A DNA stretch of 42,414 bases from Alistipes sp. Lineage in GTDB: Bacteria; Bacteroidota; Bacteroidia; Bacteroidales; Rikenellaceae. The stretch covers positions 1-42,414 of the forward strand of contig JAFWYM010000028.1 of the NCBI GenBank assembly GCA_017517705.1, written 5' to 3'. Position numbers and translations under genes: made by a program. Numbering within the stretch: position 1 is the first letter of the stretch; each line of letters opens with the position of its first letter. The notes beneath the pieces are model-generated. The model made no database searches, had not been told where the DNA came from, and saw only the letters and a program-made list of their open reading frames with translations. This document shows, piece after piece, positions 1-42,414 of the stretch.

Positions 1-25
1 GTGGGTAATAAAGGAGGTATGGACA

Positions 26-59
26 CAAAAAAACCTTACAACAGGGTGTGTTATAAGGT
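26..59 (-). terminator. Intrinsic terminator of tRNA-Arg(TCT)
   Basis: Read on the minus strand, an 11-bp stem (ACCTTATAACA / TGTTGTAAGGT, one G-U pair) encloses a CACCC loop and is followed by seven Ts. It lies 8 nt past the tRNA 3' end. Confidence 0.85.
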
Positions 60-66
60 CTAAAAG

Positions 67-140
67 TGATTCCGGCGGGATTCGAACCCACGACCCACAG
101 CTTAGAAGGCTGTTGCTCTATCCAGCTGAGCTACGGAACC
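67..140 (-). tRNA. tRNA-Arg (anticodon TCT)
   Basis: The minus strand reads as a complete cloverleaf. Acceptor arms are GGTTCCG and CGGAATC (one G-U pair), the T arm is GTGGG-TTCGAAT-CCCGC, and the anticodon loop CTTCTAA gives TCT, decoding AGA. The discriminator is A and CCA is not encoded. It has its own promoter upstream and terminator downstream. Confidence 0.95.
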
Positions 141-233
141 AACACCTATGTCATTGTCGCGGCCTACATTCTGAACGGGCTCAAGAGTGTGGTCTACATT
201 CGCTCAAAATAGGCGCTGCGACTTTAAGCGGTG

Positions 234-264
234 CAAAGTTATACAAAATATATCTATCTGCAAA
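234..264 (-). promoter_or_regulatory. Bacteroides-type promoter of tRNA-Arg(TCT)
   Basis: On the minus strand TTTG, 19 nt, then TAACTTTG match the Bacteroidota primary-sigma consensus exactly. Transcription would start about 90 nt upstream of the mature tRNA. Confidence 0.75.
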
Positions 265-474
265 ATTTTTCTCGCAGCTTACTGCCAAAATCTTATCACA
301 AAATATCATTATCACTGTGGCAGCGATTGCAACAATCAATGATACGGTGAGTTGCGCAGCCGATGAAAATGGTTGATGCCCTGGTATATGTGGGCATGGC
401 TCACAACACCGAGAGGTTACGGTAGTACTTCAGTCAGCGAGTCCATCGCTATCGTCTCGCTTCTGCCCGCCAAA
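265..474. other. Intergenic stretch without a supported gene
   Basis: Together with 141-233 this separates the hypothetical gene (minus) from the tRNA. Small open frames here have no start context, no domain and overlap the tRNA or the neighbouring gene. I see no convincing hairpin or repeat. Confidence 0.5.
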
Positions 475-1158
475 TTACTTAAGCGTGCATCTATATATAT
501 TGGTGCAGCGCTCAACAATCTGCGATGTGTGCTTCGCGAGTGTGGCGTCGTCGATGGTTATATTGCGTGCTGCGGCGCGCGTGGCAATGTCGTTGGCAAT
601 GTTGGCATCGAGGGTGGCGAGGCTCTCGGCGATAATGCTTTCGACCTCCGTGTCATCAATGTCGCGTGCTGAGCGGAGGTCGTTGCACTCCTCGGTGGCT
701 ATGGCGCACCAACGCTCGTCTACGGCGCTATATATCCGCTCCAGAGCCTCCGTATTATACGCATCATCTGCAGGGGTGCTGCCAAGTAACAGGAATAGTA
801 TGGCGCCGATGACTATGGCTATGGCTGTGATAGTGAGGATGATGACTCCCCAACGTCGCTTCACGGGGATGATGTCGACATCGACGGCAGGGTGTACCTC
901 GCGTGAGGAGCAGAAGTCGCTCCAGCTGCCATAGCCCACATAGTGTGCCAGGGCTGAGAGCACCGAGGGGCGGGGCGCTATGCGTTGGCGCTTAGCAAGA
1001 AACATAAGCTCGAGATGTCTCGGATCGGTGTTCAGTGCTGAGGTCTCGCGTATGCTCTCTGATAGTTGCGCACAATCCTCGGCCGAGGTAATATCGCGGC
1101 CGAACTTCTCCACGACCATCTCCTTGAGTCGTGCTATATATTGCTCCTGCGTTGTCAT
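475..1158 (-). CDS. Hypothetical single-pass membrane protein with Bacteroidota HTH-like N-terminal module
   Basis: 227 residues, function unknown. Residues about 1-85 resemble the N-terminal module of many Bacteroidota membrane-anchored proteins: a helical segment ending in a 'LA.YVGYGSWSDFC' signature (recognised from memory). One transmembrane helix spans about 104-126 (WGVIILTITAIAIVIGAILF). The remaining 100 residues are acidic and alanine-rich with three cysteines and presumably lie outside the cytoplasm. The start codon overlaps the mutS stop codon by one base (TAATG), so it is probably translated by coupling and transcribed from the mutS promoter. Nothing in it points to a repair role; the link to mutS may be only transcriptional. 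Confidence 0.8.
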   Translation of the reverse strand: MTTQEQYIARLKEMVVEKFGRDITSAEDCAQLSESIRETSALNTDPRHLELMFLAKRQRIAPRPSVLSALAHYVGYGSWSDFCSSREVHPAVDVDIIPVKRRWGVIILTITAIAIVIGAILFLLLGSTPADDAYNTEALERIYSAVDERWCAIATEECNDLRSARDIDDTEVESIIAESLATLDANIANDIATRAAARNITIDDATLAKHTSQIVERCTNIYRCTLK

Positions 1159-3860
1159 TATATGCCTGCTATGCGCTTTATCTCGTTAAGTTTATTGAGT
1201 GCCTCGAGGGGTGTCAGCGAGTCTATATCCAACCCCTTTATGCGGTCGCGTATATCTATGAGCACGGGGTCGTCGAGTTGGAACATCGAGAGCTGTATGT
1301 TGTCCTTCGTCTCTATTGCCGACTCTGCCACTGAGCGTTTGCGTCCGCGCGTCTTTAGGGCGCCTGAAGGGACTATCTCGCCCGAGCCGTATACCTTCTC
1401 GAGATTTGCGAGGATGGCCTCGGCGCGCGATACTACGGAGCGTGGCATGCCCGACATACGCGCTACGTGGATACCGAACGAGTGCTCCGTGCCTCCGCGC
1501 ACAAGTTTACGCAGGAAGACGATGGTCTTATCCACCTCCTTCACGGTCACGTGGTAGTTCTTCACACGTGGCAGCATATTCTCCAACTCGTTGAGCTCGT
1601 GGTAGTGCGTGGCAAAGAGAGTCTTGGCGGCGCCCTGCGTGTTGTTATGCAGGTACTCGACCATGGCCCAAGCGATGGATATGCCGTCGTAGGTACTCGT
1701 ACCACGACCTATCTCGTCGAGAAGCACAAGGCTGCGCTCCGATATGTTGTTGAGGATGCTTGCCGACTCCAACATCTCGACCATGAAGGTAGACTCGCCC
1801 TCGGCGATGTTATCCGAGGCTCCGACACGTGTAAATATCTTATCCACGATGCCTATACGTGCCGCCTTTGCCGGCACGAAGGAGCCCATCTGTGCCATGA
1901 GGACAATGAGGGCTGTCTGTCGTAGCAGTGCCGACTTACCCGACATATTGGGTCCCGTGATGACGATAATCTGCTGGTCGTCGTTCGAGAGGTGTACGTC
2001 GTTGGGGATATACTCCTGGCCTATGGGCATAAGGGTCTCGATGACGGGGTGGCGTCCCTCTTTGATATCTAAGACTGTGGAGTCGTCAACCGTAGGACGC
2101 ACATATTTGCGTTCGCGTGCTATGCGTGCCAACGACTGCAGGCAGTCCATGTGTGCCACGGCACGTGCATCGCGCTGTATGGGTGCAATATGGCGCCCAA
2201 CGAAGGCTACTATCTCGGCATATATTGCCGCCTCGATTTGTAGTATGCGCTCCTCGGCACCCATAATCTTCTGCTCGTACTCCTTCAATTCGGCCGTGAT
2301 GTAACGCTCGGCACCTGTGAGTGTCTGCTTGCGAATCCAGCTCTCGGGCACCTTATCCTTGTGTGTGTTGCGCACCTCGATGTAGTAGCCAAAGACGTTG
2401 TTGTATGCCACCTTTAGCGATGGTATACCTGTCGCCTCGCTCTCGCGTTGCTGCAATGCCTGGAGGTAGTCCTTGCCATGGAGAGCTATGCGACGCAGGT
2501 CGTCAAGCTCGGCAGATACGCCCGAGGCTATGATACCTCCCTTCTGTATCTGGTTGGTCTCAGGGTCGGGGTATATCTCCGTCTCGAGGCGCTTGCGCAC
2601 AGCCTCGAGGGTGTCGATGGTGGCGGCTATGGCGTGGAGAGCGTCGCTATCTGTCGACTCCATCAGCGCGCGTATTATCTCTATCGCCTGTAGCGAGTTT
2701 TTCAGCTGCACCAGCTCGCGTGGTGTCACACGCTCCGTGGCTACACGCGAGGCTATACGCTCGAGGTCGCCAACGAGTGCTATCTGCTCGCGCATAGCAT
2801 CGGCAAAGTCGCCGTCCGTGACAAACTTCTCAACTATATCCTGACGTTGGCGTATCTTCGCGATGTCCATCAGAGGCATTGCCACCCAGCGCTTTAGCTG
2901 GCGGCCGCCCATAGCTGTGAGTGTGCGATCGATGGTGTCAGCGAAGCTGCACTTTGCCATGGTGCTGTTTGTCGAGAAGAGCTCGAGGTTGCGTATCGTG
3001 AAGCGGTCGATCCATACGGCATCGCCACGCTCGATACGTTGGATTGAGGATATGTGTGCCGTGTGGTGGTGCTCGGTGAACTCGAGGTAGTAGAGTATTG
3101 CTCCTGCTGCCGATATTCCTGCCGTCATCGTCTCTATGCCGAAGCCCTTGAGCGTAGGCACGCCGAGTTGTGAGGCGAGCTTATCGCGGTTTACACTCTC
3201 GGAGAATACCCACTCGTCGAGACGATAGGTGTAGTGCTTCGAGCCGAAGGCCTCGTTGAAGCGCTCCTCGCGGCCACGCTGGAAGATAATCTCCTTGGGT
3301 TGTAGGTTGGAGATGAGCTTGTCGATATAGCTGTCGTCGCCCTCAGCAACGTAGAACTCGCCCGTGGAGAGGTCGAGGAAGGCTACGCCTGTGGTTGTCT
3401 TAGCAAAGAATACCGATGCGAGAAAGGTATTCTCCTTGCCCGCAACGAGGTTTTCGCCCATGACGATGCCGGGTGTCACCATCTCAACAACGCCACGCTT
3501 GACTAAGCCCTTTACCATCTTGGGATCCTCGAGTTGCTCGCAGATGGCCACGCGCTCGCCCGCGCGTACCAGCTTGGGCATATATGTGTCTATGGCATGA
3601 TAGGGGAAGCCGGCAAGCTCTACGTATGATGCTGAACCATTGGCACGACGTGTGAGTGTTATGCCGAGTATGGCGCTGGCCTTTATGGCATCCTCGCCAA
3701 ATGTTTCGTAGAAGTCGCCCACACGGAAGAGCAGGATAGCATCGGGATGCACCGCCTTTATTTGATAGTATTGCTTCATCAGCGGTGTCTCGACATACTT
3801 CTTCTCCTTGCTCTTCTTCTCCTTGTCTGTGGGTATCTCTGCTTTTATCTTTGCGCTCAT
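1158..3860 (-). CDS. mutS: DNA mismatch repair ATPase MutS
   Basis: 900 residues, full length for bacterial MutS. It binds base mismatches and small loops and starts mismatch repair with MutL. The mismatch-reading Phe-X-Glu motif is present (GDFYE, Phe50 and Glu52) after an N-terminal Lys/Glu-rich extension of about 25 residues. The ATPase domain has Walker A GPNMSGKS, Walker B with the signature LLDEIGRGTSTYDG, and the FATHYHEL switch. The C-terminal tail with the LTPLEAL.KL.ELK-like helix (PLEALNKLNEIK) is intact. The start at 3860 follows a strong promoter by about 20 nt. A hypothetical membrane gene follows with a one-base overlap. Confidence 0.98.
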   Translation of the reverse strand: MSAKIKAEIPTDKEKKSKEKKYVETPLMKQYYQIKAVHPDAILLFRVGDFYETFGEDAIKASAILGITLTRRANGSASYVELAGFPYHAIDTYMPKLVRAGERVAICEQLEDPKMVKGLVKRGVVEMVTPGIVMGENLVAGKENTFLASVFFAKTTTGVAFLDLSTGEFYVAEGDDSYIDKLISNLQPKEIIFQRGREERFNEAFGSKHYTYRLDEWVFSESVNRDKLASQLGVPTLKGFGIETMTAGISAAGAILYYLEFTEHHHTAHISSIQRIERGDAVWIDRFTIRNLELFSTNSTMAKCSFADTIDRTLTAMGGRQLKRWVAMPLMDIAKIRQRQDIVEKFVTDGDFADAMREQIALVGDLERIASRVATERVTPRELVQLKNSLQAIEIIRALMESTDSDALHAIAATIDTLEAVRKRLETEIYPDPETNQIQKGGIIASGVSAELDDLRRIALHGKDYLQALQQRESEATGIPSLKVAYNNVFGYYIEVRNTHKDKVPESWIRKQTLTGAERYITAELKEYEQKIMGAEERILQIEAAIYAEIVAFVGRHIAPIQRDARAVAHMDCLQSLARIARERKYVRPTVDDSTVLDIKEGRHPVIETLMPIGQEYIPNDVHLSNDDQQIIVITGPNMSGKSALLRQTALIVLMAQMGSFVPAKAARIGIVDKIFTRVGASDNIAEGESTFMVEMLESASILNNISERSLVLLDEIGRGTSTYDGISIAWAMVEYLHNNTQGAAKTLFATHYHELNELENMLPRVKNYHVTVKEVDKTIVFLRKLVRGGTEHSFGIHVARMSGMPRSVVSRAEAILANLEKVYGSGEIVPSGALKTRGRKRSVAESAIETKDNIQLSMFQLDDPVLIDIRDRIKGLDIDSLTPLEALNKLNEIKRIAGI

Positions 3861-3882
3861 CGTATATCTATATATAACCTTG

Positions 3883-3913
3883 CAAAGGTACGAAATGCTT
3901 TCGACAATTCAAA
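3883..3913 (-). promoter_or_regulatory. mutS promoter
   Basis: On the minus strand TTTG, a 19-nt spacer and TACCTTTG match the Bacteroides -33/-7 consensus. The box ends 22 nt upstream of the mutS start codon, so the leader is very short. Confidence 0.75.
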
Positions 3914-3943
3914 ATGTAGCTCTACCTATCTCCTTCTGCGCAT

Positions 3944-5362
3944 CTACTCGTCGAAGAAACGCTCGTCGAAGTTGACTAAATATATGCGCTCCGTGGCTCG
4001 CGTGATGGCGGTGTATAGCCAGCGTAGCATATCCTTTGACATGGTCTCGTCGCCAAATAAACATCTGTCGACAAATACGGCCTTCCACTGTCCTCCCTGC
4101 GCCTTATGGCACGTCACGGCGTATGCAAACTTAACCTGCATGGCGTTGAAGTGCGGATTTTCGCGTATGGCACGATAGCGCTTGGCCTTGGCCTTGATAT
4201 CCTCGTAGTCCTTCTCGACCTCGAGGAATAGACGGTGGCTCTCGTCGCGCGTGAGCGAGGGCGACTCGGAGCTCAGGGTGTCGAGCATAACCTTAGCATC
4301 CATCTGGTAGTCGTCGTAGTCGGGGAACTCCACCTGGGCATCGATGAAGCGGAAGCCGTAGAACTCCTCGAAGCGACGTATGCGCTTTAGGCGCACCACG
4401 TCGCCATTTGCCACGAACGACATGGGCGACTGCTCGTCGCGCTCGGCATAGTGATAGTTGTTCTTCACGATCATGAGCATATCGCCGCTCTCGATCTCCT
4501 CCTCGGCCGAGAGATTGTAGCGACGTATGCCCTCGTTGTAACGGTTGGCGCGCTTGTTCGAGCGCGTTATGACGATTGTCTCGTCGCGACCATAGCGATC
4601 GTAGCAATCTTGTAATGTCTCAAGTAGCTCGCTGCCTTCTACGCGCTGAAAGTCGGGCTTCGACATGTCGAAGTGGGGGATCTCGTATATGCGGTTCTCG
4701 AGCATGCAGCGTAGCATCGTGGCGTTGAAGAGTATTCCCGAGTCGGCCGTCTGTCTCACCACCTCGTCCATCGAGGCATACTCCACATCGCCGTAGGGTA
4801 GTAGTTCCGAGGGTTGAAGTGCAGGGCTGTAGTCGTCGCCCACGGGTGGCAGCTGAGCGTCGTCGCCCACGAGCATCAGCCGGCACTCCTTGCCGCTACG
4901 TACGTACGAGACGAGGTCTTCGAGGAGGTTGCCCGTGCCGAAGGTAGCGCCCTCCGAGGAGTGTGCCGAGAGCATCGAGGCCTCGTCGACGATGAATATG
5001 GCGCCACGCTCCTTGTTGTAGTCGAGCGAGAAGCGCGACTCGTATCCCGTGGTGCTACGCTCGCGATATATCCTTTTGTGTATGGTGTGAGCCTCCTTTC
5101 CGGCATAGCGCGAGAGTACCTTGGCGGCACGCCCCGTAGGGGCGAGGAGTATTGTTTTGATACCCAAATCGTTGAGTGCCGCAACGAGCGCCGCGATGAT
5201 TGTCGTCTTGCCCGTGCCGGCATATCCGTTGAGTAGAAATATACGCCTGTAATCGTCGTCGGCGAGCCATGAAGATAGCTGTTCGATGATTTTTTTTTGG
5301 TTAAAAGTTGCTTCGAACGATAATTTTGCGTAAATTTGATGCGTAATATGTGTGTTAAGCAT
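3944..5362 (-). CDS. RecD-like ATP-dependent DNA helicase (superfamily 1B)
   Basis: 472 residues. Walker A is GYAGTGKT (about 46-53), followed by APTGRAA (motif Ia) and FIVDEASMLS (motif II, about 123-132). Then come LVGDDAQLPPVG (motif III) and, at the C-terminus, AYAVTCHKAQGGQWKAVFVD and YTAITRATERIYLVN, a UvrD-like C-terminal domain. This is the short RecD/Pif1-like helicase common in Bacteroidota, without RecB/RecC partners. It probably unwinds DNA with a 5'-3' polarity (family knowledge), but its pathway is unclear. It is divergent from the next gene; a plus-strand promoter lies inside its 5' coding end. The start at 5362 gives the usual distance to Walker A. Confidence 0.9.
   Translation of the reverse strand: MLNTHITHQIYAKLSFEATFNQKKIIEQLSSWLADDDYRRIFLLNGYAGTGKTTIIAALVAALNDLGIKTILLAPTGRAAKVLSRYAGKEAHTIHKRIYRERSTTGYESRFSLDYNKERGAIFIVDEASMLSAHSSEGATFGTGNLLEDLVSYVRSGKECRLMLVGDDAQLPPVGDDYSPALQPSELLPYGDVEYASMDEVVRQTADSGILFNATMLRCMLENRIYEIPHFDMSKPDFQRVEGSELLETLQDCYDRYGRDETIVITRSNKRANRYNEGIRRYNLSAEEEIESGDMLMIVKNNYHYAERDEQSPMSFVANGDVVRLKRIRRFEEFYGFRFIDAQVEFPDYDDYQMDAKVMLDTLSSESPSLTRDESHRLFLEVEKDYEDIKAKAKRYRAIRENPHFNAMQVKFAYAVTCHKAQGGQWKAVFVDRCLFGDETMSKDMLRWLYTAITRATERIYLVNFDERFFDE
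5296..5328 (+). promoter_or_regulatory. Promoter for the 5422 operon, inside the divergent helicase gene
   Basis: TTTG, a 21-nt spacer and TAATTTTG. A second -7 box TAAATTTG follows at 5331-5338 with GTTG 20 nt upstream. Either would start transcription about 80-90 nt before the 5422 ATG, within codons of the helicase gene on the other strand. Confidence 0.5.
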
Positions 5363-5397
5363 ATTGGGCGTACTTTAAGTATGTCGTAAAACTGGTA

Positions 5398-5427
5398 CAA
5401 ACTTAATAATAAATAACTAAAATGAAA
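5398..5427 (-). promoter_or_regulatory. Possible promoter of the RecD-like helicase
   Basis: Minus strand TTTC, 18 nt, TAAGTTTG; the -33 box falls over the start codon of the divergent gene. The spacing is one short of the usual 19-21, so this is a weak call. Confidence 0.35.
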
Positions 5428-6216
5428 AGAACATCCATTACTTTAATTTTGTTGGCAGCTGTTGTCGGCCTTGTTTATTGGATCTGGTCGATGCTCGCTA
5501 CGCCTATCCAGTTCGAGAAGCACTTCGAGGATCGTAGCAATGCTGTGATTGAGAAGGAGGAGTACATCATCAAGCTTGTGCAGGCCTATCGCGACTCTAA
5601 CCCTGCCAAGAAGTTTACTACAAACTGGGATGAGCTTATCGACTTCGCACTTAACGGCACTATGGAGTACCGCAGCCAGATCTACGATGAGAACAATCTT
5701 AAGAATGCCGAGATTCTTGCTGAGTTGCGTAAGGATAAGAATTGGAAGAATGAGCGCGTAGTGCGTGTTGCTGCTCGTGACACCATCTTCGACGATGACT
5801 ACGGTGTATGTCGTCTCTCGGAGGAGCAGATTCGCGAGCTTCGCTATATCCCCTTCACCAATAACACCGAGGAGTTCGAGCTCGACACCATCACATACGA
5901 GTCGGGTAGCTATAAGACTCACCTTATCCGTTGCCACGCTCCCTTTGTTAAGTTCATCGACACCGATACCTACAATCAGGAGTTCTGGAACGAACTTAAC
6001 GACCGCTTCAACTACTTCATCAACCATAGCGAGGCTAATGAGGATATGAAGAAGATGAAGGCTGATGGCCTTAAGATCACGGTCGAGAAGGAGCCTAAGT
6101 ATATGATTGGTGAGGCACATCCTATACCTATGGATATTGAGTTCTTCGGTATCTCATTTGGTAGCCTTGAGGAGCCTACAAACGAGGCTGGTAGCTGGGG
6201 TGGCGCAGCAAACTAA
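5422..6216 (+). CDS. Conserved hypothetical membrane-anchored protein
   Basis: 264 residues, function unknown. Residues 7-24 form one hydrophobic helix after a short positive N-terminus (MKRTS), so it is probably anchored in the inner membrane with a periplasmic body. The body is mixed alpha/beta by composition, rich in Asp, Glu and Asn, with two cysteines and no motif I recognise. The C-terminus is Gly/Trp-rich (EAGSWGGAAN). It ends 2 nt before a DUF3822-like gene followed by rsmD, and all three probably form one operon. I infer no role from this context. Confidence 0.8.
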   Translation: MKRTSITLILLAAVVGLVYWIWSMLATPIQFEKHFEDRSNAVIEKEEYIIKLVQAYRDSNPAKKFTTNWDELIDFALNGTMEYRSQIYDENNLKNAEILAELRKDKNWKNERVVRVAARDTIFDDDYGVCRLSEEQIRELRYIPFTNNTEEFELDTITYESGSYKTHLIRCHAPFVKFIDTDTYNQEFWNELNDRFNYFINHSEANEDMKKMKADGLKITVEKEPKYMIGEAHPIPMDIEFFGISFGSLEEPTNEAGSWGGAAN

Positions 6217-6218
6217 TT

Positions 6219-6794
6219 ATGGCTAACGCGAAACATGATAATGTGTCCATCCGTCTTGAGTCGGATGGACACACTTTTTCTCCGGAGTGTGCTGCAGCAT
6301 CCGGGGCTGTTGAGGTTGTGGTGTCTACGGTTAAGACGGCGCTTGTGCCAGCGGAACTCTTTGTCGAGGACGATGCTCGGGCTGCGCTTGCCGCCGTGGG
6401 CTATGCTCCCACGACGAGTGAGAGGGTGGTGTATAGCGCTGCGGTGAGTGGTGTTGTTGCCGTTATGGCCATGGATGTGACGTGCTATGATGCTCTCGTG
6501 GAGCGCTATGGACAATCGCTGTGCTTTAACACTCCACTGCTTGAGCCTGTAGACATCCAGCGTGGTGTTCACCTAAAGCTCGATAGGGAGCTGTTGTATG
6601 TCCGTGTTTACGACGACGTAATGCTCTTTGCCGAGGTTATGGATGTAAAGAGCGATGGCGACATCCTCTACTACCTCGAGAGCATACATCGTGTGTACGA
6701 CATATATAATATGTACGCGCGCGCGACAGGCGACACGGGGCGTCTTAAGCGTCTCTGTGGCTGTAGTTTTAAAAATTTAGAAACGGGTAAGTGA
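6219..6794 (+). CDS. DUF3822-like family protein
   Basis: 191 residues. The layout (beta-rich N-terminal half with 'LVPAELF', then 'LYVRVYDDVMLFAEV' and 'DILYYLESIHRVYDI') and its place directly before rsmD fit the Bacteroidota DUF3822 family, whose members have an actin-like-fold appearance but no known function. The assignment is from memory of the family and its usual neighbour. It starts 2 nt after the previous stop and ends 1 nt before the rsmD ATG, so translation of the three genes is probably coupled. Confidence 0.65.
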   Translation: MANAKHDNVSIRLESDGHTFSPECAAASGAVEVVVSTVKTALVPAELFVEDDARAALAAVGYAPTTSERVVYSAAVSGVVAVMAMDVTCYDALVERYGQSLCFNTPLLEPVDIQRGVHLKLDRELLYVRVYDDVMLFAEVMDVKSDGDILYYLESIHRVYDIYNMYARATGDTGRLKRLCGCSFKNLETGK

Positions 6795-6795
6795 T

Positions 6796-7332
6796 ATGCG
6801 TATCATCAGTGGTAAATATCGTGGGCGCACCATCGTCCCACCGCGCAATCTTAGGGCAAGGCCTACGACCGACTTCGCTAAGGAGAACCTCTTTAATGTC
6901 CTTAACAACCTCGTCGATTTCGAGGAACTCGATGTTCTCGACCTCTTCTCGGGCACGGGCTCTATAAGCTATGAGTTCGCCTCGCGTGAGGCGCGTAGCG
7001 TTACATCTGTCGAGATAAACAGCGTACACCACAACTTCATACGCCAGACGGTACGCGACCTTAAGTTCGAGAATTTCTATGCCGTGAAGGCAAATGTATT
7101 TCTCTACCTCAAGAGTTGCGCCAAGAAGTTCGACCTTATCTTCTCGGATGCCCCGTATGACCTCGAGGGTAGCGAGGAGGTTGTGAAGCTCGTCTTTGAG
7201 CGCGACTTGCTCAGTGAGGATGGAATACTCATCTTTGAGCACTCTAAAGAGAAGGATTTTTCGTCGCACGCAAACTTTTGGCAGTCACGAAGTTATGGTA
7301 GTGTGCAGTTTTCGTTCTTCAAAAAAGTGTAA
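6796..7332 (+). CDS. rsmD: 16S rRNA (guanine(966)-N2)-methyltransferase RsmD
   Basis: 178 residues, normal length. It methylates N2 of G966 in 16S rRNA during 30S assembly, using SAM. Family marks are the N-terminal MRIISGKYRGR, then RPTTDFAKENLFN, the SAM-binding LDLFSGTGSISYEFASR, the acidic VEIN after strand 2, and the catalytic loop. That loop reads FSDAPYD, where the family normally has DPPY: the first proline is alanine here. The rest is intact, so activity is likely. It is the last gene of a three-gene operon. Confidence 0.93.
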   Translation: MRIISGKYRGRTIVPPRNLRARPTTDFAKENLFNVLNNLVDFEELDVLDLFSGTGSISYEFASREARSVTSVEINSVHHNFIRQTVRDLKFENFYAVKANVFLYLKSCAKKFDLIFSDAPYDLEGSEEVVKLVFERDLLSEDGILIFEHSKEKDFSSHANFWQSRSYGSVQFSFFKKV

Positions 7333-7359
7333 ATTTTTTAGAAAAAAAACTCAAAAAAA

Positions 7360-7390
7360 TTTGCAGATATAAAAAAATGTAGTACCTTTG
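7360..7390 (+). promoter_or_regulatory. Promoter of tRNA-Asp
   Basis: TTTG, 19-nt spacer, TACCTTTG: exact match to the Bacteroides consensus, about 50 nt upstream of the tRNA. Confidence 0.8.
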
Positions 7391-7439
7391 CATCGCAATC
7401 GAAAGGAAATACCTCCGGTTGCAAAGTTCTAAAGGTTTT

Positions 7440-7516
7440 GGTGCGTTAGTTCAGCTGGTTAGAATACGTGCCTGTCACGCACGGGGTCAGGGGTTCGAGT
7501 CCCCTACGCACCGCCA
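7440..7516 (+). tRNA. tRNA-Asp (anticodon GTC)
   Basis: Acceptor GGTGCGT pairs with ACGCACC, the anticodon stem CGTGC/GCACG holds loop CTGTCAC (anticodon GTC), and the T loop is TTCGAGT. Discriminator G and a CCA end are encoded, unlike the other three tRNAs here. A promoter lies before it and a terminator 4 nt after it. Confidence 0.95.
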
Positions 7517-7520
7517 GAGA

Positions 7521-7548
7521 GGATGATCGAAAGGTCATCCTTTTTTTT
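7521..7548 (+). terminator. Intrinsic terminator of tRNA-Asp
   Basis: Eight-bp stem GGATGATC/GGTCATCC (one G-U pair) with a GAAA tetraloop, followed directly by eight Ts. Confidence 0.92.
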
Positions 7549-7569
7549 GTGTGTATATGTGTATTTTAT

Positions 7570-7600
7570 TTTGCAGTTAAGCAGAATAATGCTATCTTTG
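7570..7600 (+). promoter_or_regulatory. Promoter of the 7647 lipoprotein gene
   Basis: TTTG, 19-nt spacer, TATCTTTG. The -7 box ends 46 nt before the ATG. Confidence 0.78.
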
Positions 7601-7646
7601 TGTTACATTACCTACATTGTGAGTTTTACTATTAAATATTTATCAC

Positions 7647-9107
7647 ATGAAAAAGCTATTTTTTATTGCAGCAATTTTTGCGTCTGCAATGCTGACATTC
7701 TCGGCATGCGAGACGGGTACAACCGATGATGGCGGTGCTGACACTGAGACCCCCAACAATCCGAACAATCCGAACGACCCCGAGGATCCCAATGACCCGA
7801 ACAACCCCGAGGATCCGAACGACCCGAACAACCCCGAGGATCCGAACGACCCCAATACCCCTGGGAAAGGTGAGATTACCGACTCGGAGCTTACGCCTGG
7901 CGAGCACAAGTCGCGCTTAGAGAAGATAGCCATCGAGTTTGTCGAGGCCTTCAACCCCTCAGATGTTGAGGAGCTTGTCTATAGCGCCAAGGATCTTGCT
8001 GAGTATGCCGAGTATTTCGACTATGGCTTTGAGACTGAGGAGGATATTGTAAACGGCCCAACCCCTGCGGCTCTTGTGCGAGGCCTTCAGCGCTTCTCGG
8101 CTGCCGACCTCATTGAGTTTGCAACGCGTGTTGCCGAGGACTTTGTTATTGATGCCAACGACCCTGATATGAACCCCTATGCTGGCAAGTGCTACACTTG
8201 GAATGGCGACGACTACGTGTGGGAGGAGACCGATGGCAAGGATAAGACCATCGTCTTTGAGTGGGACGATACCGTGGCACAAATCAGTTGGTTTGGAAGC
8301 ACGAAGGTAGAGTACCTATACGATGAGGAGATGAACTACGTTGTATATGTTCCACACGACATCAACATAAGCATCAAGATTGATGGTAAGACTCACTTCA
8401 CAGCAAAGCTTGAGACCAACATCACAGATATTAAGACTTGGGCTCCTAAGGTGACCATTACGCTCAATGGTGGCTACGAAATTGTAGCTAAAAGCGCGGG
8501 TAACAGCAAGGGCTTAGAGGCTGGTGCTACGATTAAGAAGAATGACAAGGTGTTGTTGAATGCTGCGTCGGTTGTTGCCATCAACGATGCTACGGACATC
8601 GACAACTGGTTGGAGGAGTACTACTGCGAGTACTGCGAAGAAAATCACATGGAGGTGAGTGACTACTTCCTCGAGCAGGTCAAGACGGGCTCGGCACAGA
8701 TCGACATCTTGGCACTCTCGATTGTAGCCTCTGGCGACTTCATGGGTATGTATAAGGAGATTGAGGAGATAGATGACAGATATGACGCTTGGGATGATGA
8801 GACTTACATGTATCTCCCCGAGGAGGATAAAAAGGAGTGCAATGCCATCTGCGAGTGCGTAAACGAGAGGGTTGAGGTTGTCCTTATATACAACGATACT
8901 AAGGAGCGCGTGGCAAACATCGTTTTGACAACGACATCGTACTACGATGAGTATGACCAGTGTAACCGCTACAACGTAGAGCCCATCTTGGTATTCCCCG
9001 ATGGTAGCAAGTTCGCTTTCGAGGAGTACTTCACCGAGAAGGCCTTTGGCAATCTTATCGATGCTGTGATGGAGCTTGCCGAGCAGGTAGATAGCATGGT
9101 TTACTAA
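7647..9107 (+). CDS. Secreted lipoprotein with N/P/D/E repeat linker, function unknown
   Basis: 486 residues. A signal peptide (MKKLFFIAAIFASAMLTF) ends in a lipobox SAC, with Cys20 as the lipid-bearing residue. Residues about 30-72 are a low-complexity linker of N, P, D and E, with the nonamer DPNNPEDPN repeated exactly. The remaining 400 residues are strongly acidic and look globular, with alternating helical (LEKIAIEFVEAF) and strand-rich parts (HINISIKIDGKTHFTAKLE-like), plus a C-x2-C-E-E-N cluster near 328. I recognise no domain. The repeat may act as a spacer lifting the domain from the membrane. It has its own promoter and terminator. Confidence 0.85.
   Translation: MKKLFFIAAIFASAMLTFSACETGTTDDGGADTETPNNPNNPNDPEDPNDPNNPEDPNDPNNPEDPNDPNTPGKGEITDSELTPGEHKSRLEKIAIEFVEAFNPSDVEELVYSAKDLAEYAEYFDYGFETEEDIVNGPTPAALVRGLQRFSAADLIEFATRVAEDFVIDANDPDMNPYAGKCYTWNGDDYVWEETDGKDKTIVFEWDDTVAQISWFGSTKVEYLYDEEMNYVVYVPHDINISIKIDGKTHFTAKLETNITDIKTWAPKVTITLNGGYEIVAKSAGNSKGLEAGATIKKNDKVLLNAASVVAINDATDIDNWLEEYYCEYCEENHMEVSDYFLEQVKTGSAQIDILALSIVASGDFMGMYKEIEEIDDRYDAWDDETYMYLPEEDKKECNAICECVNERVEVVLIYNDTKERVANIVLTTTSYYDEYDQCNRYNVEPILVFPDGSKFAFEEYFTEKAFGNLIDAVMELAEQVDSMVY
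7776..7853 (+). repeat. In-frame 27-bp tandem repeat in the lipoprotein linker
   Basis: Two identical 27-bp copies lie at 7794-7820 and 7821-7847, preceded by a shortened 18-bp unit (7776-7793) and followed by the start of another. Each unit encodes nine residues, so slippage would change linker length without breaking the frame. Confidence 0.9.
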
Positions 9108-9128
9108 TAATTTATAGTGCATGACATA

Positions 9129-9160
9129 GGGGTGGGCTATCATGTTGGCCACCCCTTTTT
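9129..9160 (+). terminator. Terminator of the lipoprotein gene, abutting the TonB receptor start
   Basis: Stem GGGGTGG/CCACCCC with a 13-nt loop, followed by five Ts. The T run ends 7 nt before the ATG of the TonB receptor gene, so any transcript of that gene that begins upstream carries this hairpin against its start codon. Confidence 0.75.
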
Positions 9161-9166
9161 ATCTTT

Positions 9167-11194
9167 ATGAAGTTCCGACGACGACATATCCTAATGCTAT
9201 TGCTGTCCTTTATATCGCTACAGGCGTACGGACAGCAGGATAGTGCTGCGCTGCATCTCAATGTGGATGATGTCGTTGTCACGGCACATCATCGCATAGT
9301 CTCGATACCGGATAATACGGGTAACATATCGCTCAATATGGAGGCGCTGAGCGACGTTCCGCGCCTTGGTGGTGCTGTCGATGTGCTCAAACTGTTGCAG
9401 TACACCCCTGGTGTTGCAGCTACGCAGGAGGGTAACACGGCGATGTATGTGCGTGGTGGTGATGCGGGCAATAGCCGTATACTTCTGGATGGAGCACCGC
9501 TATACTCGCCAGCGCACATGTTGGGTTTCTTCTCGGTGCTAAACACTCCACATATCAGTGGCCTTACGCTCTACAAATCGGGAATACCGGCGCGTTATGG
9601 CTCCTCGACGGCATCCATCACGGAGGTGCGTACACATAGGCATATACCGAGCGAGTTTCATATAGAGGGTAATGTGGGTATCATCGAGGCAGACGCAGCC
9701 CTCAAGCTTCCCGTAGGCGATCGCTTTGCGCTCTTTCTCTCGGCACGCCACTCCTACGCATCATGGCTCACGGGTATGCTGAGCGATAATACGTCTATCG
9801 ACTATGAGTTTGGCGACTATGGCGCGGGTATCGTTGCCGATGTGGGGCGTGCGGGGCGCCTGCTACTCAACACACACTTCAACCGCGACGACGCTAAGGC
9901 TGATGTCTTCATGTATAATGCTCACTGTAAGCTCAGATGGTGGAATGCTCTGGGTACGCTTACGCTGGAGACCCCCATTAACGATAGGGTAGAGCTGAGC
10001 AATATGGTCTACGCCTCGATATACGATAATATGCTGAAGCCAAATATCACCTCTATAGACTATCGTGTTGCTGCGGGTGTCAACGATATTGGCGCTAAGA
10101 GTAGCGTGGTGTTACGGTTGGATAGGGTAGATGTCGCTGCCGGTGTGGAGGCTATCTTTCGTGGCATCACCCCGCAGACGTTTGTCGGGGGTGACTATCT
10201 GCGTGCTAAGACCGAAACGGAGCACACCCTCGAGACGGCGCTCTATGCCTCGGCGCGATGGTCGATATCGCCGCACGTGATTCTCGATGCGGGGTTGCGA
10301 TATAGCCTCTATACGAACGATAGGGTGTGGACGATGCCCGAGCCACGTGTGGCTATAGAGTTGCCGCTATCGGCTACGACAAAGTTGTGGGCTAGTTACA
10401 ACATAATGACTCAATATGTACACCTCGTGCCGCAGTCTAACCTGTCGTTTGCCACGGACTTCTACCTCTCGAGTACCGAGTATATACCTCCGCAGTGGTC
10501 GCACAACGCCTCGTTGGGCTATGCAGGTGCAACGTCGTCGGGACGTGTGAGGTGGTCTGTTGAGGCCTACTATAGATATATGTATAATGTTATCGAGTAC
10601 GACTCGCGCATCCTCGATGTGCTTGCTGGCATCGAGGATCATATATCGATGCTTCACTGCGGCCGAGGCGAGTCCTACGGCTTGGAGACGAGCGTAGGGT
10701 ATGGCGATGGCAGCGTCGACCTTCAGGTAAACTATACGCTGTCGCGCTCGGTGCGTCGTTTCGAGGGTATAAACGATGGTCTTCCCTTTCCTGCTCACTC
10801 CGACCGTCGCCATAACCTCTCGTTCATAGCCTCGTATAAGCCCTCGTCGCGCTGGACACTCGCAGCGACGTTTGCCTATGCTACGGGTATCCCCTATACG
10901 GGAACCACAGCGTTGTACATCAGCGGCAACGCCTTTCTACGTGAGTTCGGGCCATATAATGGTGCTAAGCTCCCCGACCTCCACCACCTCGACCTGTCGG
11001 CGACATACTGGTTTAAGTCGCAAAAGTTTGAGCGTAGTGGCATAAACCTCTCGATATATAACGTCTATGCGCGCAAAAATCCGCTGATGATATCCTATAG
11101 CGTGCAGAAGGACGATGACAGGATGTATATGGAGGAACGTAAGCACGTGATATATACGATTATACCATCCATAAGTTGGACATATAAGTTTTAG
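9167..11194 (+). CDS. TonB-dependent outer membrane receptor
   Basis: 675 residues. A signal peptide (RRRHILMLLLSFISLQAYG) is followed by a TonB-box-like DDVVVTA at about 34-40. A plug domain follows at about 48-150 (VLKLLQYTPGV, MYVRGGDAGNSRILLDGAPLY, SGIPARYGSSTASITEVRT). The rest is a beta-barrel ending in Phe (SWTYKF). It lacks the N-terminal carboxypeptidase-regulatory-like domain common in Bacteroidota receptors of this kind, which explains the shorter length. Substrate is unknown. The DUF4249-like lipoprotein gene begins 3 nt after its stop and is probably its partner. A strong hairpin sits just before the start. Confidence 0.92.
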   Translation: MKFRRRHILMLLLSFISLQAYGQQDSAALHLNVDDVVVTAHHRIVSIPDNTGNISLNMEALSDVPRLGGAVDVLKLLQYTPGVAATQEGNTAMYVRGGDAGNSRILLDGAPLYSPAHMLGFFSVLNTPHISGLTLYKSGIPARYGSSTASITEVRTHRHIPSEFHIEGNVGIIEADAALKLPVGDRFALFLSARHSYASWLTGMLSDNTSIDYEFGDYGAGIVADVGRAGRLLLNTHFNRDDAKADVFMYNAHCKLRWWNALGTLTLETPINDRVELSNMVYASIYDNMLKPNITSIDYRVAAGVNDIGAKSSVVLRLDRVDVAAGVEAIFRGITPQTFVGGDYLRAKTETEHTLETALYASARWSISPHVILDAGLRYSLYTNDRVWTMPEPRVAIELPLSATTKLWASYNIMTQYVHLVPQSNLSFATDFYLSSTEYIPPQWSHNASLGYAGATSSGRVRWSVEAYYRYMYNVIEYDSRILDVLAGIEDHISMLHCGRGESYGLETSVGYGDGSVDLQVNYTLSRSVRRFEGINDGLPFPAHSDRRHNLSFIASYKPSSRWTLAATFAYATGIPYTGTTALYISGNAFLREFGPYNGAKLPDLHHLDLSATYWFKSQKFERSGINLSIYNVYARKNPLMISYSVQKDDDRMYMEERKHVIYTIIPSISWTYKF

Positions 11195-11197
11195 TCT

Positions 11198-12043
11198 ATG
11201 CCTAAAGTATTGTTATATATATTACTGCTACCAGCCCTTGTGGGATGCATCGCGGAGCACGACTATAATGCCGGCTACCGCCAGAGGCTTGTTGTTGAGG
11301 GCTCTATCGAGGCGGGGCGCAGTGCTATCGTGTCGTTGTCGCTAAATACACCCTTCGACAAGGAGTACGAGGAGGACGATTTACGAGATCTTGTCGTACG
11401 CTGGGCCAAGGTTACGGTGGAGAGTGATGAGCAGAGTGAGGTGCTCGTTGGGCGTAGCAATAAGGAGTATCCCACGAAGTTTATATATACGGGTAGCGAG
11501 ATTGTAGGCCAGGTGGGTAAGAGCTACACGCTTATTGTCGAGTATAGCGGTCGCACGTGGCGTGCCACGACGACCATCCCGGCGCCTGCGGAGCTTGGCG
11601 ACATATCCATCACGCGCTTTCGCGATACGTTATATACCATTACGGCAACTCTGCCACCGACCTCTACGCCCTGTATGATCGACTGTGCCTTGGGTGGTAG
11701 CACCTACTTCGCGCCGACGATGCTTGGCGTCTACGGTGCCAGCAATCACGAGCGCCGTGTAACCGTCAATCGCCCCATGGGTAACCTCTACGTCAACGAA
11801 TATATGACGCACTTCCATATACGCGACACCGTGGCGCTGAAACTACGTACGCTGGGCGATTTTGGCTATGAGTATTGGAATCTGTGGCAGAATAATGTTG
11901 TCAACAGTCTCAACCCTATTTACCCCGCCGTAGACAACCTGCCGACAAACATCTCCAACGACGCCATAGGCATCTGGGCAGGGTATGGTAGTAGCGTGAA
12001 GGTTGTAAGCAGGGGCGATATAGTAGAACAGGAGAGTGAATAA
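11198..12043 (+). CDS. DUF4249-like surface lipoprotein, partner of the TonB receptor
   Basis: 281 residues with signal peptide and lipobox LVGC (Cys16). After the lipid Cys come the features I associate with DUF4249: an early 'QRLVVEGSIEAG...VSLSLNTPF' strand pair, a 'VTVESDE' segment, then 'GKSYTLIVEYSGRTWRATTTIPAPAEL'. DUF4249 genes regularly follow TonB receptors in Bacteroidota, and this one starts 3 nt after the receptor gene. It is somewhat short for the family. The likely place is the outer membrane; ligand and function are not known. Confidence 0.75.
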   Translation: MPKVLLYILLLPALVGCIAEHDYNAGYRQRLVVEGSIEAGRSAIVSLSLNTPFDKEYEEDDLRDLVVRWAKVTVESDEQSEVLVGRSNKEYPTKFIYTGSEIVGQVGKSYTLIVEYSGRTWRATTTIPAPAELGDISITRFRDTLYTITATLPPTSTPCMIDCALGGSTYFAPTMLGVYGASNHERRVTVNRPMGNLYVNEYMTHFHIRDTVALKLRTLGDFGYEYWNLWQNNVVNSLNPIYPAVDNLPTNISNDAIGIWAGYGSSVKVVSRGDIVEQESE

Positions 12044-12073
12044 AAAGTGTATTTTGTCGTTATGCTCGCCCTC

Positions 12074-12095
12074 AAAATGCTGACGCATTTTCGTT
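12074..12095 (+). terminator. Probable terminator of the TonB/DUF4249 operon
   Basis: AAAATGC-TGAC-GCATTTT, a 7-bp stem with a 4-nt loop and a T-rich right side. It lies 31 nt after the stop codon. Confidence 0.55.
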
Positions 12096-12110
12096 TATAT
12101 ATTTACAATC

Positions 12111-12147
12111 CACCTAAATCCTCCTTTGAAAAGGAGGACTTTAAGGT
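12111..12147. repeat. REP-like palindrome
   Basis: A perfect 9-bp inverted repeat TCCTCCTTT/AAAGGAGGA with a 2-nt loop is flanked by a second arm pair, ACCT...AGGT. This CCTCCTTT-type palindrome resembles dispersed repeats seen in many bacterial genomes (recalled, not searched). It lies between two convergent genes. Confidence 0.6.
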
Positions 12148-12220
12148 AGATGCCAAGTAAACTGCGCTTTTTCGGGCTTCGCAGGCCTAAAACTACATCT
12201 TTTTATTCTCTCTCTTGAGT

Positions 12221-12259
12221 ATCAGAGGCTGGCTAAAAGGAATTTAGCCAGCCTCTGAT
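12221..12259. terminator. Perfect 17-bp palindrome between convergent genes
   Basis: ATCAGAGGCTGGCTAAA, a 5-nt loop (aggaa), then the exact reverse complement. It lies 29 nt beyond the pgm stop and probably terminates pgm (minus), although a U-tract is lacking. A close relative follows tRNA-Arg(CCT) at 19536-19570. Confidence 0.65.
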
Positions 12260-12287
12260 ATCCTTACTATTTAGTGGCGTATTACCA

Positions 12288-14033
12288 CTATAAGCCCAAC
12301 TCAACCTTGATGTCCTCAAGCTTCTGGTCGAGGGCAGCAAGCGTCTCATCGAACTTGTCGACCGTCTCAAGCGTTGCCTTTACACCGAAGTAGAACTTAA
12401 TCTTAGGCTCTGTGCCCGAGGGGCGTACCGACACCTTCGTGCCATCCTCCGTGAGCCACTGCAATACGTTGCTCTTATCCTCGATGCCGTCGATGGCCTT
12501 GCGCTCACCCGTGGCGGTGTCTATCTCCTCCAATGTCTTATAGTCCAAAATCTTGGCTACGCGCGAGCCGAGGATAGACTTAGGCGGATTCTGGCGGTAG
12601 TCGACCATCATCTGCTGAATCTCGGCAGCGCCATCCTTACCCTTGCGTACCACGTTCACGAGGCCCTCGCGGAAGAAGCCATACTTGACGTACAACTGCT
12701 GCAGCCACTCGTAGAGCGTGATGCCCATAGTGTCGCGTGCCCATGCTGCGGCCTCCGCTACGAGCGTGATGGCAGCAACACCGTCCTTGTCGCGCACGAA
12801 GTCGCCGGGGAGGTAGCCGAATGACTCCTCGCCACCACCGATATACTTGGTCTTGCCCTCCTGCTCGCGGATAATCTTAGCGATGTACTTGAAGCCCGTG
12901 AGGCAGTTGTAGCACTTAACACCAAAGTGCTCGGCAACAGCATCGGGCATCATCGACGTAACGATGGTCTTTACGACAAACTCCTTGCCCGTAATCTTGC
13001 CGAGCTCGGCCCAGCGTGTGAGCTGGTAGCACATAAGCAATACGAGTGTCTGGTTGCCGTTGAGAAGTACATAGTCGCCCTTGCCTGTGCGAAGCGCCAC
13101 ACCCAAGCGGTCAGCATCGGGGTCGGTAGCCATGGCGAAGTCGGCACCCTCCTTCTCGGCACGCTCGATGGCCATAGCCATAGTCTTGCGCTCCTCGGGG
13201 TTGGGCGATGCCACGGTGGGGAAGTTACCGTCGAGAACCATCTGCTCGTCGACACATATTATATTATTAAAGCCGTAGTTGCGTAGTGACTGTGGCACGA
13301 GCTTCACGCCGGCACCGTGGAGCGGTGTGTAGACAATCTTCATGTCGTTGTACTTGGCAACCGACTCGGGCGACAACGATAGCGCCTTGATGGCTGTAAG
13401 ATACTTCTTGTCGAACTCCTCGCCGAGGATATGTATGTTCTCGGGATTCATGCCCGTGAGCACCTGGTCGTTGTCGGTAATCTTGCCCACCTCGGCGATG
13501 ATGTTTACGTCGTGTGGCGATGTCACCTGCGAGCCGTCGGTCCAATATGCCTTGTAGCCGTTGTACTCCTTGGGGTTGTGCGATGCTGTCACCATGACAC
13601 CCGACTGGCAGCCGAGCTCGCGAATGGCGAACGACAGCTCGGGAGTGGGGCGCAGTGCGTCGAAGAGGTAGACGATGAAGCCGTTTGAGGCGAAGATGTC
13701 GGCTACGCGCTCGGCAAACATGCGCGAGTTGTTGCGGCTGTCGTGCGAGATAGCAACCTTTATCTGCTCGCCCTTAAAGTTGATTTTTAGGTAGTTGGCA
13801 AGACCCTGTGTTGCAGCACCTACGGTGTAGATGTTCATGCGGTTGGTACCCACGCCCATGATGCCACGAAGGCCTCCCGTGCCAAACTCGAGATCCTTGT
13901 AGAAGCTTTCGGTAAGCTCTGTGGGGTTCGTCTCCATCATAATGCGCACCTGCTCCTTGGTTTCGTTGTCGTAGTTGCCATCGAGCCACGCCTGTGCCTT
14001 AGCCAGTACCTGCTTGTCCAAATTGTTCTCCAT
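12288..14033 (-). CDS. Phospho-sugar mutase (phosphoglucomutase/phosphomannomutase)
   Basis: 581 residues, alpha-D-phosphohexomutase superfamily, PgcA-like length. It interconverts hexose 1- and 6-phosphates in the cytoplasm, feeding glycogen and cell-envelope sugar pathways. The phosphoserine loop is TASHNP (Ser151), the Mg2+ loop is DPDADR (Asp304, 306, 308), the sugar-binding loop is GGEESFGY, and the phosphate-binding loop is RPSGTEPKIKFY. Glucose against mannose preference cannot be told from sequence alone. It is transcribed alone on the minus strand, convergent with the TonB operon and divergent from dnaA. A TATATTTG -7 box lies on the minus strand at 14090-14097, with no clear -33 box. 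Confidence 0.93.
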   Translation of the reverse strand: MENNLDKQVLAKAQAWLDGNYDNETKEQVRIMMETNPTELTESFYKDLEFGTGGLRGIMGVGTNRMNIYTVGAATQGLANYLKINFKGEQIKVAISHDSRNNSRMFAERVADIFASNGFIVYLFDALRPTPELSFAIRELGCQSGVMVTASHNPKEYNGYKAYWTDGSQVTSPHDVNIIAEVGKITDNDQVLTGMNPENIHILGEEFDKKYLTAIKALSLSPESVAKYNDMKIVYTPLHGAGVKLVPQSLRNYGFNNIICVDEQMVLDGNFPTVASPNPEERKTMAMAIERAEKEGADFAMATDPDADRLGVALRTGKGDYVLLNGNQTLVLLMCYQLTRWAELGKITGKEFVVKTIVTSMMPDAVAEHFGVKCYNCLTGFKYIAKIIREQEGKTKYIGGGEESFGYLPGDFVRDKDGVAAITLVAEAAAWARDTMGITLYEWLQQLYVKYGFFREGLVNVVRKGKDGAAEIQQMMVDYRQNPPKSILGSRVAKILDYKTLEEIDTATGERKAIDGIEDKSNVLQWLTEDGTKVSVRPSGTEPKIKFYFGVKATLETVDKFDETLAALDQKLEDIKVELGL

Positions 14034-14218
14034 AATTGTATCAGTTATTTTTATAATCTATAAGTTCCGAAGTTGAAATTTCTAATATGCAAATATAAGA
14101 AAAAATCCTAATATCTTGGTGTATCAGAGGGTTAAATTTTAACACAAAAATCCGACCGCTTTAGCCTTATTAAAAAAAACGAATTTTGCAACTCTTTTTT
14201 CGGTTTATTTTAATAAAA

Positions 14219-14227
14219 TTATCCACA
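14219..14227 (+). promoter_or_regulatory. DnaA box upstream of dnaA
   Basis: TTATCCACA, an exact match to the standard DnaA box. It overlaps a promoter-like TTTA-N18-CATCTTTG (14204-14233), which suggests dnaA autoregulation. The rest of the 392-bp gap 14034-14425 is AT-rich and holds no gene and no further exact box. Confidence 0.6.
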
Positions 14228-14425
14228 TCTTTGCAATGTCGAAACGCCCTTAAGGAGCTTAGCAAATCGAGGGTGTCTTAGCAGAAAAAGATTCGCAAAA
14301 ATGCAACTTATTGAGACAGAGCGTAAGAGGCTGTTTCGGGGCATTTATCGCCTTGGATGTTGCGGGCGAGTCGAGGTTTTAGTAGTGAATTTTTACCGCA
14401 AAGGTACAGAATAATAAAGAACGCA

Positions 14426-15829
14426 ATGATGCAGACGGAGACATATAGGGAGGTGTGGCAGGACTGCCTCGACAGACTTCGACTCTCGATCACGGAGGAG
14501 GAGTTTGTCAAGTGGTTCAAGCCTATATGGCCCATCGGCTTCGATGGCTCGAACCTGCGTCTGCGTGTACCCAACGAGAGCTTCGTGGTAAACATCGAGA
14601 AGCAGTTTCTCTCACAGCTTAAGCCTATCATCTCGGAGCTTTATGGTGCTGATACTCAGCTACACTATGCCGTACCACGTGCAGCTCAGCAGCCCCGTGT
14701 CGAGACATCCGCAACGGCCGTTCCGGAGTTCGCGCGCCCGATTGATACTGCAAAGATAAAAAATCCTTTTGCAATTCCGGGCCTGCGTCGTATAATTATC
14801 GATCCGCAGCTCAACAATAACTACACCTTCGACAACCATATCGAGGGCGAGTGTAACCGTTTGGCACGCTCGGCAGGTATGGCTGTGGCCGTCTCTCCCG
14901 GAACTACGGCGTTCAACCCGCTATATATCTATGGAGACTCGGGTCTTGGTAAGACTCACATTGTGCAGGCCATAGGCCACGAGGTGCGTCAGCGTCACCC
15001 CGAATTGCAGGTGCTCTACGTCTCGATGAATAAGTTCCAGGCGCAGTTCCAGACGGCATACAAAAATGGCGATATAACCGACTTTATCCACTTCTACCAG
15101 ACTATCGATGTGCTTATCATCGACGATATCCAGGAGCTCACGGGTAAGACCGGTACGCAGAATGTATTTTTCAATATCTTCAACCACCTGCAGCTTGCCG
15201 GCAAGCAGCTAATCCTCACGTCGGATAAGCCTCCAGTGGAGTTGAAGGATATCGAGCAGCGACTGCTCACACGTTTCAAGTGGGGTCTCTCGGCGTATCT
15301 CAGTGTGCCCGACTACGAGACGAAGGTTAAGATCATCCGTGCTAAGGCCAAGCGCCTCGGTGCTAATATTCCGGAGGATGTGGTAGCATACCTTGCGGAG
15401 AATATCTCGGCCAACGTGCGCGAGATTGAGGGTGCGCTATCGTCGCTCATAGCTAACGCATCGTTCCTCAGTCGTAAGATAACCATCTCGCTGGCGAAGG
15501 ATATATTGAAGGTATACGTAAAGCTCACGCAGCGTGAGATCACCATAGACCATATCGTGAAGGTAGTATGCGACTATTTCAACATAGATGTCGATACCTT
15601 TAACTCGGCAAAGCGTACACGTGACGTGGCGCAGGCACGACAGGTGGCTATGTATCTCTCGAAGCAGCATACCAAAGCCCCCCTCACTGTCATCGGCTCA
15701 TCTATTGGTGGTCGTAACCACGCCACCGTGCTTCACAGCTGCAAGGCTGTTGCCGACATGATGGATACGGATAAGCAGTTCAAGGCGCAGATTGAGGAGA
15801 TTGAGCGTATAGTCCTCGGCAAGAACTAA
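14426..15829 (+). CDS. dnaA: Chromosomal replication initiator DnaA
   Basis: 467 residues from the ATGATG at 14426; a longer frame from 14357 adds 23 residues with no family support. DnaA binds DnaA boxes at oriC and loads the helicase. Domain I (about 1-85) is followed by a short linker. The AAA+ domain has Walker A GDSGLGKT (about 170-177), Walker B VLIIDDIQ and the initiator-specific region. The C-terminal DNA-binding domain carries the signature GGRNHATVLHSCKAV. A DnaA box lies about 200 nt upstream of the start. Neighbours are pgm (divergent) and an Na/Pi symporter (convergent), not the rpmH/dnaN cluster of other phyla. Confidence 0.97.
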   Translation: MMQTETYREVWQDCLDRLRLSITEEEFVKWFKPIWPIGFDGSNLRLRVPNESFVVNIEKQFLSQLKPIISELYGADTQLHYAVPRAAQQPRVETSATAVPEFARPIDTAKIKNPFAIPGLRRIIIDPQLNNNYTFDNHIEGECNRLARSAGMAVAVSPGTTAFNPLYIYGDSGLGKTHIVQAIGHEVRQRHPELQVLYVSMNKFQAQFQTAYKNGDITDFIHFYQTIDVLIIDDIQELTGKTGTQNVFFNIFNHLQLAGKQLILTSDKPPVELKDIEQRLLTRFKWGLSAYLSVPDYETKVKIIRAKAKRLGANIPEDVVAYLAENISANVREIEGALSSLIANASFLSRKITISLAKDILKVYVKLTQREITIDHIVKVVCDYFNIDVDTFNSAKRTRDVAQARQVAMYLSKQHTKAPLTVIGSSIGGRNHATVLHSCKAVADMMDTDKQFKAQIEEIERIVLGKN

Positions 15830-15850
15830 TACTCAGTCTCTTAACAAAAC

Positions 15851-15882
15851 GGGGATGACTAATTTACTTTTTAGTCATCCCC
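15851..15882 (+). terminator. Terminator of dnaA
   Basis: A perfect 12-bp stem GGGGATGACTAA/TTAGTCATCCCC with an 8-nt loop starts 22 nt after the stop; a weak T-rich tail follows (TTAAACCTTTT). Confidence 0.8.
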
Positions 15883-15901
15883 TTAAACCTTTTCTCATGT
15901 C

Positions 15902-15928
15902 AGCGTCACGACTGCACCACTTGACGCT
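15902..15928 (-). terminator. Inverted repeat at the 3' side of the Na/Pi symporter gene
   Basis: AGCGTCA and TGACGCT are separated by 13 nt, 20 nt past the symporter stop (minus). There is no clear U-tract, so the terminator role is tentative. Confidence 0.4.
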
Positions 15929-15948
15929 AAATTAAGGTTCAATCGTGC

Positions 15949-17661
15949 TTACTTACCCAACGCCTGCGTGATGTTTATGATAAAGTCACCCATACGCTCG
16001 AGCTCCGATACGGTGTCGAGGTAGTAGACGCTCGACTGATAGTTCGAGCCATCCTTCTCGATCTTGAGGATCTCCTCCTCGCGGATGTTGTTGCGCAGCT
16101 CGTTAATCTCAATCTCGCAATCCGTAGCCATGCGCAGAGCTATAGTATCGTACTCCTCGGCCTTGATGTTGTCGATCATCACGCCATAGGCCTGATCTAC
16201 GGCCTTGAGCATAACCTCAATCTTGGACTTCTGCTCCGGTGTGAATGTCTTGCTGTGGCTATTGCGACGTGCCAGGATGCGGCTGATGCTCTCGCCCGAG
16301 TCGCCAAGGCTCTCAAGCTCGCCGATGATCTTATACATGCGCTTGGCCTCCGTGCGTGTATCCTCCGAGATGCTATCTTCGGGTAGGGCATTGAGGAACT
16401 GGGCAATCTCGTACTCCATACGGTCAGCTATCTCCTCATATTTAACAAGCTTCTGGCGTGCCTCCTCGAACTCCTTGTCGTTCTTAGCCTCCACTGCGCG
16501 ACGGATGAAATCTATGCTACGGCGCGAAATCTCGGCAAAGTGGATGACCTCGTTACGTGCCTGGCCTATGGCAAGCTCGGCGGTAGAGAGGGGGCCGGCA
16601 TCGATAAACTTAAGCTTCACGATATCCTCCTCGGCGCCCTTCTTATCCTTGATTACGCGGGTCACAATCTTAACGATGACGTTCACAAACCATATCAGGA
16701 TGAAGGTGTTGAAGAGGTTGAAGAGCGTGTGGAGCATCGATATGCCATAGAGCGTTGCTATGCTCTCGTCCGCAGTCATGGCTACATCTGCCGAGTGTAC
16801 AATGTCGATAGGGTTGGGTAGTCCAAACAATGTGATTGTAGAGCCCACAAGTGCGAGGAAGGGGCGGAAGAATATCAGTGCCCAGCATACACCGAAGAGG
16901 TTGAAGAGCGTATGCGCGAGGGCGGCGCGGCGAGCGTTGGCGTTACCCACGGCAGCGGCGATGTTGGCTGTGATGGTCGTACCGATATTCTCGCCAAGCA
17001 CCATGGCTGCACCCATCTCGAACGGTATCCATCCCATGTTTACCATGATGAGCGTGAGGGCCATCGTTGCCGAGGATGATTGGAGCACGAGGGTTAGTAT
17101 CGTGCCGAATACCAAGAAGATGAGCACCGAGCCAAAGCCGTAGCTTGTCCAGTCCTGTATGAAGGCGAGCACCTCGGGTGTCTCCTTAAGGTCGGGCACC
17201 GACTCCTTCATGAGCGAGAGGCCGAGGAAGAGGAGCGAGAAGCCTACGATGAGCTCGCTGATATGACGACGCTTGTCCTGCTTCGAGAGGCTGAGGATGA
17301 AACCTACGGCCATAAGGGGCACGGCAAAGAGCGATATGTCGGCCTTGAATCCTAGCCATGCCACGAGCCACGCCGTCACCGTAGTACCGATGTTGGCACC
17401 CATAATCACACCTACGGCCTGCGATAGCGTAAGCAGACCGGCGTTCACGAAGCCTACGGTCATAACCGTTGTTGCCGATGATGACTGTATCACCGTGGTG
17501 ATACCAAGACCTGTCATTACGCCCTTAAAGGGATTTGATGTCATAGCAGTAAGGAAGGAGCGCATCTTGCTACCTGCGGCCTTCTGCAATCCTGCGCTCA
17601 TAAGGTTCATTCCGTAGAGGAACATACCCAGCGCACCAAGAAGTGTCAATAATTGCATCAT
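15949..17661 (-). CDS. Na+/phosphate cotransporter family protein with PhoU-like tail
   Basis: 570 residues. The N-terminal part (about 1-340) has eight or more membrane helices with the two inverted QSSSAT signatures of the Na/Pi cotransporter family (TTVIQSSSATTVMTVGF near 55-71 and LVLQSSSATMALTLIM near 190-210), plus GANIGTT and GENIGTT repeats. Residues about 350-570 are a soluble, charged helical PhoU-like domain. It probably imports phosphate with sodium; the PhoU part may regulate it. It has its own promoter. Either of two adjacent ATGs (17661, 17658) may be the start. Confidence 0.92.
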   Translation of the reverse strand: MMQLLTLLGALGMFLYGMNLMSAGLQKAAGSKMRSFLTAMTSNPFKGVMTGLGITTVIQSSSATTVMTVGFVNAGLLTLSQAVGVIMGANIGTTVTAWLVAWLGFKADISLFAVPLMAVGFILSLSKQDKRRHISELIVGFSLLFLGLSLMKESVPDLKETPEVLAFIQDWTSYGFGSVLIFLVFGTILTLVLQSSSATMALTLIMVNMGWIPFEMGAAMVLGENIGTTITANIAAAVGNANARRAALAHTLFNLFGVCWALIFFRPFLALVGSTITLFGLPNPIDIVHSADVAMTADESIATLYGISMLHTLFNLFNTFILIWFVNVIVKIVTRVIKDKKGAEEDIVKLKFIDAGPLSTAELAIGQARNEVIHFAEISRRSIDFIRRAVEAKNDKEFEEARQKLVKYEEIADRMEYEIAQFLNALPEDSISEDTRTEAKRMYKIIGELESLGDSGESISRILARRNSHSKTFTPEQKSKIEVMLKAVDQAYGVMIDNIKAEEYDTIALRMATDCEIEINELRNNIREEEILKIEKDGSNYQSSVYYLDTVSELERMGDFIINITQALGK

Positions 17662-17700
17662 AACTTATATAATAATTTACTTTTTTCTTCTTTTCCGACA

Positions 17701-17732
17701 CAAAGATATTTACACATAATGTCACGTGCAAG
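17701..17732 (-). promoter_or_regulatory. Promoter of the Na/Pi symporter gene
   Basis: Minus strand CTTG, 20-nt spacer, TATCTTTG; the -7 box is exact, the -33 box has one change. It ends 39 nt before the start codon. Confidence 0.6.
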
Positions 17733-17800
17733 AGCTGAAATTAAATGTAACAAAATTTTAACGACAATGAAAATGCTTTGTTACGATAGAGCAACAAAGA

Positions 17801-17827
17801 AGGCTGGAAACGAGTTGTCGCCAGCCT
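17801..17827. repeat. GGCTGG-armed inverted repeat
   Basis: AGGCTGG and CCAGCCT are separated by 13 nt. The arms resemble those at 12221-12259 and 19536-19570. A second hairpin, CTTTGTT/AACAAAG, lies just before it (17776-17799). Confidence 0.45.
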
Positions 17828-17852
17828 ACATTGTTACAATAATAGCGTTATA

Positions 17853-18046
17853 AGAATCTGTTTTGAATTTTATTAAACAAGTTAATTCGTTATTGCTAAG
17901 ACTAGTTTCGGCTTCTTTGAGACTCTTTTCGGCATCTATCCATTTTGGGAATTTGAAAATAGCTCGCTATTCCCTGCATCCCCAAAATGAATATCTGCTC
18001 AAAAATAGTCCTCAAATAATCTCGAAATAAAATTAAAACAGATTCT
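17853..18046. repeat. 194-nt nested inverted repeat (MITE-like or complex 3' RNA element)
   Basis: The outer arms are AGAATCTGTTTT and AAAACAGATTCT. Inside lie AATTTTATT/AATAAAATT, a run of imperfect pairing (TTTCGGCTTCTTTGAG against CTCAAATAATCTCGAAA), CATTTTGGG/CCCAAAATG, and a core with GGGAAT/ATTCCC. There is no open frame. It begins 9 nt after the yccA stop codon and fills the rest of the 394-bp gap to the symporter promoter. It could be a terminator, a folded 3' UTR, or a small non-autonomous mobile element. Confidence 0.7.
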
Positions 18047-18055
18047 AACGTGTCT

Positions 18056-18751
18056 CTATCGGCGATCGCCAAGGATGCGGATAAGGAACAAGAAGAGGTT
18101 TATGAAGTCGAGGTAGAGTGTGAGAGCGCCCAAGAGTGCTATCTTATTTCCCATCTCGTCAGCAGAGCCGTATTGGATGAACATCTGCTTGATCTTCTGT
18201 GTGTCGTAGGCTGCAAGGCCGACGAAGATGATAACGCCCGCATAGCTCACAATCCAATATAAGGTCTCTGAGCCAAGGAAGATGTTAACCACCGAGGCGA
18301 TTATCAGGCCTATGAGCGCCATGAAGAGCATGCTGCCCAGCTTCGTGAGGTCGAGGCGTGTGGTGTAGCCGAGGATGCTCATCACGAGGAATGTCCCCGC
18401 CGTGATGAAGAATACCGAGGCGATAGAACTCATCGTGTATACCATAAATATCGACGACATGGTGACGCCCATAAGCATCGAGTAGAGGATGAAGAGCACC
18501 GTTGCCGTCGTCATAGACATCTGTACGAGCCTTGCCGACATCCATATTACGAGGCCTATCTGCGCAATGAGGGCAATCCATATCACCGAGGGGTTTTGTG
18601 CCAGGAAGTACCAGAAGTCTACCGACTGCGATAGGAAGTATGCTACCAGGCCTGTAACCGTAAGGGCTGCGGCCATCTGCATATAGAGGCTCTTGAAGAG
18701 TGTGGCTACGGCCGACTCCTGTGCCGTTTGTGCCGAAACATAATTTGCCAT
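18056..18751 (-). CDS. Bax inhibitor-1/YccA family membrane protein
   Basis: 231 residues with about seven hydrophobic helices, normal for the BI-1/YccA (TMBIM) family. Family features seen are 'YMQMAAALTVTGLVAYFL' in the first helix, 'YTMSSIASVFFITAGTF', 'ILGYTTRLDLTKLGS', and the C-terminal 'YDTQKIKQMF...LYLDFINLFLFLIRILG'. In other bacteria these proteins bind the FtsH protease complex or leak Ca2+ in a pH-dependent way; the role here is not known. It has no close co-directional partner upstream except the zinc-ribbon gene 50 bp away. It is followed at once by the 194-nt inverted repeat. Confidence 0.92.
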   Translation of the reverse strand: MANYVSAQTAQESAVATLFKSLYMQMAAALTVTGLVAYFLSQSVDFWYFLAQNPSVIWIALIAQIGLVIWMSARLVQMSMTTATVLFILYSMLMGVTMSSIFMVYTMSSIASVFFITAGTFLVMSILGYTTRLDLTKLGSMLFMALIGLIIASVVNIFLGSETLYWIVSYAGVIIFVGLAAYDTQKIKQMFIQYGSADEMGNKIALLGALTLYLDFINLFLFLIRILGDRR

Positions 18752-18801
18752 AATATTGTGTTGTTTATTGTTGTTACCTTTATAATATATTAATATAACG
18801 T

Positions 18802-19467
18802 CTACGCCTCGATTTTATTACTCTTCGTGGTGCGCAACGCACGAATTATGTCGTAGAGTGCTATCACCACGGTTGCTATGGAGGCTATGAGCATCATATA
18901 TAGGCCATAGCTGATGTCAACCACAACAAATGACGCGCCAACCTCTATTGCCATAGCTACCTCTTGTAGAGCGCTATTCTGACCCATCATAGCCTGACCC
19001 AAGGGGCTGTTGAGTGTCTCGGTGAGTGAGACGCCCTCGCCTTCGGTTACGGCATTTAGCGCTAAGAAGTCGGGCGCGGCGCTCATGGCGACGATTGCCG
19101 TTATGACGCACCCTATGGCAGCACCCAGGATAACGACCCTGCGACGACATACCGAGGCTACGATTATGACAAGTGCAAGGGCAAAGGTTATGAGACCGTA
19201 GGTTGTGGATATGCCCGAGTATCCGGGGAGTATGCGTGTGATAAGGTTGGCGGCAGCATCCATCGTGCCACCACCGTCGATGTTGATGTGGAGTGAGTAC
19301 CACGTAAATAGTGTCGAAAGGATGATGACCACAGCGAGTAGTATCGTGGCCTTAAGAATTAGGGACGACTCCTCGCCCATGGGGCTAACAACCGCCGAGC
19401 CACACCTTGGACAACGTGTCATAGGTTTGGTCAATGCCTCGCCACACTCTGTGCAAAATCTCGCCAT
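18802..19467 (-). CDS. Zinc-ribbon membrane protein, function unknown
   Basis: 221 residues. The N-terminus has a zinc-ribbon pattern (Cys5-x2-Cys8, Cys19-x2-Cys22). Four hydrophobic helices follow at about 37-57, 88-106, 110-130 and 180-205, with a basic C-terminal tail. Small bacterial proteins with an N-terminal zinc ribbon and membrane helices are common and mostly uncharacterised. It lies 50 bp upstream of yccA on the same strand and may be co-transcribed. Confidence 0.78.
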   Translation of the reverse strand: MARFCTECGEALTKPMTRCPRCGSAVVSPMGEESSLILKATILLAVVIILSTLFTWYSLHINIDGGGTMDAAANLITRILPGYSGISTTYGLITFALALVIIVASVCRRRVVILGAAIGCVITAIVAMSAAPDFLALNAVTEGEGVSLTETLNSPLGQAMMGQNSALQEVAMAIEVGASFVVVDISYGLYMMLIASIATVVIALYDIIRALRTTKSNKIEA

Positions 19468-19535
19468 ACGTTTAGTATCAATTGGTATAATGTAACATAT
19501 AATATATAGGTAGCTCCTGCCTTATTCAAAACAAT

Positions 19536-19570
19536 AATGGCTGGCCAAATTTCTTTTAGTCAGCCTCATT
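19536..19570 (-). terminator. Terminator of tRNA-Arg(CCT), GGCTG-armed
   Basis: Read on the minus strand, GGCTGACTAAA and TTTGGCCAGCC pair with one G-U and one mismatch around a short loop, followed by a T-rich tail (ATTATTGTTTTG). The arms match the palindrome after pgm. Confidence 0.65.
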
Positions 19571-19576
19571 GCTATG

Positions 19577-19648
19577 TAGCCCCTCCGAGACTCGAACTCG
19601 GATCTAAGGTTTAGGAAACCTTCGTTCTATCCCTTGAACTAAAGAGCC
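19577..19648 (-). tRNA. tRNA-Arg (anticodon CCT)
   Basis: The minus strand gives a cloverleaf with acceptor GGCTCTT/AGGGGCT (three G-U pairs), T arm CCGAG-TTCGAGT-CTCGG and anticodon stem AAGGT/ACCTT with loop TTCCTAA, anticodon CCT, decoding AGG. Discriminator is A; CCA is not encoded. Confidence 0.93.
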
Positions 19649-19735
19649 ATATAATCCGCCAATCGCACTTACGATGCGCCTCGATTGGGCGATTTTTGTG
19701 GCCTGTCGCTACGCTGCGACCTGCCATTATGAATG

Positions 19736-19765
19736 CAAAGATAATGAAAAATCGGGAAACGCAAC
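19736..19765 (-). promoter_or_regulatory. Promoter of tRNA-Arg(CCT)
   Basis: Minus strand GTTG, 18-nt spacer, TATCTTTG, about 85 nt upstream of the tRNA. The rest of the 19649-19956 stretch holds no gene; the tRNA leader part carries two small hairpins (CCAATCG/CGATTGG and GTCGC/GCGAC). Confidence 0.6.
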
Positions 19766-19956
19766 CATAAGAACAAAAAATATTCGCAACAGTCGTCATA
19801 ATGGATTATCCTAAAGGTGGATACTATTGCTCTTGTAGAAAAAATTTACCAATAATATTAAGTCTGACATTGTGATGTAAAATACTGATAATAGGTATAT
19901 TATTAATATCATATTGAAATTGTTGAAAAATATTATATGAGAAAATCGGTTGAATA

Positions 19957-19988
19957 TTTCGGTAAGTAACAAAAAAGTCGTATATTTG
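19957..19988 (+). promoter_or_regulatory. Promoter of the acyl-CoA synthetase gene
   Basis: TTTC, 20-nt spacer, TATATTTG. It lies inside a longer open frame that begins at 19950 and therefore supports the later start at 20025. Confidence 0.7.
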
Positions 19989-20024
19989 CGAATCGAAATA
20001 GTTGTACATAACCAATATAACGCT

Positions 20025-21728
20025 ATGTTAGACAGAAATTTAATTAAACTTTACGAGAAGAGCTTTCGCGACAACCGCGAGATGTCGGCCCTTACCGACT
20101 ACTTTAAGGGCGAGAACTTCTCGTACTACGAGATGGCTAAGGAGGTGGCTAAGATTCACCTTCTTTTCAAGGAGGCAGGCATCGAGCAGGGTGATAAGAT
20201 TGCTCTTATCGGTCGTAACAACACCCGCTGGTGCATAAGCTACATTGCCACCATCACCTATGGTGCTGTCATAGTGCCTATTCTTCAGGACTTCAATCCT
20301 ACGGACGTAATTAATATAGTTAACCACTCGGAGAGTAGACTTCTCTTCCTCGGTGACAACTTCTGGGACGACATCGAAGCCGAGCAGATACCTGCCGTGG
20401 AGGCTGTATTCTCGCTCACCGACTTCCACGTAATACACGAGAAGGATGGACAGAGACTCACTGACTATATGAAGAATATCCTTGTACACTACCGTGAGGC
20501 TTATCCCCGTGGCTTCAGTGTCGACGATATCAAGTATCCCGATATCCCCAACGACCGTATATGTTTGCTGAACTACACCTCGGGAACGACAGGCTCGTCG
20601 AAGGGTGTTATGCTTAGTGTGAATAACCTTACGGGTAACGTAAGCTTTGCGATGGATATGGTCAACCCGGAGACTGGCGAGCACTTCTTCCGCAAGGGTG
20701 GTCGTACGCTCTCGTTCTTGCCTCTGGCACACGCCTATGGCTGTACCTTCGACTTCCTCGCGCCGTTGGCATGTGGCGCCCACATCACGCTCCTTGGTCG
20801 TATTCCCTCACCCAAGATTCTGGTCGAGGCGATGAAGGTTACCCGCCCGAACATCGTATGCTCGGTACCTCTTATCCTTGAGAAGGTGTACCGTAAGAGC
20901 ATCCTCCCGATGCTCGAGAAGGGGCCGATGAGCATTGCTATGCGTATTCCGCTTATCAATACGGCGATATACTCGACCATCAAGGCTCGCCTTATGGAGC
21001 AGTTTGGTGGCTGTATCGAGATATTTATCGTTGGCGGTGCGGCTCTTAACCGCGAAACTGAGGAGTTCCTGCGTAAGATAAAGTTCCCTATCACTGTGGG
21101 CTATGGTATGACCGAGTGTGCTCCGCTTATCAGCTTCGAGATACCCACGCTCTTCAAGCCGGGCTCGTGTGGTAAGATTCTCCCCTCGACGCTGTTGGAG
21201 GCTAAGATATGCTCGCGCGATCCGCAGAACGTGCCTGGCGAGCTTCTGGTGCGTGGTGAGCACGTTATGCACGGATACTATAAGAACGACAAGGCTACGG
21301 AGGCTGTGCTTGAGCCCGATGGTTGGTTGCATACGGGCGATATGTGTACCATGGAGGAGGATGGCACGCTCTACATCCGTGGTCGTTGCAAGACGATGAT
21401 TCTCTCTGGCTCGGGACAGAACATCTACCCCGAGGAGATCGAGGAGCGCCTGAATAACCTCTATATGGTTGGCGAGTCACTCGTTATTGAGAATAATGGC
21501 CGCCTCACGGCATTGGTTGTGCCCGACTATGAGCTCGCAAATGCTGAGGGTGTAAGCCTGGATAACCTTCAGGAGATTATGGATAAGAACCTTCAGGAGC
21601 TCAACGGTATGGTTGCCTCGTACGAGAAGGTGTCGAATATCGTAATCCACAAGGAGGAGTTCGTTAAGACCCCGAAGCGAAGCATCAAGCGCTATCTCTA
21701 TAGTGCCGAGCGCCTTAACTTGAACTAA
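20025..21728 (+). CDS. AMP-binding long-chain fatty acid-CoA ligase
   Basis: 567 residues, ANL adenylate-forming superfamily. It activates fatty acids with ATP to acyl-AMP and transfers them to CoA. The P-loop is YTSGTTGSSKGV (about 189-200), then FLPLAHAYG, the adenine motif GYGMTECAPL, the ATP-binding Asp in GWLHTGDMC, and the C-terminal catalytic Lys region TPKRSIKRYLY. The start at 20025 (MLDRNLIKLYEKSF) follows a promoter that lies inside the longer frame. It resembles the long-chain synthetases of Bacteroidota used mainly for lipid recycling. Exact chain length cannot be read from sequence. Confidence 0.93.
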   Translation: MLDRNLIKLYEKSFRDNREMSALTDYFKGENFSYYEMAKEVAKIHLLFKEAGIEQGDKIALIGRNNTRWCISYIATITYGAVIVPILQDFNPTDVINIVNHSESRLLFLGDNFWDDIEAEQIPAVEAVFSLTDFHVIHEKDGQRLTDYMKNILVHYREAYPRGFSVDDIKYPDIPNDRICLLNYTSGTTGSSKGVMLSVNNLTGNVSFAMDMVNPETGEHFFRKGGRTLSFLPLAHAYGCTFDFLAPLACGAHITLLGRIPSPKILVEAMKVTRPNIVCSVPLILEKVYRKSILPMLEKGPMSIAMRIPLINTAIYSTIKARLMEQFGGCIEIFIVGGAALNRETEEFLRKIKFPITVGYGMTECAPLISFEIPTLFKPGSCGKILPSTLLEAKICSRDPQNVPGELLVRGEHVMHGYYKNDKATEAVLEPDGWLHTGDMCTMEEDGTLYIRGRCKTMILSGSGQNIYPEEIEERLNNLYMVGESLVIENNGRLTALVVPDYELANAEGVSLDNLQEIMDKNLQELNGMVASYEKVSNIVIHKEEFVKTPKRSIKRYLYSAERLNLN

Positions 21729-21786
21729 GCATGGTGGTCGACGAGCATATATAAAATAGCATACCCCCAAGCAAAAATTTTGCTGT

Positions 21787-21827
21787 GAGCCCGACGGAGA
21801 GTTACATCTTCGACGGGCTCGTTTGTT
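21787..21827 (+). terminator. Terminator of the acyl-CoA synthetase gene
   Basis: Arms GAGCCCG and CGGGCTC with a 20-nt loop, followed by GTTTGTT, 58 nt past the stop. The remaining gap to 21973 shows nothing else I can support. Confidence 0.6.
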
Positions 21828-21973
21828 ATGCGTGGCTGATAGGGTGGCAATATCCTTTGAGATGAGGCGTTGTGATGCAGTCGTAGATAATATTTTTTAC
21901 GTGGCAAAAATGTGTTAACTTGCAGATTAATAGCGTTTTGATGTTTTCACTAAAAAAAAAGATTGTGCGGGTG

Positions 21974-22003
21974 TTTGTAACTGTTGAAAAATGTGTATCT
22001 TTG
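21974..22003 (+). promoter_or_regulatory. Promoter of the rplM-rpsI operon
   Basis: TTTG, 18-nt spacer, TATCTTTG, about 70 nt upstream of the rplM GTG start. Confidence 0.7.
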
Positions 22004-22007
22004 CAAG

Positions 22008-22027
22008 CCCGAAATAGGAGTTTCGGG
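22008..22027 (+). promoter_or_regulatory. 5' hairpin of the rplM mRNA
   Basis: CCCGAAA-taggag-TTTCGGG, a perfect 7-bp stem placed right at the expected transcription start. It may stabilise the mRNA or serve as an autoregulatory site; both are inference. Confidence 0.45.
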
Positions 22028-22071
22028 AATTGGATTACAATAAATTAAGTATTAACTAAACTTTTAACAAA

Positions 22072-22533
22072 GTGGATTCAAAGAGCTACAAGACTATCTC
22101 GGTCAAGGCAGAGGACGCTCAGAAGGAGTGGTTCGTGATTGACGCTACGAACGAGATTTTGGGACGTCTTGCTTCGCAGGTTGCTAAGATCCTCCGCGGC
22201 AAGAACAAGCCCAGCTACACTCCCCACACTAATTGCGGTGACTACGTTATCGTAATCAATGCGGATAAGGTGAAGCTTACGGGCGCAAAGATGACCGACA
22301 AGGTCTACACACGTTATACCGGTTTCCCCGGTGGTCAGCGTTTCGCTACACCTGAGGATTTCTTGACTACAGGCAAGAAGCCCCAGTTCGTTGTTGAGCA
22401 CGCCGTTCGCGGTATGTTGCCCAAGACACGTCTCGGCGAGGCGATTATGAAGAATTTGAAGGTTTATGCTGGCGCAGAGCATCCTCACGCTGCACAGAAC
22501 CCCAAGGAGATTAAGTTAAACGAGATTAAGTAA
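22072..22533 (+). CDS. rplM: 50S ribosomal protein L13
   Basis: 153 residues from a GTG start at 22072 (no ATG in a suitable place). Family features are WFVIDATNEILGRLASQVAKILRGK, then YTPHTNCGDYVIVINADKVKLTG, YTGFPGG and the C-terminal GMLPKTRLGEAIMKNLKVY. L13 is an early assembly protein of the 50S subunit. The order rplM-rpsI-rpsB-tsf is the usual translation cluster of Bacteroidota. rpsI begins 5 nt after its stop. Confidence 0.97.
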   Translation: MDSKSYKTISVKAEDAQKEWFVIDATNEILGRLASQVAKILRGKNKPSYTPHTNCGDYVIVINADKVKLTGAKMTDKVYTRYTGFPGGQRFATPEDFLTTGKKPQFVVEHAVRGMLPKTRLGEAIMKNLKVYAGAEHPHAAQNPKEIKLNEIK

Positions 22534-22538
22534 GAGTT

Positions 22539-22925
22539 ATGGAAGTTGTAAACACCGTAGGTCGCCGTAAGGCAGCTGTCGCTCGCGTATTCGTGAAGCC
22601 CGGCACAGGTAAGATTACAATCAACCACAAGGAGCTTGAGGTATACTTCCCCTTGCACATTCTCCAGTATGAGGTTAAGCAGCCTTTGATGGTTACTAAC
22701 ACCTTGGAGAACTACGACGTTACTATCAACCTCGTAGGTGGTGGTATCAAGGGTCAGGCTGAGGCTGCCCGTATGGGTATTGCTCGTGCTCTCTGCCAGA
22801 TCGATGCAGAGATGCGTCCTGTATTGAAGAAGAACGGCTTCCTTATGCGTGATGCGCGTGAGGTTGAGCGTAAGAAGCCCGGTCAGCCCGGAGCACGTCG
22901 TAAGTTCCAGTTCAGTAAGCGTTAA
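22539..22925 (+). CDS. rpsI: 30S ribosomal protein S9
   Basis: 128 residues, normal length. It contains NTVGRRKAAVARVFVKPGTGKI, GGGIKGQAEAARMGIARAL and the basic C-terminal tail ending FSKR that reaches the P-site tRNA. It lies 5 nt after rplM, in one operon. Confidence 0.98.
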   Translation: MEVVNTVGRRKAAVARVFVKPGTGKITINHKELEVYFPLHILQYEVKQPLMVTNTLENYDVTINLVGGGIKGQAEAARMGIARALCQIDAEMRPVLKKNGFLMRDAREVERKKPGQPGARRKFQFSKR

Positions 22926-23056
22926 TCCTTACTACGACCAAACTTTCGGCATAAGCACAATCTGGGTTTCGAAACACTGTGGACTACATCGTTGCTGCGT
23001 AGCGTAGCATAATATATATAGGTGTGCTGCCACGGTTGTTGCCCGATTGCGAATAA

Positions 23057-23097
23057 ACCTTCGAGAACAATCCCTATGTGGGGTGCTACTCGATGGT
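23057..23097 (+). promoter_or_regulatory. Structured leader before rpsB (possible S2 autoregulation site)
   Basis: Outer stem ACCTTCGAG/CTCGATGGT (one T-T mismatch), an internal loop (aacaat against gtgcta), and an inner CCC-tatgt-GGG hairpin. It ends 38 nt before the rpsB ATG within a 210-nt rpsI-rpsB gap. Autoregulation by S2 is known in other phyla; here it is inference. Confidence 0.4.
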
Positions 23098-23135
23098 TGA
23101 TTAAAGAGTTAAAAACAAAAAAGATTAAAGAAAAA

Positions 23136-23978
23136 ATGGCACGTACAGATTTTAATACACTTTTGGATGCCGGTGTACACTTCGGTCACTTGAAGAGAAA
23201 GTGGAACCCCAAAATGGCTCCCTATATCTTTATGGAGAAGAACGGCATTCACATCATCGATCTTCACAAGACCGTAATCAAGCTTGACGAGGCAGCTGCA
23301 GCGTTGAAGCAGATCGTTAAGAGCGGTCGCCGCGTATTGTTCGTAGCAACAAAGAAGCAGGCTAAGGAGATCGTTGCCGAAAAGGTAGCAGCCGTAGCTA
23401 TGCCTTACGTTACTGAGCGTTGGGCTGGCGGTATGCTTACAAACTTCCCCACTATACGTAAGGCCGTTAAGAAGATGGCTACCATCGATAAGATGACCAA
23501 CGACGGCACTTTCGACAACTTCTCTAAGCGCGAGAAGCTTCAGATCGCTCGTCAGCGTGCGAAGCTCGAGAAGAACCTCGGTTCTATCGCCGACCTTAAC
23601 CGTCTCCCCGCAGCATTGTTCGTTATCGACGTGCAGAAGGAGCAGAATGCCGTTAAGGAGGCTAAGCGTCTGAACATCCCCGTATTTGCAATGGTTGATA
23701 CTTGTTGTGATCCTACCGATATCGATTACGTAATTCCTGCAAATGACGATGCTCAGAAGTCTATCGCAACCATCCTCGATGTAATTTGCGGTGCTATCGC
23801 TGAGGGCGCTGAGGAGCGCAAGCTCGAGAAGGAGAAGGAGGCTCAGGAGGCTGAGGCCGAGGAGGGTGCAAAGCAGGCAAAGCCCCGCATCAAGAAGGCT
23901 GTTAAGGCCGCTGTTGATGCTGAGGAGGCTACCGTTGCTGAGGTTGTTGCAGCCACAGAGGAGGCTAAGGAGGAGTAA
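23136..23978 (+). CDS. rpsB: 30S ribosomal protein S2
   Basis: 280 residues from the ATG at 23136. An upstream in-frame TG-rich stretch to 23022 (MCCHGCC...) has no family similarity. Core S2 features are LLDAGVHFGHLKRKWNPKMAPYIF, IHIIDLHKTV, VLFVATKKQA, ERWAGGMLTNFPTIR and the late NIPVFAMVDTCCDPTDIDYVIPANDDA. The C-terminal 45 residues are an Ala/Glu/Lys-rich tail, longer than in E. coli. A possible regulatory hairpin precedes it and a strong hairpin-U8 terminator follows, before tsf. Confidence 0.97.
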   Translation: MARTDFNTLLDAGVHFGHLKRKWNPKMAPYIFMEKNGIHIIDLHKTVIKLDEAAAALKQIVKSGRRVLFVATKKQAKEIVAEKVAAVAMPYVTERWAGGMLTNFPTIRKAVKKMATIDKMTNDGTFDNFSKREKLQIARQRAKLEKNLGSIADLNRLPAALFVIDVQKEQNAVKEAKRLNIPVFAMVDTCCDPTDIDYVIPANDDAQKSIATILDVICGAIAEGAEERKLEKEKEAQEAEAEEGAKQAKPRIKKAVKAAVDAEEATVAEVVAATEEAKEE

Positions 23979-24012
23979 TCCCACGGTCTTCGCCCTATGG
24001 GGCACAATATTA

Positions 24013-24055
24013 CCGAGGCGGGTAGGCTTATGGCCCGCTCGCCCCGGTTTTTTTT
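24013..24055 (+). terminator. Terminator between rpsB and tsf
   Basis: A GC-rich hairpin (GGCGGG region against CCCGCTCGCC, closed by CCG/CGG) is followed by eight Ts. Because tsf usually shares the rpsB transcript, this may be partial and set the S2:EF-Ts ratio. Confidence 0.7.
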
Positions 24056-24090
24056 AATTTACAAATTAACGATTAAAACATTTTTGAGAT

Positions 24091-24921
24091 ATGGAAATCA
24101 AAGCAGCTGATGTAATGAAGCTCCGCAAGATGACCGGCGCAGGTATGATGGATTGCAAGAAGGCTCTTCAGGAGGCTGAGGGCGATTTCGAGCGCGCTAA
24201 GGATATCATCCGCGAGAAGGGTAAGCTCGTCGTAGCTAAGCGTTCAGACCGTACTGCTACTGAGGGTGTTGTTGTAACTAAGATCGTTGGCCAGAAGGCT
24301 TATATCCTCTGCCTCGCTTGCGAGACTGACTTCGTAGCAGCTAACGTAGAGTTCGGTGCTTCGGCAAACGCTATGTTGGAGGTTGCCGTTGCTGCTGATG
24401 CAGCAGACCGCGATGCTCTTATGGCAGCTAAGAACGCCGAGGGTAACACTGTTGAGGAGATGGTTACCGAGAAGTCGGGCCAGACAGGTGAGAAGGTAGA
24501 GCTCGCATACTATGCTCGTATCGAGGCTCCCTACTGCGTATCATACGTTCACTTCAACAAGAAGCTCGGTACTATCCTTGGCTTCAACAAGGCTATCGAC
24601 GAGGAGGTAGCTAAGAAGGTAGCTATGCAGGCAACAGCTATGGCTCCCCTCTCAATCGACGAGAACGACTGCCCCGCAGAGGTTGTTGAGAAGGAGAAGG
24701 CTATCCAGATGGAGATGATGAAGCAGGATCCCAAGAACGCCAACAAGCCTGATGCTATCCTCGAGAAGATCGCTGAGGGTAAGATGCGTAAGTTCTTCGA
24801 GGAGAACACTCTTCTCAACCAGTGTGTTGTAGGCGAGAAGGAGTCTATCCGCGAGTTCATCCAGAAGGCTGATAAGGAGGCTACTGTAGTTGCTTACAAG
24901 CGTTTTGCTCTCGAGGCATAA
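24091..24921 (+). CDS. tsf: Translation elongation factor Ts
   Basis: 276 residues, normal length. EF-Ts is the GDP/GTP exchange factor of EF-Tu. The N-terminal UBA-like part reads VMKLRKMTGAGMMDCKKALQEAEGD, followed by AKDIIREKG. The EF-Tu-contacting TDFV motif lies in CETDFVAAN. The second dimerisation core repeat is seen as APYCVSYVHFNKKLGTILGF. It is separated from rpsB by a terminator-like hairpin and followed immediately by a large inverted repeat whose left arm begins in the stop codon. Confidence 0.97.
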   Translation: MEIKAADVMKLRKMTGAGMMDCKKALQEAEGDFERAKDIIREKGKLVVAKRSDRTATEGVVVTKIVGQKAYILCLACETDFVAANVEFGASANAMLEVAVAADAADRDALMAAKNAEGNTVEEMVTEKSGQTGEKVELAYYARIEAPYCVSYVHFNKKLGTILGFNKAIDEEVAKKVAMQATAMAPLSIDENDCPAEVVEKEKAIQMEMMKQDPKNANKPDAILEKIAEGKMRKFFEENTLLNQCVVGEKESIREFIQKADKEATVVAYKRFALEA

Positions 24922-25047
24922 ATTTCTTGTGATAAGGTGTCTACTTCGGCACCTCAGTCAAAATCCCGAATAGGAAATACGTCAAGTATGTCCTATCCGG
25001 GATTTCTCGTATCGGCACCAAATTAGACACCTTCTGATAAGAAATTT
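24920..25047 (+). repeat. 128-nt nested inverted repeat after tsf, with conserved loop segment
   Basis: Outer arms of 24 nt (24920-24943 and 25024-25047) pair with one G-U and two mismatches. Inside, 15-nt arms (24961-24975 and 24991-25005) pair with one mismatch around a 15-nt loop that can fold again as ATAC-gtcaa-GTAT. The segment 24974-24993 (GAAATACGTCAAGTATGTCC) recurs after mdh. No U-tract follows. It may be a terminator, a 3' stability element or a dispersed repeat. Confidence 0.75.
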
Positions 25048-25068
25048 GGGCTAACCTGAAGACTGTTG

Positions 25069-25104
25069 TTTAATGAATTTAGGGAATTTAATGAATTTAG
25101 GGAG
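25069..25104. repeat. 18-bp direct tandem repeat
   Basis: TTTAATGAATTTAGGGAA occurs twice in a row, the second copy differing only in the last base. It lies in the AT-rich gap 25048-25160, which holds no gene. Confidence 0.7.
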
Positions 25105-25160
25105 TTTTAGGCGACGCTTGGAGTAATTCCTAACTACTAATTTCTAATTCAAATTTACTA

Positions 25161-25195
25161 TTGACACAACTTGTCAAAAAGTGGTTGTTACTTTG
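25161..25195 (+). promoter_or_regulatory. Promoter with a palindromic operator-like site
   Basis: A perfect palindrome TTGACA-N5-TGTCAA (25161-25177) lies where the -33 box is expected for a -7 box TTACTTTG (25188-25195, one change from TAnnTTTG). The -7 box ends 13 nt before the ATG at 25209. A repressor bound here would block the promoter; which one is unknown. Confidence 0.5.
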
Positions 25196-25208
25196 CATCG
25201 TGAAACAA

Positions 25209-25451
25209 ATGATAACGATGACTAAAACAACCAATGCTATGGGACTTAACTACACGATAGATTGTTGCCACTGCGGCTCGCACACCGTATATCGAGCTGC
25301 TACAAATCGTCGCACGATGCGTGTCGATGCGAGCCATATTGCCGATAATATCGACACCGAGTGTGCCATCCGTTGCCCTGTATGTCGCTCGAGGCTAAAT
25401 ACTTCGCGCAATGACTTCCTACGTCAGGTGAAGATTGAGGTCGAAGCATAG
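25209..25451 (+). CDS. Small zinc-ribbon-like protein, function unknown
   Basis: About 80 residues from the ATG at 25209 (25218 is also possible). A longer frame from 25161 would run through the promoter and operator and is not credible. It has two Cys pairs (CCHCGS and CAIRCPVC) about 35 residues apart, fitting a treble-clef or zinc-ribbon fold, with basic flanks. The leader would be only about 8 nt long. It stands alone between tsf and the prxQ-recA operon. I do not recognise a named family. Confidence 0.6.
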   Translation: MITMTKTTNAMGLNYTIDCCHCGSHTVYRAATNRRTMRVDASHIADNIDTECAIRCPVCRSRLNTSRNDFLRQVKIEVEA

Positions 25452-25491
25452 CTTTTGCTTATGGTACGATAGATAAAAAGTGTCGGCTATA

Positions 25492-25523
25492 TTTCTCGGT
25501 TTAGGAAAAAATAAGTAACTTTG
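25492..25523 (+). promoter_or_regulatory. Promoter of prxQ-recA
   Basis: TTTC, 20-nt spacer, TAACTTTG, ending 36 nt before the prxQ ATG. Confidence 0.65.
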
Positions 25524-25559
25524 AAAGTGAAATAATAATAATACTTAAAACGATACATT

Positions 25560-26033
25560 ATGAGTAAGCTAAATATAAAGGTCGGAGACCTTATTCCCAA
25601 CTTCACAAGCGTAACAGAGAGTGGCGAGAGCTTCACTCTCGAAAACCTCAAGGGCTCGCCCACGGTGCTCTATTTCTACCCCAAGGATAACACTTCGGGG
25701 TGTACGCTGGAGGCTAAGAGCTTGCGCGACGGTAAGGATGAGTTGCTTGCACGTGGCTATAAGATTGTGGGTGTAAGCCCCGACTCGGTAAAGTCGCACC
25801 AGAACTTCTGCACGAAGCACGAGCTTAACTTTACGCTCTTATCGGATGCCGACCACTCGTTGTCTACGGCAGTTGGTGTGTGGCAGAAGAAGAGCATGTA
25901 CGGCAGGGAGTATATGGGCATCCTGCGCACAACGCTCCTCTTGGATGGTGATGCCCGCGTGACACACATCATCGAGAAGGTCGACACGAAGGACTCATAC
26001 GGTCAGATAGTCAAGCTTTTGGATAAGGAGTAA
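25560..26033 (+). CDS. bcp: Thioredoxin-dependent thiol peroxidase (PrxQ/Bcp)
   Basis: 157 residues, normal for PrxQ. It reduces H2O2 and organic hydroperoxides with thioredoxin. The peroxidatic Cys48 lies in YFYPKDNTSGCTLEAKSLRD. The resolving Cys that E. coli Bcp has five residues later is Lys53 here. Another Cys, Cys84 in HQNFCTKHELNFTLLSD, is 36 residues after the peroxidatic one, the spacing known for PrxQ enzymes with the resolving Cys in helix 3 (as in Xylella fastidiosa PrxQ). It lies 18 nt upstream of recA and probably shares its transcript. Confidence 0.94.
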   Translation: MSKLNIKVGDLIPNFTSVTESGESFTLENLKGSPTVLYFYPKDNTSGCTLEAKSLRDGKDELLARGYKIVGVSPDSVKSHQNFCTKHELNFTLLSDADHSLSTAVGVWQKKSMYGREYMGILRTTLLLDGDARVTHIIEKVDTKDSYGQIVKLLDKE

Positions 26034-26051
26034 ACGTAAAAAACATATATT

Positions 26052-27068
26052 ATGGCAGAGAAAGTACAGGTTAACGCCGATAAGCTTAAGGTGTTGTCGG
26101 CGGTGATGGACAAGATCGAGAAGGATTTTGGCAAGGGCTCGATTATGCGTATGTCGAGCGAGACGGTCATGGATGTTCCGGTGATACCTACGGGCTCTAT
26201 CACCTTGGATATGGCTCTTGGCGTAGGAGGCTACCCTAAGGGTCGTGTTATCGAGATCTTTGGCCCCGAGTCGTCGGGTAAGACTACGCTGGCGATACAT
26301 GCCATTGCCGAGGCTCAGAAGGCGGGAGGCATCGCTGCCTTTATCGATGCGGAGCACGCCTTCGACAGCTACTATGCCCAGAAGCTCGGCGTAGATGTGG
26401 ATAACCTCCTCGTGTCGCAGCCCGACAATGGCGAGCAGGCGTTGGAGATTGCCGATTCGCTCATTCGCTCGAGTGCCATCGATATCATCGTCATCGACTC
26501 TGTCGCGGCGCTCACGCCCAAGGCTGAGATCGAGGGCGACATGGGCGACTCGAAGATGGGCCTTCAGGCGCGTCTTATGTCGCAGGCATTGCGTAAGCTC
26601 ACGGCCTCGATATCTAAGACCAAGACCGTATGTATCTTCATCAACCAGCTGCGCGACAAGATTGGCGTAGTTTATGGTAATCCTGAGACTACGACGGGTG
26701 GTAATGCCCTGAAGTTCTATGCCAGCGTGCGTATCGACATACGTCGCTCGTCGGTAATCAAGGATGGCGAGGAGCAGCTCGGCACACGCACGAAGGTTAA
26801 GGTGGTGAAGAACAAGGTGGCACCTCCGTTCAAGAAGGCGGAGTTCGACATCATGTTTGGCGAGGGTATCTCGAAGTTGGGCGAGATTATAGACCTCGGT
26901 GTCGACTATGAGATTATCAAGAAGTCGGGCTCGTGGTTCTCGTATGGCGATAAGAAGATAGGCCAGGGCCGCGATGCTGTGAAGGAGGCGTTGAAGAACG
27001 ACCCCGCATTGATGGAGGAGGTAGAGCTTCGCGTGCGCGAGGCTATGAGCGAGGCTCGCGCTAAGTAG
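26052..27068 (+). CDS. recA: Recombinase RecA
   Basis: 338 residues. RecA forms filaments on single-stranded DNA for homologous recombination and repair. It has Walker A GPESSGKT (71-78), [10 protein letters not shown], Walker B region [24 protein letters not shown], the L2-loop region [30 protein letters not shown] and the C-terminal [11 protein letters not shown]. The acidic tail seen in E. coli is short. I see no SOS-box-like palindrome before it; it is probably transcribed with prxQ. Confidence 0.98.
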
Positions 27069-27093
27069 CACGCCTCGAGATATAGAGTATGGC

Positions 27094-27129
27094 CCGAACA
27101 CGGCTACCGATAGGGTAGTCGTGATTCGG
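27094..27129 (+). terminator. Long hairpin between recA and the RSH gene
   Basis: CCGAACACGGCTACC pairs along its length with GGGTAGTCGTG-ATTCGG, with a single bulged A and one G-U, around a 4-nt loop. No U-tract follows and the next gene starts 36 nt later, so it may be a transcript-end stabiliser or attenuator rather than a full terminator. Confidence 0.5.
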
Positions 27130-27164
27130 TGTATATATGGTTTAAGAGATAAAAATTAGAGAGT

Positions 27165-29408
27165 ATGGAGTATTCACCCGAGGATGAGATACTGATTGAA
27201 GATAAGTGGCAGGAACTTGTCGAGGCATGCCGCAAGGCTAAGGTATGCCGTAGGGATGACGACTGGCAGTTTGTCCGTCGCGCCTTCTTCCTCGCGAAGG
27301 AGGCGCATAAGGGCGTGCGTCGTCGCTCGGGTGAGCCCTACGTGATACACCCCATAGAGGTGGCGCTTATTGCCGTGCGCGAGATAGGTCTCGGCAAGAA
27401 GTCTGTTGTAGCAGCGCTGCTGCACGACGTTGTCGAGGACACGGACTATACGGTGGAGGATATAGCCCACGCCTTCACTCCGAAGATAGCGTCGATGGTC
27501 GACGGCCTGACGAAGATGTCGGGGGTGTTTAATGCCGATAGCTCGGAGCAGGCGGAGTACTTCCGCAAGGTGTTGCTCACGCTCTCGGACGACGTGCGCG
27601 TCATCATCATCAAGATTGCCGACCGCCTGCACAATATGCGCACGCTCGGCGCCATGCCCCACAACAAGCAGATAAAGATTACAAGCGAGACGATATACCT
27701 CTTCGTGCCGCTGGCCTACCGCCTCGGCCTCCACGCCATAAAGAGTGAGTTGGAGGACTTGTGTATGAAGTATCGCTTCCCGGAGGAGTATGCCGCAATA
27801 CAGCAGAAGATTGAGGATACGCGTGGCGAGCGTCAACAGTATATTGAGCGTTTTATGGCACCCATCCGTGAGGTGCTGGATAGAAATAAGTTCCAGTACG
27901 AGATGACGGCGCGCGTAAAGAGCGTCTACTCCATCTGGAATAAGATGCGCCGCAAGGAGATACCCTTCGAGGAGGTCTACGACCTCTTCGCCATACGCAT
28001 TGTGTTTAAGGCGCTGCCCTTCCCGTCGGAGAAGACGCAGTGCTGGCAGGTATATTCGTGCGTTACGGATATATATACGCCTAAGCCCGACCGCCTGCGC
28101 GACTGGATAAGCATACCCAAGTCGAATGGCTACGAGGCGTTACACTCCACGGTCATGGGCCCCGATGGTATCTGGGTCGAGGTGCAGGTGCGCACGGAGC
28201 GCATGGACGACATCGCTGAGCGTGGCTTCGCGGCACATTGGAAGTATAAGCACGCCTCTATTGCAGCCGAGGAGGATGGCCTCGATAAGTGGCTCAAGAA
28301 GGTGCGCGATGCACTGAATAGCCCTACGGAGAATGCCCTGGAGTTCTTGGATAACTTCAAGCTGTCGTTGTATAAGAGCGATGTCGTGGTCTTTACTCCC
28401 AAGGGCGAGCCTCAGTCGCTGCCCTATGGCGCCACGGTGCTCGACTTTGCTTATGAGATACACACGAAGATTGGCCATCACGCCATTGGTGCTAAGATAA
28501 ACCACCGCATTATGCCCATCACCACGCGCCTCAATAGTGGCGATCAGGTGGAGGTCATTACGGCAGAGAATGCCCGTCCGAAGGCCGAGTGGCTCGATGC
28601 TGTGGTTACGAGTAAGGCGCGCCAAGCTATCCAGGACTTCCTGAAGCGCGAGCGCGAGAATAATATAGACTACGGCATGGAGTTGTTGCAGCAGCGTCTG
28701 GCGGAGCATAATGTCGCACTCAGTGGCCGTGTGCTGCGCAAGCTGATGCCGGCGTATGAGTGCCACAATAAGGATGAGCTCTATAGCAAGATAGGTGCGG
28801 GTATCATCAAGCTCGACAACCTCGACAAGCTTCTCAAGGAGAACTCCTCGCGTAAGATTCTCAAGTTCTGGAAGCTCCTCATCCCTGGTAGTAAGAGGGA
28901 TGATGATGCGGATATAGACCTTGATGATGAGGCAGCATCGCTCGATGATACGGTTGTTGCGGATGATGCCAACGAGCCTGAGTTCGTCATGGCTGAGTGC
29001 TGCGAGCCCATACCCGGCGATAGGGTTGTAGGCTACCGCGATCCGCAGAGTGGATCTATCATTGTGCATAAGTCGACGTGCGATACGCTTATCCGCCTTG
29101 CTGCACAGTTTGGCGATAACATCATTAAGGAGGAGGATATCAAGTGGTCGCAGCATAAGGCTGTGTCATATTTGGCTACCGTGGAGATTCGTGGAATTGA
29201 CCGTACGGGCATCATCCTCGATCTGACGAAACTTATCACACAAGACTTCAGCATAAATATGCGTGCTATTAGCGTGCAGTCGCACGATGGCATCTTTGAG
29301 GGTACCATCAGCATCTACGTTCAGGACATCGATAGCCTGAATGTGCTCTTGGATAATATCCGTAAGATAAAGGGTATCGATAGGGTAAAGCGCCTGCTTA
29401 ACACCTAA
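27165..29408 (+). CDS. Bifunctional (p)ppGpp synthetase/hydrolase (RelA/SpoT homolog)
   Basis: 747 residues, a long-form RSH. The hydrolase domain has the intact metal motif LLHDVVEDTDYT (His87-Asp88, Glu91-Asp92) and ADRLHNMRTL. The synthetase domain has KSVYSIWNKMRRKEIPFEEVYDLFAIRIVF, DWISIPKSNGYEALHSTVMGP and VEVQVRTERMDDIAERGFAAHWKYK. A TGS domain follows (VVFTPKGEPQSLPYGATVLDFAYEIHTKIG), then a zinc-finger-like segment (AECCEPIPGDRVVGY...HKSTC) and a C-terminal ACT domain. Both catalytic centres look complete, so it probably makes and degrades the stringent-response alarmone. An acidic insert (about 583-603) precedes the CC motif. Confidence 0.96.
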   Translation: MEYSPEDEILIEDKWQELVEACRKAKVCRRDDDWQFVRRAFFLAKEAHKGVRRRSGEPYVIHPIEVALIAVREIGLGKKSVVAALLHDVVEDTDYTVEDIAHAFTPKIASMVDGLTKMSGVFNADSSEQAEYFRKVLLTLSDDVRVIIIKIADRLHNMRTLGAMPHNKQIKITSETIYLFVPLAYRLGLHAIKSELEDLCMKYRFPEEYAAIQQKIEDTRGERQQYIERFMAPIREVLDRNKFQYEMTARVKSVYSIWNKMRRKEIPFEEVYDLFAIRIVFKALPFPSEKTQCWQVYSCVTDIYTPKPDRLRDWISIPKSNGYEALHSTVMGPDGIWVEVQVRTERMDDIAERGFAAHWKYKHASIAAEEDGLDKWLKKVRDALNSPTENALEFLDNFKLSLYKSDVVVFTPKGEPQSLPYGATVLDFAYEIHTKIGHHAIGAKINHRIMPITTRLNSGDQVEVITAENARPKAEWLDAVVTSKARQAIQDFLKRERENNIDYGMELLQQRLAEHNVALSGRVLRKLMPAYECHNKDELYSKIGAGIIKLDNLDKLLKENSSRKILKFWKLLIPGSKRDDDADIDLDDEAASLDDTVVADDANEPEFVMAECCEPIPGDRVVGYRDPQSGSIIVHKSTCDTLIRLAAQFGDNIIKEEDIKWSQHKAVSYLATVEIRGIDRTGIILDLTKLITQDFSINMRAISVQSHDGIFEGTISIYVQDIDSLNVLLDNIRKIKGIDRVKRLLNT

Positions 29409-29573
29409 GAGTGTGAATGTGCTATTCCTCTTGTTATATGCTCTATCATCGCTGCGTGCCGTGCATCGATTGCCGAGTTGCAAAGGTGGGGTAGTCGCAG
29501 TTTTAGGATAAATACGGTTGTTAATAGCTACTTCTTAAATATGATATTTTTGGACTAAATTTCAAACTTAATT

Positions 29574-29960
29574 ATGGCAACGATTTTTTCACGAATTGTA
29601 GCAGGCGAGATTCCCTGTTATAAGGTTGCGGAGAACGATCGCTTCTTCGCCTTCCTCGACATTGCTCCATTGGCAAAGGGTCACACTTTGGTTATTCCTA
29701 AGCGCGAGGTAGACTATTTCTACGACTTGGAGGATGATGAACTACGCGAGATGGTGGTTTTCGCTAAGAGTATTGCGAAGAAAATTCAGGCAACTACAGC
29801 GTGCAAGAAGGTGGCAACCGTGGTTTTGGGCCTCGAAGTACCCCATGCACATATCCATTTGGTGCCTATGAACACCGAAAAGGATGTCGATTTTAGTAAG
29901 GAGAAGCTACAGTTAACACCAGAAGAGTTCGCCGAAATTGCCGAGTCTCTTCGCTTGTAG
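29574..29960 (+). CDS. HIT-family nucleotide-binding protein
   Basis: 128 residues, Hint-like branch. It hydrolyses nucleoside phosphoramidates and related substrates (family knowledge). The start ATIFSRIVAGEIPCYKVAEND, the central AFLDIAPLAKGHTLVIPKREVDYF and the catalytic histidine triad HAHIHLVPM near residues 94-102 are all present. A TATTTTTG -7 box lies at 29545-29552 without a clear -33 box. It stands alone and is followed by a strong terminator. Confidence 0.95.
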   Translation: MATIFSRIVAGEIPCYKVAENDRFFAFLDIAPLAKGHTLVIPKREVDYFYDLEDDELREMVVFAKSIAKKIQATTACKKVATVVLGLEVPHAHIHLVPMNTEKDVDFSKEKLQLTPEEFAEIAESLRL

Positions 29961-29991
29961 GAGGTTGTTAATAACTTTTAACTTACTGAAT

Positions 29992-30037
29992 ATAAGTGCG
30001 GTGCATGTTTATAAACAATGCGCTGCACTTATATTTT
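29992..30037 (+). terminator. Terminator of the HIT gene
   Basis: A 15-bp stem (ATAAGTGCGGTGCAT / ATGCGCTGCACTTAT, two G-U pairs) with an 11-nt loop is followed by ATTTTTA. Confidence 0.85.
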
Positions 30038-30558
30038 TAACATAATATACCCACTCTCTTTCTCACTCCCTATTTTCGCACTCGGAGATCACTTTTTCAT
30101 AATATATTTGTCAAATCTTTACACTTGTAATTACAAATGTAAAACAACCACATCTGTAATATTACAAATATTATTACAATTGTAATTACAAAAGTATGGT
30201 TTAATAACTGTTAATAGTTACACATGTCAATTTTTAGGAAGCATATCACACTCCATTATTTTCCTGAGATTTCCGTTATTTCAATTACTAAACATTAATT
30301 TTTAAATAGTGTATATTCAGCACATTACAATATCTATATAAATTAGATTTTTGTTAAATATTGTTATGGGTGTAATTTTCCGATATTCCTGTGTAGTTGT
30401 GCTATTAAATGTGTGTAAAGCATAGAAAATGAGCGTTATATGCTATTTATATAAATCTAATTATATCTTTACTTATTTTTGATTATTTACCATAATTCTG
30501 TAATTTACAAATGTGATAGTTGTTAACAATCTCTGTTGATTCACTTTTGTAACCATTA
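30038..30558. other. AT-rich non-coding tract upstream of the XRE-type regulator
   Basis: No credible gene in either strand; much richer in A and T than its surroundings. It holds the palindrome cluster at 30125-30191, scattered TGTAA/TTACA half-sites (for example near 30324, 30499 and 30546), and a widely spaced inverted pair (about 30335-30350 and 30449-30465, ATATAAATTAGATTT against AAATCTAATTATAT). A regulatory region or an untranslated RNA is possible. Confidence 0.5.
30125..30191. promoter_or_regulatory. Cluster of TTGTAATTACAA-type palindromes (operator-like)
   Basis: The exact 12-bp palindrome TTGTAATTACAA occurs at 30125-30136 and 30180-30191. TGTAATATTACA lies between them (30155-30166) and TTACAATTGTAA overlaps the last copy (30174-30185). 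The same half-site TTACAA/TTGTAA flanks the regulator's promoter 400 bp downstream. Binding by the adjacent regulator is inference. Confidence 0.5.
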
Positions 30559-30590
30559 TTTGCATTACAAAAATAAAGTTTGTATATTTG
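30559..30590 (+). promoter_or_regulatory. Promoter of the XRE-type regulator gene
   Basis: TTTG, 20-nt spacer, TATATTTG, ending 15 nt before the ATG. TTGTAA half-sites lie just upstream, within the spacer (ATTACAA) and across the -7 box (TTTGTAA), which fits autorepression. Confidence 0.65.
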
Positions 30591-30605
30591 TAAAAAATAT
30601 AGATT

Positions 30606-31040
30606 ATGAAGGAAAAACTCGAATTTTTGCTCCGAACAAAGAGTCTTACGGCGACATCGCTCGCTCGTCTACTCGAAATACAGCCCTCTGGCATATCTCA
30701 TATTTTGTCGGGGCGTAACAAGCCGAGCTTCGATTTTGTCGTGAAGGTTCTTCGTGTTTTCCCTGATATTAATCCCGATTGGCTGCTATTGGATGATGAT
30801 CGTGTCTATCGCGATGAGACGGACTCTTCGAGGTTCAGCCCCACTACCTCATCAGATGGTGGCGATGTTCTGCAGGAGGCTCCTTCTGTAGGAGCGCAAA
30901 ATATCGAGTCTGCGACGACGTGTGTCGATGTAAAAAATGAGCAGCCGCGCATTTTTTCGGATGCAATATCTAATGGAAAAACCGTAGAGCGTATCATCAT
31001 TCTCTACTCCGATAAGAGCTTCGAGAGTTACGGCAGATAG
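30606..31040 (+). CDS. XRE-type helix-turn-helix transcriptional regulator
   Basis: 144 residues. Residues about 3-58 form a Cro/C1-type helix-turn-helix (LEFLLRTKSLTATSLARLLEIQPSGISHILSGRNKPSFDFVVKVLRVFPDINPDWLL). A variable Ser/Asp-rich middle follows. The C-terminus VERIIILYSDKSFESYGR is a motif I recall at the end of a widespread Bacteroidota regulator family of unknown target. The promoter is embedded in TTGTAA half-sites, so it probably controls itself. It has no co-transcribed partner: uvrB is convergent downstream. Confidence 0.88.
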   Translation: MKEKLEFLLRTKSLTATSLARLLEIQPSGISHILSGRNKPSFDFVVKVLRVFPDINPDWLLLDDDRVYRDETDSSRFSPTTSSDGGDVLQEAPSVGAQNIESATTCVDVKNEQPRIFSDAISNGKTVERIIILYSDKSFESYGR

Positions 31041-31140
31041 TGGCTTAGTTGTTTGTTGATGCGTTGCTCTTTGACTATTCTTTGGACTTCGTTGCGGATT
31101 GGTAGTATTCGCATCTCCCCATTGTTGCTTTATAGCATCT

Positions 31141-31181
31141 CTCTTCTTTGGGTGAAGAGTCTCTCTCTTGTGGGTTTTTTA
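31141..31181 (+). terminator. Weak terminator of the regulator gene
   Basis: CTCTTC-tttgggt-GAAGAG (6-bp stem at 31141-31159), then a pyrimidine-rich stretch with a run of six Ts at 31175-31180. Confidence 0.4.
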
Positions 31182-31203
31182 TTGTGCTGCTCTCTGTGAA
31201 TAT

Positions 31204-31244
31204 TATTTTATAAATATGCAATATAATTGCATATTTATAAAATA
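31204..31244. repeat. Perfect AT-rich 19-bp palindrome with 3-nt loop
   Basis: Arms 31204-31222 and 31226-31244 are exact reverse complements, reading TATTTTATAAATATGCAAT on the left. It lies between the convergent regulator and uvrB genes, 44 nt beyond the uvrB stop. No U-tract is adjacent; it could be a bidirectional terminator or a protein-binding or recombination site. Confidence 0.75.
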
Positions 31245-31287
31245 TGTCTGCGAAAGATTTTTATCCTGTTAGAGCCCGCTGTAGGGA

Positions 31288-33357
31288 TTATAGTTGTTTG
31301 CGTAGCTTCTGTAGTTCGTACATGCGGTCGCGGTGTCGTGCTGCAGCTATAAAGTCGAGGGCCTTTGCAGCGCTCTCCATTGCCTCACGAGCCTCGGCAA
31401 TGAGCCTATCTACGCTCTCTGCTGTTACGCTGATACTCTCGATAGTTTCGTTTTGCAACCCTGCTCTATGCTCGCTGCCCGCTGCTTTATATTCGGCATA
31501 GCCCTCGGCAACGATGCTTGTTCTCTCCGTCTCCTCTCCACTACTCTGGTTTAGCAGTGTGCTCTGTCCGCGTCCGCTCTTCTTGGCGCTTCGTGGAAGG
31601 ATGTTGTTATCGTAGTTGTATGCTACCTGCTTCGAGCGACGGCGGTTGCTCTCGATTATAGATGTGCGCAGCGATCCTGTTACCACATCGCCGAAGAGTA
31701 GCGCTTGTCCATTTGTGTGGCGTGCTGCACGTCCCGAAATCTGTGTTATGGCGCGCACGTTGCGCAGGAATCCATCCTTGTCGGCGTCGAGGATGATGAC
31801 CATACTCACCTCGGGGAGGTCTATGCCCTCGCGTAGGAGGTTGACACCGACGATGACGTCTATCTTGCCATCGCGTAGGTCTTCGAGTATCTGTATGCGG
31901 TTAAGGGTCTCGACGTCGGAGTGTATATAGCTATTGCGTATGCCTACGCGCCCTAAGTAGCGTGATACCTCTTCGGCCGAGGCCTTAGATATGGTTGTTA
32001 CTATCGCTCTCTCGCCACGGTTTACTACGGCATCTATGGCCTCTATGACCTCATCCATCGGGTGCTCAGCGCTGCGAAGCTTGAGTGGCGGGTCTACGAT
32101 GTGCGTGGGGCGTATGAGCTGCTCTATTATCTCGCCATAGCTCTGTTCTATCTCGTAGTCGGCAGGCGTGGCGCTCACGTATATCGTCTTTGAGACCATC
32201 GCCTCATACTCAGCGAATTGCAACGGGCGATTATCTAATGCTGCGGGTAGGCGAAAGCCATACTCCACGAGGTTCTCCTTGCGCGAATGGTCGCCACCGT
32301 ACATGCCGCGTATCTGTGGTACGGTGACATGACTCTCGTCGATGACCGTGATGAAGTCCTTCGGGAAGTAGTCTATAAGGCAGAATGGGCGCGACCCGGG
32401 AGCGCGGTTGTCCAGGTATCGCGAGTAGTTCTCTATGCCCGAGCAGTAGCCGAGCTCGTTGATCATCTCTATGTCGTACTCCACGCGCTGCTTTATGCGC
32501 TGAGCCTCAATCTCGCGACCCTCGCTCTCGAAGTATGCTATCTGTGTTGCGAGGTCTTGGCGTATGTTGTCCACGGCGCGACGTATCTGGTCGCGTGTCG
32601 ACACGAAGAGGTTTGCGGGGTATATCGTCACGCTATCGAGCGACGATAGCTTCTGTCCCGTGGCGGGGTCAATGGTATAGATGGCCTCAATCTCGCGGTC
32701 GAAGAAGAGTATTCGGAAGCACTGACTGCCAAACTCGCCAAACGATGCCATGATGTCTATGCTCTCGCCCGTGACGCGGAATTTCGCGGGCGTTAGCTCA
32801 CCATCGGTGCGGTCGTAGAGGGCATCCACAAGCCGTATGAGTAGGTCTTTGCGGTGATGCCTGTCACCCACCTTGAGCTCTATGGCCGAGGCGTGAAAGG
32901 CCTCAGGGTTGCCACAGCCGTATATGCACGACACGCTCGATACGACGATGATGTCACGACGTCCCGAGAGGAGCGTTGCCACGGTCTTGAGCCTCATACG
33001 CTCTATCTCGTCGTTTATGGCGAGATCCTTCTCTATGTATGTGTCTGTCGATGGTATGTAGGCCTCGGGCTGGAAGTAGTCGTAGTACGACACGAAATAC
33101 TCTACGGCATTCTCAGGGAAGAAGTTCTTGAACTCACCATATAGCTGTGCCGCGAGGGTCTTGTTGTGGCTTATTACGAGCGTAGGCCTGTTCAGGCGCT
33201 CTATGACGTTGGCTACGGTAAATGTCTTTCCCGAGCCCGTCACGCCAAGGAGTGTCGTGCCGCGCTTGTCATCCTCCTCTACGGCCTTGACCATCTGTGC
33301 TATGGCCTCGGGTTGGTCGCCCGTAGGGGTGTATTGTGCCACAAGTTTGAAATCCAT
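31288..33357 (-). CDS. uvrB: Excinuclease ABC subunit UvrB
   Basis: 689 residues, full length. UvrB is the damage-verifying helicase-like subunit of nucleotide excision repair with UvrA and UvrC. It has Walker A GVTGSGKT (38-45), the beta-hairpin region [30 protein letters not shown] (motif II), the helicase C-terminal motifs ([39 protein letters not shown]), and the C-terminal UVR domain ([30 protein letters not shown]). A TATCTTTG box ends only 4 nt before the ATG on the minus strand (33362-33369), which hints at a leaderless or nearly leaderless mRNA. Confidence 0.97.
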
Positions 33358-33465
33358 ACCGCAAAGATAATACTTTTTTCGCGATGATAATTAGTAATGC
33401 GCTATTATCAATGAGTAGTGAGTAATTAGAGGACACGGTTCCTCGCCAACGGACTAAGCGTACCA

Positions 33466-33498
33466 AACAAAAAAAGAGAGAAACTTTCGCTTCTCTCT
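33466..33498 (-). terminator. Terminator of tRNA-Leu
   Basis: Minus strand: AGAGAGAA-(8 nt)-TTCTCTCT stem followed by TTTTTTTG, 6 nt past the tRNA 3' end. Confidence 0.85.
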
Positions 33499-33503
33499 CT
33501 TAG

Positions 33504-33587
33504 TACCCAGAGCCGGGGTCGAACCGGCACAGGGGTGAACCTACTGGTGTTTGAGACCAGCGCGTCTACCGATTCCGCCATCTGGGC
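33504..33587 (-). tRNA. tRNA-Leu (anticodon CAA)
   Basis: The minus strand gives acceptor GCCCAGA/TCTGGGT, a long class II variable arm, T arm GCCGG-TTCGACC-CCGGC and anticodon loop CTCAAAC with CAA, decoding UUG. Discriminator is A; CCA is not encoded. Confidence 0.95.
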
Positions 33588-33611
33588 ATCAGATTTCTCC
33601 GATTTGGTGTG

Positions 33612-33642
33612 CAAATGTAGATATTATTTTGTAATTAGCAAA
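33612..33642 (-). promoter_or_regulatory. Promoter of tRNA-Leu
   Basis: Minus strand TTTG, 19-nt spacer, TACATTTG: an exact consensus match, 24 nt upstream of the tRNA. Confidence 0.8.
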
Positions 33643-33689
33643 ATTTTTTGCAACTTTTTTTCTCAACAAGGTAAAAAGTGCCGATATAA

Positions 33690-33722
33690 TTTGCTGGATA
33701 AGAAATTTTTTATCTATCTTTG
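33690..33722 (+). promoter_or_regulatory. Promoter of the thiamine operon
   Basis: TTTG, 21-nt spacer, TATCTTTG. Transcription would begin just at the riboswitch 5' end. Confidence 0.75.
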
Positions 33723-33724
33723 TG

Positions 33725-33802
33725 CTGACAAAGGGGTGCCTTCATTGGCTGAGATTATACCCTCGAACCTGATGCAGTTAGTACTGCCGTAGGAATTGTG
33801 GA
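33725..33802 (+). promoter_or_regulatory. TPP riboswitch (THI element)
   Basis: The hallmark segments are present in order: AGGGGTGCC, the pyrimidine-sensor loop GGCTGAGATTATACCC, and the pyrophosphate-sensor part GAACCTGATGCAGTTAGTACTGCCGTAGGAA. ACAA (33728-33731) and TTGT (33796-33799) can close helix P1. It precedes thiD and an intrinsic terminator starts 10 nt later, so thiamine diphosphate probably stops transcription. Confidence 0.96.
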
Positions 33803-33811
33803 TAATATCAT

Positions 33812-33851
33812 AACGCATACCCCATAAGTGTAGGTATGCGTTTTCTTTTTT
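33812..33851 (+). terminator. Riboswitch-controlled terminator
   Basis: Ten-bp stem AACGCATACC/GGTATGCGTT with an 11-nt loop and a T-rich tail (TTTTCTTTTTT), 34 nt before the thiD ATG. Confidence 0.9.
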
Positions 33852-33885
33852 AGGGCCCCGTTGTTGTACTTTTAATTATGTTCGT

Positions 33886-34785
33886 ATGAAACAGAAAGTT
33901 AACAACACCGAGGGGTGCTTGAATACCTATCCCTCACATTTGCGCAGGCGGCGTTACCCCGTCGTTCTATCCATCGCTGGCTCCGACTCCTCGGGAGGCG
34001 CGGGCATACAAGCCGACATCAAGACCCTCTCAGCGCTGGGTGTCTATGGCGCCACAGCCATTACGGCCATCACGGCGCAGAATACATGTGGCGTACACAC
34101 CCAGATGGCAGTGCCGGCGCAGATGGTCTACGATCAGATTATTGCCGTCGTGGAGGACGTCTCGCCCTCGGTCGTAAAGATTGGCATGCTCGCGAATGTA
34201 GATGTAGTATGTGCTGTAGCTGAAGCACTTATGCGCTACTCTATACCCGTAATTCTGGACCCTGTGATGGTGTCGAGTAGCGGTCATCGACTCCTTGCTA
34301 TCGAGGCGCAGGAGGCCGTTATCAAGCACCTGTTACCTATGTCTATGCTTATCACGCCCAACATCCCGGAGATGGCGGCGCTTACATCCATGCCTCTGTC
34401 CTCCGATACGGAGAAGATGGCCGCTGCGAGCCATCTCATGGCACGCGGTGCTCGAGCGATACTCCTTAAGGGTGGTCACGAGGAGGGTGCCACGAAGAGC
34501 GACATCCTCTATCGGCATACCGCGGAGGGTATTGTCACAACCACCTTCACGTCGCCTACCATCGCTACGCGTAACGTCCATGGCACGGGATGTACGCTCT
34601 CGTCTGCAATAGCCGCCTTTGTGGCGCGTGGCTATGGCTTGGTGGAGGCTGTAGATGCCGCCAAGCGCTACGTATATGAAGCCATAGAGGCTGGTGCTGA
34701 TGTAGCCATTGGTGGTGGCTTTGGCCCTGTAAATCATCTGTTTGGCCCACAACCTATGCAAATATATGAGGACCGAACACTATAA
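33886..34785 (+). CDS. thiD: Hydroxymethylpyrimidine/phosphomethylpyrimidine kinase ThiD
   Basis: 299 residues. ThiD phosphorylates HMP twice to HMP diphosphate in the pyrimidine branch of thiamine synthesis. The ribokinase-fold motifs are VLSIAGSDSSGGAGIQADIKTLSALGVYGATAITAITAQNT near the N-terminus, KIGML, LDPVMVSSSGH, LITPNIPE, LLKGGH, and the anion hole HGTGCTLSSAIAAF. About 26 residues precede the usual start region, with no nearer ATG, so an extension seems real. thiE overlaps its 3' end by 20 nt. Confidence 0.95.
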   Translation: MKQKVNNTEGCLNTYPSHLRRRRYPVVLSIAGSDSSGGAGIQADIKTLSALGVYGATAITAITAQNTCGVHTQMAVPAQMVYDQIIAVVEDVSPSVVKIGMLANVDVVCAVAEALMRYSIPVILDPVMVSSSGHRLLAIEAQEAVIKHLLPMSMLITPNIPEMAALTSMPLSSDTEKMAAASHLMARGARAILLKGGHEEGATKSDILYRHTAEGIVTTTFTSPTIATRNVHGTGCTLSSAIAAFVARGYGLVEAVDAAKRYVYEAIEAGADVAIGGGFGPVNHLFGPQPMQIYEDRTL

Positions 34786-35401
34786 ACTACAGTTTATCAC
34801 GCACCACAATGCCCGCTTCTCGTATGTAGACTCTGCCCGCCTTGCGCTTGAGGGTGGCTGTCGCTGGGTGCAGTTGCGCATGAAGGGGGCTGAGGAGGGT
34901 GTGCTTGAGTCGGCAGCACGCGAGGTGCTGAGGCTGTGTCGAAGCTACGATGCCACCTTTATCATCGACGATGATGTAGCTCTTGCGCAGCGTATCGGCG
35001 CCGATGGCGTGCATCTTGGAAAGGAGGATATGTCGATTGCCGAGGCTCGCGCGATACTTGGCCGGGGGTATATCATTGGCGCTACGGTCAATACATTCGA
35101 GGATGTGTTGAGTCATACTCGGGGTGTTATGCCCGACTATTTTGGCTGTGGCCCCTATCGTTTTACGTCGACCAAGGAGCGCCTTGCGCCCACACTCGGA
35201 GAGGATGGCTATCGCGACATCGTGGGTAGGATGTGTGTCGCCAACATAGCCATACCTATTGTCGCCATAGGAGGCATTGCCAAGGATGACATCCCGATAC
35301 TGCTCGATTGTGGCGTTGATGGCATTGCGCTGAGTGGCTCGGTGCTGAATGCCGAGAATCCCATTGCCGAGATGCGAGATATTTCCACGATGTTATATTG
35401 A
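34766..35401 (+). CDS. thiE: Thiamine-phosphate synthase ThiE
   Basis: 211 residues from the ATG at 34766, which overlaps thiD by 20 nt; a TTG at 34742 in the same frame is less likely. ThiE joins HMP diphosphate and thiazole phosphate to thiamine phosphate. Seen are WVQLRMKG (substrate binding), FIIDDDVALAQRIGADGVHLGKEDM, GATVNT, GCGPYRFTSTKERLAPTLG and VAIGGI near the C-terminus. The usual 'iND' Asn is replaced by Asp (IIDDD), which leaves the Mg2+-binding aspartates. It is the better conserved of the two ThiE-like proteins in this operon. Confidence 0.92.
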   Translation: MRTEHYKLQFITHHNARFSYVDSARLALEGGCRWVQLRMKGAEEGVLESAAREVLRLCRSYDATFIIDDDVALAQRIGADGVHLGKEDMSIAEARAILGRGYIIGATVNTFEDVLSHTRGVMPDYFGCGPYRFTSTKERLAPTLGEDGYRDIVGRMCVANIAIPIVAIGGIAKDDIPILLDCGVDGIALSGSVLNAENPIAEMRDISTMLY

Positions 35402-35416
35402 AAATCAACAACCTAA

Positions 35417-37012
<1,596 letters not shown>

Positions 37013-37046
37013 TCCATTAACCAATAATTTAAAAAATAAATTACGT

Positions 37047-37820
37047 ATGATTGAAAGAAGAGTATCACATGGAATCATCTCGACTTACTTCGATAAGTTG
37101 GATAGAAATTTGGATCTCGATGTTGCCATTGTTGGTGGTGGCCCTTCGGGTATCGTTGCGGCCTACTACCTCGCCAAGGAGGGCTTCAAGGTGGCATTGT
37201 TCGACAGGAAACTATCGCCCGGAGGTGGCATGTGGGGTGGCGCTATGATGTTTAACCAGATTGTCGTGCAAGAGGAGGCCCTGCATATCGTCGAGGAGTT
37301 TGGCATCAACCATACGAAGTACGACGGCAACCTATATGTCATGGACTCGGTGGAGAGCACCTCGGCACTGCTATATAAGGCAGTACATGCGGGTGCTACC
37401 ATCTTCAACTGCTACTCTGTTGAGGATGTGATATTTAAGAATGATGTCGTCAGTGGCGTTGTGGTCAACTGGACTCCCGTTTTGCGCGAGGGGCTGCATG
37501 TCGACCCGCTAAACATCTTGGCACGATGTGTTGTCGACGGCACGGGGCACGATAGCGAGATGTGTACTACAGTGGCGCGTAAGAATGGCATACGCCTCGC
37601 CACCGACACGGGTGCCGTCATCGGTGAGCGCTCGTTGGATGTTGTCGCGGGCGAACAGGAGGTTGTCAATGGCACCAAGGAGATATACCCGGGTCTTTAT
37701 GTCTGCGGCATGGCGGCATCGGCCGTGAGTGGCACGCCACGCATGGGCCCGATATTTGGAGGCATGCTCCTCTCGGGTAAGCGTGTTGCTGACCTTATCA
37801 TCGAGCGACTCAAGCGCTAA
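37047..37820 (+). CDS. thi4: THI4-type thiazole synthase, probably sulfide-dependent
   Basis: 257 residues from the ATG at 37047. A longer frame from 37002 overlaps the thiC end and adds 15 residues without family support. THI4 proteins make ADP-thiazole from NAD and glycine. The dinucleotide motif is DVAIVGGGPSGIVAAYYLA (25-43), followed by DRKLSPGGGMWGG and the C-terminal GMAASAVSGTPRMGPIFGGMLLSGK. In suicidal yeast and plant enzymes a Cys just before 'xDP' donates the sulfur; here the segment is EGLHVDPL, with His151 at that place, as in the methanogen enzymes that use free sulfide and turn over repeatedly. No thiG, thiS, thiF or thiH lies in this operon. Confidence 0.93.
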   Translation: MIERRVSHGIISTYFDKLDRNLDLDVAIVGGGPSGIVAAYYLAKEGFKVALFDRKLSPGGGMWGGAMMFNQIVVQEEALHIVEEFGINHTKYDGNLYVMDSVESTSALLYKAVHAGATIFNCYSVEDVIFKNDVVSGVVVNWTPVLREGLHVDPLNILARCVVDGTGHDSEMCTTVARKNGIRLATDTGAVIGERSLDVVAGEQEVVNGTKEIYPGLYVCGMAASAVSGTPRMGPIFGGMLLSGKRVADLIIERLKR

Positions 37821-37824
37821 GGCG

Positions 37825-38364
37825 ATGCTACGTATTGCGATAACGCTACCCGAGGCTATCGACGGGGAGGCTGCCATCATTCGGCGCCTCCTTGCCGAGG
37901 GCTTCGATATTGTGCATCTGCGTAAGCCCGATGCCGATATTGAGTATTGCCGGGCGTTGCTCCGAAAGCTACGCGCGGCAGATAGACGTAGGATTGTCGT
38001 TCACGACTACTACCCTCTATACGAGGAGTTTGCACTCCGTGGCGTGCATCTTAACAGACACGTCACACATCTCCCCGAGGGGTACCGTGGCTCACGCTCG
38101 CGCTCGTGCCACTCCTTCGCCGAGGTAGTACAACATAAGAGTGATTGCGACTACCTATTTCTCAGCCCCATATTCGACAGCATATCCAAGCGTGGTTACT
38201 GCTCGGCCTTTAGCCACGAAGAGCTGCAGAGGGCTGCCAATGAGGGTATCATCGATAGCCGGGTAGTCGCCCTTGGAGGTGTCACTCCCGATAAGATACC
38301 ATATTTAGAGTCGTTACACTTCGGTGGGGTAGCGATGTCGGGAGCCATATATATATCAGGCTAA
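37825..38364 (+). CDS. ThiE/TenI-like protein (second copy)
   Basis: 179 residues from the ATG at 37825, 4 nt after the thi4 stop; a longer frame from 37729 only overlaps thi4. It shows the TIM-barrel pattern of ThiE/TenI: DIVHLRKPDAD, IVVHDYYPLYEEFALRGVHLNR, YLFLSPIFDSISKRGYCSAF and VVALGGVTPDKI...GVAMSGAIY. It is shorter than thiE here, and the 'QLR.K' and metal-Asp loop are changed (HLRKPD, VHDYY), so it may not be a full thiamine-phosphate synthase. TenI is a thiazole tautomerase in ThiG-type pathways, a step that THI4 should not need. Its role is open. Its stop overlaps the convergent nifX-like gene by 4 nt. Confidence 0.82.
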   Translation: MLRIAITLPEAIDGEAAIIRRLLAEGFDIVHLRKPDADIEYCRALLRKLRAADRRRIVVHDYYPLYEEFALRGVHLNRHVTHLPEGYRGSRSRSCHSFAEVVQHKSDCDYLFLSPIFDSISKRGYCSAFSHEELQRAANEGIIDSRVVALGGVTPDKIPYLESLHFGGVAMSGAIYISG

Positions 38365-38714
38365 TGATTTCCGCAGTCGTGGTGGTCGCAACCCTCGCCC
38401 GAGTCCATGACAAAACCGAGGAGGTAGCCCTTGACTACGGCCTCTACATCACCCTTGCAGCCACGTATAACCTTGATGTTGTGGCTCTCGAGCTTATTCT
38501 TGGCGCCCATGCCCATATTGCCTGCGAGCATCACCTCAATGCCCATATCCTCCATCACCGAGGCTATGTTGGACTTACATCCGCAACCCTCGGGTGAGTC
38601 TAAGCGTGTGGTTGAGACAATAGCGCCATTCTCCACCTCGAAGATGGTATAGAAGGCACAGTGACCAAAGTGGTCGTCAACATGTCCATCGCGTGTAGGT
38701 ACTGCTATCTTCAT
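38361..38714 (-). CDS. NifX/NifB-type Fe-Mo cofactor-binding domain protein
   Basis: 117 residues, dinitrogenase iron-molybdenum cofactor-biosynthesis domain alone. The fold marks are KIAVPTRDGHVDDHFGHCAFYTIFEV, SNIASVMEDMGIEVMLAGNMGMGAKNKLESHNIKVIRGCKGDVEAVVKGYL. Two metal-like clusters stand out: PEGCGCKS near 43-47 and a C-terminal tail CDHHDCGNH. Stand-alone proteins of this kind occur in many anaerobes without nitrogenase and are thought to bind Fe-S or other metal clusters. It is convergent with the thiamine operon with overlapping stop codons, so the two transcripts probably interfere or share a terminator region. Confidence 0.88.
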   Translation of the reverse strand: MKIAVPTRDGHVDDHFGHCAFYTIFEVENGAIVSTTRLDSPEGCGCKSNIASVMEDMGIEVMLAGNMGMGAKNKLESHNIKVIRGCKGDVEAVVKGYLLGFVMDSGEGCDHHDCGNH

Positions 38715-38786
38715 GATCTTAACGTCTTAATTAGTAATTAGTAAACAGCAATTAGTGGTGCTAACTCACCCCCCCCACATTAAGAG

Positions 38787-38832
38787 ATTGGGCTGGATGG
38801 ATATACTTGACGTATTTCACATTCAGCCCAAT
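38787..38832 (-). repeat. Hairpin after mdh with the conserved loop segment
   Basis: A 13-bp stem (ATTGGGCTGGATG / CATTCAGCCCAAT, one G-U) closes a 20-nt loop. Read in the mdh sense (minus), the loop region contains GAAATACGTCAAGTATATCC (38799-38818), matching the tsf-flanking segment in 19 of 20 bases. It lies 38 nt past the mdh stop, with no U-tract. Confidence 0.7.
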
Positions 38833-38869
38833 TATTGTGGTGGCGGCGTAGCGCCACTATCTCCGGAGA

Positions 38870-39862
38870 TTAGAGGTTGGGGTTAATCTTAGACCACTCC
38901 TCGATAGCGGGAACGATGCCGAGTGTTACGAGCTCATCGCGCATCTTGCAGAGGTGAGCGTATGAAGCATCGAGTTTAGCAATCTCCTCCTCGGTACCCA
39001 CGGGCATCTTGTACGAACAGCCGTTCTTGTCGAGCGTGGTGTCCATAGCCATCATGATGTGGTTGTACTTCTCGTTAGATACATACGTACCTGCAGGGAA
39101 ACGGAAGGGCTCGCCACCCATAACCGAGCGAATCATCTCTACAGAGAGATATGAGGGGCTCTGGAACGATGAACGGCCACGGAGCTTGATGATAGCAGCA
39201 CCGCCCTGTGTTACAGCCTTCTTCATCTCCTCCCACTCCTCTGCGGGGAACTCCTCAGTGCCGATGATGTCGGTGAGCTTGCGGCCGGCAATCTTCACAG
39301 CGCTGCCGAATACAGCCATCTGCTCGCCGTGACCACCATATGTTGCGCAACCCTCAATCTCGCTCTGCATAACGCCGAACTTCTTGGCAAGGGCGCTCTT
39401 AAGACGTGTGGTGTCGAGACCTGCAAGGGTAGTAACCTGTCCGGGCTTAAGACCTGAATAGAGGAGGGTTACAAGACCTGTAAGGTCGGCAGGGTTGAAG
39501 ATGATAACCACGTGCTTAACATCGGGGCAGTAAGTCTTGATGTTCTTGCCGAGCTGCTCTGCAATCTCGCAGTTACCCTTCAAAAGATCCTCGCGAGTCA
39601 TACCCTCCTTACGGGGAGCACCACCCGACGAGATGATGTACTTAGCATCCTTGAAAGCCTCAGCCACATCGGTAGTAGCCGTGATGTTTACATTGTCGAA
39701 ACCGCTCTGGCGCATCTCCTCGGCAACACCCTCGGGTGAGAATACGTCGTAGAGGCAGATGTTCTTCGTAAGACCCATCATAAGGGCCGACTGAACCATG
39801 TTCGAGCCGATCATGCCGGCAGCACCAACGATAACGAGCTTGTCTTCAGTAAGAAAGTTCAT
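38870..39862 (-). CDS. mdh: Malate dehydrogenase
   Basis: 330 residues, lactate/malate dehydrogenase fold, NAD-linked interconversion of malate and oxaloacetate in the cytoplasm. The dinucleotide motif is IVGAAGMIGSN (11-21), followed by the active-site loop GGAPRKEGMTREDLLKGN with the substrate-binding arginines, the NPADLTG segment, the substrate-binding LDTTRLKSALA, and the catalytic His in YGGHGEQM. In Bacteroidota it belongs to the fumarate-succinate fermentation branch. It has its own promoter and is followed by a hairpin with the shared loop segment. Confidence 0.94.
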   Translation of the reverse strand: MNFLTEDKLVIVGAAGMIGSNMVQSALMMGLTKNICLYDVFSPEGVAEEMRQSGFDNVNITATTDVAEAFKDAKYIISSGGAPRKEGMTREDLLKGNCEIAEQLGKNIKTYCPDVKHVVIIFNPADLTGLVTLLYSGLKPGQVTTLAGLDTTRLKSALAKKFGVMQSEIEGCATYGGHGEQMAVFGSAVKIAGRKLTDIIGTEEFPAEEWEEMKKAVTQGGAAIIKLRGRSSFQSPSYLSVEMIRSVMGGEPFRFPAGTYVSNEKYNHIMMAMDTTLDKNGCSYKMPVGTEEEIAKLDASYAHLCKMRDELVTLGIVPAIEEWSKINPNL

Positions 39863-39936
39863 AGCTGTAAATTGTTTTTTAAAGTTTATATTTAGTTGTA
39901 TTGTTCTCTCCGTGGTTGTTGTTCACAATATCTCCG

Positions 39937-39968
39937 CAAAATTAGGAAACATTCAACTATAATGCAAC
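39937..39968 (-). promoter_or_regulatory. mdh promoter
   Basis: Minus strand GTTG, 20-nt spacer, TAATTTTG, 74 nt upstream of the mdh start. It is back to back with the aroB -7 box. Confidence 0.5.
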
Positions 39969-39987
39969 TTTTCCCCCAACTTTTTAT

Positions 39988-39995
39988 TATCTTTG
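39988..39995 (+). promoter_or_regulatory. aroB promoter (-7 box)
   Basis: TATCTTTG is an exact -7 box 52 nt before the aroB ATG. No clear TTTG lies 19-21 nt upstream. Confidence 0.45.
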
Positions 39996-40047
39996 CCATC
40001 GTAACGATGGACTTATTACAACAACGCATACCTATATAGTAGTAAGC

Positions 40048-41061
40048 ATGGAACACACAATCGCTATAAATGACTCTTCGACACTCCACGTAGGTCGCGC
40101 GGAGGAGCTTCTTGACAGGCTTCTGCCCAAGGGGCGTGTTATTGCCATCACCGATGCCAACATCGACCGCCTCTATCCCGCTCTTGTGCGCCGAACGGAG
40201 CATATCATCATTGGCGGTGGTGAGGCTAACAAGAGCCTGCAATCCGTGGCAGCGATATACGACCGTCTTATGGCCATGGGGGCGGATCGCTCGACATTCA
40301 TCCTCGCTATTGGTGGCGGTATCGTCACCGACATTGCGGGCTTTGTGGCTACTACATATATGCGAGGGCTTGACTTCGGATTCCTGTCGACGACACTGCT
40401 GGGGCAGGTCGATGCTTCGATAGGGGGCAAGAATGGCGTGAATGTTGGTGGCTATAAGAATATGGTTGGCACCTTCTCGCATCCGCGCTTCGTCATCTCG
40501 GATGTCGAGATGCTACGAACACTCCCTCCACGCGAGCTGCGTGCAGGCATGGCCGAGGCCGTAAAGAGTGCCATCGTGGGCGATGCCGCGCTCTTCGACT
40601 ACATCGAGGCACACGCCACAGAGTCTCTAAGCTGCGATACGGAGGTGTTGAGCCACATAGTGTTAAGGTCGGTGGCGGTGAAGAGTGCTATTGTGGCACG
40701 TGACGAGCGCGAAGGTGGCGTGCGCAGGCTTCTGAACCTCGGACATACACTTGGCCACGCCATAGAGAAACTAACGCATAGCCTTAACCATGGTGAGGCT
40801 GTGGCTGTGGGCATGTCGCTTATCGCGCATGCTGCCCAGCGTCGTGGAGTGCTTGCCGAGGGCGATGTGAAGCGTATAGACGACCTCCTCACCGCGCTGG
40901 GCTTCGACATCATCCCGCCTATGCCCGTGGCAGATATATTGCACGAGGTAAGACATGATAAGAAGCGTCAAGATGACATCATACGTGTTGTGCTCCCCGA
41001 GTGTATAGGCCGCTGCAGGGTGGAGAGTGTGGCCATTAATGAACTTGAAACAATGTTTTAA
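40048..41061 (+). CDS. aroB: 3-dehydroquinate synthase
   Basis: 337 residues, second step of the shikimate pathway (DAHP to 3-dehydroquinate), NAD- and metal-dependent. The NAD-binding segment is LAIGGGIVTDIAGFVATTYMRG. The metal ligands are seen in GMAEAVKSAIVGD (Glu), LLNLGHTLGHAIE (His) and NHGEAVAVGM (His), and the substrate-binding GQVDASIGGKNGVNVGGYKNMVG is intact. The DJ-1 gene starts 8 nt after its stop and is probably co-transcribed. Confidence 0.95.
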   Translation: MEHTIAINDSSTLHVGRAEELLDRLLPKGRVIAITDANIDRLYPALVRRTEHIIIGGGEANKSLQSVAAIYDRLMAMGADRSTFILAIGGGIVTDIAGFVATTYMRGLDFGFLSTTLLGQVDASIGGKNGVNVGGYKNMVGTFSHPRFVISDVEMLRTLPPRELRAGMAEAVKSAIVGDAALFDYIEAHATESLSCDTEVLSHIVLRSVAVKSAIVARDEREGGVRRLLNLGHTLGHAIEKLTHSLNHGEAVAVGMSLIAHAAQRRGVLAEGDVKRIDDLLTALGFDIIPPMPVADILHEVRHDKKRQDDIIRVVLPECIGRCRVESVAINELETMF

Positions 41062-41069
41062 CGATAACT

Positions 41070-41618
41070 ATGAAGAGAGCATATATACTTGTTGCCGAGG
41101 GCTTTGAGTGCATCGAAACACTCGCCCCGATAGATGTCATGCAGCGTGCCGGTGTCGAGCTTCGACGTGTGGCCGTTGGCGGGTCGTTGGATGTCACCTC
41201 GTCGCACGGCTTGGTTACACTTCGGTGCGACGAGCTTATCGAGGATGCAGACCTCAGCGATGGTGCGGCACTTATCCTCCCGGGAGGCTACCCCGGCTAC
41301 GTCAACCTGCGTACCTCCGAGGCTGTATGCCGTGCTGTCCGCGACTATTACGATAGTGGTCGCCTTGTTGCTGCCATCTGTGGTGCCCCCACGGTGCTCC
41401 CCGCAGCGGGCGTTGCCCACAATAGGCGTGTCACCTGCCACAGCTCTGTTGTTGAGGAGATGCACAGCTATACCTATCTTAAAAAAGATGTCGTTGAGGA
41501 CGATAACCTCATCACAGCTGCAGGTGCCGGTTTATCTGTCGACTTTGCTCTTGCCATCGCCTCGCGCCTTGTAGATAGCGAAACATTATCACGTGTTATG
41601 CGAGGTATGGAACTGTAA
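41070..41618 (+). CDS. DJ-1/PfpI family protein
   Basis: 182 residues. The closest relatives by pattern are DJ-1 (PARK7/YajL) proteins: VAEGFECIETLAPIDVMQRAG near the N-terminus with the conserved Glu16, and AAICGAPTVLPAAG with the reactive Cys104. A His lies in VTCHSSVVEEM, matching the DJ-1 histidine. These proteins act as oxidative-stress chaperones, and a glyoxalase or deglycase activity has been proposed and disputed. It lies 8 nt after aroB. Its stop codon runs straight into a hairpin. Confidence 0.9.
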   Translation: MKRAYILVAEGFECIETLAPIDVMQRAGVELRRVAVGGSLDVTSSHGLVTLRCDELIEDADLSDGAALILPGGYPGYVNLRTSEAVCRAVRDYYDSGRLVAAICGAPTVLPAAGVAHNRRVTCHSSVVEEMHSYTYLKKDVVEDDNLITAAGAGLSVDFALAIASRLVDSETLSRVMRGMEL

Positions 41619-41783
41619 ATTTGTTGTGAAAAGGCAGCATCTGCTGCCGCTAACAAATTATCTCGTCAATGGGCAGTACGCCATAGTACATCCCATCGCC
41701 TCGAAATTTGCCGAGCGTTGCATCTACTACCTTTTGACAACAAATTGCGGGCGTGAAAAGGCAGCATCTGCTGCCTTTTCACA
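41619..41783. repeat. Duplicated hairpin region after the DJ-1 gene
   Basis: GTGAAAAGGCAGCATCTGCTGCC, shortened here to its core GGCAGCATCTGCTGCC, occurs at 41634-41649 and 41761-41776. The first copy is nested in arms AATTTGTT/AACAAATT (41619-41660). The second extends to a perfect 14-bp palindrome (41754-41767 with 41770-41783). In addition AATTTGTTGTGAAAAGG (41619-41635) pairs with 41731-41747 with one mismatch. No gene lies here. Confidence 0.75.
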
Positions 41784-41997
41784 AGTAAACAAACAAGAGA
41801 GCACCCCTTCGCAGAATAGGCCTTTTAATTTTTAACTAATTGATTATCAGTGTTGGTTTTTACGAAAATTGCGAAATACTACATATAAGACCACATAGAG
41901 GTCGTAATTAAGTCCATTTTCCGACGAGTAAAATGTATATAGCAGTTTTGAAAGTAAAGCACTGAAATCAAGCGTCTTTTGAAGATACATTGTGAAT
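41784..41997. other. Intergenic stretch without a supported gene
   Basis: AT-rich, no credible frame and no clear promoter. It separates the DJ-1 hairpin region from the terminator of the last gene. Confidence 0.5.
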
Positions 41998-42046
41998 AAA
42001 AAAATCAGGCGTATGCAGTGGAGTACATAAAGTCCTGCATACGCCT
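41998..42046 (-). terminator. Terminator of the last gene
   Basis: Minus strand: perfect 12-bp stem AGGCGTATGCAG/CTGCATACGCCT, 16-nt loop, then GA and seven Ts, 11 nt past the stop codon. Confidence 0.9.
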
Positions 42047-42057
42047 AATATGATATA

Positions 42058-42414
42058 TTAATTCTCTATCTTCACTAATTTACCATCAACAAAATGTAAG
42101 AAAGTTTTATAATTGTACAGCCAAGTGGATTTAGAGGTGGTTTGAGTAAACGTATTATATTTGTCTATAGGTCTACCCCAAGCTTCTTGACACATTTGCT
42201 GTGACATTCCAAGCATTACTTTGCCTTCAATAATAGCATTTCCATATTTTTCTCCATATTCTCTAATCATCTTTGCTTGCCATTGTGCTTTGCGTTCAGC
42301 CTCTTCTTTCAACCATTTTTGATGTCTAGCCTCCTCCTCTGCTCTAAGTTTAGCACGTTCGGCTTCAATTCGTTTCCTCTCGGCTTCTGCCTGTGCTTGT
42401 TTTTGGGCAGCTAA
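42058..42414 (-). CDS. C-terminal part of a coiled-coil protein with BamE/SmpA-like end domain (truncated by the window)
   Basis: The frame is open to the window edge, so the N-terminus is missing; at least 118 residues are present. The first 50 or so are a charged coiled coil rich in Ala, Glu, Lys and Arg (AEAERKRIEAERAKLRAEEE). The end (about 57-118) reads YGNAIIEGKVMLGMSQQMCQEAWGRPIDKYNT...WLYNYKTFLHFVDGKLVKIEN. That pattern, 'G.V.lGMs...c..aWG.P', then a Trp-Tyr strand and '.F.dGkl..I', resembles small BamE/SmpA-like domains. The gene is clearly richer in A and T than aroB or mdh. Function is not known. Confidence 0.75.
   Translation of the reverse strand, partial: LAAQKQAQAEAERKRIEAERAKLRAEEEARHQKWLKEEAERKAQWQAKMIREYGEKYGNAIIEGKVMLGMSQQMCQEAWGRPIDKYNTFTQTTSKSTWLYNYKTFLHFVDGKLVKIEN

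What the first reader, a model, noticed from the sequence alone, without database searches (positions are those of the whole stretch)
24974..38818. Two 3'-flanking hairpins share a 20-nt segment in the same transcript sense
GAAATACGTCAAGTATRTCC occurs at 24974-24993 (plus, after tsf) and at 38799-38818 (minus, after mdh), differing in one base. In both places it sits at the tip of a stem-loop within 75 nt downstream of a stop codon and reads in the same direction as the gene before it. The flanking stems differ in sequence but keep the pairing. The inner ATAC-gtcaa-GTAT can fold again. This is the pattern of a conserved RNA element or a dispersed 3' repeat, not of a plain terminator. A shorter CGTCAAGT also lies past the Na/Pi symporter in its transcript sense (15917-15924), which may be chance. 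I cannot name a described family.
Basis: partly seen in the sequence, partly recalled or inferred. Interest (0 to 1): 0.72.

Follow-up and report, generated by a model that had tools for sequence, protein, structure and literature searches.

The report
Fold-back repeats hugging stop codons
The two matching hairpin tips are parts of a widespread DNA repeat of about 127 letters that usually sits right behind the stop codons of ordinary genes in a group of bacteria, folds back on itself, and probably works as a spreading transcription stop signal.

Summary
The 20-mer is the tip of a ~127-nt imperfect fold-back unit. The window holds three units (after tsf, mdh and a DJ-1-family gene) and a half-remnant after dnaA. 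A covariance model finds 59 places in the own genome and matches in 65 of 101 genus genomes (relatives deposited as Alistipes/Rikenellaceae); a second family of the order has diverged relatives.

Pairing is conserved while sequence changes: 25 of 35 pairs have double changes, 95.6% of cells pair. Units abut stop codons in sense: 107 of 146, antisense 12 of 180.

In type A units the inner hairpin is followed by a U-rich tract in sense only; at tsf it lies near where relatives without a unit have a plain terminator. Five identical copies lie at five sites of one genome, and copies resemble those in their own genome. At mdh, orthologues run from full units, through units with only the 5' arm, to plain terminators.

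Best reading: a dispersed fold-back element that carries, and can decay into, an intrinsic terminator. Mobility enzyme unknown: Y1 transposase absent, no target duplication or autonomous copy seen; no Rfam match. New variant of the ERIC/REP kind; termination and movement are inferred, not measured.

The parts
24921..25046 (+). Full fold-back unit behind tsf (tip type A, AAATAC-N5-GTAT); its first A is the last base of the TAA stop codon
   Evidence: R1 124.6 bits, E 2.1e-28 (this unit was in R1's own alignment, so it matches by construction); fold -53 kcal/mol
24961..25005 (+). Inner hairpin of the tsf unit, terminator-like, U-rich tract TTTCTCGT at 25003-25010
   Evidence: hairpin -19.2 kcal/mol, U tract 81 nt after the stop
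24974..24993 (+). Tip 20-mer of the finding
38743..38871 (-). Decayed unit behind mdh; left (5') arm recognisable, right (3') arm not
   Evidence: R1 49.8 bits, E 8.5e-10, not in R1's alignment; left-arm score above and right-arm score below shuffles (L281)
38799..38818 (-). Tip 20-mer of the finding
41618..41746 (+).
   Evidence: R1 66.1 bits, E 7.7e-14, not in R1's alignment; sequence; gene
15893..15934 (+).
   Evidence: sequence, compared by eye with units printed; gene; no model match there

Best explanation
A family of dispersed ~127-nt fold-back DNA elements occupies gene 3' ends in this Alistipes-like clade. Each unit has two outer arms that pair (P1, its sequence free to vary), a middle stem (P2) with conserved flanking loops, and an inner hairpin with a tip RTAC-N5-GTAY. 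Shown: copy number, orientation, stop-codon abutment, covariation, within-genome resemblance, and (type A) a U-rich tract after the inner hairpin in sense. Inferred: the inner hairpin terminates transcription of the gene directly upstream; the outer arms are not needed for that and serve the spread of the unit as DNA (folded single strand or recombination), which may explain why their pairing, not their sequence, is kept; once in place, the terminator is kept and the 3' arm erodes, leaving a plain terminator. How a unit reaches a new stop codon is not known.
For: Structure: 25 of 35 pairs with double changes, 95.6% of cells paired, covariation score 0.448 against 0.128 shuffled and 0.03-0.10 slid. 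Placement: stop of an ORF of 60 or more codons at -3..+6 for 107 of 146 first-of-array places, antisense 12 of 180, random 223 of 7300; stops before units TAA 78, TAG 7, TGA 3 against background 303/162/39, OR 5.2. Terminator: in 135 type A units T in the 9 nt after the inner hairpin is 4.10 in sense, 1.88 in antisense; 5 or more T in 58 against 1; at tsf 13 of 17 unit-bearing loci have hairpin + U tract at +78..+89, and 11 of 13 loci without a unit have one at +43..+83. Spread: five identical units at five sites of G059 with different upstream sequences; nearest neighbour in the same genome 36 of 90, permuted mean 4.2, maximum 13. Decay: at mdh (26 loci) both arms 5, 5' arm only 10, 3' arm only 0, neither 11.
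Against: Type B inner hairpins show no sense excess of T by the same measure (25 units, 2.40 against 2.52; there the U run can pair with an A run). In the other family (f109) the inner hairpin has no evident U tract (by eye), so termination need not be the ancestral role. 4 of 17 unit-bearing tsf loci had no terminator detected in the first unit. At tsf 5'-arm-only loci are just 2 of 30, one marginal (L206) and one (L229) with its 3' arm displaced by an insert, so decay rests on mdh. The dnaA remnant keeps only the right half. No Y1 transposase, target duplication or autonomous copy was found. Of the five identical copies three abut a stop, one lies 15 nt behind it, one is a second unit, and two share a similar right flank. 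They could come from gene conversion among old sites. tsf and mdh loci are from related species, so counts are not independent. No RNA data.
Confidence: 0.6

Rival explanations
1. An RNA-level 3'-UTR element: the whole 127-nt hairpin forms in read-through mRNA, is cut by an RNase and protects or destabilises the upstream message, as proposed for ERIC and NEMIS. P1 pairing is kept for the RNA.
For: Covariation of all three helices and conserved mismatches; sense placement at stops; f109 relatives keep the fold with no evident U tract.
Against: The U tract of type A lies before the 3' arm in sense, so much of the RNA should end before P1 can close; at 10 of 26 mdh loci only the 5' arm is detectable, at none only the 3' arm.
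Confidence: 0.2
2. An ordinary MITE: the terminal inverted repeats of a DNA transposon moved in trans by an IS transposase.
For: Five identical copies at five sites in one genome; size and fold are MITE-like (PMC2229807, passages).
Against: No duplication flanks the five identical copies (by eye); terminal arms vary while pairing holds (9 of 11 P1 pairs with double changes), also between units with nearly identical interiors (L266; three clean pairs with L147), whereas a transposase end should be constant; no long copy with these ends in the loci held; none in plasmids, phages or, by tip pattern, viral contigs.
Confidence: 0.08
3. Old gene-end hairpins inherited by descent and homogenised only by gene conversion; nothing inserts at new sites.
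For: The same gene (tsf) carries units of different types in different species; elements resemble same-genome paralogues more than orthologues in 7 of 8 comparisons from 4 pairs; one half-chimera among 206 units.
Against: Occupancy differs between related species at tsf and mdh, and tandem second units appear (10 adjacent pairs in the own genome, each on one strand); losses alone could still explain much of the difference.
Confidence: 0.12

Closest known systems
ERIC/IRU (127 bp, enterobacteria)
   Same: Length, imperfect fold-back, intergenic (PMC2229807 and PMC2267715, passages)
   Different: ERIC is summarised there with a 7-bp TIR and a target duplication; here the arms vary, no duplication is seen, and the unit abuts stop codons in sense
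GTAG REPs / BIMEs with RAYT transposases
   Same: Palindromic repeats near gene ends; GTAG REP ends often supply a TAG stop (PMC3733652, passage)
   Different: REPs are 20-40 bp (its abstract, listing); the Y1 domain is in 1 of 101 genus genomes, G076, which has no copy by pattern or model
Uptake-sequence terminators of Neisseria and Pasteurellaceae
   Same: A dispersed repeat that serves as intrinsic terminator at gene ends (PMC1852404, passages)
   Different: Those are pairs of a 9-11 nt word; here a 127-nt covarying unit
Palindromic candidate RNAs of Bacteroidetes in a human-microbiome screen (HMP2_4205, 132 bp, and others)
   Same: Phylum, size, palindrome, predicted terminator (PMC8040213, passages)
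Integron attC sites (recalled)
   Same: Fold-back sites behind stop codons with arms that vary but pair
   Different: Here behind scattered housekeeping genes; boxes and integrase not tested by a tool

Membership tests
Intrinsic (Rho-independent) terminator | Stable hairpin directly followed by a U-rich tract in sense | tested here: met
   Type A: T 4.10 against 1.88 of 9 nt; 58 against 1 of 135 with 5 or more. tsf: 13 of 17 unit-bearing loci. Type B not shown by this measure (25 units); f109 relatives no evident U tract
Intrinsic (Rho-independent) terminator | RNA 3' ends at the U tract | not testable with these tools
   no RNA data
MITE | Constant terminal inverted repeat | tested here: not met
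   P1 pairs change on both sides in 9 of 11 pairs; arms differ between units with near-identical interiors
MITE | Target-site duplication | tested here: not met
   five identical G059 copies, flanks compared by eye; no empty site of a recent insertion was found to check
MITE | Related autonomous element | tested here: inconclusive
   none in the loci held; whole genomes not scanned for this
REP/RAYT | Y1 (RAYT) transposase in the lineage | tested here: not met
   PF01797 in 1 of 101 genus genomes; control rings in 5 of 14 known genomes
ERIC | ERIC consensus sequence | not tested
   no ERIC sequence was aligned
Any Rfam family | Match at gathering score | tested here: not met
   window: tRNA and TPP only; tsf unit with E-value up to 10: best a sub-threshold mir-26 hit, 25.9 against 57 bits
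attC | R/L boxes and an integron integrase | not tested
   considered from memory only

The most novel reading that the evidence does not exclude
A class of mobile 'terminator seeds': fold-back elements that spread as folded single-stranded DNA (or through RNA) by an unidentified, structure-reading enzyme, land precisely at stop codons, take over transcription termination of housekeeping genes, and then lose their outer arm to become the species' ordinary terminators. The same superfamily in a second family of the order (f109), again at stop codons, would make the mechanism older than the terminator role.
Probability: 0.3. Interest if true: 0.86.

Novelty: new variant of a known kind. Interest (0 to 1): 0.62.

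Why it matters
Terminators are usually treated as locally evolved sequences. Here a dispersed repeat appears to supply them at housekeeping genes, and related species show stages consistent with a path from intact unit to plain terminator. Placement at the stop codon, pairing kept while sequence drifts, and no recognised transposase together pose a concrete question: what moves or copies these units.

Tried and rejected
RAYT/REP: PF01797 in 1 of 101 genomes, a genome without copies. Mobile carriers: plasmids and phages (one unit) and viral contigs (type A tip pattern) gave nothing. Autonomous copies: solo left arm followed by solo right arm at 130-8000 nt gave 15 candidates against 3 in reversed order; the 15 lie 137-343 nt apart, too short for a gene, and were not inspected one by one. 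A k-turn reading of the GATAA/CTGA internal loop was considered from memory and dropped. L091, labelled Bacillota, has only the tip, no full unit. R2 over 395 phylum genomes found only the own genome, with stricter filters and sparse sampling. Paper searches for a prior description showed none of this repeat in their listings; subscription papers are mostly not held. The search for orthologous sites among loci in hand gave 98 hits, 16 with fewer than 6 outer pairs, used as leads; some of these hold truncated or displaced units.

Rows dropped: for A1, 193 distinct tip-bearing units, 155 with 12 or more outer pairs, 71 after length and redundancy filters, of which 48 plus the window tsf unit were given. 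For A5, 41 of 47 type B/other units plus 6 type A, 3 G308 and 2 window units. Paralogue test: 90 type A units from the 80 loci with titles, of 118. U-tract test: 162 of 192 places gave a usable inner hairpin. mdh arm test: 26 of 30 fetched loci usable. f109: with the strand as R2 gave it, stops were 8 sense and 6 antisense of 30 rows, some rows misplaced in my script; after orienting by the arm motif, 10 and 2 of 17 rows, one place counted twice. That re-orientation was made.
Full report
WHAT WAS CLAIMED AND CHECKED. Both copies are hairpin tips 52-53 nt behind a stop codon. The third, short match lies on the opposite strand of a right-half remnant behind dnaA.

WHAT IT IS. In the own genome (G000, 1.99 Mb, window = contig C41) the 13-mer core ATACGTCAAGTAT occurs three times, and GAAATAC-N5-GTATRTCC eleven times without mismatch; with 3 mismatches that loose pattern is at background (120 against 113 for the reversed control), so only the exact hits were used. 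In 101 genus genomes the 20-mer with up to 3 mismatches occurs in 56, up to 59 times in one, with reversed-pattern controls of 0-2 per genome. Flanks showed the larger unit: (T)AATTTGTTGTGATAAGG...tip...CCTTCTGACAACAAATT, about 127 nt. Two common tips, AAATAC-N5-GTAT (type A) and GTAC-N-GTAC (type B), sit in the same outer frame.

STRUCTURE. Alignment A1 (49 units) gives 35 pairs, 25 with changes on both sides. 95.6% of cells pair; the covariation score is 0.448 against 0.128 in column shuffles and 0.03-0.10 when slid. The tip sequence was used to collect the units, so its invariance says nothing; the outer arms were required to pair in part (155 of 193 tip-bearing units passed), which leans the pair percentage upward. 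Mismatches are conserved: A.C 48 of 49, A.G 47, T.C 38, G.G 35, which argues against simple correction of a palindrome.

WHERE IT OCCURS. Model R1 (the window tsf unit is in its alignment) finds 89 rows at E 0.01 or better in the own genome, 59 distinct places once both strands are merged. Three are in the window: 24921-25046, 38743-38871 and 41618-41746. In the genus 65 of 101 genomes match (counts per genome capped). Of twelve genomes searched more deeply 11 match, eight with 93-149 rows, rows counting both strands and the cap being 150 scored candidates. The exception, L091, has only the tip. In the order 2 of 295 genomes match, own and G308; two genomes of another genus of the own family do not. 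In G308's family, broader model R2 (three G308 units in its alignment) finds matches in 4 of 13 genomes: 14 rows each in G308 and G400, one each in two more. Over the phylum R2 finds 1 of 395, the own genome.

PLACEMENT. In the 118 loci R1 gives 340 rows, 192 places. 27 overlap a mechanical ORF of 90 aa or more; of the other 165 the upstream gene is same-sense in 131, opposite in 21, absent from the locus in 13. Looking only for a stop codon closing 60 or more codons at -3..+6: 107 of 146 first-of-array places in sense, 12 of 180 in antisense, 223 of 7300 random positions. The commonest offset is -2 (69 of 107): the unit's first AA is the AA of TAA. Stops before units are 78 TAA, 7 TAG, 3 TGA, background 303, 162, 39. 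In f109 the first test, with R2's strand, gave 8 sense and 6 antisense of 30 rows; oriented by the arm motif it is 10 and 2 of 17 rows. All 10 adjacent pairs in the own genome are on one strand each.

TERMINATOR. Behind the inner hairpin of 135 type A units the 9 nt hold 4.10 T in sense and 1.88 in antisense, paired test p 2e-22 (units are related, so p is indicative); 25 type B units show no difference by this measure. At tsf in 30 genomes 17 carry a unit by tip pattern. In 13 of those a hairpin with U tract lies at +78..+89 from the stop. Of the 13 without a tip, 11 have a plain terminator at +43..+83; one of these, L206 (+83), has a marginal left-arm score and may be a decayed unit. Terminators outside the first unit in unit-bearing loci are three in second units (+212..+214) and one at +241. 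The detector is crude and missed at least one hairpin visible by eye (L219).

SPREAD AND DECAY. In G059 five copies are identical over the 125 nt printed, at five sites with different upstream sequence: three abut a TAA stop, one lies 15 nt behind a stop after a stub of a left arm, one is the second unit of a tandem; two of the five share a similar right flank. Two more differ by one base. Another has the same interior but both outer arms changed together. One G059 copy is identical to a copy in G073 behind a different gene. Among 90 type A units in 35 named genomes the nearest neighbour is in the same genome for 36, against 4.2 on average and 13 at most in 500 permutations. In 4 orthologous pairs the unit is closer to a same-genome paralogue in 7 of 8 comparisons. 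Of 210 pairs with near-identical inner 76 nt, 10 have clearly different outer left arms: in three (all with L147) both members pair well, five involve L084 whose arms pair only partly, two have a broken end. Arms scored against shuffles at orthologous sites: mdh 26 loci, both arms 5, left only 10, right only 0, neither 11; tsf 30 loci, 16, 2, 0, 12. The two tsf left-only loci are weak: L206 is marginal, and L229 has its right arm displaced by an insert. The mdh sequences read as a series from full unit to plain terminator. The window's mdh unit is a mid-stage; the dnaA remnant, right half only, is a counter-example.

MECHANISM. Termination by the inner hairpin is the reading best supported for this clade. 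The 3' arm lies beyond that stop, so its pairing with the 5' arm is more easily explained at the DNA level, as part of how the units spread, than in the mRNA. That step is inference. f109 relatives have the fold and the stop-codon placement with no evident U tract, so the fold may be older than the terminator. What moves or copies the units is open: Y1 transposase in 1 of 101 genomes, no target duplication seen, no autonomous copy in the loci held, nothing in plasmids, phages or viral contigs. Other transposase, recombinase or reverse-transcriptase families were not searched.

KNOWN KINDS. ERIC (127 bp), REPs and uptake-sequence terminators are the nearest (passages read in PMC2229807, PMC2267715, PMC3733652, PMC1852404). 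A microbiome screen lists palindromic Bacteroidetes candidates of similar size (PMC8040213, passages); overlap could not be tested. Rfam has no match at its cut-offs.

Noticed in passing
window 41753-41782: Directly behind the third unit lies a 30-nt perfect palindrome made of P1/P2 letters only (GTGAAAAGGCAGC-ATCT-GCTGCCTTTTCAC), like a collapsed unit.
   Followed up: no
window 25069-25107, and behind several units elsewhere (L034, L037, L261-L270): An AT-rich short tandem repeat (GAATTTAGG-like; similar TTTAGGGAG runs) follows the units; possibly a second kind of dispersed repeat at the same gene ends.
   Followed up: no
L074-L077 (G059 tandem pairs): In these four tandem pairs the two units have different outer arms (for example TTTCTTG and TTTGTCG), which would hinder cross-pairing or recombination between neighbours.
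   Followed up: no
L032, L038: By sequence, units also follow what look like tRNA 3' ends rather than stop codons; ARAGORN was not run on these two loci.
   Followed up: no
L229 about 2033-2326: A tsf unit with an insert that pushes its right arm away, outer arms still complementary.
   Followed up: partly
L202 against L201 (G082 against own genome, tsf locus): Closely related genomes (tsf 98.7% identical); G082 has an extra partial unit behind the tsf unit, so array length differs between close relatives.
   Followed up: partly
L194 and L126 against L094 and L198: Upstream genes 93% identical, yet one side has a different or truncated unit ending in a terminator-like hairpin.
   Followed up: no
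window 33722-33812: TPP riboswitch, 62.3 bits.
   Followed up: no
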